Shown here: positions 1-64,000 of the stretch, in pieces
Position numbering within the stretch: position 1 is the stretch's first letter
Layout of the letters: the number at the start of each line of letters is the position of its first letter
NCBI GenBank assembly: GCA_914767715.1
Contig: OU612068.1
Location: forward strand, 5,520,001-5,584,000
Length of the DNA: 64,000 nt
Direction of reading: 5' to 3'
DNA from: Membranipora membranacea
Lineage: Eukaryota; Bryozoa; Gymnolaemata; Cheilostomatida; Membraniporidae
Position numbers and translations under genes: made by a program
Notes under the pieces: generated by a model
What the model saw: only the letters and a program-made list of their open reading frames with translations
Told to the model about the DNA's origin: nothing
Databases searched by the model: none

Positions 1-3000
1 ATCCTACATACAAAAAGGAGAGGAAAGTAATACATCAAACCAGTTTGATCAAGCTGTGGCAATATTGTACTGAATAATATGACATGACATTATATAAGAG
101 CATTATCTCTAATGCACAAATTAAGAATGTTTGATTCAGAGCTCCGAGTCAGTGACACAAAAAATAGCAAGCAAGTATCATCAGAAGACCAAAGTTCTCA
201 ACATAACAATGACAAGGATTGATGTTTTCACGAGAACTGGGCCTACACATTTGCGATTGGGAAACATTTTTATCATACAACTAAGTAGAATATAAGACAT
301 CCATAACAGTTTGAGAGAATTCTAGGAGCGCAGAAGTGCATCGATTTTCTTGTTCAAATGGGAATGTTTAAGGGCTATGCATTTATTCTTTTCTGATATT
401 TATAACTTACATTAGGTAGATCATCTCCATTTCGAGCACACAGCTGACATCTTCGAGTATCTAGTGAGTGAGTGATGAGTTGATTGTCTATGGGAATGTT
501 TGAGATCCTCGAGGGAGATGTGCACATCTGCACAAAGGTCGTACCTAAATCAAAAGAATTATCAATATATTACTGTATCAGGTCATCCATATAAAATCAG
601 TGAAATATGTTAAAAAAAGTGATAACACAAACGGAATTGAGATAAACATATTAGTAATAGGAAGTTGTTAACAATAAGCCGCCATTAAATTAAAATATCA
701 AAAATTTATGTAAAAACAACTCCCCTGTTCCCATAACATTGTCATAACTAATACCGAAGCTGAACCTACCGTCGGGCCTTGTTTGTAGAGTGATAGGGAC
801 AGCCACTCTCTGATCAGGCTGCTGAGTAGTGAGAACTGGAGGCTGAGATTTGAATGGTGAAGGTTGTACTACCTTAGTCTCTGTCTGACCAGACTTATCT
901 AACCACAGAGCGTAGGTGTGCTCTATACTGGGTGGTAACTGTGCCTTCTCCAGCATATTCCTGTCAATTATAATAAAAGTGCATGTGAATCAGTATCGGC
1001 CATTGAGATCAGGTTGTAGACAAATTCTGTATTTAGGTTGGTAACCTGCCCGATTATTGTGAAACAATTACTTACGATCCCAGTGTCCATAAAATCCATG
1101 AATTGATTGGATGATATCTTTCGAGTCCGCATATAAGTGATATATTAAAAAAATTTCTTTCTCAAAATACGAGAATTATCGGAAAGCACTTACTTTGGTA
1201 AGCTGAGATTGTGTTCCCAAAGACCAGATTTATGTATCTCCACCCAGGGGAACAGATCAGCTATTTCTTGTTCAAAAAGTCGCTTCACTCCGAGGATATG
1301 TTTGTATGTCTTACTATTCTGCAGCTTACTACGAGTCAAAGCAGCTTGTAGTATCCGCACCATGTCATCAATGAACTCATTCTGTATTAAAAAACAATAT
1401 ATGATGTATACAAATTACAATTACAATTAACAAGGGAGGATAGTTCGCAATACACGCAAATACATGTTTCGCCACTACTTTCATTGGTGAATGTCTGACT
1501 ACAAAGATGATCATTGCAAAAAATATTGTGCTTAGTTTACTGCAATACAGTGACAGCATAAAGACAGTCAAATATCTTGGAACAGGTGGGGTACCTGGAC
1601 ATCTGTCCATTGGTTGATTTTATTAATTGACGGCAACAAAGCAGCTGAATGTGTAATCATATTTTTTATATTCAATCCATAGATTCATTAAAGGGTCAGT
1701 CCTATTAGAAAAGTGGATATATTACCCCAGTAAATAAAATATTGTGAGTTCATAGGGCAAATAAAAGTTGGAAAAAAATGAAAATTTTGGAAAATAGCAA
1801 TTAGTTTTTTTAAAAATTATATTAGCAAGGATCATAGTGGTCAGGAGGAGGCAATAAATCACCATGATCCACTATGATCCCAATTTTCAGCAGTTTTACT
1901 GAAATTAGGCCCACAGGCTGATTTATTTCATATGCCCTAATGACTTTTCAGCCTGAGATCTTTAAAACCATACCAAACATGGCCTAGTAGGACTGTCACT
2001 TTTAAAGATATTGGACCATGCAAGAATATCAACGTTAATCATTGTATAGGGGAGACTTGTAGTTGAAGCGCATAATTTTTTTTTGAGACAGATATGGTTT
2101 CATTTACTAACACTCTACAAACAAATTCTCAACAAACCACGTTCATGACTAGGCAATGCACACTTTTACATGCATATATACACCAGAGGGATACGTACCA
2201 CAGATTTATAGGTGTCTACTCTCTGTTTCATAGATACTATATCTATAGGATGTCCTCCTTCCTTTAGACTCTCGTATGTTACAGTAGGGGCCTCAAACTC
2301 CACGTCTCTAAACCGTACCTGGAGGTCAACCGGGTCTGGGAGCTCAGCTAAGTTATCCTGTATCAACATTAAAAGTGTCGTATTAAGACAATTAACTCAA
2401 TCATAAAATCGTAGGAGAACAGATACGGCAAAATTTACCAAGGGATGTTAATCCCAAGAGAAAGGCGACAATAGAAACAATTGTCACATAATTTGAGTCA
2501 GAAATGTTGTATATCAATCGATCAATCAACCAACCTGATGACCTAGGTTAGCACAACTTGAGCACAGGATAACTTAACAGAACTGAGTGGCTCTAACGAT
2601 TATCTTAGATGAATTCACAGGACTTACAGGTAGTGAGGAGGAGCTGATGTCTATCAGAGATCTATCTGTACTGCTCATATCAGCCTTATGACCGACTGTC
2701 CCTGTGGTGGGGGTTGGAGCCTCCTTAGACTTGGCTGTCTCTGTTGAGGAGTCTTTACTTTTCCTTTCTCTCATTGACCGACGAGGCGTCTCTTCGTTAC
2801 CTGAGCCTGGCTCCTCTATTTGTTTAACCTCTTCAACTAAGATTTTGAGTAGAACCAATGAGTAAGGATAAGAGTACAGTCCCATTTTAGCGATCAATAG
2901 AGTGAGGGTAAAACACAGAGCAGAAAAGAACTGGGACAATATCAAAGGGATTGTGTTATGTTTTCAAGGGGCATTACGGGCGAGTGGTAAAAACCTAAAG

Positions 3001-6000
3001 GCATCATCATTACAATATTATCTTCAAACAAAGAATTTAATGCTTATTGACTAATGGGATATTTGCCTCACCTGGAAGTGGAGTGCTATGCACAGGGCTG
3101 TCATCTATTTGTTTAGTACCAGCTGAGGATTTCTTTAGTGGGGTTGTCTCCTCCTTTTTCGGGATAGTATTATCTCCCCCTTGCTTTGTTTTTTCCCTTG
3201 TTGATCTTCTTGGTCTGTCTGGTGTTACAAAGTCCTCACTACCCAAGTCCACTACAGGACTCTCCGCTGATGTTGACAGGGACTTCTTATCTGCAGACTT
3301 TGTGGAGGGAGTTTTGCCAGGTTTTGATTGGGTGTTCTGAGTTTTGCTTGGCTTTGCTTGGGTGATTTGAGTCTTGTTGGGTTTTGATTGGTTGTTCTGA
3401 TCTGTCTTCTCTTGCTCTGGTTGTTTGTTACGACGGCTCGATCTTGTTGGTCTACTAGGTGTCTCCTCTGGTGAGTCATCGGTGGGATTATCATTCTCTA
3501 TAGCGCTCGCCTCATCTACAAAACCCAAGTATGACCAGTTCGAAATAAAATATGTGTGCCTGTTGCGGTTCAGCTTTTGAGTTAATTGCTAACTGTCAAT
3601 TTTTTTCAAATGAAGGTTGACTTATGAAACACAGCAACTTAAATACAAAATAAGATATCAAGGGAAATCAGACGTTGCTTCATTATAATTGCATTGTATT
3701 TGTAAAAGAAATCTTTACCAATTTTGGATTTTACTTCCTCCTGTTTCACACTGGCAGACTGATCGAGATTACTGGTAGAAGGATCCTTAGACTGTGAATC
3801 CTGTACATTATCTGTTGGCTCTACTTCCACTTTAGGAGGATCAACTTCCATAGCTCCCTCTGTTGGTGGGTCCTCAGTCTTTCCTGGTGTTTCAGTCAGT
3901 TTGTCTATGAGGTTTACTGATACTGTCGAATTTACTGGTGTGTTTTCTGTCAAACTAGATTTAGATTTAGGAGGTGACTGAGGCTTTACAGGTGACAGAG
4001 GTTTAGCCTTTAGTGCTAGTATATCTAGGGGAAAAAGAGAAACAAGATTTTAAAAAACATATAAAAGTCACTCTTCAAAATCTCTTCACTCAGTGCTGAG
4101 TACCATGGAAAAGAAACGAATATTTGTAATTATGGTGTATATTATAATAGGCTCAGTTTTCTGGCTGTCACATAATATATTTGATGATTTAGAATCACCA
4201 CACGGCGAGACTACATTAAATCATCACAACATTAATTTTTTTTTAATGTCATTGGATAAAATCATACTTTTGCATAAAAACCGGCTGAGGCAAAAGTTTT
4301 TATAACTCATGTTCTATTACAGCTGACATGTTACCTTCTTTATGCTTGTCGTAGAAGCTCTTGAGTTCCTCTTCATCAATCTTAGCGACAGGATGTGAAT
4401 ATTTCTTGTCCAGTATCGAGGCACACACAATGGAGAAACCCTTCAATCTGTTCTTTTCTAGAGCAACTAGCCAATCAGCTTTCTTTGGTACGGGCTTGCC
4501 AGCCTTAGCCATACACGTTCTACATTCATACTGCGCTTCATCATCTCCAACATAGCCGATCAGTTCATAGAGGTCATCTGAGGAGCAACAAAAGTACTTG
4601 GTTATTTTATCGGAGCAATCTGAACTCAGGTCGGTGCCAGGTAGGGCTGGGCCCAACGCATACAAGTGAATATGTATTAGTTACATCCACATTCCTCGAC
4701 ATAACTCATCATTCCAATAGGAGTATCATAGCACTATTGTGTTTTGTTTCAAAGATTGTCGAATTCTATAAATTATGATTTTTTAGAAACTGATGTCAAA
4801 TGAAATGGAATTGTATCCGATGTACTTTAAATTAAATAACAGTACCCAGTACAGAAACATGAGTATGAAACACGATCTGAACTGGGAGCAAAGCTATTTG
4901 AGGTTACAATTGTTGAAACACTTCAATGGATTAGTTTCAAGCTTTGTATGCTAAGAACTCAACTCCTATAGGGAAGGTCTCTGTGTGTTTTTTTTTATCT
5001 ATCCACTTCATAAGACAAACAAAGTCAATTTTACTTGAAATATCAATGGATCTCAGTATAAACTTGAAATGTACAAATAACTTACCAGGTAGGTTTTCAC
5101 ATTTGGAGTGAGTCCATGAGTCACACATAGAACATCCAATCATCTTACACTCCCAGTCATCGTCTGAGTAACACAGCCGACATATTGGGCAAAAGTTACC
5201 TAGTAAAACCATTATAAGGTCATGAAAGTGATCATCGTTACATTTTATACCATTGCGTGCATATTTTGTTATGTGCATCAATTTTTAAAAACTGATACTG
5301 CACCTATATGCGCGTTTTATTTTTTAACCACATGCGACAGAATAAAACATATATATATATACTCTTTCATTGGAACAATAAAATATTTTAAGACTTTGAA
5401 GCTATGCCCCTTGTATAACTGAGCAGATACCTTTACACATGGCATATCTTGAGAATTAGAACTGATAAGATAGATATGAATATTTACCTTTGAGTCTTAG
5501 AGCCTCACAGGAGGCACAGAGAGAGAAGTCACTGTTCCACTTATCATCAGGACCTCCTGGTGTGGTGGCCCCACAGCTTGTACACTTTACACAGCTGTTA
5601 CAAACCTATAAGAAAATTGGAATATTGGAACTTGGACTAATCTAAAAATAACACGCCTTTTCTGAAAAAGATAGCTTTTTTTATGGCACATTCCTCATCC
5701 AATAACCATCGAGATGAATCTATAATTGGCCAGTTTGTAAATTTACGATAATGTGCTTTAACCAAAAGTAAGCTCCTATGCATATAATGGCTTTGCAAGT
5801 AGCATACCAGCTGATAACAGTTATTTTATAGGTTGTTGAGTGCTAGAGGAAACTGAGGGAGAGGAATGGGGGCTGGTATAATTGATCAATATTTACATAT
5901 ACATATATCTGTCTGTGGTCACTAAAATTGTATAGCTCACCCATATTCCTGCAGATGTCGGCTCTATAGTATAACCATCACCCAGACACTCCGGGTGGTA

Positions 6001-9000
6001 AGTCTTAGTACATCTATCACAGGTAAGGAGCTCGTCTAGCTTACCACACACCTGACAGAACCTACAATTCCTACACAGCCAGTCTTTGCTGTCTTTGATC
6101 CTGGGTCTATCTCTCTCCTCCAGACAGAAGTCATGGAAAGGCTCACAGCACACAGAACAATATGTCATCTATACACAAACAAATGAATAACGTGTGTAAG
6201 CTCACTGAATGGCTATTATTCTATGATTGACAAAGGGTGGGCAATCCTCACCTAATCCAGCGCTGTCATTAGTAAGTTGAGTGATTTCAGATAGGCGTGT
6301 GTGCATAAAGTTACATTGATACTGTTTAAGGAGCCTATAACGCTTTGCTACATTTCTTAATAAGATGAACCCATTGACCATAATCAACTCTTACAAAAAA
6401 ATTGTCTAAAATTTGAAATTCATTTGTTATTATTTATTTTATTAATTTGTTATTTTCAAGTCTATGTCAAAAATTTAGCACTAACACATTAGCACCTTTA
6501 ACTAATAGGACTATATAAAACAGACCAACTCGGACCAATAAGCATGAACTCATGTTTTACAAGCATCTCTGTTGCCTTGCTAGGATTTTTCTTACCTGAT
6601 GTTGACCCCCGCTGCCGCAGAGGTAACAGAGGACTCTGATTGGTTGAGGTGATGATGTCACTATGGCTACTCCTTGCTGCCAAACTTTGTCTATGTCATA
6701 TGTGTCCTACAACATTAAATATGTTTTTAGAATATAGTTGAGGCAACATGGAGATTCTCCCTTGAAATGGTTTCATCAAATATAGTAATGACATTGATGC
6801 AGAGATAAGTTTGCGTAACACTATGAAGGGATAGCCCCAACATCAAACCAGTTTTAGTAGTTGTCGGTGTGGCGCCTAAAGATCATGTTTTGTTATGAAG
6901 TCGAAGTCTCAAGCAGGCAAATAGAAGCAAAATATCAAAAGCAATGAACACTTACAATGAAATCAGCCATGAGACGGTGAAACTTTTCTACCAAACTAAA
7001 GCCTGGGTTCTGATCTGTGATGAGCGTGCCATCTGAAGTAATGAGTGAGGGTGGCAATGACTCCCCGTAACTATGAGAAGATAAAGCTGTCTGGTTCACA
7101 GGCAGTACAGGCGTGACGTCGTACCTAGCTTTGCTCCTCGTTTTGACTTTAAGCAGCTCAGTGAGGGGTTTATTAGTCAGATTATTCTCTATGATCAGAT
7201 CGTTAGGATCGGGAGTGAAATCTAACTCTTGTGTCAGCGCGCTGTCTTCTGTCGCCACACTCTCCATGTCTACATCAACATCACCTACTGATGATGCGGA
7301 ATCAGCCTACAAGGAAAAGAACCAGGAAACCTGTCATGTACATAATATTTCAACCACTCACACTATTTCTAATAATTTCTCACACCTGTTTTTCGCTAAA
7401 TGAGTTTACAATTGTGCTAATACCACCATCTTTTGTATATTACCTCAATCAATAAGATCCTTCATAACAGCTAAGGATTTCGATGACACAGGAAGTCAGA
7501 AAAAAAATTTTGATACATATTTATTTCGGTGCTCATTTAGCACAAGCAAGGGTAACCTGAGAATGAATTGTGATGTTCCGATGCCGTACAGCTCAGCTGA
7601 TACACAGCATAAAGTTGATAGGACACAACTAAGGGTGCACTTAAAACAGGAACTTATGGGTGTGGGTAAAAATATGAATAAGTGTAAAAATGTGTGTCCA
7701 GCCAATTGGTAATTATGTAAGAAATGAGCCTTTACCATCCAGAGCCTTCACGTTACCATCGGCACAAATTATCGTCAAGTTAACTTAGATCGCAAATTGT
7801 TAAGACAGAAAGTTGTGAAGATGTGAATTTAAGTAGTCATGCATAAACTGTGTGGTGCGATAATAAAAATACAACATACATGACTTTTAGCATGTGCAGC
7901 CATCAAAACCTTCTAAAAAGCGGTAGTAACTGTCAACCTGTGTGAGCAATCAAATGTGTCTAACACTAATAAATAATTATCAGGAACTTATAGTTAGTTA
8001 AAGTTAGTTCATCATTAAATTCTTAAAATCTCTTTAATTTGTAGAATTTCCTGATTACACTGATTCCGTGTATTTGATTGATTTTACTCAGTTAACAAAA
8101 TAATTACGCTTACAATTTTAAGTTGTTTGGTCCAGGGGAACACAACTCCACATATCATTCAATGGCTAGTCTCCCAATCCTACTGTTTGACACAGGCGCA
8201 GAAAAAGACTGAAGCTGGGTTTTTTATGAATACTAGCAAACAAGAGACACAGACGAAAGTGATTTTGACAGTTAGCTGCATAGCCAGTAATATTTACCTG
8301 ATATCGTTTGGGTTTTCTGCCCCTGGGTTTATTTGTAGGTTCTGAGAATACAGAAGAGACAGGACTGGAAGATCTATCCGAGTACCAGGATAGACTGGAG
8401 CGCCTACCACTATCATCTTTAGATACATCTATACACCGTCGAGAACTACAAAGTAAGAAAAGGACACTTAATATAATTATGCTCAAACGCCATAACATGG
8501 TACAATGTTATGGATGTTAATTCTCAATTTACATGTTTGGACTTCCATGTTTTGTACGAAGGATATGAGCAATTGCATCACATTGTGATCATCAATTTTG
8601 ACCAACGACATCAAACACTGGGTATGTTGGGATAGAAGTTCATAGTTCAGGGTGTAGATCGAGCAAATTCAACTAATTCAGTGGTGCAATGATCACACCG
8701 ATGGGTTGTATAATAGCTGTTAAGCCAAAAGGTCAATAATCTGAATCTGAATAAGCAAGCAGAGGTAGGCGGCACATCCATTCTATTCCAACAAATATTC
8801 AAAGGTTACAATTTCTATATTAGGTTACACATAATAAGTCTATACTGCGGATGAAGAATACATGGTAAAGTATACACACTCACATGCAGCACTGCTTCAT
8901 TTTACCAGGTCCCCCATACTTTTTCATATCGAGACAAAATGTGCACACTTCACAGTTAGTTGCTGTGCACCCTGAGCACGTTCCACACCTGGGTCGCCTT

Positions 9001-12000
9001 CTACCTCCTGCGGACCTGGGAATAATGAGTCACAACATGACCTAATTAACTAATATAAAACAGTGATGCATGATGGGAAGGCAGAGTGAAAACTATAAGT
9101 CAAAACACAGTTGCGAGGTAACACAAAAACATGTGGTGACATGCAAAATCGAAAAAGTACTACTAATAGAGTTATTTCTTTAGGAACATAACATATTCAA
9201 GCCTGAGCATGGAATAAGTTTGTCACAGTAATGTTGTCGTTTAAGAAATTTTCGTCATGATATGTTTTTCTGGGTGGCTTCTAGCCAATGTGTTGGCTCT
9301 GATTGGCTAGTGGATGGGAAAGAGCCAATGCCAGGTCAGATGGTACTTTCCTGAAAGTGCCTATATATATATATAGTGAGTGTTAAATAAATCAGTTTCA
9401 CTTTCATTATATCACAATAGGTGCTCTCTGTGACCTGCCATTGGCTCTTCTTCCCATCCAACAGCCAATCATATGAAAGCCAACAAATTGGCTAGGAAGC
9501 TCCCAGGATTGTTGACTGGGTGAAATCATTGAGACAGGACTCTTGATTTTTGACTGGGTGAAATCATTGAGACAGAACTCTTGATTTAGCGGAAAATGTT
9601 TTAAAGTACCCGCTATAGCAGCGCATTAATGCCATCACACACAAACGACACAAAAGCCAAGCAAGCAGTTATCCCTAGACTCGATAATATAAATAAAAGA
9701 CGTTACCAAGTCTATTGAGTTATCTTACACCTTCTCTTAAAAAAGGCTACAGACTAAGCGGTGTGAAAAGACACAGAAACGAAATCATACTTGGGCCGTT
9801 TCTTGGTTGGTTTTTCAGATTTCTCTGATACAAATTTTGTCTTTATCTTCATCTTAGGACTTTTCAGCTTTGGTTTGTACTTGGGTCTAAAATCTTCATC
9901 ATCATAATCCTCATTTGGGGCCCTGGATAACACAACACACGGTCACACATAACCTCCATGTAGAATCTTCTTTGCATATACAGCGTAGATAGCCTCCATC
10001 TTGGTCGCATAGAAGTTAGCAAGAAGCGAGTTCAAATGCATGTGATTTGGGTTAATTTGGTATACAAGGTGGACTAACATACATGTACAGTGACAAGTAA
10101 ATCTAGTATACCGTGCTTGATTGAGGTCACAGTGAAGGAAAAACTCATACAGTTATGTTTCACCGAGAAAAAGGAAGCCAGCAAGCAATCTAAGCCACAA
10201 CACTCTGCTAGGTAAATCACAGGTGAAAATTATAGGAAAATGCACACATATCACACCAAGCCGCAGGCAGAGAAAGCATGGCAAGTTCTTAACCTCCAAT
10301 AATACAAACCAGTCGTAGTCGTGTTTTGTAGTTTTGCTTTTCTCAATGTCCTCATCGCTGTAAGATTTGCTGAGCGATAACTCTTCATTCCAGATTTTAC
10401 ACTTTTCCTCAGCAGGTAGTGCGCTCAATCTGACAGCTGCTGCTGGATGTTTGACAGCTGGGGCACCCTGAGCCATGTTGACACTGCGTGACACGTGCTT
10501 GACTCGAGGCCCTGAGCTCTGTCCTTGCTGAACTATGATTGTAGGCATTCCACCTTGGAGCTGAGGTTGTACATCAACTGTGGAAAATCGATTGGAAGGC
10601 AAGAAATGATTAACCTTCGGGGAACGTAATTTGAACTCTTTTCGGAATAATTTGGCGATAATATTAGACCAATAGAAACAAAACCATTACAGTTGACATT
10701 ACTGAGTCTAGAACATATTATACAGGAAGGTCTTTCAATTATAATGAACAATGATTATTGACCCGAATATGTTTCTAAATCTTTCACTGAGAAGCTATAT
10801 AGTTACATCAAGCAGTGATCAAACAGCAATTTTGGCAATTTTTAGCCGAATGATCCCAAAGCATGATATGGCTAAGACCACAATTTTATTGTCTGTCTCT
10901 ACTTCATGTTTCAGTTCTATGCTATAAGTTATAAGGCCACAAGTTAGGTGGATTGTCAAGACATATTGGTACTGTATTCACTTTTTATGGACAAAGCTGA
11001 TTGTAAGGATGGCACACACATACCTTTAGAAAGAGTTGGAGCTGTGTTTAATGACTTGTTGGTTGGCACTGTTTTCTTCCTGATGAGGATGTTTGGCTTG
11101 GTAGAGCGTATTGTAGAATTAACGACATTCACCGATTGGAACTTGGGAGAGACTCCTGGTTTCAGAGACGCCTGAGGTCGTATTATTCGTATCCCTGATG
11201 ATGTAACAAGACCTGTCTGTACAGGCAGAGCTGGTTTTATCTGCTGGCCAGCTGTGACATTTTGTATTATTTTTTTGAGGTCACCTTGTTTGTTGAGCTG
11301 ATCTAAGGATATCTGTTGTGTGGTCCCATCGGCTTTTCTCAAAGTCACCATATACTGTTGCCCTCCAGTGCTGGACAGCTTGAACACTGTTCCTGAATTC
11401 TGCTGCATCTGAGCATTGGTAACAGACCCAGCAGGAATTTGTATCTTGGTCGCTGGGACAACAGATGGTTTGTTAGCTAGTGATACAGCCTGAAGTGGTG
11501 CAGGTAGAGTTATTCTACGGATACCAGGACTAGATGGCAGTAGAGATGTTCCTTTTTGTGGACTGGAGACGGTTGTTAGAATAATAGGGTTAGCATTCTT
11601 GGGAGGTCTGCCCACTGAACGCTTCACTTGTGTGAGCTGGGCTATATTCTGAGGAGAGATAATTTGAGATGTCTGTTTTTGAGGGGAGGCAATGACAGTT
11701 ATACCAGCAGCATTCTGAGGCGACACTGGGATGAGTATAGGTCCAGAGGCAGAAGTCAGACCACCTGTTTTCTGAGCCAGTCTGACACGAGCCGCAGCTG
11801 TCAATATGTCCTGTACACTTTTATGCTGTACAGGTTGAGGTTTAGTTGTCGCCACTGTCACAAACTTAGGGGAGGTGACGGTCGTAGGTATACTACTCAC
11901 TGATGGTGTCGGGCTTATCATAGTCTGAGATATTGCCGCAGCCACTTGACGTCGTGTTATTGCTGCTTCTACAGCTCGTAATCTGCTATCCTTAGGTCTC

Positions 12001-15000
12001 ATCTTTAATCTTTTCTCACTGGGTAGGCAGGCATTAACTTCAACTGCTCTGCATCCCTCGCATGACTTCAGTTTATTGTTGCGATCACAGCCATCTGGTT
12101 AATAACAATCAATCAATGAATTCATAGGAATATAAGACAATACACGGTGACTTGGAACATACTCTTGGCATACGAAGAAGTTAATAATTCTGATATGAAG
12201 GTGAGTTACAATGTATCTTTTGAGTAGTAACATATATATCATTGAGTCATGTGAATCTACATGATTTGAATTAGCCTTACAAATTATTGCTACAACATCT
12301 GCAGATTATGCAGCACAACACATGCGTATAATTATATCATTAAATTTAGCCTACAGCATAGCAGCTTGCACTAGGGATCAGAACATCAGAACATGATGTC
12401 ATGCAGCCGTACGTTATGTGTCGATAGTAAAAAAAATCAACATACCATTACAATCAGGTAAGATATTCTTCTGTATAAATCTGATGTACATAAGACCGCA
12501 ATCGCTACACAGTACCGCTGGAAACTTCCTCACAAATACATTATCTGTGCCTCCGCAGCTCACACACTTTCTGTAATCATTATCAAGTAAACGATTATCC
12601 AGCGAATGTGTCAATCTAGTCATGATAACCCAGACAACTGATTCAGCAAGTTATGTATGAAGGAAGTAAAAGTGCTCTGATACAAATAGGATAGGTCTGA
12701 TCATGTGCAATCGAATATAAAATTACAGTAGAGGGTAGTTACAGTCATCTAGCTGGAGGACAAGGATAAGATGAAATTTTAATTGAGCGGAAATGCTTGA
12801 GAGGTTGTCAACCAAGTTTACTCATTATTAAGTAGAAGACAACTTAATATAAACTCAACCTGTTATTTGAAGTACAAGGCGCTATATAAATCAACTATAT
12901 ATTGCCGTCTGAAGTTTTTTTTGCAAATTCGTGATGGACTCACCGTCTTGGTCCAAGCTCCTTCTGTAGGGCGTCTTCAGTCTCGTACAGCTCAAGAAGT
13001 TTCTGAGTTGGTTTTCTGGCCCTTTTCTGTAATAAAATTAACTACTATCAACATATTATCCAATCCCAGACATGTTGGACCCAATTTTTGTTATGGCAGG
13101 GAGGCATAAAGTTACCAAGACCTGTCAGTCAGTCAATTTTCAACCAGATATATCCGAGGTTCTCAATCAAATATATTACTAACTAGCAAGGCAGTTGTGG
13201 CACCTACTACCACTATGGATGAGAAGGGGTGGTGCATTTTGGATGCTTATACTCTCTAATAAAAGCAACTTAGGTCCTCAGGCTACTTACAGAGCGTCCT
13301 TCTGTAGAGGCTGCAGTGTTATCTTCAGGAGCTGATGGGTCAATAAACTCCGGCATCTTCTGTAAGACTAGTTTTGGCTCATTGAATGAAGAATGACCTT
13401 CATCTGTTAACACGCTACCAGCAACCTTCACAGGCGTAATGGTGACATCATCCTCGTCTGAATCAAAGGGACTTGTTTTCCTCACTCCTGAATTGTCCGT
13501 GAATATTATCTCATCATCAACTTTTACAGCAGAGCTTGTCAGCTCCTTAACTTTACTTGATGATTTCACTTTTTCGACCCAAGAATCCGGTGGTGATTCA
13601 CTATCACCTAACGTTACTGTCTTTGATGGCGTTGTTACTTGCGGCACTGAGTGTATATCTGAGGTTGCTTTCTGGCCGTTATCTAGTTTGCGTAGTTTTC
13701 TCTCTCGTTCCTCAGATTGGTCTACTATACTCTCAAGCACTCTTTTACTGGGCTTGACTACTCGGCTTGACCGAGTGTGACTAGGTGGTGTATATACTGG
13801 CGCCTTACTAGGACTTAAATCTAAACTCTGTACCGTCAATTTGGTAGTACTTGTTTTAGAATAAAGAGTTACACCTCCTTCAGCAGATTTATCCGGACTA
13901 AGACTGATCTTTAGCTTGATTGGAGGTTTGTTTGATTCGGAGGGATCAGTTTTCAGTTTTGTATTGCCGATTATTTTTACATTAGGAGTGTCTTCATCAC
14001 TGCTATTATCACTTGTGTGTCCGTTCACTTTCTTGGATGTGCCTTTGTTTTTCCGACTGTATGTTTTGGAGCTTTTACTGATTGAGTAACTTCCGCCTTG
14101 TTTTTCTTTCTTGACTGTTAGTGAGATGCTCTCTTCAGGCTTATCTGAGAACAGGCGATAACAATCCATGATATTAAACATTAAATTACAGTCACACTGA
14201 CTACATCAACTAAATAATATGAAGACTTGGATCTGTGATACCAAAAATCACACAAGTTTATTGATCAGACAACATTGTCGTTTCTTCAGAATAGGGTGTA
14301 TGTGTAAAAACTTGAATGTTACAAAAGTTAAGCCCTTCATCAGACTATAGAGGATATAGTATGTGTAGATGAATATGAAATATATATTATTAAGCGGAGT
14401 TGTCTTTTACAAAAAGTGAGGGGACAATTTCAAAATACACTCAGAACTGGTCCAGTTTACAAGTAGGCCTATACCTTGGAGAAATAAGAAATTGCAAGAT
14501 CGCCAATTCACACAGACTTGAAACGGTTGTTTACAATTTTGTGACTAGTTAACATTTCCTCAGCCTTCTCATGTCATGAAAACTTGTGACGTTTGGCCCA
14601 TGAAAATTCAAACTTAACTCTATCTAATATTTACTCAGAGGGTATTTGCCACCACATAGATAGAAATAAGGGTACTGTTCGAGCATCAGCAACTTTCAAT
14701 GAGAAAAGTTGACTCTGATTGGATGAGTTTCAAGTTTCAAGAAAGGAAATACAATGATATATTCACCTTCACCTATTGGAGAGGGTTGTTTGCCTTCTTC
14801 TAACTTCACTGCATCATCCAGGCTACACGAAGTGTAATATATATGGCGTTTAATCCCGCCCAATGTAGGAGAAAGGTGCCAACACCTGTTACATCGATAT
14901 ATGTTGGTCTGACTATGGTTTTCTTTGTGGACTTTAAACGAATTGAAGCTATTCTGAGCGACATAGCAGCACAAGTCACATGTGTGCAGCGGATAACTTC

Positions 15001-16749
15001 CAGCAAACACCTTGTCATGTGTATTCTTACAATGATCGAGTAAGCTGACTTTGTTTGTAAAGGTTTCAGGACAGTCATTGCAAAAAGCCCGGTACCCTTC
15101 AGGTAACTCCTCATCTAAATTAGAAAAAATAACTAGTCTGTTACAACACAATTTACAGATATGCTGACCATATTAATTAAATAAATAGAGCTATAACATG
15201 AGATGGTCAGGGTGAACAAGGTATATAGACCTACAGATACGACATTAACACGATGGACAGCAAGGGAGTTCATCGACTGGAGTGGAGTAAGAAAACTATA
15301 AAGTGTAAGGACGAGGAAATAGTGGTGTATTCTATCACTCTTCATTACACATTATTATCATTAATGGTCACCTCTCTTTAAAGTCTTAGATCTTGAGCTT
15401 TTCTCCTCATCTTCCTCACAGTCTATTTCATTAGATGACTCATCGCTGGACAACGTGTCTGAATTATTCTTTTTCAGATCTGCAAGTATCACAGGACATA
15501 CTCAAAACTTGCATGAACTGCTTAAAAAAATCCTGGTTCAGATATTTTCAAACAAAAAGTACAGACTGGCAAGCTGGGTCAGCATTGCCTCCAGAGAACC
15601 CAGGGTAAACCACAGATCTAAGTAAATGGACTCGCATTAACCTAACAACTGACCATAATCTGGTGCAATTCTCTATGGTTCAAATGCTGATGAACAACCC
15701 AAGTTTTTGGTATCATCTCCAGATCTCATTTCACGAAACCTGCTGGCTACCTTCACATCGGGTTGTAAGACACATATTAGACACCATTAGATCAGCTGGT
15801 CAGGGGAAATTTCATTTTAAGTTAAAGTTGCGGAGTCAATATGATGGTACCTTTGTAATCAGGATAATGTAACCTTACTGATCCCCATTCATGTATAGGC
15901 CTACTGGGAGATAACTGTAGCAGAGAAATAAATATATTTCCCCTGTTTGCAGATGAGAAAGGTTTTATCAAGCCTTTTGTCAAACATTAAAACTCTGTTT
16001 AAACAGTTCAGGAATAATTGAACTAAAAACAATAGACTTTTGTTTAGAGATTAGTAATCAGTATAAAGCGCCAGCCTCAAAACATAAAGGCTAAATATAA
16101 CAGTAGGACCGTCAATGAGATACCTCCATAAACAGAAAATCAGACAAAGGTTGAAACCTAGTCACTATAGACTACATAACAAAAACCCTGAGCCATAGGA
16201 GACACAGTCTTGTGTACTCGAGTGAAACACCAATAGCCTACCCTTTGATAACCAGGCTCAAACTCCATACTAATATCTTACTTTTGCTTGTCGATTCATG
16301 ATCAGAGTCAGATTCAGAAGCTGTATTAGTTTCACTTCTGCTTTTAAACTCAGTGGACATCTCACCGACTTCTTCGTCCGATGATATAACTATTTCTACA
16401 TCCTCTTCCTTGTCTACTTTGGTGTGCTTCCTCGAGTTGTTGGATTTCTTCTTTGCAACTGTTGAAAACAAAAAACGCTGGTCAGAGGAAACATATTTAT
16501 TGTTCACTGCAGTTGTGCAATCAGTATATTTATATTGTGGAAAGGTAGCACTGAATTTGAATATTCTGTTCATTCGGCATTCAGGACTTCCAATTACTGA
16601 GTGTAGGCCCAAATGTCTGACTTACCAGAGTTGTTTGATGCCTTAGAATCATTCTTGCTGTCTGGGGATGTGAAGCCGAACTTCTCTAAAGTCTTCACTT
16701 TTTTAAATGGAGAAGAGGCAGTTTTCTTGGCATTTTTCATGCGCGGCAT
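1..16749 (-). CDS. KMT2/trx: Trithorax/KMT2A-B-type histone H3K4 methyltransferase, N-terminal part (3' end outside window)
   Basis: The family deposits H3K4 methylation and maintains active gene states in the nucleus. I assembled 25 exons with GT-AG sites and continuous phase: 16749-16626, 16458-16282, 15479-15372, 15114-14767, 14144-13291, 13026-12944, 12615-12446, 12094-11024, 10577-10310, 9922-9791, 9015-8884, 8445-8298, 7306-6956, 6706-6596, 6168-5941, 5605-5488, 5199-5086, 4577-4335, 4024-3719, 3515-3072, 2836-2628, 2357-2199, 1381-1194, 960-770 and 544-411 (6411 nt, 2137 codons). Landmarks shared with vertebrate KMT2A are the pre-CXXC motif, CXXC, PHD1-3, bromodomain and the start of the extended PHD. 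FYRN/FYRC and SET are expected left of position 1. The donor of exon 10577-10310 (GTTTGT) is the weakest boundary and was chosen by phase. C2H2-like and nuclear-receptor-like zinc regions are not part of the vertebrate protein as I know it. Confidence 0.93.
411..960 (-). CDS. KMT2 post-bromodomain linker and start of extended PHD
   Basis: Exon 960-770 encodes MLEKAQLPPSIEHTYALW, matching the KMT2A sequence right after the bromodomain (LPPSLDHNYAQW). Exon 544-411 ends with RRCQLCARNGDD, the first zinc ligands of the extended PHD, then a GTAAGT donor. No convincing exon is seen in 1-410, so the gene continues off the left edge. Confidence 0.88.
1194..4577 (-). CDS. KMT2 bromodomain split by a long insert
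   Basis: The first helix (ADWLVALEKNRLKGF...) in exon 4577-4335 follows PHD3 directly, as in KMT2A. The rest lies in exon 2357-2199 (PIDIVSMKQRVDTYKSV) and exon 1381-1194 (NEFIDDMVRILQAAL, then RLFEQEIADLFPWVE). Between them exons 4024-3719, 3515-3072 and 2836-2628 add about 320 disordered residues rich in Ser, Thr, Lys, Pro and Glu. The insertion is in the ZA-loop region, where human KMT2A has only a few dozen residues. Splice phases are consistent across all seven exons. Confidence 0.85.
4500..6706 (-). CDS. KMT2 PHD fingers 1-3
   Basis: Exons 6706-6596, 6168-5941, 5605-5488, 5199-5086 and the start of 4577-4335 encode CYLCGSGG, MTYCSVCCEPFHDFCLE, CRFCQVCGK, CDRCTKTYHPECLG, CNSCVKCTSCGATTPG, FSLCASC, NFCPICRLCYSDDDWECK, CDSWTHSKCENLP and ECRTC. 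The order and spacing match the triple PHD of KMT2A, including the DDDWE/HSKCENL section of PHD3, which reads H3K4me3 in vertebrates. Confidence 0.95.
6956..7306 (-). CDS. KMT2 linker exon before the PHD cluster
   Basis: A 117-codon phase 0/phase 0 exon. It opens with an acidic Asp/Val/Ser stretch and ends with NPGFSLVEKFHRLMADFI, followed in the next exon by WQQGVAIV and the first PHD cysteines. The acceptor is CCTTGTAG and the donor ATT|GTAAGT. No named domain; position and hydrophobic end suggest a structural lead-in to PHD1. Confidence 0.75.
8298..9015 (-). CDS. KMT2 CXXC zinc finger
   Basis: Exon 9015-8884 encodes RRRPRCGTCSGC, then CEVCTFCLDMKKYGG and KQCC. Exon 8445-8298 completes it with SRRC. 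This is the CXXC fold (two Cys-Gly-x-Cys clusters, K-F/Y-G-G, KQCC, R-x-C) that binds unmethylated CpG in KMT2A/B, CFP1 and DNMT1. The intron falls inside the last part of the domain, at phase 2. Drosophila Trithorax lacks a CXXC domain, so its presence makes this protein more like the vertebrate one. Confidence 0.92.
9272..9504. repeat. Foldback (MITE-like) element in a KMT2 intron
   Basis: Arms of about 60-70 bp containing GGATGGGAA...GAGCCAATG and the paired CATTGGCTC...TTCCCATCC face each other across a TA-rich centre. It sits between exons 9922-9791 and 9015-8884. Confidence 0.75.
9513..9591. repeat. Two tandem 39-bp repeats
   Basis: TTGACTGGGTGAAATCATTG plus GAGACAG(G/A)ACTCTTGATTT occurs twice in direct succession beside the foldback element. 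Confidence 0.85.
9791..9922 (-). CDS. KMT2 basic exon immediately before CXXC
   Basis: An acidic Asp/Glu run is followed by a Lys/Pro-rich stretch (KPKLKSPKMKIKTKF) leading into the CXXC exon. The acceptor is ATCCAG and the donor CCAA|GTATGA; phase 2 continues into exon 9015. It is probably a DNA-proximal basic linker. Confidence 0.8.
10310..10577 (-). CDS. KMT2 pre-CXXC conserved motif exon
   Basis: The segment GPRVKHVSR followed by RLSALPAEEKCKIW aligns with the stretch just before the CXXC finger of human KMT2A (GPRIKHVCR...LSALPWEER). This is one of the clearest orthology signals N-terminal of the PHD fingers. The acceptor is CCACAG. The donor GTTTGT is weak but gives the phase 2 needed to join exon 9922-9791. 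Confidence 0.85.
11024..12094 (-). CDS. KMT2 long Ser/Thr/Gln/Val-rich exon
   Basis: A 357-codon exon. After the zinc-region end it is low complexity, with many S/T-P steps, repeated SPQ motifs (ISPQN, VSPQN, ASPQK) and a GRPPK AT-hook-like motif. The segment GQQYMVTLRKADGTTQQ may form a small beta element. It ends phase 1 at AAAG|GTATGT. Such linkers are usual in this family. Confidence 0.85.
11998..12615 (-). CDS. KMT2 nuclear-receptor-type zinc region
   Basis: Exon 12615-12446 plus the start of exon 12094-11024 encode eight cysteines spaced C-x2-C-x15-C-x2-C-x15-C-x3-C-x8-C-x2-C. Motifs include CVSCGG, a CSDC...FIQKN stretch like the P-box/helix of receptor DNA-binding domains, and CEGCRA. 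Drosophila Trithorax was reported to carry a variant nuclear-receptor-type zinc finger, and this matches that description by pattern. It sits at about residues 580-645, upstream of the CXXC finger. A role in DNA binding is inferred. Confidence 0.8.
13291..14144 (-). CDS. KMT2 basic/serine-rich linker exon
   Basis: An 854-nt exon, largely disordered and rich in Lys, Ser, Thr and Asp. In its middle the segment TRSSRVVKPSKRVLE resembles a conserved basic motif in the N-terminal half of vertebrate KMT2A (SSRIIKTPRRFIE). It starts in phase 1 after CTCAG and ends TCT|GTAAGT in phase 0. The motif helps tie the N-terminal exons to the methyltransferase gene. Confidence 0.8.
14767..15114 (-). CDS. KMT2 exon with three C2H2/C2HC zinc fingers
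   Basis: A 116-codon exon with three zinc-finger patterns: C-x2-C-x12-H-x4-H, C-x2-C-x13-H-x3-H and C-x2-C-x12-H-x5-C (CNDC..H..H, CDLC..HKENH, CNRC..H..C). Splice sites (TTTCTAATTTAG acceptor, GAAG|GTGAAT donor) and phase 1 at both ends fit the flanking exons, so it is in frame with the trithorax protein at about residues 137-252. Such fingers are not part of vertebrate KMT2A/B. They could bind DNA, RNA or a partner protein. Confidence 0.75.
15372..15479 (-). CDS. KMT2 acidic linker exon
   Basis: A short phase 1/phase 1 exon encoding a Ser/Asp/Glu-rich stretch (SSDESSNEIDCEEDEEK) that ends in basic residues. Its acceptor is ACTTGCAG and its donor AGAG|GTGACC. It connects the acidic exon to the zinc-finger exon; no domain is recognised. 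Confidence 0.65.
16282..16458 (-). CDS. KMT2 acidic/serine-rich exon
   Basis: The exon encodes a low-complexity segment with an acidic patch (EEDVEIVISSDEEVGEM) followed by a Ser/Asp/Glu run. It is bounded by a TTTTCAACAG acceptor and an AAAA|GTAAGA donor, and both ends are phase 1. A similar acidic exon follows at 15372-15479. Both look like disordered linkers; no domain is recognised. Confidence 0.7.
16626..16749 (-). CDS. KMT2 putative first coding exon
   Basis: The ATG at 16749-16747 opens a lysine-rich start (MPRMKNAKKTASSPFKK). A TGA lies in frame seven codons upstream, so this is the first Met unless the exon is itself spliced: an AG directly precedes the ATG but has a poor pyrimidine tract. 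The exon ends TCTG|GTAAGTC in phase 1 and joins exon 16458-16282 as valine. I cannot see the menin-binding N-terminus known from vertebrate KMT2A, so a further 5' exon remains possible. Confidence 0.6.
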
Positions 16750-16977
16750 CTCAAACGGTTTGTCGACTATTCAAGATATTAATGACCTTCTACTCTCCAT
16801 CTACCATGGTATTCTACAAAATATGAATGAGAGAAAGGGTAATTCCTCATCAATCCATCCTATAATTAGAACATGACTAATTTGGTTGTTGTAAACATGC
16901 ATGCACAGTTATATTGTATACATTGTATACTTCACCCATACAAAGCTTATAAGTCATACAATGCACATTCATATTGT

Positions 16978-16999
16978 GTATTGGCCATATATAATATGG

Positions 17000-17030
<31 letters not shown>
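16978..17030. repeat. Palindrome plus TA microsatellite
   Basis: ATTGGCCATAT and ATATGGCCAAT form an inverted pair (16978-17003), followed directly by a run of about 15 TA units. It lies just upstream of the methyltransferase start exon. Confidence 0.8.
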
Positions 17031-17032
<2 letters not shown>

Positions 17033-18352
17033 CCTATATGCAGAGGGGATAGGAAGGGGAGAGCAATCTAGAGATTCACTTTCAGAGATGATCAATGAAT
17101 GATAACCCCGTCACGCTTAGCGTGAACCTGTATAGCCCTAAATTTTGACACCAGAACATACAACAACTTGTCCTAAACTTCTAGAAACATCCTTTGCCAT
17201 ATACATATCTTAGGTTATTGAAAAGCTTGGTGGCCTAGCAGTACCTTTCCTTTACCTCAGGTGTACTGCCAAACCCAGATCTCTGACAACAATGTTTTTA
17301 GTCCTATGAATGTTGAATGTGATGTGTGTGTGCCTGGTCCTTGTTGGCTTGAAGTTGCAGTGCAGTGTTAGACATGTGACTGTGAGCTAACTCTCACTTC
17401 ACAACTTTTAACTAGCACTAGTACAGAACAACACATCTATCTATTTATTACAACAACAATGGATAGAACAATAATCATAATTAATAATGAATAAAAAGCA
17501 TAGCATTGATTGTTGTTGTCTACTACTCTATTTACTAGTACTAGCTAGCCCTACCAACACACCTCCTCTTGTATCATTACACATACTACATTTCTCCTAA
17601 GACTGTCGCCTACATCATACATGCACAAAGAATTACATGCATCAAGATGCATTAATCCCTGCATGAGTAAAGACCATCATCATGATGATCATATTATTAT
17701 GCTCATCATCACCATAAAATTATGATCATCATCATGCCCATGGAATGGAGAAGCAGAAGAATAACTTCTGCAATAAGTGCAGGTCTCAGATCTAATCACC
17801 TTTGTTACTTATAGTCCCTGTGTAAGTGTATCTCCCTTAGCTTACAGAATGAATGAGCTTATGAGCAAGTGGTACTTGTAGAAAATCTTGTCACAAAAAA
17901 TCCATCTCCTACATCATTTTTCAATTCCCAATGTGATCATTTTTAGGCATTGAGTACTTTTAAAAAAATTTGAGCTGAAAAGGTAATTGCATCATTTTTA
18001 TTTTAAGATATCAGTGAAGAAACCGCCATATATATTAACCACCAGAGGACGCTTTCCATGAATATTATAAATTTGTTAAGAGAAAATCCTGGGTAATCCA
18101 ACCTCTTTTGCTTCACACACCTCAATGAATACCTTTATTGCATACCTGTTACACCTAAGTATATATAGAAACCTCAGAAATTGGTAGCTAAACCTCAATT
18201 TCTCCTGTAAATGAGTCAGCAAAATAAATCACTTTAAATGGAGAGTATAAATAATTTATTGGAAAATGTGATTTCCGGTTGTAAGATAACTAATGAAGGT
18301 ATAGACAACTCCTTTAGTTGACATTAGCCAACGCATATTATTTTGTATTTAC

Positions 18353-18470
18353 CTCTGTGGTCTGGCCCGCTAAGCATATTGCAGTAAAGCTTGTCAATAC
18401 ATGATTGTTGTCAAAAGGTGGAAAAATTCCTTTATGGAGCCTGGTCGGATGAAGAGAAAGTCTGTTCCCT
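18353..18470 (-). other. Possible upstream exon in the head-to-head gap
   Basis: On the minus strand an open stretch lies between an AG (GTGTCACCAG) and a consensus-like donor (GAG|GTAAAT). It would encode LHKGIFPPFDNNHV and flanking residues. It could be a 5' exon of the methyltransferase gene. I see no family match and the pyrimidine tract is weak. Confidence 0.2.
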
Positions 18471-19174
18471 CTGGTGACACAGCGCAGCGGATAGTAATAT
18501 TGATAACTCAATAAGATTCCGATGTAAATAGTAAGGAAATTAGGGTTAGACAACCGGTAGAATAATATCGTATTCTTATTTTTTGGAACTTTCTCAAAAA
18601 ATCAATGATAGAAAACACTATGTTAAGTGAAGATTGATTACCACATAAATATATGTATGCAAAACTAGTTTTCTAACACTACTGCCTGTCTTCCACCAAT
18701 AAAGGGAGTTCATTGCTTCCTCTCTGAGATTTATTTAATATTCTATATCAGTGCTGTTATTGGTATGACCAAGATAAAGCAGCATTTATTAACGCAGCCT
18801 TAGCTCAAAATTGTTGTCTTTTTTATAACTATGCTGCCTAGTGATGGAAAATTGTCAGATTTTAACGGGACGAGACCGAGACAGCAAGAAAATTTGAGAC
18901 GAAACCGAGGCACATATCGATGCCGATAAAACATTCTTCAGATATCATCAATGTAACTAGCTGATAGTACATGTTAAGTTGGATTCAGTTTGTAATATAT
19001 CATCTCAACATAATTCTGTCGGGTATTTGTTGAATTATGTATGTCTGAAGAAAGATTTATATAGTGTTGTAAGCCTTTCATATTAATCGCAGCAAAAGTA
19101 TGACTAATAGTAATAGCTATGTTTTATAATGGTATAGTCTCAATTTCCAGTCGACGTCACATAAAATCCATAGC

Positions 19175-19240
19175 GTAGGTTAAGAGCGCTCACTATGAGT
19201 CACAAGGTCTCAGGTTCAAGTCCAGGTGCAGGCAGTATTT
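19175..19240 (+). repeat. tRNA-like fragment (SINE-head candidate)
   Basis: TAGGTTAAGAGCGCTCAC resembles an A-box/D-arm, and GGTTCAAGTCC 40 bases later is a B-box. I cannot build a convincing cloverleaf, so it is probably a decayed tRNA-derived repeat. Confidence 0.35.
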
Positions 19241-19489
19241 TGACCAGTTATAACCATTTATAATGAATTAGTCCTGACATTGAACAAGAGTTGTCTGTCT
19301 CGACGGGACGAGATGCTCTCCCAGCAAGACCAGGAATTGTCTTGTCTCATTGCCAGCACTAATGCTGCCGCACATATTAATTATCCGGAAGACATGATTT
19401 TATCCCTCAATGATATTATTTAAACCCAATGAAAATACTGTAATGAAAATATCTTAACATTTTTATTTTCTTTCTTCTCAAAGACATCC

Positions 19490-19652
19490 TATCTATTTCC
19501 ACCTCACTGCTGAAACATTTTAACTCATCTTCAGGCTCAAGCTTTCCTTTTTTTCTCTTTTCCCATTTCCTTTTTTTCGGCACTATTCGGAAAACATTCC
19601 ACTACTGGAATGAAATAGACTGCCAATAAAAGTGTAAAAAAAAAAAAAAAAA
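19490..19652 (+). repeat. Dispersed repeat copy A1 (probable LINE 3' relic)
   Basis: Shares ATTCGGAAAACATTCC and CTACTGGAATGAA(A/G)TAGACTG with 27440-27560. The shared stretch would read RKTFRYWNE, like the end of some LINE ORF2 proteins. It is followed by an A-run. Confidence 0.6.
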
Positions 19653-19959
19653 TCCACGATTAGATGTCAGTTTTTCTTCATGTACTTTTTTTTCTCTTTG
19701 CTTCATTTGAACAGCAGTGTATCAAACACCGAATTTCGCAACATACTTGTATGTGAGTGACAAATAAACCAATCAATCGATCAATCAGAAGGTGTTGGAC
19801 ATTCTGTCATTCTCTGAAGACTACGATCAGAGGTGTTACAATCTAGCACTGCCAACGATCACAGCTTTCCTACAACCTCTTGCAGTGAACTCTTCACCAC
19901 AAAAAGCCGTTGACGATCACTATCCCCTAAATACAAAAGAAAAATATGATCGTAGAGCA

Positions 19960-20180
19960 AAGACAGATAAATACCGGCCATCCAAGTGTAGAACCACCAA
20001 GAGACAAAGCACCGTGTTGAATTTGATATGTGATTTCTCAACATATGCAGCTTAGACTCCCTTTTATTTTATTTTTCCACTCATATGCCGTACCATGGAT
20101 GGATATTAGAATTAGGCAATAATCAAATTTCATGAGGATGTCATGATCATTAATCTATAGATTGTCTAATAAATAAAAAT
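19960..20180 (+). repeat. Dispersed repeat copy B1
   Basis: Shares GATAAATACCGGCCATCCAA, a block with GATTTCTCAACATATGCAGC, and a TTTTCCACTCATATGCC region with 59190-59370. It lies upstream of the channel start. Confidence 0.65.
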
Positions 20181-20504
20181 TAGGAAAAATACCTGCTATT
20201 GTCAATACTAATAAATATCCTTTTTGGTTGCTCTTTTTGACTGGCGTTGTTTTTCATTCTAAGCATGACCAGAAAGTTGCGTATCAAACGACCTTTGTTA
20301 CAAACTGTGACGTATCACCATCCAAGAGTAACGTTGTGTTGATTATGGCAGCAACACAGTGCAATACGCAATTTTTCATAATGCCTTGACGTTTGACTTT
20401 GTGTATAACTTATCAGCGCTCAATTTTTCATCAATATTCTGGCAGCTGCGAAATTTTGAGCATTCGAACTTAGTTATCGGCTGGGATCACAAAATCGTAA
20501 TAAT

Positions 20505-23500
20505 ATGAAGAAGAAGAAGGATTTGGTAAAACCACAGCAAGCCAAGTCGAGAAGTTCATCAGGTACCAGCGTCCACTTTGATGCAGACAGCTCCAGCAGT
20601 TGTTTAAATGATAATACGACTTTCAATGAGCAGCCAGCCCTTCAGTACGGAGATGACATGGTTAAACAGGCACCCTCTAACTTCACAGCACTTGACAACA
20701 GGCTGTCATCAGGCCATGTTATCGGAATAGACAACTACAGACAAATTCACATGAAGAAGAGAATTACTCAACCTGAGATCGAGATCCCTAAGCGGGTGAG
20801 TTATTACCACACACACACACACATATATAAATATTTATATACAACATAAACTTTCAGTTATTTATATAAATCTAATGTATGTCTTATTTGTATGATAAGG
20901 GAGATTCTCCCTGATATGCTGTATATTCTTATATGCATGACATGTGATAAGCCTCTCACCACCCTGCTGCGCATTATTTCCAATGGAACATAGTAAGGTA
21001 TATTGTTATGTATATTCTATTATCTATGTTTATACTTGTTCCCGTTACTGATTGTTATATCATGAAAACTATGGAGTACACATTATACCAACTATTTCTG
21101 CCAAATTCTTCACCGGACGTTTATTGCTGCATAAAAAGCAAATTGTTCATTACCTGGTAGCATTATATACGTGAAAGTCAACGTTGTGCCAAATTGAAAC
21201 ACTGAAAAGGCAATGGTCTTTGGTGGAGCAACAGCGAGGATTTGGTAAATCAAACCTCACTTAATCTAGTTGAAACTTTATTGGCCCAATATTAATATAT
21301 AATTTATTGATAACTAGCTATTAGCGTCAATATTTCACTCAAGATCGAAAGCAAAATTCTTAAGCGCTCTAACTACCAAGAATTAGATGTGAGATTGAAT
21401 TGAGACAGCTTGGTCTCACAAAACAATCCTTTCATAACATAGAGGGACCAGCTTTGCTGCACTACCTTCCATCAGGGCACTGCAATTCAACGATTGCAGT
21501 GACTGTTGATAAAAAGCTTCATGAAGCAATTAAATACCTTGACAGTATCTTGTATTTAATTTTCTCAATTTTTTCTTTCTGTTCTATTTAGTACTTCCCG
21601 TTCCCAGCGTATGTCGACTTATATTTTTGTAAGCCAACTGACACTGCTCATTTGGAGAACTCACTTAACCTGCCTCGACTTGCCAGAAGACCTGAGAACA
21701 AGTGTCTGAGATGGGCGTGGCTTTGCTGGTGGAGGAACAGGGTGGGTTGATATTTTTTACCAACATATTTATAGAGTGAGAACTACCCTGCTGATGCTTG
21801 CATCGCTTCCTAGCTCACACTGGCCTACACCAGCTTCAAACATTACCTCAAATGAGACATACGACAAATTTATGAAACTAAAAATGTTTTGCGTCATTCT
21901 TTACGCTTATATGGTACTGTTCAGCACTAGAACATAGAGTGTCTGCTCTTTCTGCCATCCTAATTTGCGGGCTCTAAACATTCAGTGTATGCATGCGAAA
22001 ACGATCAAGGCATACGTTTGTCTCTGTAGCATAGGTTCTGAATGATTCACCTAGACCGAGCTCTTTGGAAAACGATGGAATCCCTTTTTTTGGAAAATAG
22101 CTTGGCCACAATGGAAGACTGGTTCTTATATATCATATCATATCATTTATGTTGGAAGGCTGCGCCACCAATACGGTGCTGCTGAGTTAGTTTTTGCCAC
22201 AAGACCATCTCGCGGCCAGTATGCAAAACATAACGGCTATTCGTTCATATATTTATTCAGGCTTTTGGATGTCTCAAGAGCAATCAATCGATCAGAGACT
22301 CGGCTAACAAACTGGTTTCAAGTTTCATGTTCAAAATTCTGATTATGATAGTCATAATTGCTGACTGTGTGCATATGGCAAGTAGCCCAACTACCGTCGA
22401 AAATGTTCCAATACTAGGAGCCATGTTTGTCACAGTCTACATGACAGAGATGATACTGAAGATGCTTGCATTTGGAGTTTTCTGTCATCGAGGCAGCTAT
22501 TTTACTAGTCCATGGAACTGGCTTGACTTCATCCTCACTGCTGCCGGGTTGGTCTCATTAAAGTCGTCAGCTTTAAGCGTCAGCGTCAATTTCTCCCTTT
22601 CTTATGCTTAGCCCTTGTTGACCTATGTTCTGCGTATCTTGAAAACAGAGATTCATGAACATGACGCGCAATATAACCTTTTGAATAATCATCGTCTTTA
22701 GCATGCAGGATACTGAATACTGAATACAGGATACTGAATACAGGATACTGAATATATCTCATGCCCACCGCTGTTTCCTTCATAAAAAAAACCTGTTTAG
22801 CTGATGTTTGCTTAATTCTTTTACACCCATTTAGGGTATTCTCGTACTCGACACAAGGAATCGTGAATCTTAATCTGACAGCATTCAGAGCACTGAGGAC
22901 CATCAGAATACTCAGAACAATATCATCCTTCAAAAGTATGTCATTTCATAATATCCTAGTGATTTCATGCAATACCAATTCCTGATATTGTTTCTTTAGC
23001 ATGCCATGTGTCATACGGATCCTGTTGTCTGCAGCTGAAAATAATGCTCAAATTTCAACTAGTTGATTTTTTTGTTTGTGAACAACAAGATGCTGGCATA
23101 TCATCCACACATCACCGGGCGATGGTATAATAAATATTCTGCTTGTTAATCAGTATATTCATCACCAGGAACTAAGAATAATGACTAAAATAGAATTTAA
23201 TGTTCGTCAATCACGATATTTGGTGTCTATATCTAGGACTGTATTAAGCATTGTGGGGTCCTCTTTGGTATAATAAATATTCTGCTTGTTAATCGGTATA
23301 TACATCACCAGGAACTAAGAATAATAACTAAAATAGAATTTAACGTTAGTCAATCACGATATTTGGTGTCTATATCTAGGACTGTATTAAGCATTGTGGG
23401 GTTCTCTTTTTTCCACTAGATGTCAGAGTGCTTGTAAACGCTCTCTTCGGCTCCATGACTGAACTCCTAGAAGTAATCCTCTTATCCATGTTCTGGATGG

Positions 23501-26500
23501 TGGTGTTTGCTCTGCTTGGACTTCAGTTCTTCAATGGCAATATGAAAAGACGATGTGTGTTACCGTACACTTTCCCCAACGACACAGGTTTCAGCCCTGC
23601 TTTGCACGACCATCCACCAGGAGTTACCCTCCCTATGTTAGATAGTCAGAAATCGTTGTACGCGGTTACAACCAGGGACACGGTATCGACAACCTTAACC
23701 TATATGTTAAGTACTGAAGCTACGAAAGAAGTGGGACAAGTGACCAGTGGCATAAAAACAACAAAAATGAGACTATCGCCCTACCCTGAGTATACAAGCT
23801 GGGTCTATAACGAAGGTAATTCTGCTGTTTAGTTCTTCAGTCTTTCATTGAGTACTAAGTGTTACTTACCATTGGTATAGAGTAAATTTCTTGCACAAAA
23901 AACATTAATAAAATGCAAATGCACATTATGACAAAGATTTTAGTTCTACCCATTTAGTTTGATCACTATGAGGAAGCAGTAAGACTTTCGTATACACATT
24001 TTTTCATTTGATGACCAAATGAACGCCGCCATGAAATCTTGAGGGATTGAGAAGTAGCTTTTCCTTTATATTAAGTTGATGATCCCAATGCTGTTAATCG
24101 ATTGCATATAATTTCAAATCATCAGATAATTGGGAGATACCCCAGACAGATGATTCCCCCGTACTGTGCGGTAATGTGACAGGATCGAGACTCTGCCCTC
24201 CTCCTTATGTCTGTATGGAGCTGTCAGCTATCGACAATCCTTATGATAATAGTCTCAGTTTTGACAGTTTTGGAGACGCTCTTCTGGCCACCATGCAACT
24301 GGTCATTCTGGATAATTGGGAAGATGTGTACAAGAAGGTAAGTGACTGCAATGATAAAACATTTAGCTTGCCTGATTCTATAATGGTGTCAGCACTAATT
24401 ATTAGATGATTGTTTGGAGTTACTTTCCCTTGTAAAAGGGGAGAACAACAACATAGTGAATTAAATTCGATTTTTTTTAAGCCTGTTTACCAGAAATTAC
24501 TGAATATGAATTCAGAGTAGTAGTTGTACTCTCAGGGCAATGATTGGGCCCTGTAATGGTGATCGATGTTTTATGACTGAATGGTGTTGTATTTGAAGAT
24601 TGTTCATTCTACTGGACCACTGAGTACTCTATTCTTCATCGGGACCACCTTCTTTGGTAGTTTTCAGCTGCTGAATGTTATACTCGCTGTTATAGACACC
24701 TCCTATCATAGTGAGCTAGAACAGGCTGATGTAAGTGTTGGCAATGAATTTTTTTTATAATTCTTAGTGTTGGTTAACTAACTCATGGATGAGGATGTGA
24801 TCAGTTTGACTGTTAAACATGTCTTACAAACCGCGATCTGTTGATTGGAACATGAGAGTACTCGGCCTAATTTCCGCCATCATTGCAGTTCAAATTAAAG
24901 ATCTTTAACTTGACCATGGATTTAGTTGTAATCAGGTGCTCTTGTGTTGAGAACTCTGTTGTATTATCGCTACCTTGAACTTGCTGCAATAATATTCATG
25001 ACTCTGTCACAGGTGGAGACGGCTGAAGAAGCTTCAGTAAACAAAAGTAAAAACAACTCCACCACAGAAGATAATATAAATAACTCTGCTAAACCGGAAA
25101 CCTCTTCCGCTGCCCCCCTGAGGAGTAGTATATCTAAGCCTAGTGCTATGCGCGGCTCAATGAGTGCAGGTAAAACTCAGAGATCCGTCTCGATGGCCGA
25201 AGGATTTACTAGATCCCCAGGTGATGCTATCAAAGATCACATAGAGGGATTCAAAGAAGAGGAGGAAGTGAATTTGACCCAAGACCCTACTGTCCCTGTT
25301 CTCAAAACAGCTGAAGATGATACCACAACTGGAATGGATACGGATAAATCCGCTGAGGCTCCGACCATTCTGTCCCATCGTAAGAGCATATTGAAGAAAT
25401 CTGTGCAGCTGGGGGACAAGATCGACCCCTCTGCAAAACGAGTCACTATTATCTTGGATCCTTCCAGTGTCATATATCTCGATGAGATTAAGTTGTCTCC
25501 TTTTTGGAAGAGTGTGAATACTTACAGGTCATATGTAAGCGAGGCTGTGGAACATCCCGTGTTTCAGCTATTCATTACTATGGCCATACTGGCAAATGTG
25601 GTTGTGATGGCTACCGAACATGCTGATATGAGTGAAATACAAGAAATCATCCTCTACAAAGCGAACGCAGTAAGTGTTAACTAGATATATATTTACCTGA
25701 ACATGTCGGGAGCTTGAACAATCGATTTGCTAGCGCACCATCACTAAATGAGAGTTTGTCCAACCGATATTCACTTTTTTATTGTTTGGTCGATGTTATA
25801 TTTACAAAGACACGCACATCTGCCATGTTTATTCCACCCAATTATCCAAGATCTATGATCAAAACTATACTATAGTATGTGCTAAAACTTAGATTACCAA
25901 ATAATCTGCTGCTGACTGGTGTCCAGTAGGGGTGGGAGGTCTCAACTCTAATATGAAATATAAAACAAAATTAGATAAATTGCTTGCCCGACGATGTTTT
26001 TTTGTTCTACAACCAGACAATACCAGTTACATTTGCCATCCATATTGATGCAGTTAGCTTTATGCAGACAACTAAACCAGTACACTACATCAGTTCTCTT
26101 TCAGCTTCAGGGTTTCACTTTGTTGGGCATGAAGTTTGATTGCTCAGATTTGATCCAGTATAATATTTGTTTTTCTTTTTTTCAGGGCTTCACATTTGCC
26201 TTTCTTGTTGAGGTGTTGATAAAGCTGACAGCTTACAGCCCAAAAGATTTTGTCAGCAATGGATGGAATTTGTTTGATTCTGTGATCGTGGTGGTTAGTC
26301 TGGCAGATCTATTTATATCTGAACTGTTACCAGGCCTTACTATACTCAGAGCATTCAGGCTGGTAAGCCATGTCTCAGTACTGAGTAAAATAAAAACCGA
26401 ATATTTAATCAGATTCCAGCTGATTGCATGTGAAAAACGTCTAGAGGTGGAAATTTTGAGCCCTAACCAAGGCTGAAATTTCTTTTTACTTTGATGTTGG

Positions 26501-29500
26501 GAAGGTCACTTTGGAAAAATGTCAACGCCGACCTGTTTTGCAATTTATGACTATATTTAACCATAGTGAGATTGAAGAGCATTACAATTATAAGCTACTT
26601 GTACCAATTTTAGTAACAGCTCAAATGTTGTGAGAGAAGTCATTGGGTGTAAACACCACGCTATTTCATATACCCTAGCCTGACAGGCTAGGCATACCTG
26701 TGCTCTCAGTACCGAGGGGTTGTCGGCGGGGCTAGAGCTTGCGGGCTCAAACTACCCTTTTCCTAAAATAAGGGACCAGCAGATGTTCACATTCATGATA
26801 ACATTCATACAAAAATACATAAATGCTCCCGTATGTTTACTGTTTCATTCCTATTTTCACATTGTAAACAATATTTATGACATATGTACCAAAGCCAAAT
26901 TAAATTTAACCTGAGCAGTTCAGTGACAATCAGTTTGACACATGCCTTATCATACATAGATCATATCTAATTTGTATTTCACAGTTGAGAGTTGTGCGAC
27001 TTGCCAAGGTCTGGCAGACACTGAGAATACTGATACAGACAATGTTACACTCTCTACCTGCTGTGCTTAACATGACTATAGTGGCTTTTGTGATGCTGTT
27101 TACTTTGGCTTTATTTGGAATGCATGTTCTAAATGTCTTCTATCGCAAAAAGGGGGAAATATTCAGGTAACTTTGATCATCTGGCATTCCAGGGGTGTAT
27201 TGTAACTCATTTTGATGTAGAAAACACATCAATTTTTTAGAAATAATTTATAAAAAAAGAATGTCTCCTTGTTCCAGGTCTTCAAGACACATAATATAAT
27301 ATGTCGCATACTTTGACTCTAATAATGGTGATTTCCTTTGTTGCAATTTGTAATCACCTCTATTTAAAAAAGGCAGCATCACAACCAGCATCTTTTTTTG
27401 TGTCTCACAGTTATGTAAATAATCTCCCTTCAATTTAACTTATCTTCATTCTCAAGCCTTCTTTTTTCCTTTTCCTCTTTTATTTCGGCAGTATTCGGAA
27501 AACATTCCGCTACTGGAATGAAGTAGACTGCCATTGAAAGTGTTCAAAAAAGGAAATAGAACCACACATTTCTGCTCGTATATTTGTAAACATATTACTC
27601 TTTTTTATCATTTAGATGGAGATTCACGGATTTCTCCCACAGTATGATGTATGCGTTTATCATCATGTGCGGGTCGTACATTGAGCCGTTACGTGAGTGT
27701 GTTAAACAGGCTGGTAATGAGTATTATGTGTGTATTATCTCACTAACACCTCTGTTCGTCATAGGGAATCTCATCGTGAGTAACGTATCTAAAATATCTC
27801 TTATATATATCAGGTATATATATATATATATATATATACCTGATATATATATATGATAACTATTTCCATATAGCATTTCTGCACCACCCTTTCTAAACGC
27901 AGCTTCCTGCTTTCTGTTCAAACAACAAACACTTTCGATAAATTTCACTTGAAAGATTGAATCTTGTCGTTTTCTAGATCTAGAAATCTGATATCTGAAA
28001 ACATATTGCTAGCTTATATTAAAATACCAAAAACTAGCTTAACTTACCCCTAGCTAACATTTACTCATTTAGTGTAACTTCAACTTATCCTTTTAGATAT
28101 TGAATCTCTATATATCGATCTTGCTCAATAGCTTTGACCATGAGACATTTAATGTGACCGGAGGTCCTACCGCCAAGTTTAAGCGTCTTGGTTACAAACT
28201 GATGAAAACTGTGAAAAGAAGACTCACCAAATCTCATTCCATGGTCGTTGAGTATAGGAGAAAGTCTATTATGCCTCAGGTTGTTACACCGATTGTGAAG
28301 GAGCCAATCGATATGAGCAGCATTGTGTTTGAGAAATGGTGAGTACCTGGGCACTTACGGTGATTCCAAGTGATCTGAGCTGATTCAATTTCGTTTGAGG
28401 TGATTTTGGTTGATTCGAGTTGATTCGAGTTAATCCTAGGTGAGTTAAGTTGATTTTTCTGCTTGGTTTGAGGTGATTTGGGTATATTTGAGTTGATCCG
28501 AGTTGATTAAGTTGATTTTCTGTTTATATTATTGCCTTGAAATTTTTTGTGAGTCTCCAACATATTCAATTCAAAAAAGTTGTTCAGGAAGCATAAATAT
28601 CTTTATTTTGTCGCATTACTTTCTGTTCACAGTGTGAATTACAAGCCAAGGAGCAGCTTCCATGAAGACAACGTTCCTGTCCCACCTGCAGTGCCGCTCA
28701 ATCCAGGCTCATATCAGAGTATGCTGTATCTTGAGCAGTTCTCACCAGACAATAAATTCTCATTCAAACGTCTCATGCAGAAGATTGTCTCCTCCAGAGC
28801 GTTTGAGTTTGTTATCCTGATCTTTATCTTAGCTAGTGCCACATGTTTGGTGAGTTTGGAGTGAAAAAACTATGAAATGAAAATTATAACAGAAATTTGG
28901 GCATTTTAACATTGTCATTAATCATGATGCCTCCATGCATGAGAAGCATTCATAATTACAGTTTGTAGTGTCCCCTTATAGTCGTGGCAGGCTGTCTTGG
29001 GTGGGTGACAGCCTGCCCAGGCTAGTCCCTCTAGCTTGGAACATTATCATAAAGAGCAAAAAAAAACTTATGGCTCTGTGGTGCATGACCTCAATCTTCT
29101 CCTCAAAATGGTGGTGTAAGGCAGTATGATGTTCACCCTCTCTCTCCTTTCAGGCTTTAGACGATGTGTACCTTCCACAGAGACCTTTACTAGCTCGAGT
29201 TCTCTTCATTACAAACATTGTTATAACGATTGTATTCATACTGGAGATGTTTATGAGGATGGCTGCTTATTCGTGTAGGGACTACTTTTCGATTGCCTGG
29301 AATATTATTGACTTTGTAATTGTGGTTGTAAGTATGTTAGGATACTTTGACCTGTTGTACATATGAAATGATAGAATGCAGAATGTCTTATTGCGACCTA
29401 AAACGTGTTTAGAAGGTTAGAACAAGAAGCAAGGGCAAGTTAAAGACTCAGATTAGTAAATGACCCCATACAGGTCATTTAAAAACTGTGAGCTAATGTA

Positions 29501-32500
29501 TTTGATCTGGTTAGAGGGTCAAAATTATTGATAAACAGAGTATGATTGGGCCCGAAGAGCAGAATGTTTCCATGTTGGAGCTTGGGGCTGCGTCTAAAAA
29601 GGTATGAACCACAACTGATTTACATCAAATTGAATATTTTTTCCTTTATTGCAGTTTAGTATCTTTGACCATTTGGAGCACCTGTTTAATTGGCAGATAG
29701 GTCTCTCAGCCTTCAGGGCCTTGAGATGCTTCAGAGCACTGAGGCCTCTTAGGTTCGTCTCGAGGTGGCCTGGAATGAAGGTAGGTGGACATTGAAAAGA
29801 ACAATTACTTTTTTTCGACATATGAACCCCTGTGTCACCTCCCTATTTCGGAAGCAAAAGCTTGCTGACTAACAGCAAACCTCAACTACCCCATTAATAC
29901 CATCAGTAATTTGGGAGAACTTCCTGAAATGGTCAGCCAATCCGTGAAAGTATAGTGGTGAGTATCCCTGCCTGTCATTACTGGTCGCAGGAGACTGGGG
30001 TTTGATTCCGCATCACGGAGAGCTTTGTTTTTGATTTGGTCATTAGATTTGTACGAGATGCCACCAGTTATTTGTAAGAATTTCCCACCATGGTGAGTCA
30101 ATACGTGATAGTATAGTGGTGAGTATCCCTGCCTGTCAATACCCGCAACTGATCAGAATAATCTGTCCAGTTGGTCAACAGATCGCAGGAGACCGGGGTT
30201 CGATTCCCCGTCACGGAGAGCTTAGTTTTTGATTTGACCGGATGCTTTGTAGGAGATGATTGATTGATTGATGAGTACTTTATTATCGATCTAAATACAT
30301 TGAAAAATGTTTATTACTGATCAGATTTACAATAAAAATAATAGTATAGCATAAAAAGTATTTAATAAAACTAAAAAAGAGGGAGACCATCTCAATCAGC
30401 ATTAGGCATCAGTTTCACATCGTATTCCCATATTTGATGAACAGACATCTGCTGGCTAGTGCAGTGTAATGGGGGTATGGTTCGGCTGTTATTGCTGCTC
30501 AGTCTTGGTCTGCGAGGTCTGCATGAAGACGGCTCAGGAAGCAGGTGTTTATGCATGTCTCATTTCTTCTGGCAGTATATGACACATTTCATCTGGAGTT
30601 GGTCGCATAGTTTTTCAATGTCAGCAGTTGTACACCTTTGGTCATAGCTTTCACAGCATGGGTAGATGATTTAGAGTGCTAGCGATCGTATTGTCTCGAG
30701 TTGTTCCATGCTGTGTCTGGTAACATAAGGGAACCATGCAGGTGCTGCGTATGTCGCTACAGATAGTATGTTGGCTTTGTAGGCATGCAGTAAACTAGAT
30801 TTTGATACTCCTTTAGTTTGGTCAGACCGCGGCACTTAGATCTGCATTCTGCACAAGGTCGATAACATGGTGAGAGAAGGATAGATGGGAGTCTACAATT
30901 ACACGAGCAGTCTGAAGGTGGAGACATTTTCGATTTTCTCATCTCTGATCATAATTGTGTCAACAGGTGGAGCACTTCTGAGATTCAGGATCATGGTTTT
31001 GGTCTTCTCTGTATTCATGGAGAGGAGATTACTCCCACTCCAAGTTGAGATGTCATTAGCTGCGGCTTGTAGCGTTGAGTTGTTGTTGGCTGTTAAATCA
31101 GAGTATGCTGTGCTGTCATCTGCATACTTCATTACACAAGCTGACTTTGCTGGCATGTCATCAACAAAGATATTCCATAGGACAGGACCCAGAAGGCTTC
31201 CTTGCGGCACTCCGATGTTCACAGGTCGCTCATTGGATTTGATGTCTGTTTGTCTTATCACCACTGAGGTTGCTCTGTCTGTTAGGAAGCTATGGATTAG
31301 TTTGATACTTGTATCCCCTAGTCCCTTGGAGTACAGTTTGTTAACGAGAATATTAGGATCCGTGTTATCAAAGGCTTTACTATAGTCAAAGAATAATGTG
31401 TGAATACCTTTGATTTGCTTCTTATCCAGTCTCAGGGCAGCGTCAGTGATAAAACTGACGAGAGCATCAGTACATCCTTTTCCAGGTGTATATGCAAACT
31501 GGTTAGGTTGGATTAAGACTGGTCGCACCTGTTTGACAATAAAATGTTTTATAATTTTCCCACAGTGCGATAGGAGTGAGATCAGTCTGTAGTCAATGCG
31601 GGTTTGGGGTGACGTGGTTTTCGGTATCGGTAGGATCTCAGCCGTTTTTAAGAGTGAAGGGAACACTCGCCTTGGAGGCAGCAGTTAATGATGTGTGTCA
31701 GCAGTTCACTCAGAAATTCAGCATTGTTCTTGCTGATCCATGATGGGAAGTCGCTACTGTGATTGGCTTTCTTTGTGTTAACTTGGCGGAGCTTGTTGTA
31801 GACTGCTGCTTCATTGGTGGTGGTAGAAGTGAGGCTGATTTGATCTGGTTGGTTGACGGTTACAGTGGATGGTGTAGCAAGTGTTGCGTAAAAGTTGTGT
31901 TGGTTTCTACAAACCTTTGGTCGGTCATCCGTGTGTCGCTTAGATATCGCCTGGTTGGAGCAGCAGATGATGTAGAGTCTGGGTTGGTTAACTGTTTGAC
32001 ACTCTGCCACCATTTCCTAGAGCCCTGCGTGATGCTGTTGATTTTTGTAGCAGAGAAGGAGCGGCGTTGGTAAGTGGCCTATTTACCACTTTCCACATGG
32101 GATTTCCCTTTCGATGGAGTTTCTCCTTTAATCGTCTCAATTTGATTGGTTCGGGGTTCTCTAAGAGGGGTTTCCCAGCTTTCACCTCAACATTCCTTTT
32201 CGGACAGTCTTTAGTGAATATTTGATGTAATGTTTGTTGAAAGCGCTATACTTTTGTACTCACATCATCTGTATCATATCTGACAGACCATGATTGCACA
32301 TTGAGTTCTCTAGTAATTAGCGCTTTTGCCTTCTGAGTGACCATGTGTTTTGTTTTGGTGACATATTTAGATTGCAATAATTGTTTGGGTGCATCTATTT
32401 GTATTACAAAGTGGTCATTAGATCTAATGGGGGCAAGCTTTCGGATGTTGGAATTTCTGTACTCATTCACATTGGTCATTACGAGATCGAGCGTAGCATT

Positions 32501-35500
32501 ACCTCTCGCAGCAAAAGTGATCAGCTGATCTAGATCAAACGTTTGGCAGATTGGTGTTACATCTAGGTCGTTAAAATCCCCATGTATCAGTAGTTCAACA
32601 TTTGGAAATTTTGTGCGGCATTTTGTAATGCATTCGTTGATGTGGTCTCTAACATCTGCCTTCTGGTGTTTATTGAATCCTCCAGGATAGTATATTACTA
32701 GATAGTAGATAATGGCTGGTAATTTATCCTCTCGTTGTAATTTTATCCATAGAAATGAGACAGTGGTGCTTGTGTATTTGTGAACTAGTTTGGTGGTCAA
32801 ACTGGATTCGCAGTAGATGGCTACTCCTCCTCCAGTTTGGTTTCTGACACGATTTGATGTGTAGAGATTGTAGTCCGGTAAGGTGTAGATGTTTTCTTTC
32901 CCGCTAGTGAGCCAAGCTTCGGTGAGCATTATAATATCATTTCCTGGTGTCAATTGTAGTAGTTCCTGGTGCTTGTCGGCAGTGATAGATCTCATTTTGG
33001 TGGCAAGCAGGCCAGGCCGTTGGCGTTCTGGTGGATGTTGTTTGGTGATTCTCGTTCGGTGCACTCGTATCAGGTTTGGTTGTTTGGATGCTGATTTGGT
33101 AGACTGTCGACGGCTACTGCCGGACTCGTGCTGCCAGACATCTTCTTCTTCCCTAATACTACTATTCAGACATTGAGCGTCTGTCAATAGCGTTGGACCA
33201 TGCAATGAATAATTTGTAGGACCTGCCTACCAAGGTCAGCCAATCCGTGATAGTATAGTGGTGAGTATCCCTGCCTGTCAATACTGGCAGCTGGTCAGAA
33301 TAATCTGTCCAGTTGGTAAACAGATCGCAGGAGACCGGGGTTCGATTCCCCGTCACGGAGAGCTTAGTTTTTGATTTGGCCAACAGCTTTTTAGTAAAGT
33401 CCATCAGTAATTTGTGAGAACTTTCTACCATGGACAGACAATCCGTGATAGTATAGTGGTGACTATCCCTGCCTGTCAATACTGACAGCTGATCAGAATA
33501 ATCTGTCCAGTTGGTCAACAGATCGCAAGAGACTGGGATTCGATTCCCCGTCAGGGAGAGCTTAGTTTTTGATTTGGCCAACAGCTTTGTAGGAGATGCC
33601 ATCAGTGATTTGTAAGAACTTTCTACCATGGACAGACAATCCGTGATAGTATAGTGGTGACTATCCCTGCCTGTCAATACTGACAGCTGATCAGAATAAT
33701 CTGTCCAGTTGGTCAACAGATCGCAAGAGACTGGGGTTCGATTCCCCGTCAGGGAGAGCTTAGTTTTTGATTTGGCCAACAGCTTTGTAGGAGATGCCAT
33801 CAGTGATTTGTAAGAACTTCCTAACATGGTCAGCTAATCTGTGATAGTATAGTGGTGAGTATCCCTGCCTGTCAAAACTGGCAACTGATCAGACTAATCT
33901 GTCCAGCTGGTCAACAGAACGCAGGAGACCGGGGTTCGATTCCTCGTCACGGAGAGCTTAGTTTTTTGATTAGGCCAACAGTTTTGTAGGAGATGCCATC
34001 ATTAATTTGTAAGAACTTCCTGCTTTGATTAGCCAATCCGTGATAGTAGAGTGGTGAGTATCCCTGCCTGTCAACACTGCCAGCTGATCAGATCAAACTG
34101 TCCAGTATGTCAACAGATCGCAGGAGACCGGGGTACGATTACCCGTCACGGAGAGCTTAGTTTTTGATTCGGTCAGCAGCTTTGTAGGAGATGCCATCAG
34201 TAATTCGTAAGATCTTCCTACCATGGTCAGCCAATCTGTGCTAGTATAGTGGTGAGTATCTCTGCCTGTCATTACTGGCAGCTGATCAGGATAATCTGTC
34301 CAGTTGCTCAACAGATCGCAGGAGACCACGGTTTGATTCCCCGTCACGAAGAGCTTAGTTTTTGATTAGGCCAGCAGCTTTGTAGTAAATGCCATCAGCA
34401 ATTTGTGAGAACTTCCTACAATGGTTAGCCATAGTGTTAGTATAGTGGTGAGTATCTCTGCCTGTCATTACTGGCAGCTGATCAGAATAATCTGTCCAGT
34501 TGGTCAACAGATCGCAAGAGACTCGGGATCGATTCCCCGTCACGGAGCGCTTGGTTTTTTATTGGGCTAAATAATTAGCAGCTGGTTTGTAAGTAATTAT
34601 CCCTTGATTTAACGGCCTAACGCTGGGTGATAACTTACCCTTATGAATATCAGGATTTTGATGAAATTGTAAATACTTGTGAGCACCTTCATCTGGCAGT
34701 TTTGGCCACTTGGAGTGAGAAAAAGCTTTCCTCAAAAGATTGATTCTGCCAAAAAAAAGGTTTTCATAATTGCACAATATTTAGAACTTTTGTTTCATTT
34801 TGATCACAGATAGCAGTCGCAGCTATGGGGATGGCTATACCTTCAGTACTGAATGTAATTGTGATGTGTATGATTATATTGGCTACATTCGCTATCCTAG
34901 CTGTCAATCTCTTCTCAGGGAGGATGAATAACTGTCATAATGCCACTACATGGCAGGTGGGTTTTTGACATTGAACCCATTGGCAGTTTGAGACACCCCA
35001 ACATACATTTGAATTTAGAAACAAAACATCTCTAACGGTTTTAATTACCTTGTGCTTTATCATTGACAGCATTTTCGATACATCGATACATACAAATTCG
35101 ATTGATCACAACTGTAGAATTAGATCGAGGCTGCGCAAACACAATGGGTTCGTATGATTTTATCTCTTATTTTAGGTTGTTTATGCAGTAAATAAAAGCT
35201 CATGTATCTTAGAGCATGGTGAGAGTGCATGGAGACCGACAAGATATAACTTTAACAATATTGGAGCCTCATACCTATCACTATTTGCAATCGTAGGTAT
35301 ACCGTAATCCCTCACCTATGGATCCGCCACTTATAAGTGAAGGCGGCTATAAGAGAGTAGCATATAGACGCGACTATCATTTGAAGCATTTTTATATTTA
35401 GATTGGACCAAAACCTATTACAGTCACTGAAGCTGAATAGCTCAGTGGTAGAGCATATGACTTGTAAACATGGAGTAGTGAGTTCGAAACCCACTAAGGG

Positions 35501-36568
35501 CAGATTTTTTCCCAAAACTACTTAGTTCATTTGTAGTGAGTGTAGTGTAGCGAGTGTCTTATAGCTGTGGGGTGTCTTATAGCTGTGGGGTGTCTTATAA
35601 CTGGAGCATTTTTATTTTTTCTGAGGGGGGTGACTTATAGGTGAGGGATTACGGTAATTATTTTTTTAATATTGTTATAACAATAGTTTTGTTGTATCGA
35701 TGCAAGGACGATTGTTCACATCCTGAAACATAGAGCCCTGTCTCGGATAGAACCTGATATGATTGTTGTTAACTAAAAAACTAGTACAAGGTCTTTCCTC
35801 TTCCAGAATCGTTGTCATTTCCTCGTGCAGTGACCTCCATTATTTAGACAGCACTTGGTGTTTCCTGCTTGTCAAGGTTTGCAGACAGGAAATTAGGGTT
35901 GTTATTCGCAGTGTAAGGAAACACTGCGGCACGTCCTCCATTATTGATTTCGAGGACATATGAAGTGATGACAAGGCATTAGGTTTGAGAGCAAAAATAT
36001 CTCACTAGGACTCTATAGCCCTCTTTTTCAGATACCCAAAGTGACTAAGACTAAGCTAGTTCAAAGTTGCAGATATAACCTGTTGATTTTTCTATTATCC
36101 ATTTGTACTATCGAAGCTATACAGATAGACTTTTGTCGGAAAAAATTCATAACTGATGTGGCCTGTTGGTTTGTAAGCCAGCACACCGGCAGCCAGTCAC
36201 AAGCCCGGATAAACACAGAGGGTTGGCGACAAGAAGGGCATCCGGCCGTGAAAAACCCTGCGACAACAGGATTTTTTTTCTCACCTAAACGGCTACCCGC
36301 TAAGGATACAGCCGGCTAGGTGAGAAAAAAATGACCGTTAATGGGAGTCAGTCTGTTGAACAACAGAGTAGTTTCTTCCTCCATTCCCGTTTCACAGTCG
36401 ATAAATGCTCTACCAAAGCAACCTGAATCTCTCTGATAGGGACAGGTCTCTTTGGCAGAGAACTGGGTTGTTTGGATTTATGAAATCTACTGACTGATAA
36501 CTTGACGTGTCTGACAATAATTTGTAGTTGGTTATTTGAAACATAATACACTATAATATATATTATAT

Positions 36569-36601
<33 letters not shown>

Positions 36602-39600
36602 ATCTATATATTTAGTAATGTAAACTTCAAACACCCACACTGTTCATGGCACTTAATTCCACACCTTAATCTTTCGTTCTAAGAGTTGTCAGCCATTGAT
36701 GTTGTGATTTGGCCGTCACCCTTGCTGTTTTCTATCTCATCATAATCTAACTTTGGACGAGCAAGCAAGCATCTTTACAGTTAATAATCGACCACCATCA
36801 ATCTCATGTTTCGTGAAAATTATCACGGAAAGAAGCAATTATAACATATCCCTACTGGCAACAAGTATTCTTACTGTGAAAGTATCGAAGTTGTAAGGGC
36901 AAGCCATGGCTAGATACCTATCTCAGGTTCTACATCCATCCATCCATATTCATACCTGTCTTTTATAACAAGACTAGTCGAATGTGTTGATGGTATGGCT
37001 AGATTAGGTTTACTCAGTAACGGAGAGCAAGAACTAACTTGTGGACCAGGTTCTTGAGTTATGTAATTCAGTGAAACTTAAAAAAAAACAGTGGTTAGAC
37101 GAATAAGATGTGTTGAAATTGAGTTGATCTTTCAATGAGGAAAATTGTCTTTAGTATTTATATATAAAAAGTCACTAATTCTAGCAATTATTAAAAGGTA
37201 AGTTATCAAAATTTACGCTATAAATGTTTGCTCTTTCAAGCGAATCACCCAATTATTTTGAATTGAATCCAGGCTTGATTGTGTCTAATTTACCAAACTA
37301 AATTGAACTATGGTTCTGAGCGTGCTCAAAAAAAGAGCGGGAAAAATTCTAAATGTAGGAAAATATTTCATATAACTGAAAGACTTGAGAAAACTGCAAG
37401 TTTTTTTTAATTATTTCTGCGCTATATTTTGTATAGCTGCTTCATAGCGTTGTTGACTGTTAAGTTTTATTCCATTAGTAAACAAGTTAGGGATATCATA
37501 CTCTTTCAAGTTCGGTTTATGAATGGTATATCATTTTCTGTCTTATAGAATTAATGAAAATGAACTGGCCCTAGATGTTTGTGAACCAAAAGTTAATCTT
37601 CTTAATCATACAAGCATTCACTAGTGACAGACGATCAGAAATTTTTGCCAAAGCTTATGTTTCAATCAGATTGACCGCTTTTTCATCCGATCAATCTTGA
37701 TAATTGGACCAATCAGATTTTAGTCAAAGGCTGAGTAAAACATCACCAGCTCACCTATAAAAGTCTGAATTTTGCTGTACATAAGACAGTAACAACTCAT
37801 AATTTAGAGATTGTGAGCTGAACTGAAAGGAAGAAAATAGAATCATGCGGCAGAGCTTTTGAATTATAACTCTACTTTTGGCTGGATGTGCTGTGTTCAC
37901 AGCAACAGGTAAGTGATAAGCCCTTTTGCTGCTGAGGCTCAATCCTACGGAGCCCAGAACGTGTTGTAAAAGCAATTATATGCTTGAGGTTAGTTAGTTA
38001 ATTATCCTACCGTGCATACCTTGGAACCAGAGACTATGGATATATAATATTATCTATAGTCTGGTGCAACTAAAAACTGGATCAGAAAATTTTGAATGCC
38101 TAATGGACTAGAGCTTACATTTGTGTCAATCTATAAGTCAGATTAGTTGCCCGTTCACATTCAAGCTGCATATTATTTGTATTATCCTCCATGGTTGGTA
38201 ACATTTGTATTTTCATGGTTTTGCCTGAGCCTCAGAACCCGCTAGTTTTTTCCTTCCATGTCGGACACTGATTTGGTTTCTTTCTTGTTGTTTTTTAGCC
38301 TCTTGCTCTGATGGGTGGCTGACTGCTCCTTCAGGTATCTGCTTCAAGTTTTTTGGCCGTTCAAGAGCCACTTGGCCTGATGCTCAGAGATTATGTGAGG
38401 TCCACGGTGGAAGCTTAGCTAGCTTCAGATCTTGGGATGATCTTCAATACATCAATGGCTACAGGTTGACATATCTAGGTATGTCATTAGATTGTTGCGC
38501 TCAATACATATACTGGGCACATATCTCAAATTTGCAGGAGTGATAAAGGTCAAACCTCTCGATTTGATGATCTCATTTCGCAACATAACTTACTGCACAA
38601 GCTACCTACATTAATGAAGATGTCACCAATGTTTCAGGTTCGGCCCCAGACTATTGGATTGGTGGGAAGAAACTTGGTAGTAGCTGGTATTGGATTTCTA
38701 ACTTCAAAGCAGCTCGAGCAATTGGACCTGCCATCTTCTGGACTTGGGGTCAGCCTGACAACCTTTGGGGAAAGCAGCATTGTATGCAGATGTGTTCTTG
38801 GTGCGGACACAGATGGGACGATGACTACTGTGACTGGCACAAAGCGTTCATATGCGAAAAGGAGTGATTGTGACTAATCATAATCGCTCCATACAAATGT
38901 CTTTGTTGTATTATGTGTTGCGCTGAGATGATACTATAAGATTCATTATATTAAACATAAATTTTTTTGTAACATGCTTTCACTGACGCTAATAATATCA
39001 TCAAATACATCGTGCCTTGAAATCCCCACCAACTCTTCTTCGTTGTATGAAAGACGCTGTTGAACAAAAACTTTTGTATTCATTGCAGTATTGAGGTATC
39101 ATTCACTATGGTTCCATGGGTCGATTTTGTGGTTCACTCCAATCTCGAATGGTTAGAATCCAGTGGATTCTAACCATTTCCATGATGGGAAAATCATGAA
39201 AAGAATCTGCCGCGGCCGGGACTTGAACCCCGGCCTCCCGCGTGTCATCCCTCTGAAGGCATTGTGTGCAAGCGCGCTAACCATTCAGCCACGACGCCAA
39301 TAAACACGGTATGGATATTCGTGTACAAAAACTCATTCGTCACAATCAGAATTCGACTTTAATGCCATTTTATGGGGCGATTACTCCCGAAATCCTTACA
39401 TAATCGATCCATGGAACCATCGTGAATATTTCCTTCTGTGTGCACTTTCCTTTGTTATGCTGATTCACAATATGACAAAATGGGTACGGTCACTAAACAA
39501 ATGTCAAATGTTCCACCAAAGAGCTCTGCCACGTCCACAGCACAAATTATTGAGTATTTTGTCAAATCCTAATTCTAGAAATCACACATGCTCCTCATAG

Positions 39601-42600
39601 ATTTGGGCTATGGTTGTCGGTTGCGGTAAATTTTGTATTTGGCAAAGTGTTGGGCATTTTGTCATTTAATTCGCAAATATGTTGTTATCTAATTATTTTC
39701 AACTCGTAATGTGGCAAGAAATTTTACATTTTGTTTGCAATGTTGAAAGCAATCTTTTTGGATTTGACATGTTTATTGCAGTAGTATTGTATTTATAATG
39801 AAATTGAAGCCAATGCAGGTAATAATGGTAGATTTTCATGATCGTTCTTCCCTAAAACAGGCCTGCTGTGGCTGAGCACTGCAATCCAAACAGGGTAAAG
39901 GATCCTAGTTTTTGGACTTGGACCTGTGGTAACCTGATGTAAGTAGACAAGCATAACCAATACAAATTATGGGCTTTAAATTTGTGACGGCATCAACTAG
40001 CAGAACAGGGATTGTCCCTGTTATACTGGTAGCCTTTAGCACTATAGCACCAAGAAGGTTTTATTAGCCTTGTCATGTGGCTAATTTAAAAAATAACCAC
40101 ATGACAAGGCTAGGGTATCACATGACAATCTACTTTAAGCGCTCCTGAATTTCCAACATGGGAAACATTTACATTTTACCCATGACAAGAATAATTCTCA
40201 GTAACAACAACACTGAGATTGATGAGAGAAATCTGTCGAGTTTGTAAATAAGAAGCTGATTCTGAATTTATGAAGTGTATAGGCAACAAAACTCGTGCAT
40301 ACATATTCCTTTCTGTAAATCTCAGACAGCAGCATTCAAGCGGGAGAGAAAAAAGGAGAAAAAAAGAAGATAGTGATTCTTGCGGCACTGCACACATAAC
40401 TGGTGCTGATAATGCTGCAATCCCCAAAGACATAATCATACTCACTTTCTTCTATTTTCTATTGGACAGTCTGTCTAATGATTATTGGGCTGTGTGAGGG
40501 ACAGCGGAGCTCTGACCTGCCTAAAATTCTATGCGCATATTAGAGTATCAATTTCTGCTACAAATATTCCACCACCCACTATTTGGAATGTGGCATGATC
40601 CCAAGGATTTGTTGTAATTTGGATGTCCCATTGTGTGCTATGCTATACGTTCTCTATTTTCTACTTTTCCATTGACATCTATAATGGTAATTATCCCTCT
40701 CAATTTTGTTGTTGATTTTAGGCTACTCTGGACAGCTGGACAGATATTTATGAGCAGGCATCTGATGTTGTTAGCGTGAGTAACTGATACTTATTGGTTC
40801 ACATCAGAGTGTATTTTTGTCAAGGACATTAATGCAAGAGTGATGTTCTACAAGAATGAATTGATATTTTTGGGGGTTTCTAAGAAGGTCTGTTTGATAG
40901 TCGTTGATTTTCTTAGCACAAACAAGCACATGCCCATCGTAGTTATCCTATACCCTTGTCCATTCACTAATCTTGCCGATAAACAGATAAGATTTAAAAA
41001 AATTTAAGTGTGAAGAGATTACCAAGCAGTAGTCCTCCTTTATAACCTTGATCCCTGCGGGCCTGACTAGAGTGTGTGCCAATACAGAAACATCTATAGT
41101 GGCCCGAGGATTCACAAGGTCATAAAGCTTTAGCTTTACCATTCACCAACAGTCCGCTCCTTCCCTGGTCTTATAAATGGATGTGATACGTGTGTTGACA
41201 ATGTAAGGGGATAGGGATGTGGTACCAAAACAGTCTATTTTATGTATGTTCTAGATTGATAAACCGTTGAAGTTTGAGGCCAATTATCTCCAGGCGAACA
41301 TATTCTTCCTGCTTTTCACCATAACTGGAGCTTTCTTCACCTTGAATCTTTTTATCGGAGTCATAATTGAAAACTTTAATAACCTCAAACAACAGGTAAT
41401 GTATGCAGGAAATTGATATTTGGTTTTAACTTTTAATCGCTCAATTGGTAATTGTATAAAAAAGAGATTGCGTTTGAAATGAAGCATTAGAAAAAAAATT
41501 CCCATGCTATCTAACTCTTGATGTGTGGATTATCATCGACTACATTGTGTGAACCCTTGATCATCAAAGCCTCGTCACAATGTATTGGTGACTGACTTCG
41601 CGTGTCTTGCTGCTCTCTTTGCCTTTTCTATTTGAGCCATATATGAGTCATAATATCAACATGATAACTTATTGTGTTATCAACTCTTTGGTAGTGTCCA
41701 TTCCATAGACAAACAATTATCTTCGCTTGGTTTGATCCTTGCACGACTTGTTGGATGCAAAATACGAACTTTAATTTGGCATTCAAATACAAGATTCTTA
41801 TTTGGATAAAAGACAATAAAAGAACTTATAATCTATTAATAATAATTTAATTTCAAGATGGAGGGCAAATCTTTGAGAACAATCATGATGTCTGATCGTC
41901 AGCGACAGTTTTTCAGATCTATGCAGAGACTGACTAGAGTCACAAGGTCTAAATATTACCAGCATAGAGGCCTTCCCACATGTAGGTCCAGACTATATGA
42001 TATAGTCAATAGTCAGCCATTCGATTACTTTATCATGGTATGTGTGATAGCCAACGTGGTCTTCATGTGTACATTCAGGTAAGATAACTCTATATCATTC
42101 ATAATTAGAGGAGTTAATATTAGCAAGCGCTTGGTTTGGCTAGCTATGACTATGAGGTGACTTAATACTAGCATGAAGCAGTGAATTTTTTTTTCTTCCA
42201 GCGAACACTCTTTACTCTATATTACATTAATGACTGCTCTTCGCCTTAGATAGTACTACTTGCAGCTTTTGTAAAGCTCCATATACACTGCAGATTTTCT
42301 GTCAAACTTTTCATCAGATTTTCCTCTTAGTATAAGCTGTCATTGGGAGTAACCATAATCTGAATTTTGTGACAATGCCACATAACACATATCTTTGGTC
42401 GGCTCCAATGATAGCTTGTTAAAAGCAAAATCTGATGGGAGAATCTGACAGAAAAACCTTAGGGAAAAATCTGCAGCTTTACTCCTTGCACAGAGTTTAG
42501 TTGGAGAACAAAATTTCACCCAACTTGCAATATTGGGTATTTATTACCAGCCCTTTATCATATTCAATTCTATATCGTTCTAGAATTTAATAATTTATTT

Positions 42601-45600
42601 AACCCTTTATATTTATTAGATATGGACAGTCAGCTCAGGCGTTTTACGTTCAGAACCTCGCTGATTCTATTTTCACCGGGCTGTTTACTCTCGAGTTAAT
42701 TGTCAAGCTGTTTGCTATGGGCAGAGATTACTTCAAATCAGGCTGGAATATTATGGATTCTGTTGTTGTCCTTCTTGGATTGATAGGTGATTTTCCGATT
42801 GCAAAACTCAAACTATTTGTCTATATACCTTTGGTGCATTGTATTATATAATTTGACTCAATTTATTTTTGGTAAAAGTCTCAGCGGTCTGTTTTATTGG
42901 CTATCATGTCTTATAGTGATTTTGACAGTTTAAACCTCCCGATCGTGTGACGTTGAGTCACAGTGACTTTGTACGGTCCATTTTCCCTTTTAATCTAGAC
43001 AAATGCTAGCATTGTTGTAGAATCAAATTTTATTTTTAAACTTCCTAGCTTCAAGCTTAAAAGTGCTTTCTATAAAAGCAATACAGTAATTTCTCGCCAG
43101 GCCTGCAATTAAACTCCAGTCATGCAGGTACCAATATGCTTGATATATCTTACCATTGTCACTATCAAACTATTGCTTGGTTTCATCCTAGTCACAGATA
43201 ATAACCACTCTCATATCTACTGTCGCTTGCCTCTTCTACATGCTGTCAAAAGACAACTTTAGCAGAGTTACTGTTCTGTTCTGTTCCATTTCCATTTTAT
43301 TGCACAGTTTGTATCAAAAACATAACAACTGAATACAACCTTCACCTAGGACTGTGATTTTTATTACCGGTTCAGGAACAGTACTGGAGTCTCTTGGTGC
43401 AGTTATCCCCTCTTCAGCGACAGTAATAAGAATAGTGAGAATGTTTAAAATATTCAAAACTTTTAAGTTGGCTCGTAACATGAGAGGGTTACAGGCAGTA
43501 CTACAAACTATGATTCTGTCTCTACCAGCGCTATTCAATGTCTTCTTACTCCTCTCACTAGGTATGTATATATATCATATATCTAATTATGTTTTATTAT
43601 ATCATTATGTTTAGTCATGAAGGTGATCTGAAGGCTTGATCCCTTTACAGTGTATAGTTTAACCGTCTTGGCCCGTCTTGGTATGTCATACTTTGCCAGG
43701 TTGACAGTCACAGTGTGAGTAAGATTGATGTTAAAACCTTGACTCAATGTAATGGAATTGAAGTTATAGTAAAGTCTTTCTCACTGAAGAGTTTCTAGCA
43801 AAGGACAGCTATTTTGGGCGATGATTCTTATGCCGGGAGACTTTGGCAATTGAGATGGTTGAAATGTAAGACCAGCTGTGTCAGATTCTCTGGCTGACCC
43901 ATGTTATATACCCTTCATTCACGACTGAATAGCTTAGTATTTTTCATCCCATCATATTAGCGGAATATCACAAACAATAATTATTTAAATTCTGTCCTCG
44001 CTGTAATATTTGTGTCACTGTTTACAGCCATGTTTATATATGGCCTGATGGGGATACAGTTATTTTCCCACATTAAGCCTACAGGAACTCTGGATGAAGT
44101 GTTGAACTTTAGAACCCTGTCAGGAGCACTGATGGTTCTATTCTCTATGATGACCGGCACTGGATGGACTCAGGTCTTTCTGGTAATTAATGACTTCTCA
44201 CTATACTCACCCCTACTTACATAGATTCAACATGCTGGTGATGTTTTAGGTCGATGATGAGTTGTCTGCTTAATGTTGTAGGGGGAGGTAATAATTACAC
44301 ATAGTTACATTAAGTATGTTAAATCATGCTGATGGTTTTAGGGTATCTTATTCGGCATATAGGGTGACTAGGAAAACAATCAAGTAAATCTGTGTTACCT
44401 ACTTGTCTCGGAGATTCATTGGATCCATAATGGCAAAAACATATTAGAAAAAACATGTATTCAATTCAAACTTGCACACCACTCTGATTTACATCACCAT
44501 TTTAGGCACTTTCTATCGAGCCACCCCTATGTACAAAGGCTGAGGACAGTTCAGGGTTTGGACGTAACAGATTAGGTGATTGTGGGGCGTATGTGACGGC
44601 TCTTGTGTACTCAGTGTCCTACATAGTACTCATGTCCTTCATTCTCATCAATACGTATATCGGTAATAAGGCTGCAGCCGACTTCCAAGAAGTGTTATTG
44701 TTCAGTTTTGTTAGATTACTTAGATTATTTTGTTTTGTTCTCTTAGCCTTACTATATCATTATGTCAGGGTGGCTACTTACATCACAGGTAGTTTGTATT
44801 ATGACTTTTCATGTACAAACATCATATTACCCATGTATCATCGGTGCATCACAGTGAGAATGTGCGAACTTGAGGCAAGTTACTAGACTCTACCATCTTG
44901 TGTTGGTACTGGTGGGATTACAATCATAGTGTAGTGCCACCATTGTAAGGGAAAAAAAGCTTAGCAAGAAAACTATCAATTTGTTTTAGCCCGGCCAAGG
45001 ACTGTCAAACTAACTCCATCTATCACTAGATTCATCAATTTGGTAGTTTTCCATCAGGAAGTGTTTTTGCTATCATTACAATGTTTAATCTGCTCTGTTT
45101 TGCAGCCATAGTGTTGGAAAATTTCCTGGAATTGAGGCAGCAGAAGTTGATATCTGATGCTGATTTAGACACATTCTACTATGTGAGTTACCACATCAAT
45201 AGTTTGTGTGCTATCTGTTTACTTTTGGACTGATATCAAATTCAGTGCATTGTACATTAGTTGGACAAGCGTGTCGCAGTGTTTTTTGAAATTGATAAAG
45301 TGATCTGATTGGCCTCTTTTCATATCATCTGCTTGTTGTTGAATGAAAATGACTCCCTTTCACTTACGCATGTTTTGATGTCAATTAATCATTTGAAAAT
45401 GGGATTTTAAATCTTTTGGCAATTTAAACCAAGTGCCTATCATACTTTTTTTTCATATCTAATGTAGGTTTGGGCCGAGTACGATCCAAATGAGACACAG
45501 TTTATACACATGTCACAGCTATCAGACTTTCTACACCGTCTAACTGGAACGCTGAGAGTTGCCAAACCCAATAAAATCAGAATAGCAATCATGGATGTCG

Positions 45601-46156
45601 ACATGACTGAAGGTAATTTAAGTATTCTTGTCTTGATTCTAACCCACTCATGCATTCTGTTACACCCCCTGATCACCATAAAATGGCAGGCCCTGATAAC
45701 ATATGAATCTACATTGCGTGAATCAAACCACCATCAATCCAACTTACTTCACTTGCAAAAACTGCTCATTGGCTTCAGTTGAATGCTGCCTTGGCAGTCA
45801 CCTGCTAACTATGTTCTTTCCTTATTGTTTTGCAAGGCGGAAGGATACATTTCACAGATTTGATGCAGTCGGTGATAAAGTATAAGATGGGCTCCAGTGA
45901 GGTGACACGCCTTCCTGGTTTCGTACTAGAGATGATAGAGGCTCACTATTCTATTCACTTTCCTGAGATACAGAGTCTGAAAGTGACATCGAGTAGCAGG
46001 CAGTACCTCATCAAAGAATGGGCTGCCAATAAAATAGCAATATTCTGGAGAGCCTACAAACTGCGCCGGGAATTTTCACGCCTTGACCGGGTACTGAACT
46101 CCTTTTTATCTAACAATCAGAATGTTAAAACACCGGATAAGGTTTCTAAACCGTGA
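20505..46156 (+). CDS. Four-domain voltage-gated cation channel, Nav/para-like alpha subunit with D-S-D-T filter
   Basis: A pore-forming plasma-membrane channel with four repeats of six helices. I assembled 27 exons: 20505-20795, 21592-21741, 22261-22547, 22835-22935, 23420-23815, 24126-24337, 24599-24730, 25013-25669, 26186-26362, 26985-27166, 27616-27775, 28097-28338, 28633-28849, 29154-29327, 29655-29780, 34810-34956, 35176-35292, 40722-40775, 41255-41395, 41858-42078, 42620-42786, 43376-43561, 44028-44182, 44506-44662, 45106-45182, 45468-45612 and 45837-46156. They total 5391 nt (1796 residues) with every phase matching. Nav-specific features are the DI extracellular PVLCGN...CPPPYVC segment, the DII FTDFSHSMM pore, the DIII S6 FTLNLFIGVIIENFN, the short DIII-IV linker and the C-terminal EF/IQ region. 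Calcium channels and NALCN fit these landmarks less well. Start: first ATG before a continuous N-terminal exon. Confidence 0.93.
22261..24730 (+). CDS. Channel domain I (S1-S6)
   Basis: S1-S3 lie in exon 22261-22547 (PWNWLDFILTAAG), S4 in 22835-22935 (FRALRTIRILRT, four arginines at three-residue spacing), S5 and the long extracellular loop in 23420-23815, the pore in 24126-24337 and S6 in 24599-24730 (LLNVILAVIDTSY). The pore reads DALLATMQLVILDNWEDVY. The ring residue is Asp471 (codon 24311-24313), as in Nav channels. The S5-pore loop has an extra Thr/Ser-rich stretch that is probably glycosylated or disordered. Confidence 0.9.
22709..22753. repeat. 15-bp tandem repeat
   Basis: AGGATACTGAATAC repeated about three times in channel intron 3. 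Confidence 0.8.
23123..23411. repeat. Tandem duplication of 153 bp in channel intron 4
   Basis: The block starting TGGTATAATAAATATTCTGC at 23123 recurs at 23276 with few differences and ends just before the exon 5 acceptor. The coding exon is not duplicated. Confidence 0.9.
25013..25669 (+). CDS. Channel DI-DII cytoplasmic linker and DII S1
   Basis: A single 219-codon exon. Its first 165 or so residues are a hydrophilic linker with basic Ser motifs (RSSISKPS, QRSVSMAEGF, HRKSILKKS) that look like kinase sites. It ends in the first helix of domain II (HPVFQLFITMAILANVVVMA). The linker is shorter than in vertebrate Nav1 and matches none that I recognise. Confidence 0.88.
25500..28150 (+). CDS. 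Channel domain II
   Basis: S1 ends the linker exon. S2-S3 are in 26186-26362, S4-S5 in 26985-27166 (RAFRLLRVVRLAKVWQ across the splice), the pore in 27616-27775 and S6 across 27775/28097 (VIGNLIILNLYISILL). The pore reads FTDFSHSMMYAFIIMCGSYIE. The Nav consensus here is CGEWIE, so the acidic ring residue is Ser882 (codon 27674-27676) and the invariant Trp is Tyr. A palindromic TA tract follows the pore exon's donor. Confidence 0.9.
27440..27560 (+). repeat. Dispersed repeat copy A2
   Basis: Second copy of the 19490-19652 repeat, in channel intron 10, with the same order of sequence blocks and the same orientation. Confidence 0.6.
27800..27856. repeat. TA-rich palindrome after the DII pore exon
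   Basis: ATATATCAGGTATATA and its complement TATATACCTGATATAT enclose a TA run. It lies 25 bases after the donor at 27775. Confidence 0.8.
28351..28525. repeat. Degenerate short-period minisatellite
   Basis: Repeats of a roughly 10-bp unit like TTGATTCGAG / GGTGATTT through intron 12 of the channel gene. Confidence 0.75.
28633..41395 (+). CDS. Channel domain III
   Basis: The DII-III linker and S1 are in 28633-28849, S2-S3 in 29154-29327, S4 in 29655-29780 (SAFRALRCFRALRPLRF), S4-S5/S5 in 34810-34956, the extracellular loop and pore helix in 35176-35292 (FNNIGASYLSLFAI), the pore in 40722-40775 (ATLDSWTDIYEQ) and S6 in 41255-41395. The ring position, Lys in Nav1 and Glu in Nav2, is Asp1260 (codon 40731-40733). 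The introns before and after the pore exons are the two largest of the gene and hold the tRNA array, LINE, MITEs and lectin. Confidence 0.9.
29941..30020 (+). tRNA. tRNA-Asp-like copy 1, intron mostly deleted
   Basis: Shares the 5' half and anticodon GTC, but the insert is reduced to about 8 nt (80 bp total instead of 117). The T-arm (GGTTTGATTCC, then GCATC) has mismatches, so it is probably a pseudogene. Confidence 0.55.
30102..30218 (+). tRNA. tRNA-Asp(GTC)-like copy 2 with 45-nt intron
   Basis: The acceptor stem has one mismatch at pair 2-71. The anticodon stem CCTGC/GCAGG and T-arm GGGGTTCGATTCCCC are intact, and a T5 terminator follows. It is the last copy before the LINE. Confidence 0.65.
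30259..33206 (-). mobile_element. Decayed CR1/L2-like non-LTR retrotransposon (LINE)
   Basis: Reading right to left, an endonuclease domain (33205-32246: RSITADKHQELLQLTPGNDI, LTEAWL, LLIHGDFND, then SNDHFVIQ) is followed by reverse transcriptase (31666-30899: AEILPIPK, FDYSKAFDNTD, GVPQGSLLGPVLW, MKYADDST). Frame changes near 32200, 32000 and 31660 break the ORF. The 3' end at 30259 is a short ATTG tandem tail, typical of CR1/L2. It interrupts the 198-bp tRNA array between copies 2 and 3; array periodicity predicts an insert of about 2.94 kb. The 5' end is truncated within or before the endonuclease. Confidence 0.88.
33244..33360 (+). tRNA. tRNA-Asp(GTC) copy 3 with 45-nt intron, all stems intact
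   Basis: The acceptor TCCGTGA pairs perfectly with TCACGGA, discriminator G. A-box TAGTATAGTGGTGAGTAT, anticodon stem CCTGC/GCAGG, loop CTGTCA|intron|C and T-arm GGGGTTCGATTCCCC are all present. Removing 45 nt between positions 37 and 38 leaves a standard 72-nt tRNA-Asp. The intron contains an ACTGG...CCAGT self-complementary pair, and T5 follows the 3' end. Confidence 0.8.
33442..33558 (+). tRNA. tRNA-Asp-like copy 4, degenerate
   Basis: The acceptor 3' strand is TCAGGGA (a G-G mismatch), the anticodon stem has GCAAG, and the B-box is changed to GATTCGATTCC. Same 45-nt insert. Confidence 0.5.
33640..33756 (+). tRNA. tRNA-Asp-like copy 5, degenerate
   Basis: Shares the acceptor (TCAGGGA) and anticodon-stem (GCAAG) mismatches of copy 4, but its B-box is intact. 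The shared differences suggest copies 4 and 5 duplicated from each other. Confidence 0.5.
33838..33954 (+). tRNA. tRNA-Asp-like copy 6
   Basis: The acceptor TCTGTGA/TCACGGA has a G-T wobble at pair 3-70, the anticodon stem is intact, and the T-stem has one wobble (TTCCTC). It could still fold. Confidence 0.55.
34037..34153 (+). tRNA. tRNA-Asp-like copy 7 with broken B-box
   Basis: The acceptor and anticodon stems are perfect, but the T-loop reads GGGTACGATTACCC, breaking the TTC of the internal promoter. Confidence 0.5.
34235..34351 (+). tRNA. tRNA-Asp-like copy 8, degenerate
   Basis: Acceptor TCTGTGC/TCACGAA has mismatches, and the T-arm is altered (ACGGTTTGATTCC). The 45-nt insert is present. 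Confidence 0.45.
34431..34547 (+). tRNA. tRNA-Asp-like copy 9, degenerate
   Basis: The 5' acceptor strand is eroded (ATAGTGT) and the anticodon stem and T-arm carry changes. It is the end of the array. Confidence 0.4.
35300..35656. mobile_element. MITE with 20-bp TIRs carrying a tRNA-like core
   Basis: TACCGTAATCCCTCACCTAT at 35300-35319 is the exact reverse complement of 35637-35656. TA at the ends suggests Tc1/mariner-type duplication. Inside are repeated GGGGTGTCTTATAGCTGT units and a tRNA-like block at 35432-35503. The element starts 8 bases after the 5' splice site of channel exon 17. Confidence 0.8.
35432..35503 (+). repeat. tRNA-Thr(TGT)-like sequence inside the MITE
   Basis: TAGCTCAGTGGTAGAGCA is a good A-box/D-arm, CTTGTAA a Thr-type anticodon loop, and GAGTTCGAAACCC a good B-box. 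The anticodon stem has a mismatch and the acceptor is poor, so it is a tRNA-derived relic. Confidence 0.6.
36270..36331. repeat. Hairpin next to a possible LINE 3'-end relic
   Basis: TTTTTTTCTCACCTA and TAGGTGAGAAAAAAA flank a GC-rich 30-bp loop. Just upstream, GGCGACAAGAAGGGCATCCG (36225-36244) resembles a stretch common near the 3' ends of invertebrate retroelements, which I recognise only loosely. Confidence 0.5.
36545..36610. repeat. TA microsatellite
   Basis: Long AT/TA dinucleotide tract with a few interruptions in channel intron 17. Confidence 0.9.
37756..37763 (+). promoter_or_regulatory. TATA box of the nested lectin gene
   Basis: TATAAAAG 82 bases before the lectin ATG, leaving room for a short 5' UTR. 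Confidence 0.6.
37845..38867 (+). CDS. Secreted single-domain C-type lectin nested in channel intron 17; TGA at codon 6
   Basis: Three exons: 37845-37908 (signal peptide), 38299-38478 and 38638-38867. Exons 2-3 encode a complete C-type lectin domain: SDGW, FKFFGRSRATWPDAQRLC, LASF, YWIG, WTWGQPDN, WDDDYC and FICEKE. The QPD motif is the galactose-type calcium-site signature, and WDD replaces the usual WND. Exon 1 reads MRQSF, then TGA at 37860-37862, then IITLLLAGCAVFTAT, an ideal signal core in the same frame. The stop would block translation of the secreted form, so this is a recent pseudogene, an allele, or a sequencing error. It has its own TATA box and polyadenylation signal, so it is a nested gene, not channel exons. 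Confidence 0.75.
38950..38955 (+). terminator. Polyadenylation signal of the nested lectin gene
   Basis: ATTAAA 83 bases after the lectin stop codon (38865-38867). Confidence 0.45.
39101..39427. mobile_element. Inverted-repeat element with a tRNA-like core
   Basis: 39101-39126 and 39402-39427 are near-perfect inverted repeats (left contains GGTTCCATGGGTCGATT). A second palindrome, GGTTAGAATCCAGTGGATTC with its complement, lies at about 39150-39175. The centre holds a minus-strand tRNA-like sequence. Confidence 0.7.
39208..39295 (-). repeat. tRNA-like sequence in the 39.1-kb element
   Basis: GTCGTGG at the 5' end pairs fully with CCGCGGC at the 3' end (with G-T). TGGCTGAATGGTTAGCGCG is D-arm-like and GGGGTTCAAGTCCC a B-box. 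The anticodon arm is too long for a normal tRNA, so it is a tRNA-derived (SINE-head) relic or an intron-bearing pseudogene. Confidence 0.5.
40065..40113. repeat. Perfect 16-bp hairpin
   Basis: TAGCCTTGTCATGTGG and CCACATGACAAGGCTA are separated by 17 bases in channel intron 17. Confidence 0.85.
41858..42005 (+). CDS. Channel DIII-DIV linker (inactivation-gate position)
   Basis: Residues 1322 onward read MEGKSLRTIMMSDRQRQFF, aligning with the Nav gate ...IFMTEEQKKYY. The hydrophobic triad is IMM (codons 41882-41890): the central Phe, whose loss abolishes fast inactivation in mammalian Nav channels, is Met. The linker keeps the short Nav length. Confidence 0.85.
41990..45135 (+). CDS. Channel domain IV
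   Basis: S1 is at the end of exon 41858-42078, S2-S3 in 42620-42786 (FKSGWNIMDSVVVLL), S4-S5 in 43376-43561 (RIVRMFKIFKTFKLAR then LSLPALFNVFLLL), the pore in 44028-44182 and S6 across 44506-44662 and 45106-45182 (ILINTYIAIVLENFLEL). The pore reads LMVLFSMMTGTGWTQVF. The Nav consensus Ala of the ring is Thr1557 (codon 44159-44161). The exon 22 acceptor is TTACCGGTTCAG, because an upstream AG would bring in a stop. Confidence 0.88.
42290..42480. repeat. Imperfect foldback repeat in channel intron 20
   Basis: CTGCAGATTTTCTGTCA at the left and TGACAGAAAAA...AAAATCTGCAG at the right are inverted, with ATCAGATTTT/AAAATCTGAT inside. The segment CTCCAATGATAGCTT also occurs near 48125, so it is a dispersed family. 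Confidence 0.55.
45106..46156 (+). CDS. Channel C-terminal EF-hand-like and IQ-like region
   Basis: Exons 45106-45182, 45468-45612 and 45837-46156 encode FYYVWAEYDPNETQFIHMSQL, aligning with the Nav C-terminal EF-like start (VWEKFDPDATQF). They then give KPNKIRIAIMDVDMTEGGRIHF and KIAIFWRAYKLRREF at the IQ-motif position (calmodulin site in Nav), where Gln is Trp. The TGA stop is at 46154-46156. Confidence 0.88.
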
Positions 46157-46252
46157 AACAAGGATGTGCTCTAACCTTACAATGTTGTTGAAGACATAGA
46201 TCAGTGGAGTGAAGGTTTATATATTAGTGGTGAATTAAAAATAATAACCATA

Positions 46253-46258
46253 AATAAA
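46253..46258 (+). terminator. Polyadenylation signal of the channel gene
   Basis: AATAAA 97 bases after the channel stop codon, in an AT-rich 3' UTR. Confidence 0.6.
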
Positions 46259-46376
46259 AATCATATTACACTCTTCTCAAGGAGTCATATCCATGCAATG
46301 CAACATTAAATATCCAGTTTGATAATGAGGTAAACAGAAGTCAGAAAGATCAATTTGGTTCCCACTGGTGAGGATT

Positions 46377-46496
46377 AGAACAAGTATGTTCCCTCTGTGG
46401 TAGCGGAGGGATATTGAAAATGTTTGTTATCGAGGCGCCTTGATACCAAACATTTGCAATATCCCTCTGCCATCATAGAGGTAACAAACTTGTTCT
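46377..46496. repeat. 120-bp near-palindrome after the channel gene
   Basis: Two roughly 50-bp arms (AGAACAAGT...AATGTTTG) are inverted copies with few mismatches around a 20-bp centre. It lies 119 bp beyond the AATAAA of the channel gene. Confidence 0.8.
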
Positions 46497-47557
46497 AGGT
46501 GAATATACTGTCTTTCTATATCATCATTAAATTTTAGCTGTTTGTTTGGTATTTGCCTCATATATGGTGTGATAAGATTGGTCATGCGACTTCTCCTTGC
46601 TGTAATATCTGGCTGTATTGAATTAAATATATATTCATATATATATATATATATTTGTGTTTATGAATATAGGATACCAGTTGAGACACGGAATTTAATA
46701 CCAATTACCATCTATTGGAAGTTGGTTTTGTTTGTGCTTACCTTGATATCTTCAATCTTGTATTTCCTGCCATTTGCCAACATGGTTAAAACCAATTGCT
46801 GGTTGGTATTCCCATAAACGATATATTAATAAATCGTGAGATATTTCAGCATAATGGCATAAGCCTTTTGCAAAATAAGGCGATGTCCAATATTGTTCGA
46901 ACGCATCCTTTGTTGCCAGCTAAGCAGTTGCCTTGACCTTTGACATCATCACTCTCAAGCTCAGATTTTCATCTGTCTTGCTTACACTTGAGCACCAAGT
47001 TTTACATGTTGGCAGCATAGGGGTCATCATAAGTACGCTAGTGGAGTAAATTATAACTGGAGCTTAGTTTCTCTACAATGGGAGATTCATTGTTAGCTTG
47101 CATTATTTTTAAGAGCAGAATTTTAAGTTTAGATGAAATATGTTAGCTATAGCTATGGATTGGAGCATAGATATTCCCTCCTGCTAATACTCTACTCCTC
47201 TAAGGTGTTTTGCTGTTTTAGAGTGACAAAATAGCAGTCGTAGTTGTTCTCTCAGGACAAGGAAGATGATAAATCTTGACTGTCAAGGACTGCAATCTGG
47301 TTTGATGCAAATGTCTAATAAATAATGCTATCCATGGAAAAATGAGTCAATGTTAAAAATTTAAAATCACAGTGATTTGTTCCACATGGGAGTTGTTGTC
47401 TGTCGGTTAAAAAATATGTTGGTTAAAATCGCAAGGGTTAGTCACCTACCACATCGTGGCGGCGACATAGTGTGTGCCTCAAGGGCAAGGCTGCAATGTC
47501 TGCGCCAATTTGATCTCAGTTTGTACGCAGGTTGGAGCACACCTCGGGGTCCAACAA

Positions 47558-47632
47558 CTCCCAGGATTCGATCCCACGACCTTCAACACTTGCATGCTGA
47601 AGGACTGGCGCTCTAACCACTGAGCCACCTCC
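47558..47632 (-). repeat. tRNA-derived SINE-like sequence
   Basis: On the minus strand GGAGGTGGCTCAGTGGTTAG, then a CCTTCA...TGAAGG hairpin at the anticodon position, then GGGATCGAATCC as B-box. It has head-type promoter elements without a clean cloverleaf. Confidence 0.55.
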
Positions 47633-48995
47633 TACTCACTATCTTCATTCCCTGATGATTCAGAATCAATTGTCTGTCTAATATCATCTCTCCCAGCACC
47701 ATATTATAAAAACCTGATCAATCACAATGAAATTCAGTAACAGGAAGGGAGGTGTCATGAAATATACAGCTAAATTTGTTTTGCAAAAGAATTCCATAAA
47801 TATATTAAGTTATTGTATTAAATATAGAATTGTTTTGTATTACAATAACATAAAATATATAATATATGTTATTCTGAATTTTTTTTCTGCAATTAATATT
47901 TTCAGGTTGGATTTATGTAATATTCAAAATTCAAAGCTTAAATATTATTATTTCTCTTTATTTGAATGATATATTTATTATGTTATATAATATAATAAAT
48001 ATGGAATTATATTCGCAGTCAATTTTTGTCTCAAAAAGTGGGTCAGCATAATCCGCCTATGAAATTACCCTCATTTTGTTTCTATCTTAATTTCCCTGGC
48101 TGCCAGACCAAAAAGTGTGATCTGCTCCAATGATAGCTTATAAAAAAAAGTGCCAATTTATTGTCTCATCTGCTCAGCGCCCCCTATAATAAGGGACAAC
48201 TCCTGACACAACCCCATTGTTTTGAATAATTTCACTACCCAATCAACACTGAGGCAAATCAAACCCCATGGAAGTTTAGTCTGATTCAAAAAAGATTGAT
48301 ACAAAATGGCCCAAGTCCATCCTAGTAAATATTGTTATTTTTCTACTGTTTGATAAGCCTGCACCAAGAATTGTGAGAGAACTGGATTCAATGAGAGCTT
48401 GGTTGAACCAGGTCTCAAAAACCTGTTCACAGTTTATCACTCTGTCAATGTCCACAACCACATTCTAGGAACTATTCTGACAATTTGAATGTCACATTGC
48501 GTTGTATTTAATATTTTTTCTTTCCTTTTAGACCAGAAGTGGTGAAAATATCAAAGTCACACTCATGTCATGTTTGTACTGCTATGGATGGTGTGCGGAG
48601 TCAGCATAGTATCAACAGGGATCAATTGCGATCAGCTTATATAATCCATTGTCACTGTCAGTAATGAAGAACAGGTTATTCCCACACCATTTTTTTATTG
48701 CAGTATAAACATAATTTTATGTCACATTACCAGAAAAACCAAATGATATCAGCGATTTTATCGAGATATTAGTGTCAGCCATTGGTATTCATGCAAACCA
48801 TGTTTTACAAAAAAATCCGAATAGTTTAAATGCTGAAATACATATGAGCACTTGTCATTCATGTTATTTCCATCCTTGGTCTGGGAAGTTTTCTTATTTT
48901 CTTATCTCTTGTCGTGGTTTGAGTATACTGTGAAAAAAGAAAAATTCACTGATTAATCAAGTCAAACTGGTTCATATTTTCCCACTATGATATAC

Positions 48996-49958
48996 TTAAA
49001 AGGCCAAGCCCAATGAAGTTCTAAGTGTTGTCATGTTTTACTTTAGGTGATGAGCTTTCAGATGAGCCATTGGACAAGATTCTACACCTACCATAACCCG
49101 ACCTGCTGATGCTCAAAGATGACATCTCCATCACACAGTCAATAAATTCAGTCACATTGAGAAACCATTTAAATGTCCTTGACCTTCTGACGTCATAGAT
49201 AGTGTTTAACATTTGCCACTATTGGTTTTTACTGTTCGTATTATCAATTGTTATTTGATTGTTCTTAGCAAAAATATCCAATAAAAATTAAGGTGATTGT
49301 AGCCTGATATCTTATACACTCATTCCAAAGTTTTTGAGGGGATCTGTACCATCACTCCCCTAATATTTGGATTGCTCTGTCAGAGCTTCCCAAAAGTTAC
49401 AAACTTATTCAATGCCTGGAGGCGTTTTGTCAGACAAAATCAGGTATGTTACTAAGTCCTATGCAATGGGCTTCTCAGGCTTGCCAACTCTCATTCATTG
49501 AGTATGAGTCTCACTAGATAGCCACTAGAAACTACGTAGGCAATGAGTAGTAAAGAATGCGTGACTCATGAGGTAAGGATATGAAGGCTATGAGTGAGGT
49601 ATGACTTGACTACTATGAGACATTTTATTTTGCCCCATAGGCTAATTCAATCAAGTTTCTATATGTTTTCGTTGAGCATTGATTGAAAATACTCTGGCCA
49701 GCGATACATTTTTTTTCAAGTTCAATACATACATGTAGGCCTACTAACTAAATTTAAATTTATCCGGTATCACAGTAATTTAAGACTGCTTGTGACGTCA
49801 TGAGCTGGGACCATGACTGTTTTCATGAAGCATCAGCTTTGAGCATCAACAGATCTACCTGTGGTAGGTGTAGAGTTTTGTCCAATGGCTCAAATGAGAG
49901 CTTAGAACCTCATGAAAAACATACAGTAAGTTAGAACTTCATTGGGCTTGGCCTTTAA
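48996..49958. mobile_element. TTAA-flanked non-autonomous DNA element with long inverted repeats
   Basis: The left end TTAA-AAGGCCAAGCCCAATGAAG mirrors the right end CTTCATTGGGCTTGGCCT-TTAA. Similarity continues inward about 110-140 bp on both arms (shared GAGCCATTGGACAA and CTACACCTACCA, inverted). TTAA target duplications are characteristic of the piggyBac superfamily. No transposase ORF is present in the 963 bp. Confidence 0.75.
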
Positions 49959-50177
49959 GGATGCAAAAGATAGCAATTAAACGCTGATGCAAAATGAAAG
50001 AATGTGCACAGCTTAGATCATGAGAGATTCATAATTTTGTAGTAATGAAAATTAAGTTAACTGTCTGAGAATTTGAGTATTAGTTACTTCACACAGCTTC
50101 AGACATTTCTTTTTTCGAGAAAAAAAATTCATTTTAGGAAATGTCATTGCAACTTTTGATTTAATGAATATAAAATA

Positions 50178-50236
50178 CACAGAAACAGTTACTGTAGTTT
50201 CATGTAATATATGAATCTACAGTAACTGTTTCTGTG
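50178..50236. repeat. Perfect 20-bp hairpin downstream of the modular gene
   Basis: CACAGAAACAGTTACTGTAG and its exact complement are separated by 19 bases, about 125-180 bp after the modular gene's stop codon on the minus strand. Confidence 0.85.
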
Positions 50237-50360
50237 CCCATTATGCTGCCATTAGAAATCATGAGAATCGAACCACATATCAGAAAGAATCTACCCCATT
50301 TATCTATGAAGACAATATATGATATTTAAATATTTGAAAATTTGCCACATCTCTCCTCAC

Positions 50361-51551
50361 CTAATTCTTGTCCATCATCCATGCTTCAGGAGCTGTCTTA
50401 TCGTTTTTGAGTTTTAAACAGATTGCAGTCAGAGTCGGTTTGGGTTCATCCATACCACTAAGCTTTATCCAGAGACAGCTTTTATCATCATGGGCAAGAT
50501 CGATTATTCGAGTCCGGGTAAATGAGTCCTTCCTAGCACAGCCGGTCATCCCATATCTAGTAAATTCAAATAATCATACATATGGCAAAGTCTAACTGCG
50601 ACAATCAGCCATCACAGGCTGGTCATAATCACAGTATTCTGGATGTATGGTGAAGATTAAATTCAACTACCTCAATAATTTCACAAACTACAAAATGGAA
50701 CTCGAAAGACACTCAAGATAATTCTATGCAAATGTTAGGTCTGTAGTGAGTCTTACCCTTCAGGACACTTGATTTTTTCTCCTGCTGGTACCTGTTTTGT
50801 TAGGACTTTAACATCAGAAAACAAGTCGGCTTTTAAACACACCGCCCTTACCTACAGAGATAATAGATACGACAAACTTATTTTGCGGCCTGATGACATG
50901 TGGTGGCATGTGATGTTTTACTGGACTTGGTGCATGCTACACTGGATCAATATGAAGCACTCAGAATTGTAGTTTGGAAATTATGGCAATCATCAATGCA
51001 GAAAAATAAGACTTCAAACTTCTATGATGTTTAATAATATGTATGTGGTTTCTGCACTCACTGAAGCTGTTACTGATACTGCTGCTGCGGGACTGAATGC
51101 ACTGCAGGTTCTTGGTGACTCCCACATAGCACCAGCACAGGTCATTGTGTCCTCACAAAAGCATTTAGCAGCATATCTGTCAGCTAGGAAAGTAAAAAGC
51201 ATAACATGTGCAAGCATATAGTTTTATTTATATTGAATATAAATATATATATTAAAATTTTTATTTTTATTTAAACATATATAAATAAATTTTCATTTAA
51301 TAATAAGACAGCTTTTCAAATCTTGATGACTGGAATTTTTTTCTTACAAGAATTGAATTGAGTTAGCTGCAACTCTACCCCTCTATGGGGTGTGATCAGA
51401 TAAAGGAATTCCTTGATAGCCAAAATGCAAATTAAATGTAAATTGATTTGGGGAAACCTTTAACCATCCCTCTTAATACAAAAAAAGAGAGAAATACCTG
51501 GACATGTGAAAGTGGATTTGACTTCATTGTCCTCAAATCTGTTCGGCAGTC
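50361..51551 (-). CDS. ABCD module 4 and C-terminus
   Basis: A: GLPNRFEDNEVKSTFTCP. B: RYAAKCFCEDTMTCAGAMW...RTC. C: VRAVCLKADLFSD...KIKCPE. D: MTGCARKDSFTRTR...SCLWIKLSG...LTAICLKL, then a polar tail to TAG at 50363-50361. Exon lengths differ slightly from modules 1-3 (54, 122, 95 nt) but the phases are preserved. Confidence 0.8.
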
Positions 51552-54500
51552 CTACAAAGATATAAATAATATATCAGTTTTATGCTAACAGCTTGAAATT
51601 TTGCGTAGGGCTTGTGGCTCATTAAAAGTTCTCAGAAGATTCACAACTCTATCTAATACTGATAATGTAGGAAATTTGTCTGAGCCCCTGTCTTGTTAAA
51701 TAGCTTTCATCAACATCTATATTGACTATGAAGGAAAAAAATGATCTTGCTTCCTCACTGGTTTTCATTGACTCTACCTTGCACGAGAATGGTGAAATCG
51801 CTAAAGACAATTCCAGTTTGCTCCCTCACAAGAACACCAAAGGTAACGATATCCTTTAAGCACATTGCTGTCAAAGTAGGATTGTTCTTCTGTTCACCAC
51901 TCAAGGTCAACCAGTAGCAGCTGGTTCCATCATTGATAACACTTGTTTTTCGCTCCTGACTCCATGGATCCATTATAGCACATCCAAGCATTCTTTTTCT
52001 GGACAAGCAAAATAAATGGTTACGAGTCAAGTAAAACTCATGCTACAGCGTATGGCAAAACCATCTCGAAGGTCAGCGAAGAAACATTTAATGATTTAAT
52101 TAAATGTAAATAGTGTTTTATATCAGGGTGGTCAATTTCCTAATATTCTTGGGGTTTATCCACATGCCTATCTGCATCTTCATTACATTGATTAACTATA
52201 AACATTTATAAAAATATATACATTTGACACGTCAATGAATTCTGCAAAAGGATCACGTCAATGTCCCGTCGTAATTCAAGAAATCACACTCAGAATTAGA
52301 CGCCCTTCGGTTATCTCTGCTGTCGCATACACCACAATGCACAAGAAGACCACCAGCAATGTCATTCTGGCGTTGAAAAATAATACTACGCTTTTCCTAT
52401 GCGGCATGGGTTAAAAGTACCAAACTGGAGAGAGGACAACTCCGAACTGAGGCCTAAATCAGAGCTCGGAAAACTGTCTATTGTAATCTGTTGCAAAAAA
52501 CTGATTCTCACCCTTCAGGACATTTTATTTTCTCGTCGATTGATATACTTTCACCTTTAACTACTACCGCATCTCCTTCAGTCAGTAGCGGTGAACACCT
52601 AGCCGCTGGCTACAAGCACAGGCTTCAGATACAGTTACAAAATTGTCATATTGCATGTTAAATCATGAATATATATGTATATTATATGTATGTTCTTCTT
52701 TTCTCTTTTAGAATATTAACACTCAAGCAAGAGGCAAGAGATATTGGCTGGCACTGCACAGGCGTGAATGTTCGCCTCATGAAAGGGAATGGTGCAATCT
52801 AGACCCATCTCATTACAAATTGTTTCTCAAACACTCGAGTAAGTATCCCTGATGACCATGCGACATAAGAAAGCTGATTAGTGCACGCTCATTACTCATC
52901 TACTCTTTACAACAATCCACAAAAATATAGAGACTCTCTTCAGCATGTTTTGGGGATATAACTAAAGTTGTTTGTTACTTCAGGGACATAAAATATGCAT
53001 ACTATGGACATTGATGCCACCAAAATCCTGCTAGCTAGATGTCTAAATATCTTATCAAAGGAAAGCGATTTTAATTGCTGTTGCCTGAGTATAAAATCAC
53101 TTGTGGTACAGGTAAAGCGCTTAAACCTATTCCAAATGAAAGAAAAACTTGAGGCGTGAACTTTCCATGTTTAAGTCAACATTGTGAAAGAAGGTCTCAA
53201 CATTCCTACTGTGATCACTGAGCATGTGTTTGCACTTACTACAGAGGGAACAGTTGCATCTACTGCATTCTTTACAGTGCAAGTGTTTGGAGAGTCCCAC
53301 TGGGAACCTGCGCAATTTCTAAAGTCCTTACACATACATCTGGCTACAAAGGTGTTTGCTGGAAAAAAAGAGTAAAATTATCTGCCAAAGTCGTTGTCGC
53401 AAGCTTAAAACCAACTAATAACAATGTATTTCTGTTTGAAGCTGTATATTATAGTAAAACATCATTTTGAGTTATCATGGTCAGGGATTGGGTTTCATGA
53501 TAAAAGAAATCAAATGTGTTTGTATTTCTGAGTTACTCACCCAGATATAAATATGGGATTCTTTTTTTATTAACAAAATGAAAATATAAAGGTAATGGGT
53601 GCTCTTCATAATTCAAATTGAGTTACCTGGGCAATAGATGCTGGATGGGGCGTGATCTTCACGTGCAGTTGGCGGACCTAAAATCATGTAAAATAGGTAT
53701 CCTTTGTCATATTCATAACCAGGCAAGCTGAACAGTTTGCATTTTTACTTTTGCGCTGGACTTATCATGGCTCAACTCAGTATGTCATTCTCATTTAAGA
53801 TTGACAAAACTTTAACTGACACAGTAAGCAACCAATAACCATGATATATAATTGTATATCAGTGAGCTGGAAATCTTGCTGTTTAGCCTGGGGCTTGTGT
53901 CAAGACTCAATATGTAGTAATCCAAGGTTATCTTATGCTGTCAAAATAGTGATAGTCAGTTAAGTTAAATTAACTCATACTTAATTTTCAAACGATATTT
54001 TACCTTGTAAGCTTATTCCGAAAGGATTTTCTTTGAGGAAAAGTCCATGCGGCCCAAATTTAGGAGGGGCAGGACGGTTTTCATTAGGTCCTGAAACAAA
54101 CAAACAAACCAATAAATTCTTAAGTTATTTTTAGACTGAAGTCAATCCTAAACAAAATATAAACCAATGATTATTATACTAATTGAATGATGCAATAAAT
54201 TAGTAGGTTATCTGCTGGATGACATGTAATTTGTTCTAAGGTGTAATAAATTCAACAGTCAACTAACCTTGTGCTGGCCCGAAGAAAGGAAATCTTGCTG
54301 GAAACGGAGCAATAGGATCTGGACCTGAAACATACAAATGCTTACTGTAATCTTTTGAATATATCACAAACAATAAATACCTGGAACACTGATAATAATG
54401 CTTATTGATCTTATTCTCATGACATAATAAACTTAACTGTCAACTCACCTAGCGCAGGTCCAAAGAAAGGACGAATTGGTGGGAAAGGAGGTCCCTTGGG

Positions 54501-57500
54501 TTCTGAAACAAGCCAACAAGTAATTAGTGTATTTTTAGAGTTTACAATGAATATGAATCTATATTTATGATCAATTTATCAAGGAAATTTATTGCATAAA
54601 GTCATTTATTTTCTTTGTGTTGTATGAAACTAAATTGTTAACTCACCTAGTGGGCGCTCAGGGAACATTAATTTGTGTAGAAATTGATTGAGCGGAGGTT
54701 GTGCTGAAACAAACAAATAAACATGTATCATAATGTATGTGGAAACTGATTGCTGCAAAAAAACTCATTTAATCTCTTTGAGGTGCACAAAACTGAGCTG
54801 TCAACTCATGCGGACCGAAGAAAAGTGGTCTAGGTAGAAAAGAATGATGTAGAAGTGGTTCTGATACAAATAAACATAACAACTGCATTTTTACTTTATT
54901 ACAAGCTATGTTTTGAGCCAGTAAATTAGGAAGTTTGCTGCTTATTTATTCTCTTTGAGAAGAAATCAACTAAACTATCAACTCAACTGGATGCAGCCCA
55001 AAGATGGGTCGTATTGGAAGAATTGGTGGAATATTGGGTTGTCCTGAAACAAATACACATAATTACCGCTTTTGTTTGAACATACAAACTATATAGTTGA
55101 TCCATTGAAATAGGAAGTTGGCTGCTGCACATCACTCATTTATTTACTTTGAGGTGCATGAAAAAAAAACTGTCAACTCACCCCGTGTCGGTAGAAATGG
55201 AGAAATCTGAGAAAAGTCTGAAACATACAAACATAACAATTATTGCATTTATACGAGTTTATACGCCAAATATATGACCCATTAAGTAAGGAGGATCTCT
55301 GCTGCATACTCATAGCCTGGTGTGCCGCTCTGGTATATTCTAACATAATCAATTACTATACTTTACTTTACTCATGTTGTGGTTTAGTTGACTGATGATT
55401 GATACTGTGTGATTTATAGGGTGATTTGTAAGACACCATTTGCCTGAGCTAATCGTTTCTTGTCATATTTTATTTCTACGTCTTCTACTCTGGTCTTTTC
55501 CCAATTAAAATCTTGTCTAAGACAATCGGTATGTGAATTGGGAAAGCTGACTATGATATCAACCTATGTGCGTACTTACTAGGAATTTTAAAGATTATTT
55601 ATAAACATATTACACCAGAGAGAGTTCTCTCACATTGTCTCTGTGGTATTCCCAATGGGGTAACGGCATTTGTTGGCGTAAATTATGTTAACTCACCCTG
55701 TGACGACCCAAAGAGCGGTAGTCGTGGTCGGAATGGTCGGATAGGAGGGTGTCCTTGATATAAATAAAAACAAATAAACATATAACTGTATTTATTTGAG
55801 TTTACAAATTATAAACTTGATACATTGAGTTACTTATATTGAGGTGAAATAAACAAAATTGTCAACTCACCTGGCGGCAGCCCATAGAAGGGAGGTCTCA
55901 GTGGGAATGGTCTGAAAGGAGGTGGTCCTGAAACAAATTAACACATAGCTATATTTATTGGAGTTTACTATATAACTATTTATACAACTATAATATATTC
56001 GATACATTAAATGTGCATAGTTAGGGAGTCAGCTGTGAGCCTAATAGTTGTAAGATTTGGAATTCCATGTTCAATTACATGTGTCCATGTATTTTCAGGG
56101 CTATTAGTTAATCATGTTTTAGGAGCCACTCCAGTGTGTAAAGAAAATTTAGAGTAATTTTGAGTTGAAATGGTCAGAAAAAAGAGGTGGTCTTGAAAAT
56201 AAATAAAACAATATAATAATATAAAGTAATAACTTCATTTTTTGAGTTTACAAACTATATACCTGATACATTAAGCTTGGAAGTCGACCGGCGACGCCGA
56301 CTGCTGCATATTAACTCATTAATTTCCACTGAGGTGTAATGAATTAACTGTCAACTTACCTCGTGGAGGCCCAAAGCCAGGAGGTCCGCGTCGAAATGGT
56401 TGAGGGCGAGGTCTTACTGAAACAAATAAACTGATTGTTGCATTTATTTGAATCTACAAACTATATATTTGATGCATCGAGTGAGGAAATTTGCTTCTAC
56501 ATAGTAATCATTTATTTTCTCAGCTTACTGAATTAAACTGTCAACTCACCTCTAGGGGGCCCAAAGAAGGGCAGTTTTAGTGGAAATGGTCGGATCAGAG
56601 GTGGCCTTCCTTGTGCAAAGAGATGACCGAAGCGTAGCAGGGGCTTAACACAGTGCCCTGTCAGGGTAGGAAATTTCCTTGTAAAGAGGCTAAGATTCAC
56701 CCAGTAACAGCTGGTGTCATCACGGATAACTCTTGTTTGTCGGTGCTGAGACCATGGATCATTTATTATACATCCCTTCATCCCAAATCTGAGCAATCAA
56801 ATGAAAAAAGTTGTAACATGCGATATTTCATTCAATCTTGCTGATTTGTGAAATGTGTACAAGCAGCAAATATATAAAGTTTTGAGCTCAGATGAGGATC
56901 TTGATGGTCTTGCTGCAATGTAAGGAAAATATTTACAAGTGACAAATATTTCTTAAATGCCTTCATTTTCATTAGAGTGGTTGTATGCTACACACATATT
57001 TTGAGGTTACATTAAAGACACTCATCTGCATCTACGATAGATATTTACGGTTGCACTTATTCATTGTTTATTATATTTACCTCCACCACGACCATTGATT
57101 TTTCTTTATGGCTGATTTTGAGAAATATTCTCATCGAATGAAATTTATGCCAAAAGAAGGTAAACAAATATTTACATACTGATTTGTGCCTTGATAAACT
57201 ATATATCACATGCAGAGTTCAACACCCTATCTTACTATTACTAGAACATTAATATGCACATCATAATGGATACAAACAATAGATGTCTGACATGATGGAT
57301 AACACAATGGCATATACCAAACAAAATTCCAAACAACTGACGCTTACCCTGGAGGACAGAGGATCCGTGATCCCTCTTGGATACTTGCACCTGTCACTAT
57401 TTCCGTATCACCATAAGCGTGCCTAGGTAGACACTTTACCACTGCCTAAAATTACAGATACTGGTTACAATTACATGTACTGGATATTTTTTATTTTATT

Positions 57501-60500
57501 TTATTTTGTTTATTTAATTTGATTCAATTTAATTTAATTTAATTTTATTTTATTTTATTTCATTTTGTTTTAATTTATTTATTTTAGTTTATTTTAGTTT
57601 ATTTTATTTTATTTATTTTAATAATACTAATGTATTTTACTTTTTCACCAAGCAGGCTGACTTATTAATATCTTCAATAACCATCTCATTCACTACCTGC
57701 GAATAAAACTCTGAAAATGATCAAGAGACTCTATCTAGCTATCTATCAAGAACTGTATTCACATTTATAACTCTGGCGCCCCCCTGGCACAAGCAAGCTC
57801 ATCATTGCTTTACACAAAACAGTATATGGAAATAATTTATAGCCTCTCTTTATCGCCCAATCAGTAATCTTTGGAGCTGGCTGTCGATGATGCATAGTAT
57901 GAACCTTACTAACACCATAAACTCACAACCAGGGGAATGCATGCATTTCATATGGAGTTGATTTAAATGCAATTGCCAAATATAAATCCCTCATTTTATT
58001 GGTACAGTGTCTAGATCATTTTAGCACGCTTGAAAACCATAAGGTATTCAACTTTAATGTTGACGGTGATGATGTGAATTACGGTGTAAAAATCTTCAGA
58101 GCTTATTCCAAGCGTATGTCCATACCATAGAGTTATCTCCATGGTTCATACTTACTATTGAGGGGGCGCTCGCTCCTGCCTTATTTTGTACTTTGCAGGT
58201 ATGTGGGAAAGTCCACATAGCACCATCACAGTTGGACGCGTCCTTACAAAAACATTTAACTGCGAAGGTGTTAGCTAAAAATGTTAAATAAGATTATCAC
58301 CTGACACAATAATATTGCTAGATAAGACAAACAGCGAATAGCTAGCTTTGTTTTCTGTACTGAGATGATTTCAGCCGAACGACTCAGATATATTGACAAT
58401 GCTGAGATGATGTTATGCTGAATCTTAACTTTTAATGAGTTGGAAAATCAAAATCGCATAAGGAGATCGTAAACAGCAGAAATGTGAATTTAAATTTGGG
58501 GATGCAATGAAACTTTGATCCTGTAGTTTATATTACAAAAAGTTAGTACCTGGACATTGGACGGTAGATATGGCATCATCTGCAAGCTCAGATGGCGCTC
58601 CTACAAATATATAACATGGGTAATCACTACTATAATCATAAGCAATCGAGTTTGATCGCTCAGAGTTTTGCCTAAGGCATGTGACGGGACACAGTAAGGG
58701 TTCTACGAAGATTCACAACTCTATTTGGCACTGATAACACATTCTCAGTCGATGCTTAAATGTGTTCCACACTTGTTTTATCTTGAGGAAGAAAGTGAAA
58801 GTGAAATAACTTGAGACACCTTACCTTGCAAAGCGACAGAAAATGGAGGTGTGAGACCTAAAAAAAAACCAGAAGCATACCACATTTTTTGTGTTAATGA
58901 ACTGTACACTTTTATGTATAAAATACATTTTTATTTGCATCCACCATCATCCGAAGATGTTGCCCATGATGTGCACAAAAAAAAACCGTAATGTAATCAA
59001 GGGATAAAAAAATGAATGAATCAAGTGGTTTGATAATGCCAATTTAAATGTATGTAATCTAAAAGTTACATGATATATGTAACATCATTTCTGTTTTTGT
59101 GGTGTAATAAACTGCCAACTCACATGGAAGCCGTCCAAAGGAAGGAGGTCCGGGTCGTCCTGAACATACAAACAAATAATAAGAGCATGTTAGATAAATA
59201 TCGGCCATCCAAGTGTATAACCAAAGCACCTTTTTATTCAATTTTATATGCGATTTTTCAACTCATGCAGCTCAGACTCCTTTTGATTTATTTTCCCACT
59301 TATATGCCATACTTTCGATGCTATCAACCTATTACAGGATTGATATTAAAATTAGACAATAAAAAAACTTCAAAGCATGTTCATTAGTGGACAATTTATA
59401 TTTGATAAATTGAAATGAAAACTCCTTCATTGCTTTAAGGATTTTATATTCTTGACTGCGATCTCACCTTTTTGCAGCCCTAAGAAAAGATCTCCATGTG
59501 GTCTGACGCAGAGTGCTGTCATGGTAGGGTTTGGTTTCTCAGCGCCGTAGAGTTTCACCCATGTACAGCTTTTATAATCGTTGACAACACCTGTTCTTCT
59601 GAGCTGACTCCATGGATCATTAATTGCACAACCAGTCATCACGAGTCTGATAAATGTAAATATACTCATTGGTGGGGTTGGGTGATGATAATTGAAATTT
59701 TAAATCATAAATAATTAATCTTTCTTGAATGTGCCACAGTGGAACAGGTAGAGATATTGACCAAATTCATAGTATTCCGGATATCTAGCAAAGTGAGAGG
59801 AGCTTTGGTACCGCAATCAAGCAAGAAGTCCCATGTTTGATTCTCGCCACGAGGGATTTACCCTGGCTTCTCCCTACCAACAAAACTACAAAATCAAAAA
59901 TCAACTTCAACCAAGAACTCTCACAAATCACCAACATCTCACACTCAGACAACTTACATAATTGCAAAACTGGCTGATAAAACATACTCATCCTTCTAAC
60001 ATCAAGGATGTGTTCTATCAGTAATAATCAAAATTATCCAGGGGACTTAGAGTGCAAGGGGTGTCAATCACCTGTCTCTAGAGTGTATGGTTTCATACCA
60101 CTACACCCCCCCCCCCCACATAAGACAAGACAAGACATCTAGCAAAGTGGATAACTTAATTTGCAGATGGACTATCTCAAAATCTTTCCACCTGCAACGA
60201 AAGTCCACCCCCCACATTTTAATGCAATCATTAGGCTTACCCTCTTTTACATATCAGTTGTGCTCCCGCCGATATACCTTGAGCAGTATAGAGTCTCTGA
60301 GAAGCGAAATTTGTAGCTAACGAACACACCGTTACTGCCTACAGATATAGATTGGATACTACGTTTGACTTAGGCATCAAAATGATTGGTGATATTTTGC
60401 TGCACACTGCCGGTTCAAGATATTGTACTATATCTCAAACAAATTGAAGAGCATGAAAATTAATTAGTTACTTGGAAAACATGACAATGATCTATACAAT

Positions 60501-62584
60501 ACTATATTTATTTTAGAATGAAAATAATGCCAACAAAGTATTATAAAAAATCATTGCAGAAAAATTATGCAGAGCCGTAGTTCTAGGGGAGGCACTGCCT
60601 CCCCTAGATAGCTAATTACAGTGCAGTAAAAACACTATAATTGAGCAATAACTGTCAGGAGCAGCTACTCTGGGATTTCCATTAGCTAATTTTATGCCTT
60701 TAATTGCTCGGAGAAGAGCCTACTGCACCCATCCTGGTGGTGCTTCGGATTTGCCTTGAACTTTTACCTCCCCTACCATTTTTCTAAACTACGTCCGTGT
60801 TATGACCGTAGATTTATGTCTGATGTTGATACCAAGCGTGTTGCTGCACTTACTACGGAGGGGACTGTCGCAGTTGCTGCGTTGAATACAGCACAGGTTC
60901 TCGGAGTTTCCCACTTGGCACCATCACAGTTTGACCTGTCCTTGCAGAAACATTCAACTGCGTAGGTATTTTCTGCAAAAAGAAAGTAAGATTATGACCA
61001 CAATAATAATGCTAGCAGAATAACAGCAAATGATACTAGCATTTTTCTGTAGAGGGTAGGTTCAAACAATAACAATTGCATGCCATTGCAGATGTTACAA
61101 GGCATTTCAATATATGACCATAAGAATTTGGGTTTTTGCCAGATTATTCACAAATACTGTGTCACTGAATTTAAATTTAAATTTAAACTTAAAAGTAGGA
61201 AAATTGGAAAAGAGGTGAAATGGAAATCCAAGAATAAGCTGTGAATAAGTACCTCATCAAAACAAAAATCCGAATTGATAGTTTGTATTTTCCTCTATCA
61301 TATTATTACAAAAATTAATACCTGGACATGTGACAGTAGATTTGGCGTCATCTTTGCGCTCAGATGGAGCTCCTACAAAGATATATAATATATAAATATA
61401 TAATATATAAATGGCTATTGTATCGATAACATTCACAACTCAATCTGGTACTGATAAAACATTAATATAATCCTTGTCAATGCATGCAACAATGCTTTTT
61501 GCAGTTATATATGAACTTTGTTTGGATAATACTCATTCGTTGAGAATGCTTTACAGAATACGTTAAATAAATTACAAGAAAAAAATAAAGTCACAAAAAT
61601 GTTAATGCATATTTGATGAGAAATAAAATCTGGAAGATCTCCTATAACATGAAATGGATGGTTTATCTAGATGAATGAAGCATCATAACCGTAACTTTCT
61701 ATTACTTTTGAATTATTTTACCTTCTATTCGAATTCCGAAAGGATGTTTCTCTGGCCCTGGTGCTTGTAATGAGAAGCTCACAGTCGGTGGGAGTACAGG
61801 AGGTTCAGGGGGTACCAGCTGTGCAGGCTTTCTACCCACAGTATTACGTGTCCTACTTGTACCAGCCCAAGCTGGAAAAGAACAAGACATGATCATCAGC
61901 CAGCGAATTTGGAATCAACATAAAACGAGCCACAGACTGTAACTGGTCTGCATCAGATGTTTAGAATAACTACTACTGACTTTAATAGGCTGAAAATTCT
62001 AACTTACATTATTTCCGTGACACACCACCTAGAAATGTGAAAATTAGTGTGTTTTTTATCAATATCTTGAATCTTTGTTTTACTGACCTGTCATCGACAG
62101 CAAGGTATCAATTCAGAGTATACTTATTAATGACGAATCAGGGGTGTATTCGTAATAAGGAGGGGGGACCTGGCCCTACCACCATTTTCCAGCAGGTCAA
62201 TTTAAAAAAACCTCTAAAATTTATATAGCGTTATGAATATAAATTGACACTATTAATTCATGGGAACAGAGTGGTCCCTTGTCTCATTGGTTGGATTATG
62301 AAGGGATTGTACTTGTTCAGCTGTATTATTTGGCCATTTTCTCTTGAAGGAGTGCTCTACAGCGCCCCTCCTACCCCATCTCACAATGCCCTATCACTTC
62401 ATAATCTGAGGATACAGTCCTTGATGATGTGCTACCAATTTTTGCTCTCACAAGTCAAATTATTCTGTTTCAAGCGGCTATGACTATTTCGCGTCATATA
62501 AGAACAAGAATCATTTTTCTTACCTGGAGGCTCGAGCAGGCATAGTATGCCCACAAGGAGCAGTGCAGTGCTATGACCCTTCAT
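50361..62584 (-). CDS. Secreted modular cysteine-rich protein with four ABCD modules and a proline-rich mini-exon array
   Basis: Family not recognised. The model: signal exon 62584-62524; linker 61871-61722; module 1 61372-61322, 60972-60854, 60338-60241, 59646-59468; linkers 59159-59124, 58857-58825; module 2 58600-58550, 58274-58156, 57445-57348, 56788-56550; mini-exons 56416-56360, 55927-55871, 55753-55697, 55217-55182, 54703-54647, 54502-54449, 54324-54268, 54090-54004; module 3 53677-53627, 53358-53240, 52609-52512, 51998-51778; module 4 51551-51498, 51183-51062, 50851-50757, 50556-50361 (stop TAG). It totals 2652 nt (883 residues) in frame with two broken mini-exons skipped. Each module has ten cysteines, so five disulfides are possible. 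It probably works outside the cell. Confidence 0.85.
51778..53677 (-). CDS. ABCD module 3
   Basis: A: GPPTAREDHAPSSIYCP. B: TFVARCMCKDFRNCAGSQW...NTC. C: PAARCSPLLTEGD...KIKCPE. D: MLGCAIMDPWSQ...SCYWLTLSGEQKNNPTLTAM...C. Exon D has an extra 40-residue hydrophobic tail (FGVLVREQTGIVFSDFTILV) before the phase-1 donor. Confidence 0.8.
52712..52838 (+). other. Orphan exon-like ORF antisense within an intron of the modular gene
   Basis: A strong pyrimidine-rich acceptor (TTCTTTTCTCTTTTAG) and a consensus donor (CTCGA|GTAAGT) bound 42 open codons including GKRYWLALHRRE and REWCNLDPSHYKLFLKHS. It lies between exons B and C of module 3 on the opposite strand. No partner exons were found nearby. It could be a relic or part of a long-range gene. 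Confidence 0.4.
54004..56416 (-). CDS. Array of proline-rich mini-exons
   Basis: Eight usable mini-exons of 36-87 nt, all phase 1/1, each encoding a variant of P-P-x-x-P-F-x-x-R-P-F-F-G-P (for example GPPPFRPFPLRPPFYGLPP and EPKGPPFPPIRPFFGPAL). Introns of roughly 100-480 bp are themselves similar: TTTGTTTCAG before and GTGAGTTGACAG after the exon recur. The array arose by local duplication of exon plus flanking intron. The last one (54090-54004) ends NPFGISLQ, like HPFGIRIE in exon 2, so it is the ancestral linker end. Confidence 0.82.
54811..55043 (-). pseudogene. Two mini-exons with lost splice donors
   Basis: 55043-54987 encodes GQPNIPPILPIRPIFGLHP but its donor reads CCAG|TTGAGT instead of GTGAGT. 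54860-54811 encodes EPLLHHSFLPRPLFFGP but its donor position reads ATGAGT. Both keep their acceptors. All mini-exons are phase 1/1, so skipping either leaves the frame intact. Confidence 0.7.
56165..56198 (-). pseudogene. Relic mini-exon
   Basis: An acceptor-like TTTTCAAG followed by ACCACCTCTTTTTTCTGACC resembles the start of the 55927-55871 mini-exon, but no donor follows and the sequence decays. It explains the wide gap between neighbouring mini-exons. Confidence 0.45.
56550..58600 (-). CDS. ABCD module 2 with proline-rich tail fused to exon D
   Basis: A: GAPSELADDAISTVQCP. B: TFAVKCFCKDASNCDGAMW...HTC. C: AVVKCLPRHAYGD...RILCPP. D: MKGCIINDPWSQ...SCYWVNLS...LTGHCVKP. Exon D then runs without an intron into RPPLIRPFPLKLPFFGPPR, the same motif as the separate mini-exons downstream. 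Confidence 0.8.
57482..57625. repeat. ATTTT-rich simple repeat
   Basis: Runs of TTTTA/TTTAA units over about 140 bases in the intron between B and C of module 2. Confidence 0.9.
59190..59370 (+). repeat. Dispersed repeat copy B2
   Basis: Second copy of the 19960-20180 repeat, in an intron of the modular gene. Confidence 0.65.
59468..61372 (-). CDS. ABCD module 1
   Basis: Exon A: GAPSERKDDAKSTVTCP. Exon B: TYAVECFCKDRSNCDGAKW...RTC. Exon C: AVTVCSLATNFASQ...LICKR. Exon D: MTGCAINDPWSQ...SCTWVKLYG...PTMTALCVR. Intron phases are 1-1-0-2-1, identical in all four modules, so each module could be duplicated as a unit. Linker exons follow at 59159-59124 and 58857-58825. Confidence 0.8.
62524..62584 (-). 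CDS. Signal-peptide exon of the modular gene
   Basis: Encodes MKGHSTALLLVGILCLLEPP and ends phase 1 at CCAG|GTAAGA. It is a classic short signal peptide with a hydrophobic core. The ATG at 62584-62582 follows a TATA box by about 47 bases, which supports this start. Confidence 0.85.
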
Positions 62585-62630
62585 GGTTGAGACACACACC
62601 ACTTTAAGGTATGTGCTACCAAATCTAGCC

Positions 62631-62638
62631 CTTTTATA
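62631..62638 (-). promoter_or_regulatory. TATA box of the modular gene
   Basis: TATAAAAG on the minus strand about 47 bases upstream of the ATG, implying a 5' UTR of roughly 15-20 nt. Confidence 0.65.
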
Positions 62639-64000
62639 TCACATCAAAACCTTCATAGAATAGTTTGCTACCTCCATATTAAAGCACATCCAACATTAAT
62701 GTGACCATTTTAATTCATAGAGGCCATTAAGAAAAGCAGTTGCAGTAAACTGTAACATTACTTAGTTTACTTCAATGTTACAAAGACCATTCACAACATG
62801 TGCTGCAATTGGCTGTAATTTCATACTCGATAATACTGAGAAGAAATGGACATCTACATGCCAAGCTGTAACAGTTAGTTTAATATTTAGTCTTCTGCAT
62901 TCTCAGCCATACATTTAGAAAATCAGTGCATTTCAGAGAAGAATGCACTGAATTCCAAAATATATTTTTTATAGCCTCTATCAGGTCTTTACGGCGGTGT
63001 CAAACTGCAACAGCAGGATTTTATTGCAGAGTTGACAGTTGTTTGCATTCTGATGGTGGAGTTATAGTGAGTGATTAAGAAAATTGATTGTATATGACAG
63101 GGTAATAGCTTGATTATTTCGTTAAACTGCATAACATTACCAACTGCCGCTTGCAAACTTGTTTTGTTTGGCTACAACTATGATAATGTCAATGATCCAC
63201 AACTAGTTCTGCAAGAGGGGTCTGTCGGGCTGGGGTAAGAGTTATGTCGGCTCAGACTAAGCTCTGCTCAACCAGATCTTGTTGTGTCATAGATTTACGC
63301 AATAACTAAGTAGAACAACAAAATGATGCTATTTTTGTGCGCATTATCTACTCTAGAGTATATAATAACTCTATGGTTGTATGACAGGGTCATCTTGATT
63401 GAAAGTTTTTGGTTTTGTTCCCTTTTTTGATTTCTTGGAAGGCTGATTTTTTAAAACATTCTCATCGAAGGAAAATTATGCCAATAAAGTTAAGAAAAAT
63501 GGCCTGAATATTTTGTGAAACTGCATAAAACTACCAACTCTGCTTTCAAAATTGTTTTTTTGTACTCACGGCAACCCTGGATCAGATCTCGGATCAGCCA
63601 GCCGAGATTGCTTTACCGCATTTAATCAAAATCAGGTCATTTTTTTATCGTAACACTTCCAAACAAAACTCTGAGTCACACGTGAGTGTTTTCTACATTC
63701 CTTCAGCTTTGATGGGCCGGTGAAAGTTATCTTCAATTAAATATCTTAATTTCGGATTTGAATTGAGCTTGCTAGGATAGCTAGGGTTAATTCACATGAA
63801 TTTCTATGGTCTGACTTTACTTGTGAATGTGTTAAGAGCATCAACACTGATTTTGGCAGCCTTTCTTTCTACTTTTAACTTTCTACTTTCTAACTATAAA
63901 CTATGAAAGACTGTTAACTACGGCCATTAGTCTATTCAAATGTCATTCTTCCAAACATTATTTTTCGCAAATAACATGATAACTTTTTCTGTCAATCTAA
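62639..64000. other. Upstream region of the modular gene
   Basis: No coding signal is seen. A diverged direct repeat is present: AAACTGCATAA...ACCAACTGCCGCTT near 63124 recurs as AAACTGCATAAAACTACCAA near 63519. TTCTCATCGAA...ATTATGCCAA near 63461 also resembles 57130. Confidence 0.55.

Follow-up and report, generated by a model that had tools for sequence, protein, structure and literature searches.

A sodium-channel-class gene with a D-S-D-T selectivity ring in the bryozoan Membranipora membranacea

The window analysed here, a 64,000-nucleotide stretch of chromosome 4 of the bryozoan Membranipora membranacea (sea mat), contains a gene for a four-domain channel. In the hand-built spliced model all 26 introns are GT-AG and the 1796-residue product is free of internal stops, which bears out the 27 exons and closed frame of an earlier sequence-only reading. 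The span given there, 24126-44182, runs from exon 6 to exon 23, the outermost pore exons, but the whole gene extends further on both sides. Pfam PF00520 matches four stretches of the protein in one frame, unlike CatSper with its separate one-domain subunits, and the S4 segments are positively charged in all four domains (DI to DIV). The features are as follows, with positions in the window unless a chromosome is named.

18459-25589, + strand: duplicated stretch, from 2 kb of upstream sequence into exon 8; its inverted, truncated copy lies at chromosome 4 5,420,681-5,427,665
20505-46156, + strand: complete Nav-class gene with 1796 codons in 27 exons; the product has four Ion_trans domains (exon model, spliced alignments, Pfam PF00520)
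24126-24337, + strand: exon 6, DI pore; ring Asp471 codon at 24311-24313, then Asn472, where the usual Nav residue is F or Y
27616-27775, + strand: exon 11, DII pore; ring Ser882 codon at 27674-27676, then Tyr883; Glu885 codon at 27683-27685
35176-35292, + strand: exon 17, DIII pore helix; the exon ends immediately 5' of the filter
40722-40775, + strand: exon 18, DIII filter; ring Asp1260 codon at 40731-40733
41858-42078, + strand: exon 20, III-IV linker; IMM at the Nav1 IFM site
44028-44182, + strand: exon 23, DIV pore; ring Thr1557 codon at 44159-44161
45837-46156, + strand: exon 27, C-terminal part; IQ-like segment with Ala in place of Gln

When the gene was modelled by blind spliced alignment, using snail Nav2 (P0061) or hemichordate Nav (P0053) each as the sole query, the same four ring codons were recovered in both runs. 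Exons identical to the hand-built model numbered 16 of 28 with P0061 and 14 of 26 with P0053; the DII, DIII and DIV pore exons were identical in both, and the DI pore exon was identical with P0061 and matched at its end, with a different start, with P0053. A splice-model artefact is unlikely, since both alignments choose the same pore exons. Alternative pore exons, or errors in the splice model, could hide a normal ring, an idea favoured by the 5.4-kb intron preceding the DIII filter exon and by the two tandem DIV pore exons at the Nav1-like locus of the host, which indicate that pore-exon duplication occurs in this genome. However, no convincing second Nav-type pore exon was found in the 64 kb by tblastn with seven Nav2 pore segments, and a motif scan in all six frames returned the DIV exon, one stop-containing chance match and nothing more, so that hidden pore exons in the window are unlikely. 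Considering also the agreement of the blind alignments, bar the DI start with P0053, a hidden normal ring is extremely improbable.

Alignment with Nav1, Nav2 and Cav-like sequences placed D471 (ILDNW), S882 (CGSY), D1260 (TLDSW) and T1557 (GTGW) at the ring positions, the same D-S-D-T as called before; the earlier reading had raised the possibility of an acidic residue at the DII or DIV ring site, and the alignment shows S882 and T1557 there instead. Position 882 is encoded by TCG and position 883 by TAC, each two bases from a Glu or Trp codon, respectively, and a single base error is therefore no explanation. The 117 aligned rows that cover the complete ring include many isoforms and close relatives and leave out the D-E-D-D paralog described below; among them, DSDT occurred once, in the window gene. 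The single DEDD row of this census is a Cav3 fragment with a misaligned domain I.

For Nav, Cav and NALCN alike, ring types have been compiled into a 'universal set' in a 2018 review (PMC6259924, consulted in excerpt here and below). DSDT does not figure among the animal types of that excerpt, in line with the earlier claim that the ring lies outside the known types. A DIV Thr by itself has precedent, DEET being in the same listing. A literature search of limited extent found no description of D-S-D-T or D-E-D-D rings. The DII change from Trp to Tyr, previously described as unusual, is indeed rare (172 of 176 rows have W, 2 have Y), but it is not unique, as an acanthocephalan Nav has Y and the paralog has F.

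Across 115 other Nav rows, 324 columns show at least 97% invariance, and the window protein retains 216 of them; its near-invariant pore columns are retained at 9/11 in DI, 9/15 in DII, 4/7 in DIII and 6/8 in DIV. Glu885 is kept at the 'Na beacon' position of DII defined in the excerpt of PMC6259924. The pore might conduct little or nothing, with the protein serving in voltage sensing or coupling and the ring free to drift, which would fit the S4 charges retained in all four domains while 6 of the 15 near-invariant DII pore columns are changed. By the above counts, however, conservation in the pore is not clearly weaker than elsewhere in the protein, and we regard this explanation as distinctly unlikely.

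The earlier assignment to the Nav class was upheld by solved structures, the DII filter and introns. Among the best 60 of 187 matches to solved structures, the top ones were Nav1, with 754 bits for Nav1.5, 431 for T-type, 406 for L-type and 165 for NALCN. The DII filter of Nav is one residue shorter than that of Cav (PMC6259924, same excerpt), and in our alignment this gap is common to the window protein and the Nav rows and is absent from the Cav-like rows. In addition, 13 of the 26 introns have the column and phase of one or both host Nav2 genes, with 10 to 13 in common with each, as counted on host models with missing N-termini and uncertain linkers. A 21-row tree grouped the window protein with Nav and separated it from three Cav-like rows (100/100).

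According to the excerpt of PMC6259924, Asp-Glu in ring positions I and II is omnipresent across Nav1 and Nav2; the window protein has Asp471 but, in place of this Glu or of the Lys at II in cnidarian Nav1, Ser882. It shares an intron just 5' of the DIII filter with the host Nav1-like locus. Unlike Nav1, it lacks a lysine at ring II or III (S882, D1260), has IMM for the IFM-type inactivation motif, and has Asn for F/Y in DI. The ring of Nav1 is DEKA, with DKEA in cnidarians and DEKG in some fish. Nav2 (DSC1/BSC1, sodium channel 60E) has the ring DEEA and the variants DEEG, DEES and DEET (PMC6259924, excerpt). Like Nav2, the window gene is of the four-domain Nav class without ring lysine, and has L preceding the DI Asp and IEPL following the DII filter; its D-S-D-T differs from the Nav2 pattern D-E-E-(A/G/S/T) by DII Ser for Glu, DIII Asp for Glu and DIV Thr, and Asn stands beside the DI Asp. 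Judged by its sequence, the window gene belongs to the sodium-channel class; it is not a Nav1, for want of the lysine, and not a typical Nav2, whose ring is DEEA.

Nav-class rings departing from DEKA are also found in the aphid Nav heterodimer (DENS) and Nax (DENA), and the aphid channel has the same Asn beside the DI Asp (PMC4332693, in the part consulted). However, the DII Glu lost here is kept in both, and the aphid channel consists of two polypeptides whereas the window gene encodes a single one. Cav3 T-type channels (ring EEDD) resemble the window gene in their four domains and DIII Asp, but score 431 bits against 754 for Nav (best 60 of 187), lack the Nav-type gap in the DII filter, and are represented by a separate Cav3-like locus in the host genome. 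Cav1/2/3 have four acidic ring residues and the window protein two, with Ser and Thr; from NALCN (EEEE, EEKE or EKEE) it differs in ring and in sequence, with only 165 bits.

A sister gene with the ring D-E-D-D and 38-39% identity lies outside the window, on chromosome 1 of Membranipora. It keeps the DII Glu, followed by F, and its DIV ring residue is Asp. The DIII Asp and the DIV context MMTG-x-GW are common to both genes, as are 14 of the 26 window-gene introns, the paralog model having been guided by the window protein. The same guided model was used in the trees, and a snail Nav2 query yields the same ring residues. The paralog ring indicates that the DIII Asp is a trait of the pair, and that S882 and T1557 are peculiar to the window gene.

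The two genes were sisters in the trees (100/100). In free trees neither the window gene nor the pair grouped with Nav2, and the pair fell outside Nav1+Nav2. When the window gene alone was constrained to group with host Nav2, the tree was rejected (p = 0.0099); after addition of the paralog the same grouping was not rejected (p = 0.059), and the AU test gave p = 0.069 for the pair with protostome Nav2. The window-gene branch is very long, with about 1.4-1.5 changes per column. No closer relative of the window protein appeared among the matches listed (at most 120 of 268, at most 120 of 208, and 6) in searches limited in candidate length, against a database from which bryozoan proteins are possibly absent. 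The pair may be a rapidly evolving Nav2 derivative within bryozoans, or else a third Nav class of greater age. As a tentative proposal, which we consider possible rather than expected, it would be a third animal Nav-type class that split before the bilaterian Nav1/Nav2 divergence and was lost or overlooked elsewhere, with an ancestral ring of four carboxylates in a Nav scaffold, turned in the window gene into two aspartates and two hydroxyl residues.

The inverted copy, 98.2-98.8% identical, is situated about 111 kb upstream of the window gene and spans its first eight exons. Because it is partial, inverted and that far off, an uncollapsed haplotype is an unlikely source. Differences between the copies were 12 in 2146 coding positions and 61 in 4822 non-coding positions (p = 0.007), and the coding differences were 6 synonymous in 476 sites and 6 non-synonymous in 1669 (p = 0.03). 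This result shows coding constraint on domain I and agrees with the earlier statement that the gene looks constrained, for domain I and part of the I-II linker, on 12 differences, and for either one of the two copies. A decaying gene, with ring changes as relaxed noise, would account for the very long branch and the extra truncated copy nearby. Nevertheless, 1796 codons without stop or frameshift and GT-AG at all introns, despite that branch length, together with the scarcity of coding and non-synonymous change between the copies, make decay very improbable.

A working four-domain voltage-gated Nav-class channel, one of a divergent bryozoan gene pair, is the reading that we adopt, with middling confidence when taken jointly with the ring history and permeation proposed here. 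The ancestor of the pair would have had a ring near D-E-D-D, as in the present paralog, and the window gene would later have neutralised DII (E to S) and DIV (D or A to T). By domain order, domains I and III are opposite each other across the pore. The remaining aspartates would then face each other from these domains, with hydroxyl residues along the second diagonal. Since the ring has just two carboxylates and lacks lysine, the voltage-opened cation pore is expected to discriminate poorly between Na and K and to pass less Ca than DEEA Nav2, and E885 may still attract cations to it. Tetrodotoxin insensitivity is expected because the DI aromatic, DII Glu and DIII Lys are all missing, and altered inactivation and calmodulin control because IFM is replaced by IMM and the IQ Gln is lost. 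The residues thus considered, the product is most likely a weakly selective, tetrodotoxin-insensitive, voltage-gated cation channel. The altered ion selectivity or conductance proposed in the earlier reading is likewise a prediction. In Drosophila Nav1, the lysine-free rings DENA and DENS reduced Na selectivity and TTX block (PMC4332693, part consulted). T1557 may matter little, since ring position IV does not set selectivity according to the excerpt of PMC6259924. The 216/324 columns kept and the very long branch suggest that function may have shifted further than permeation alone.

Nav2-like Ca2+ conduction may instead persist, with the two ring aspartates, E885 and other vestibule acids sufficing and the ring change only tuning affinity. 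The ring has no lysine, E885 is retained, all four ring residues of the sister gene are acidic, and lysine-free Drosophila mutants became more Ca-permeable (PMC4332693, part consulted). Against this, the DII glutamate is gone, leaving two carboxylates versus three in DEEA, and we think such conduction unlikely.

A Nav-class gene that is intact and apparently constrained yet has lost the DII glutamate, and whose sister has an all-acidic ring, is a natural experiment on the selectivity-setting residues of the asymmetric Nav pore, and these channels may follow different rules of ion selection. The two ordinary Nav2-like genes of the same animal permit direct ring swaps. The pair further suggests that the Nav set of bryozoans is diversified, and among the matches listed no paper had, by title, a bryozoan sodium channel as its subject.

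Besides the pair, the host genome has Nav1-like, two Nav2-like, Cav-like and NALCN-like loci. More members of the pair are possible, 26 of 118 candidates of the genome search with snail Nav2 having been scored; the other four-domain loci were rejected as such members, as their short pore pieces look Cav-, Nav1- or NALCN-like. From filter motifs, with whole genes unread, we take the pieces on chromosomes 7 and 11 to be Cav2-like, those on chromosome 4 at 26.6 Mb Cav1-like, and those on chromosome 1 at 6.7 Mb Cav3-like. The pieces on chromosome 6, which do not include the DI ring residue, are by their filter motifs presumably Nav1-like, and two pore pieces on chromosome 4 at 7.1 Mb are presumably NALCN-like, the weakest of these assignments.

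We built the exon model of the window gene by hand, and in this model all 26 introns are GT-AG, the sole stop is the terminal one, and four Ion_trans stretches are found in the product by Pfam. In alignments with other channels, the selectivity-filter residues of domains I to IV (DI-DIV) are D471, S882, D1260 and T1557, and blind spliced alignment recovered the four codons whether the query was a Nav2 from a snail or a Nav from a hemichordate. The D-S-D-T ring proposed in the sequence-only reading is thus confirmed, and the span assigned there to the gene corresponds to exons 6 to 23, the whole gene being longer. The domain II 'Na beacon' glutamate is retained in the alignment as E885, and this Glu is not absolute, since two arachnid Nav2 rows carry Gln at the same position. 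When the genome was searched with a snail Nav2 (26 of 118 candidates scored), the matches were five Nav-class loci, including the window gene, and a truncated copy of that gene, with no match elsewhere.

Nav-class genes and loci in the Membranipora genome
Window 20505-46156, plus strand: window gene, 27 exons, 1796 aa; the window runs from 5,520,001 to 5,584,000 on chromosome 4
Chromosome 1, 162,183-187,942, minus strand: sister of the window gene, Nav class
Chromosome 2, about 33.113-33.135 Mb: Nav2-like gene, ring D-E-E-A
Chromosome 1, about 0.99-1.008 Mb: Nav2-like gene, ring D-E-E-G
Chromosome 6, about 10.67-10.70 Mb: Nav1-like locus, pieces CGEW, TYKGW and TSAGW, the domain I filter not among them

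Against solved structures, the bit scores of the window channel were 754 for Nav1.5, 431 for T-type, 406 for L-type and 165 for NALCN (best 60 of 187 matches). In the alignments, the gap typical of Nav channels is present in its domain II filter, and 13 of the 26 introns are common, in the same column and phase, to one or both of the two host Nav2-like genes. The earlier assignment to the Nav class is right. Because its ring is neither that of Nav1 nor that of Nav2, we file the channel, from its sequence, as Nav class but neither subtype. The ring was also compared with those of other channels in an alignment of 249 rows, to which 246 listed search-match proteins and the two host Nav2 genes had been added. 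All four ring positions were filled in 117 rows (DEEA 63, DEKA 43, DEKG 5, DKEA 3, DEEG 1, DSDT 1, DEDD 1), which are not independent lineages because many are isoforms or close relatives. The single DSDT row is the window gene, and the single DEDD row comes from a Cav3 fragment whose domain I is wrongly aligned. In the sections of PMC6259924 consulted, the animal rings catalogued include neither D-S-D-T nor D-E-D-D, and odd rings are reported from protists and algae.

The sister gene has the ring D-E-D-D (filter motifs LLDDW, CGEF, TFDNW and TGDGW), and its model of 1576 aa, without a stop, is 38-39% identical to the window protein. The two genes paired with support of 100/100 on a long stem of 1.44-1.45 changes per column. 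In free trees the pair fell just outside bilaterian Nav1 and Nav2, with supports of 86/95 (Cav-like outgroup) and 86/93 (coral root), neither of which exceeds the star threshold of the tree program itself. The AU test gave p = 0.059 when the pair was constrained with the host Nav2 genes, 0.069 with protostome Nav2 and 0.134 with Nav1. When the window gene alone was placed with the host Nav2 genes, the grouping was rejected at p = 0.0099; the values were 0.075 with Nav2 and 0.136 with Nav1. These placements and tests are all weak because of the long branches, and the pair may be a fast local offshoot of Nav2 or an older separate class.

Nav2-type filters (DIII FEGW, DIV AAGW) were also seen in the 'sodium channel protein 1 brain-like' of the salamanders Lissotriton helveticus and Ambystoma mexicanum, encoded on contigs that are 2.1 and 1.6 billion bases long. 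These filters run against the absence of Nav2 from tetrapods or bony vertebrates stated in PMC10120453 and in PMC6259924. In a tree, one of the two proteins lay outside Nav1; its branch was long and the support weak.

The S4 segments of the window channel carry positive residues in all four domains, IMM stands where IFM is expected, and Ala substitutes the IQ glutamine. Domains I and III lie opposite each other across the pore, so that the two aspartates (DI, DIII) would form one diagonal and the Ser and Thr (DII, DIV) the other. A ring that carries two charges and lacks lysine would be expected to give a cation pore of weak selectivity, and the earlier suggestion of altered ion selectivity or conductance appears reasonable. 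PMC4332693 reports that DENA and DENS rings in Drosophila Nav1 reduce both Na selectivity and tetrodotoxin block, and that in aphid channels Asn adjoins the DI Asp, as it does in the window channel. The D-E-D-D sister supplies an evolutionary setting for the odd D-S-D-T ring and makes it testable.

The truncated copy is an inverted 7.1-kb duplicate of window 18459-25589, located at chromosome 4 5,420,681-5,427,665, about 111 kb upstream, and it takes in 2 kb of upstream sequence as well as exons 1-8, breaking off within exon 8. The copies differ at 12 of 2146 coding versus 61 of 4822 non-coding sites (p = 0.007), with 6 synonymous changes in 476 sites versus 6 non-synonymous in 1669 (p = 0.03). 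Judging from this comparison, which reaches from domain I into the I-II linker, that region is under coding constraint in at least one copy; constraint on the remaining domains is suggested by the frame, which is intact along the long branch. The window gene retains 216 of 324 near-invariant Nav columns and, among near-invariant pore columns, 9/11, 9/15, 4/7 and 6/8 in DI-DIV. In the truncated copy, the upstream 2 kb, exons 1-7 and their splice sites are all retained, and it could encode a domain-I-only protein.

The Nav1-like locus has a tandem pair of similar domain IV pore exons, each of which ends in TSAGW (chromosome 6 10,673,801-10,675,300, minus strand), which are candidate mutually exclusive exons. 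Short filter pieces indicate one Cav1-, one Cav3- and two Cav2-like loci plus a NALCN-like locus; the Cav2-like pieces lie at two separate loci (chromosome 7 8.49-8.53 Mb and chromosome 11 10.40-10.45 Mb), and a Cav2 duplication in Membranipora is possible. Within the window, intron 17 of the channel gene harbours a C-type lectin gene (Pfam Lectin_C, 55 bits) at about 37845-38867, plus strand; as read by eye, an ATG in the first lectin exon is followed a few codons later by an in-frame TGA. Repeats resembling tRNA-Asp, in which about 40 extra bases interrupt the region of the anticodon loop, were seen by eye at about 29930-30210 and 33235-34560; ARAGORN found no tRNA anywhere in the window, and the one Rfam tRNA match (35437-35495) is outside these repeats. 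Intron 15 contains two long open frames (30899-33205, minus strand) that, by eye, read like LINE remnants with reverse transcriptase and endonuclease.
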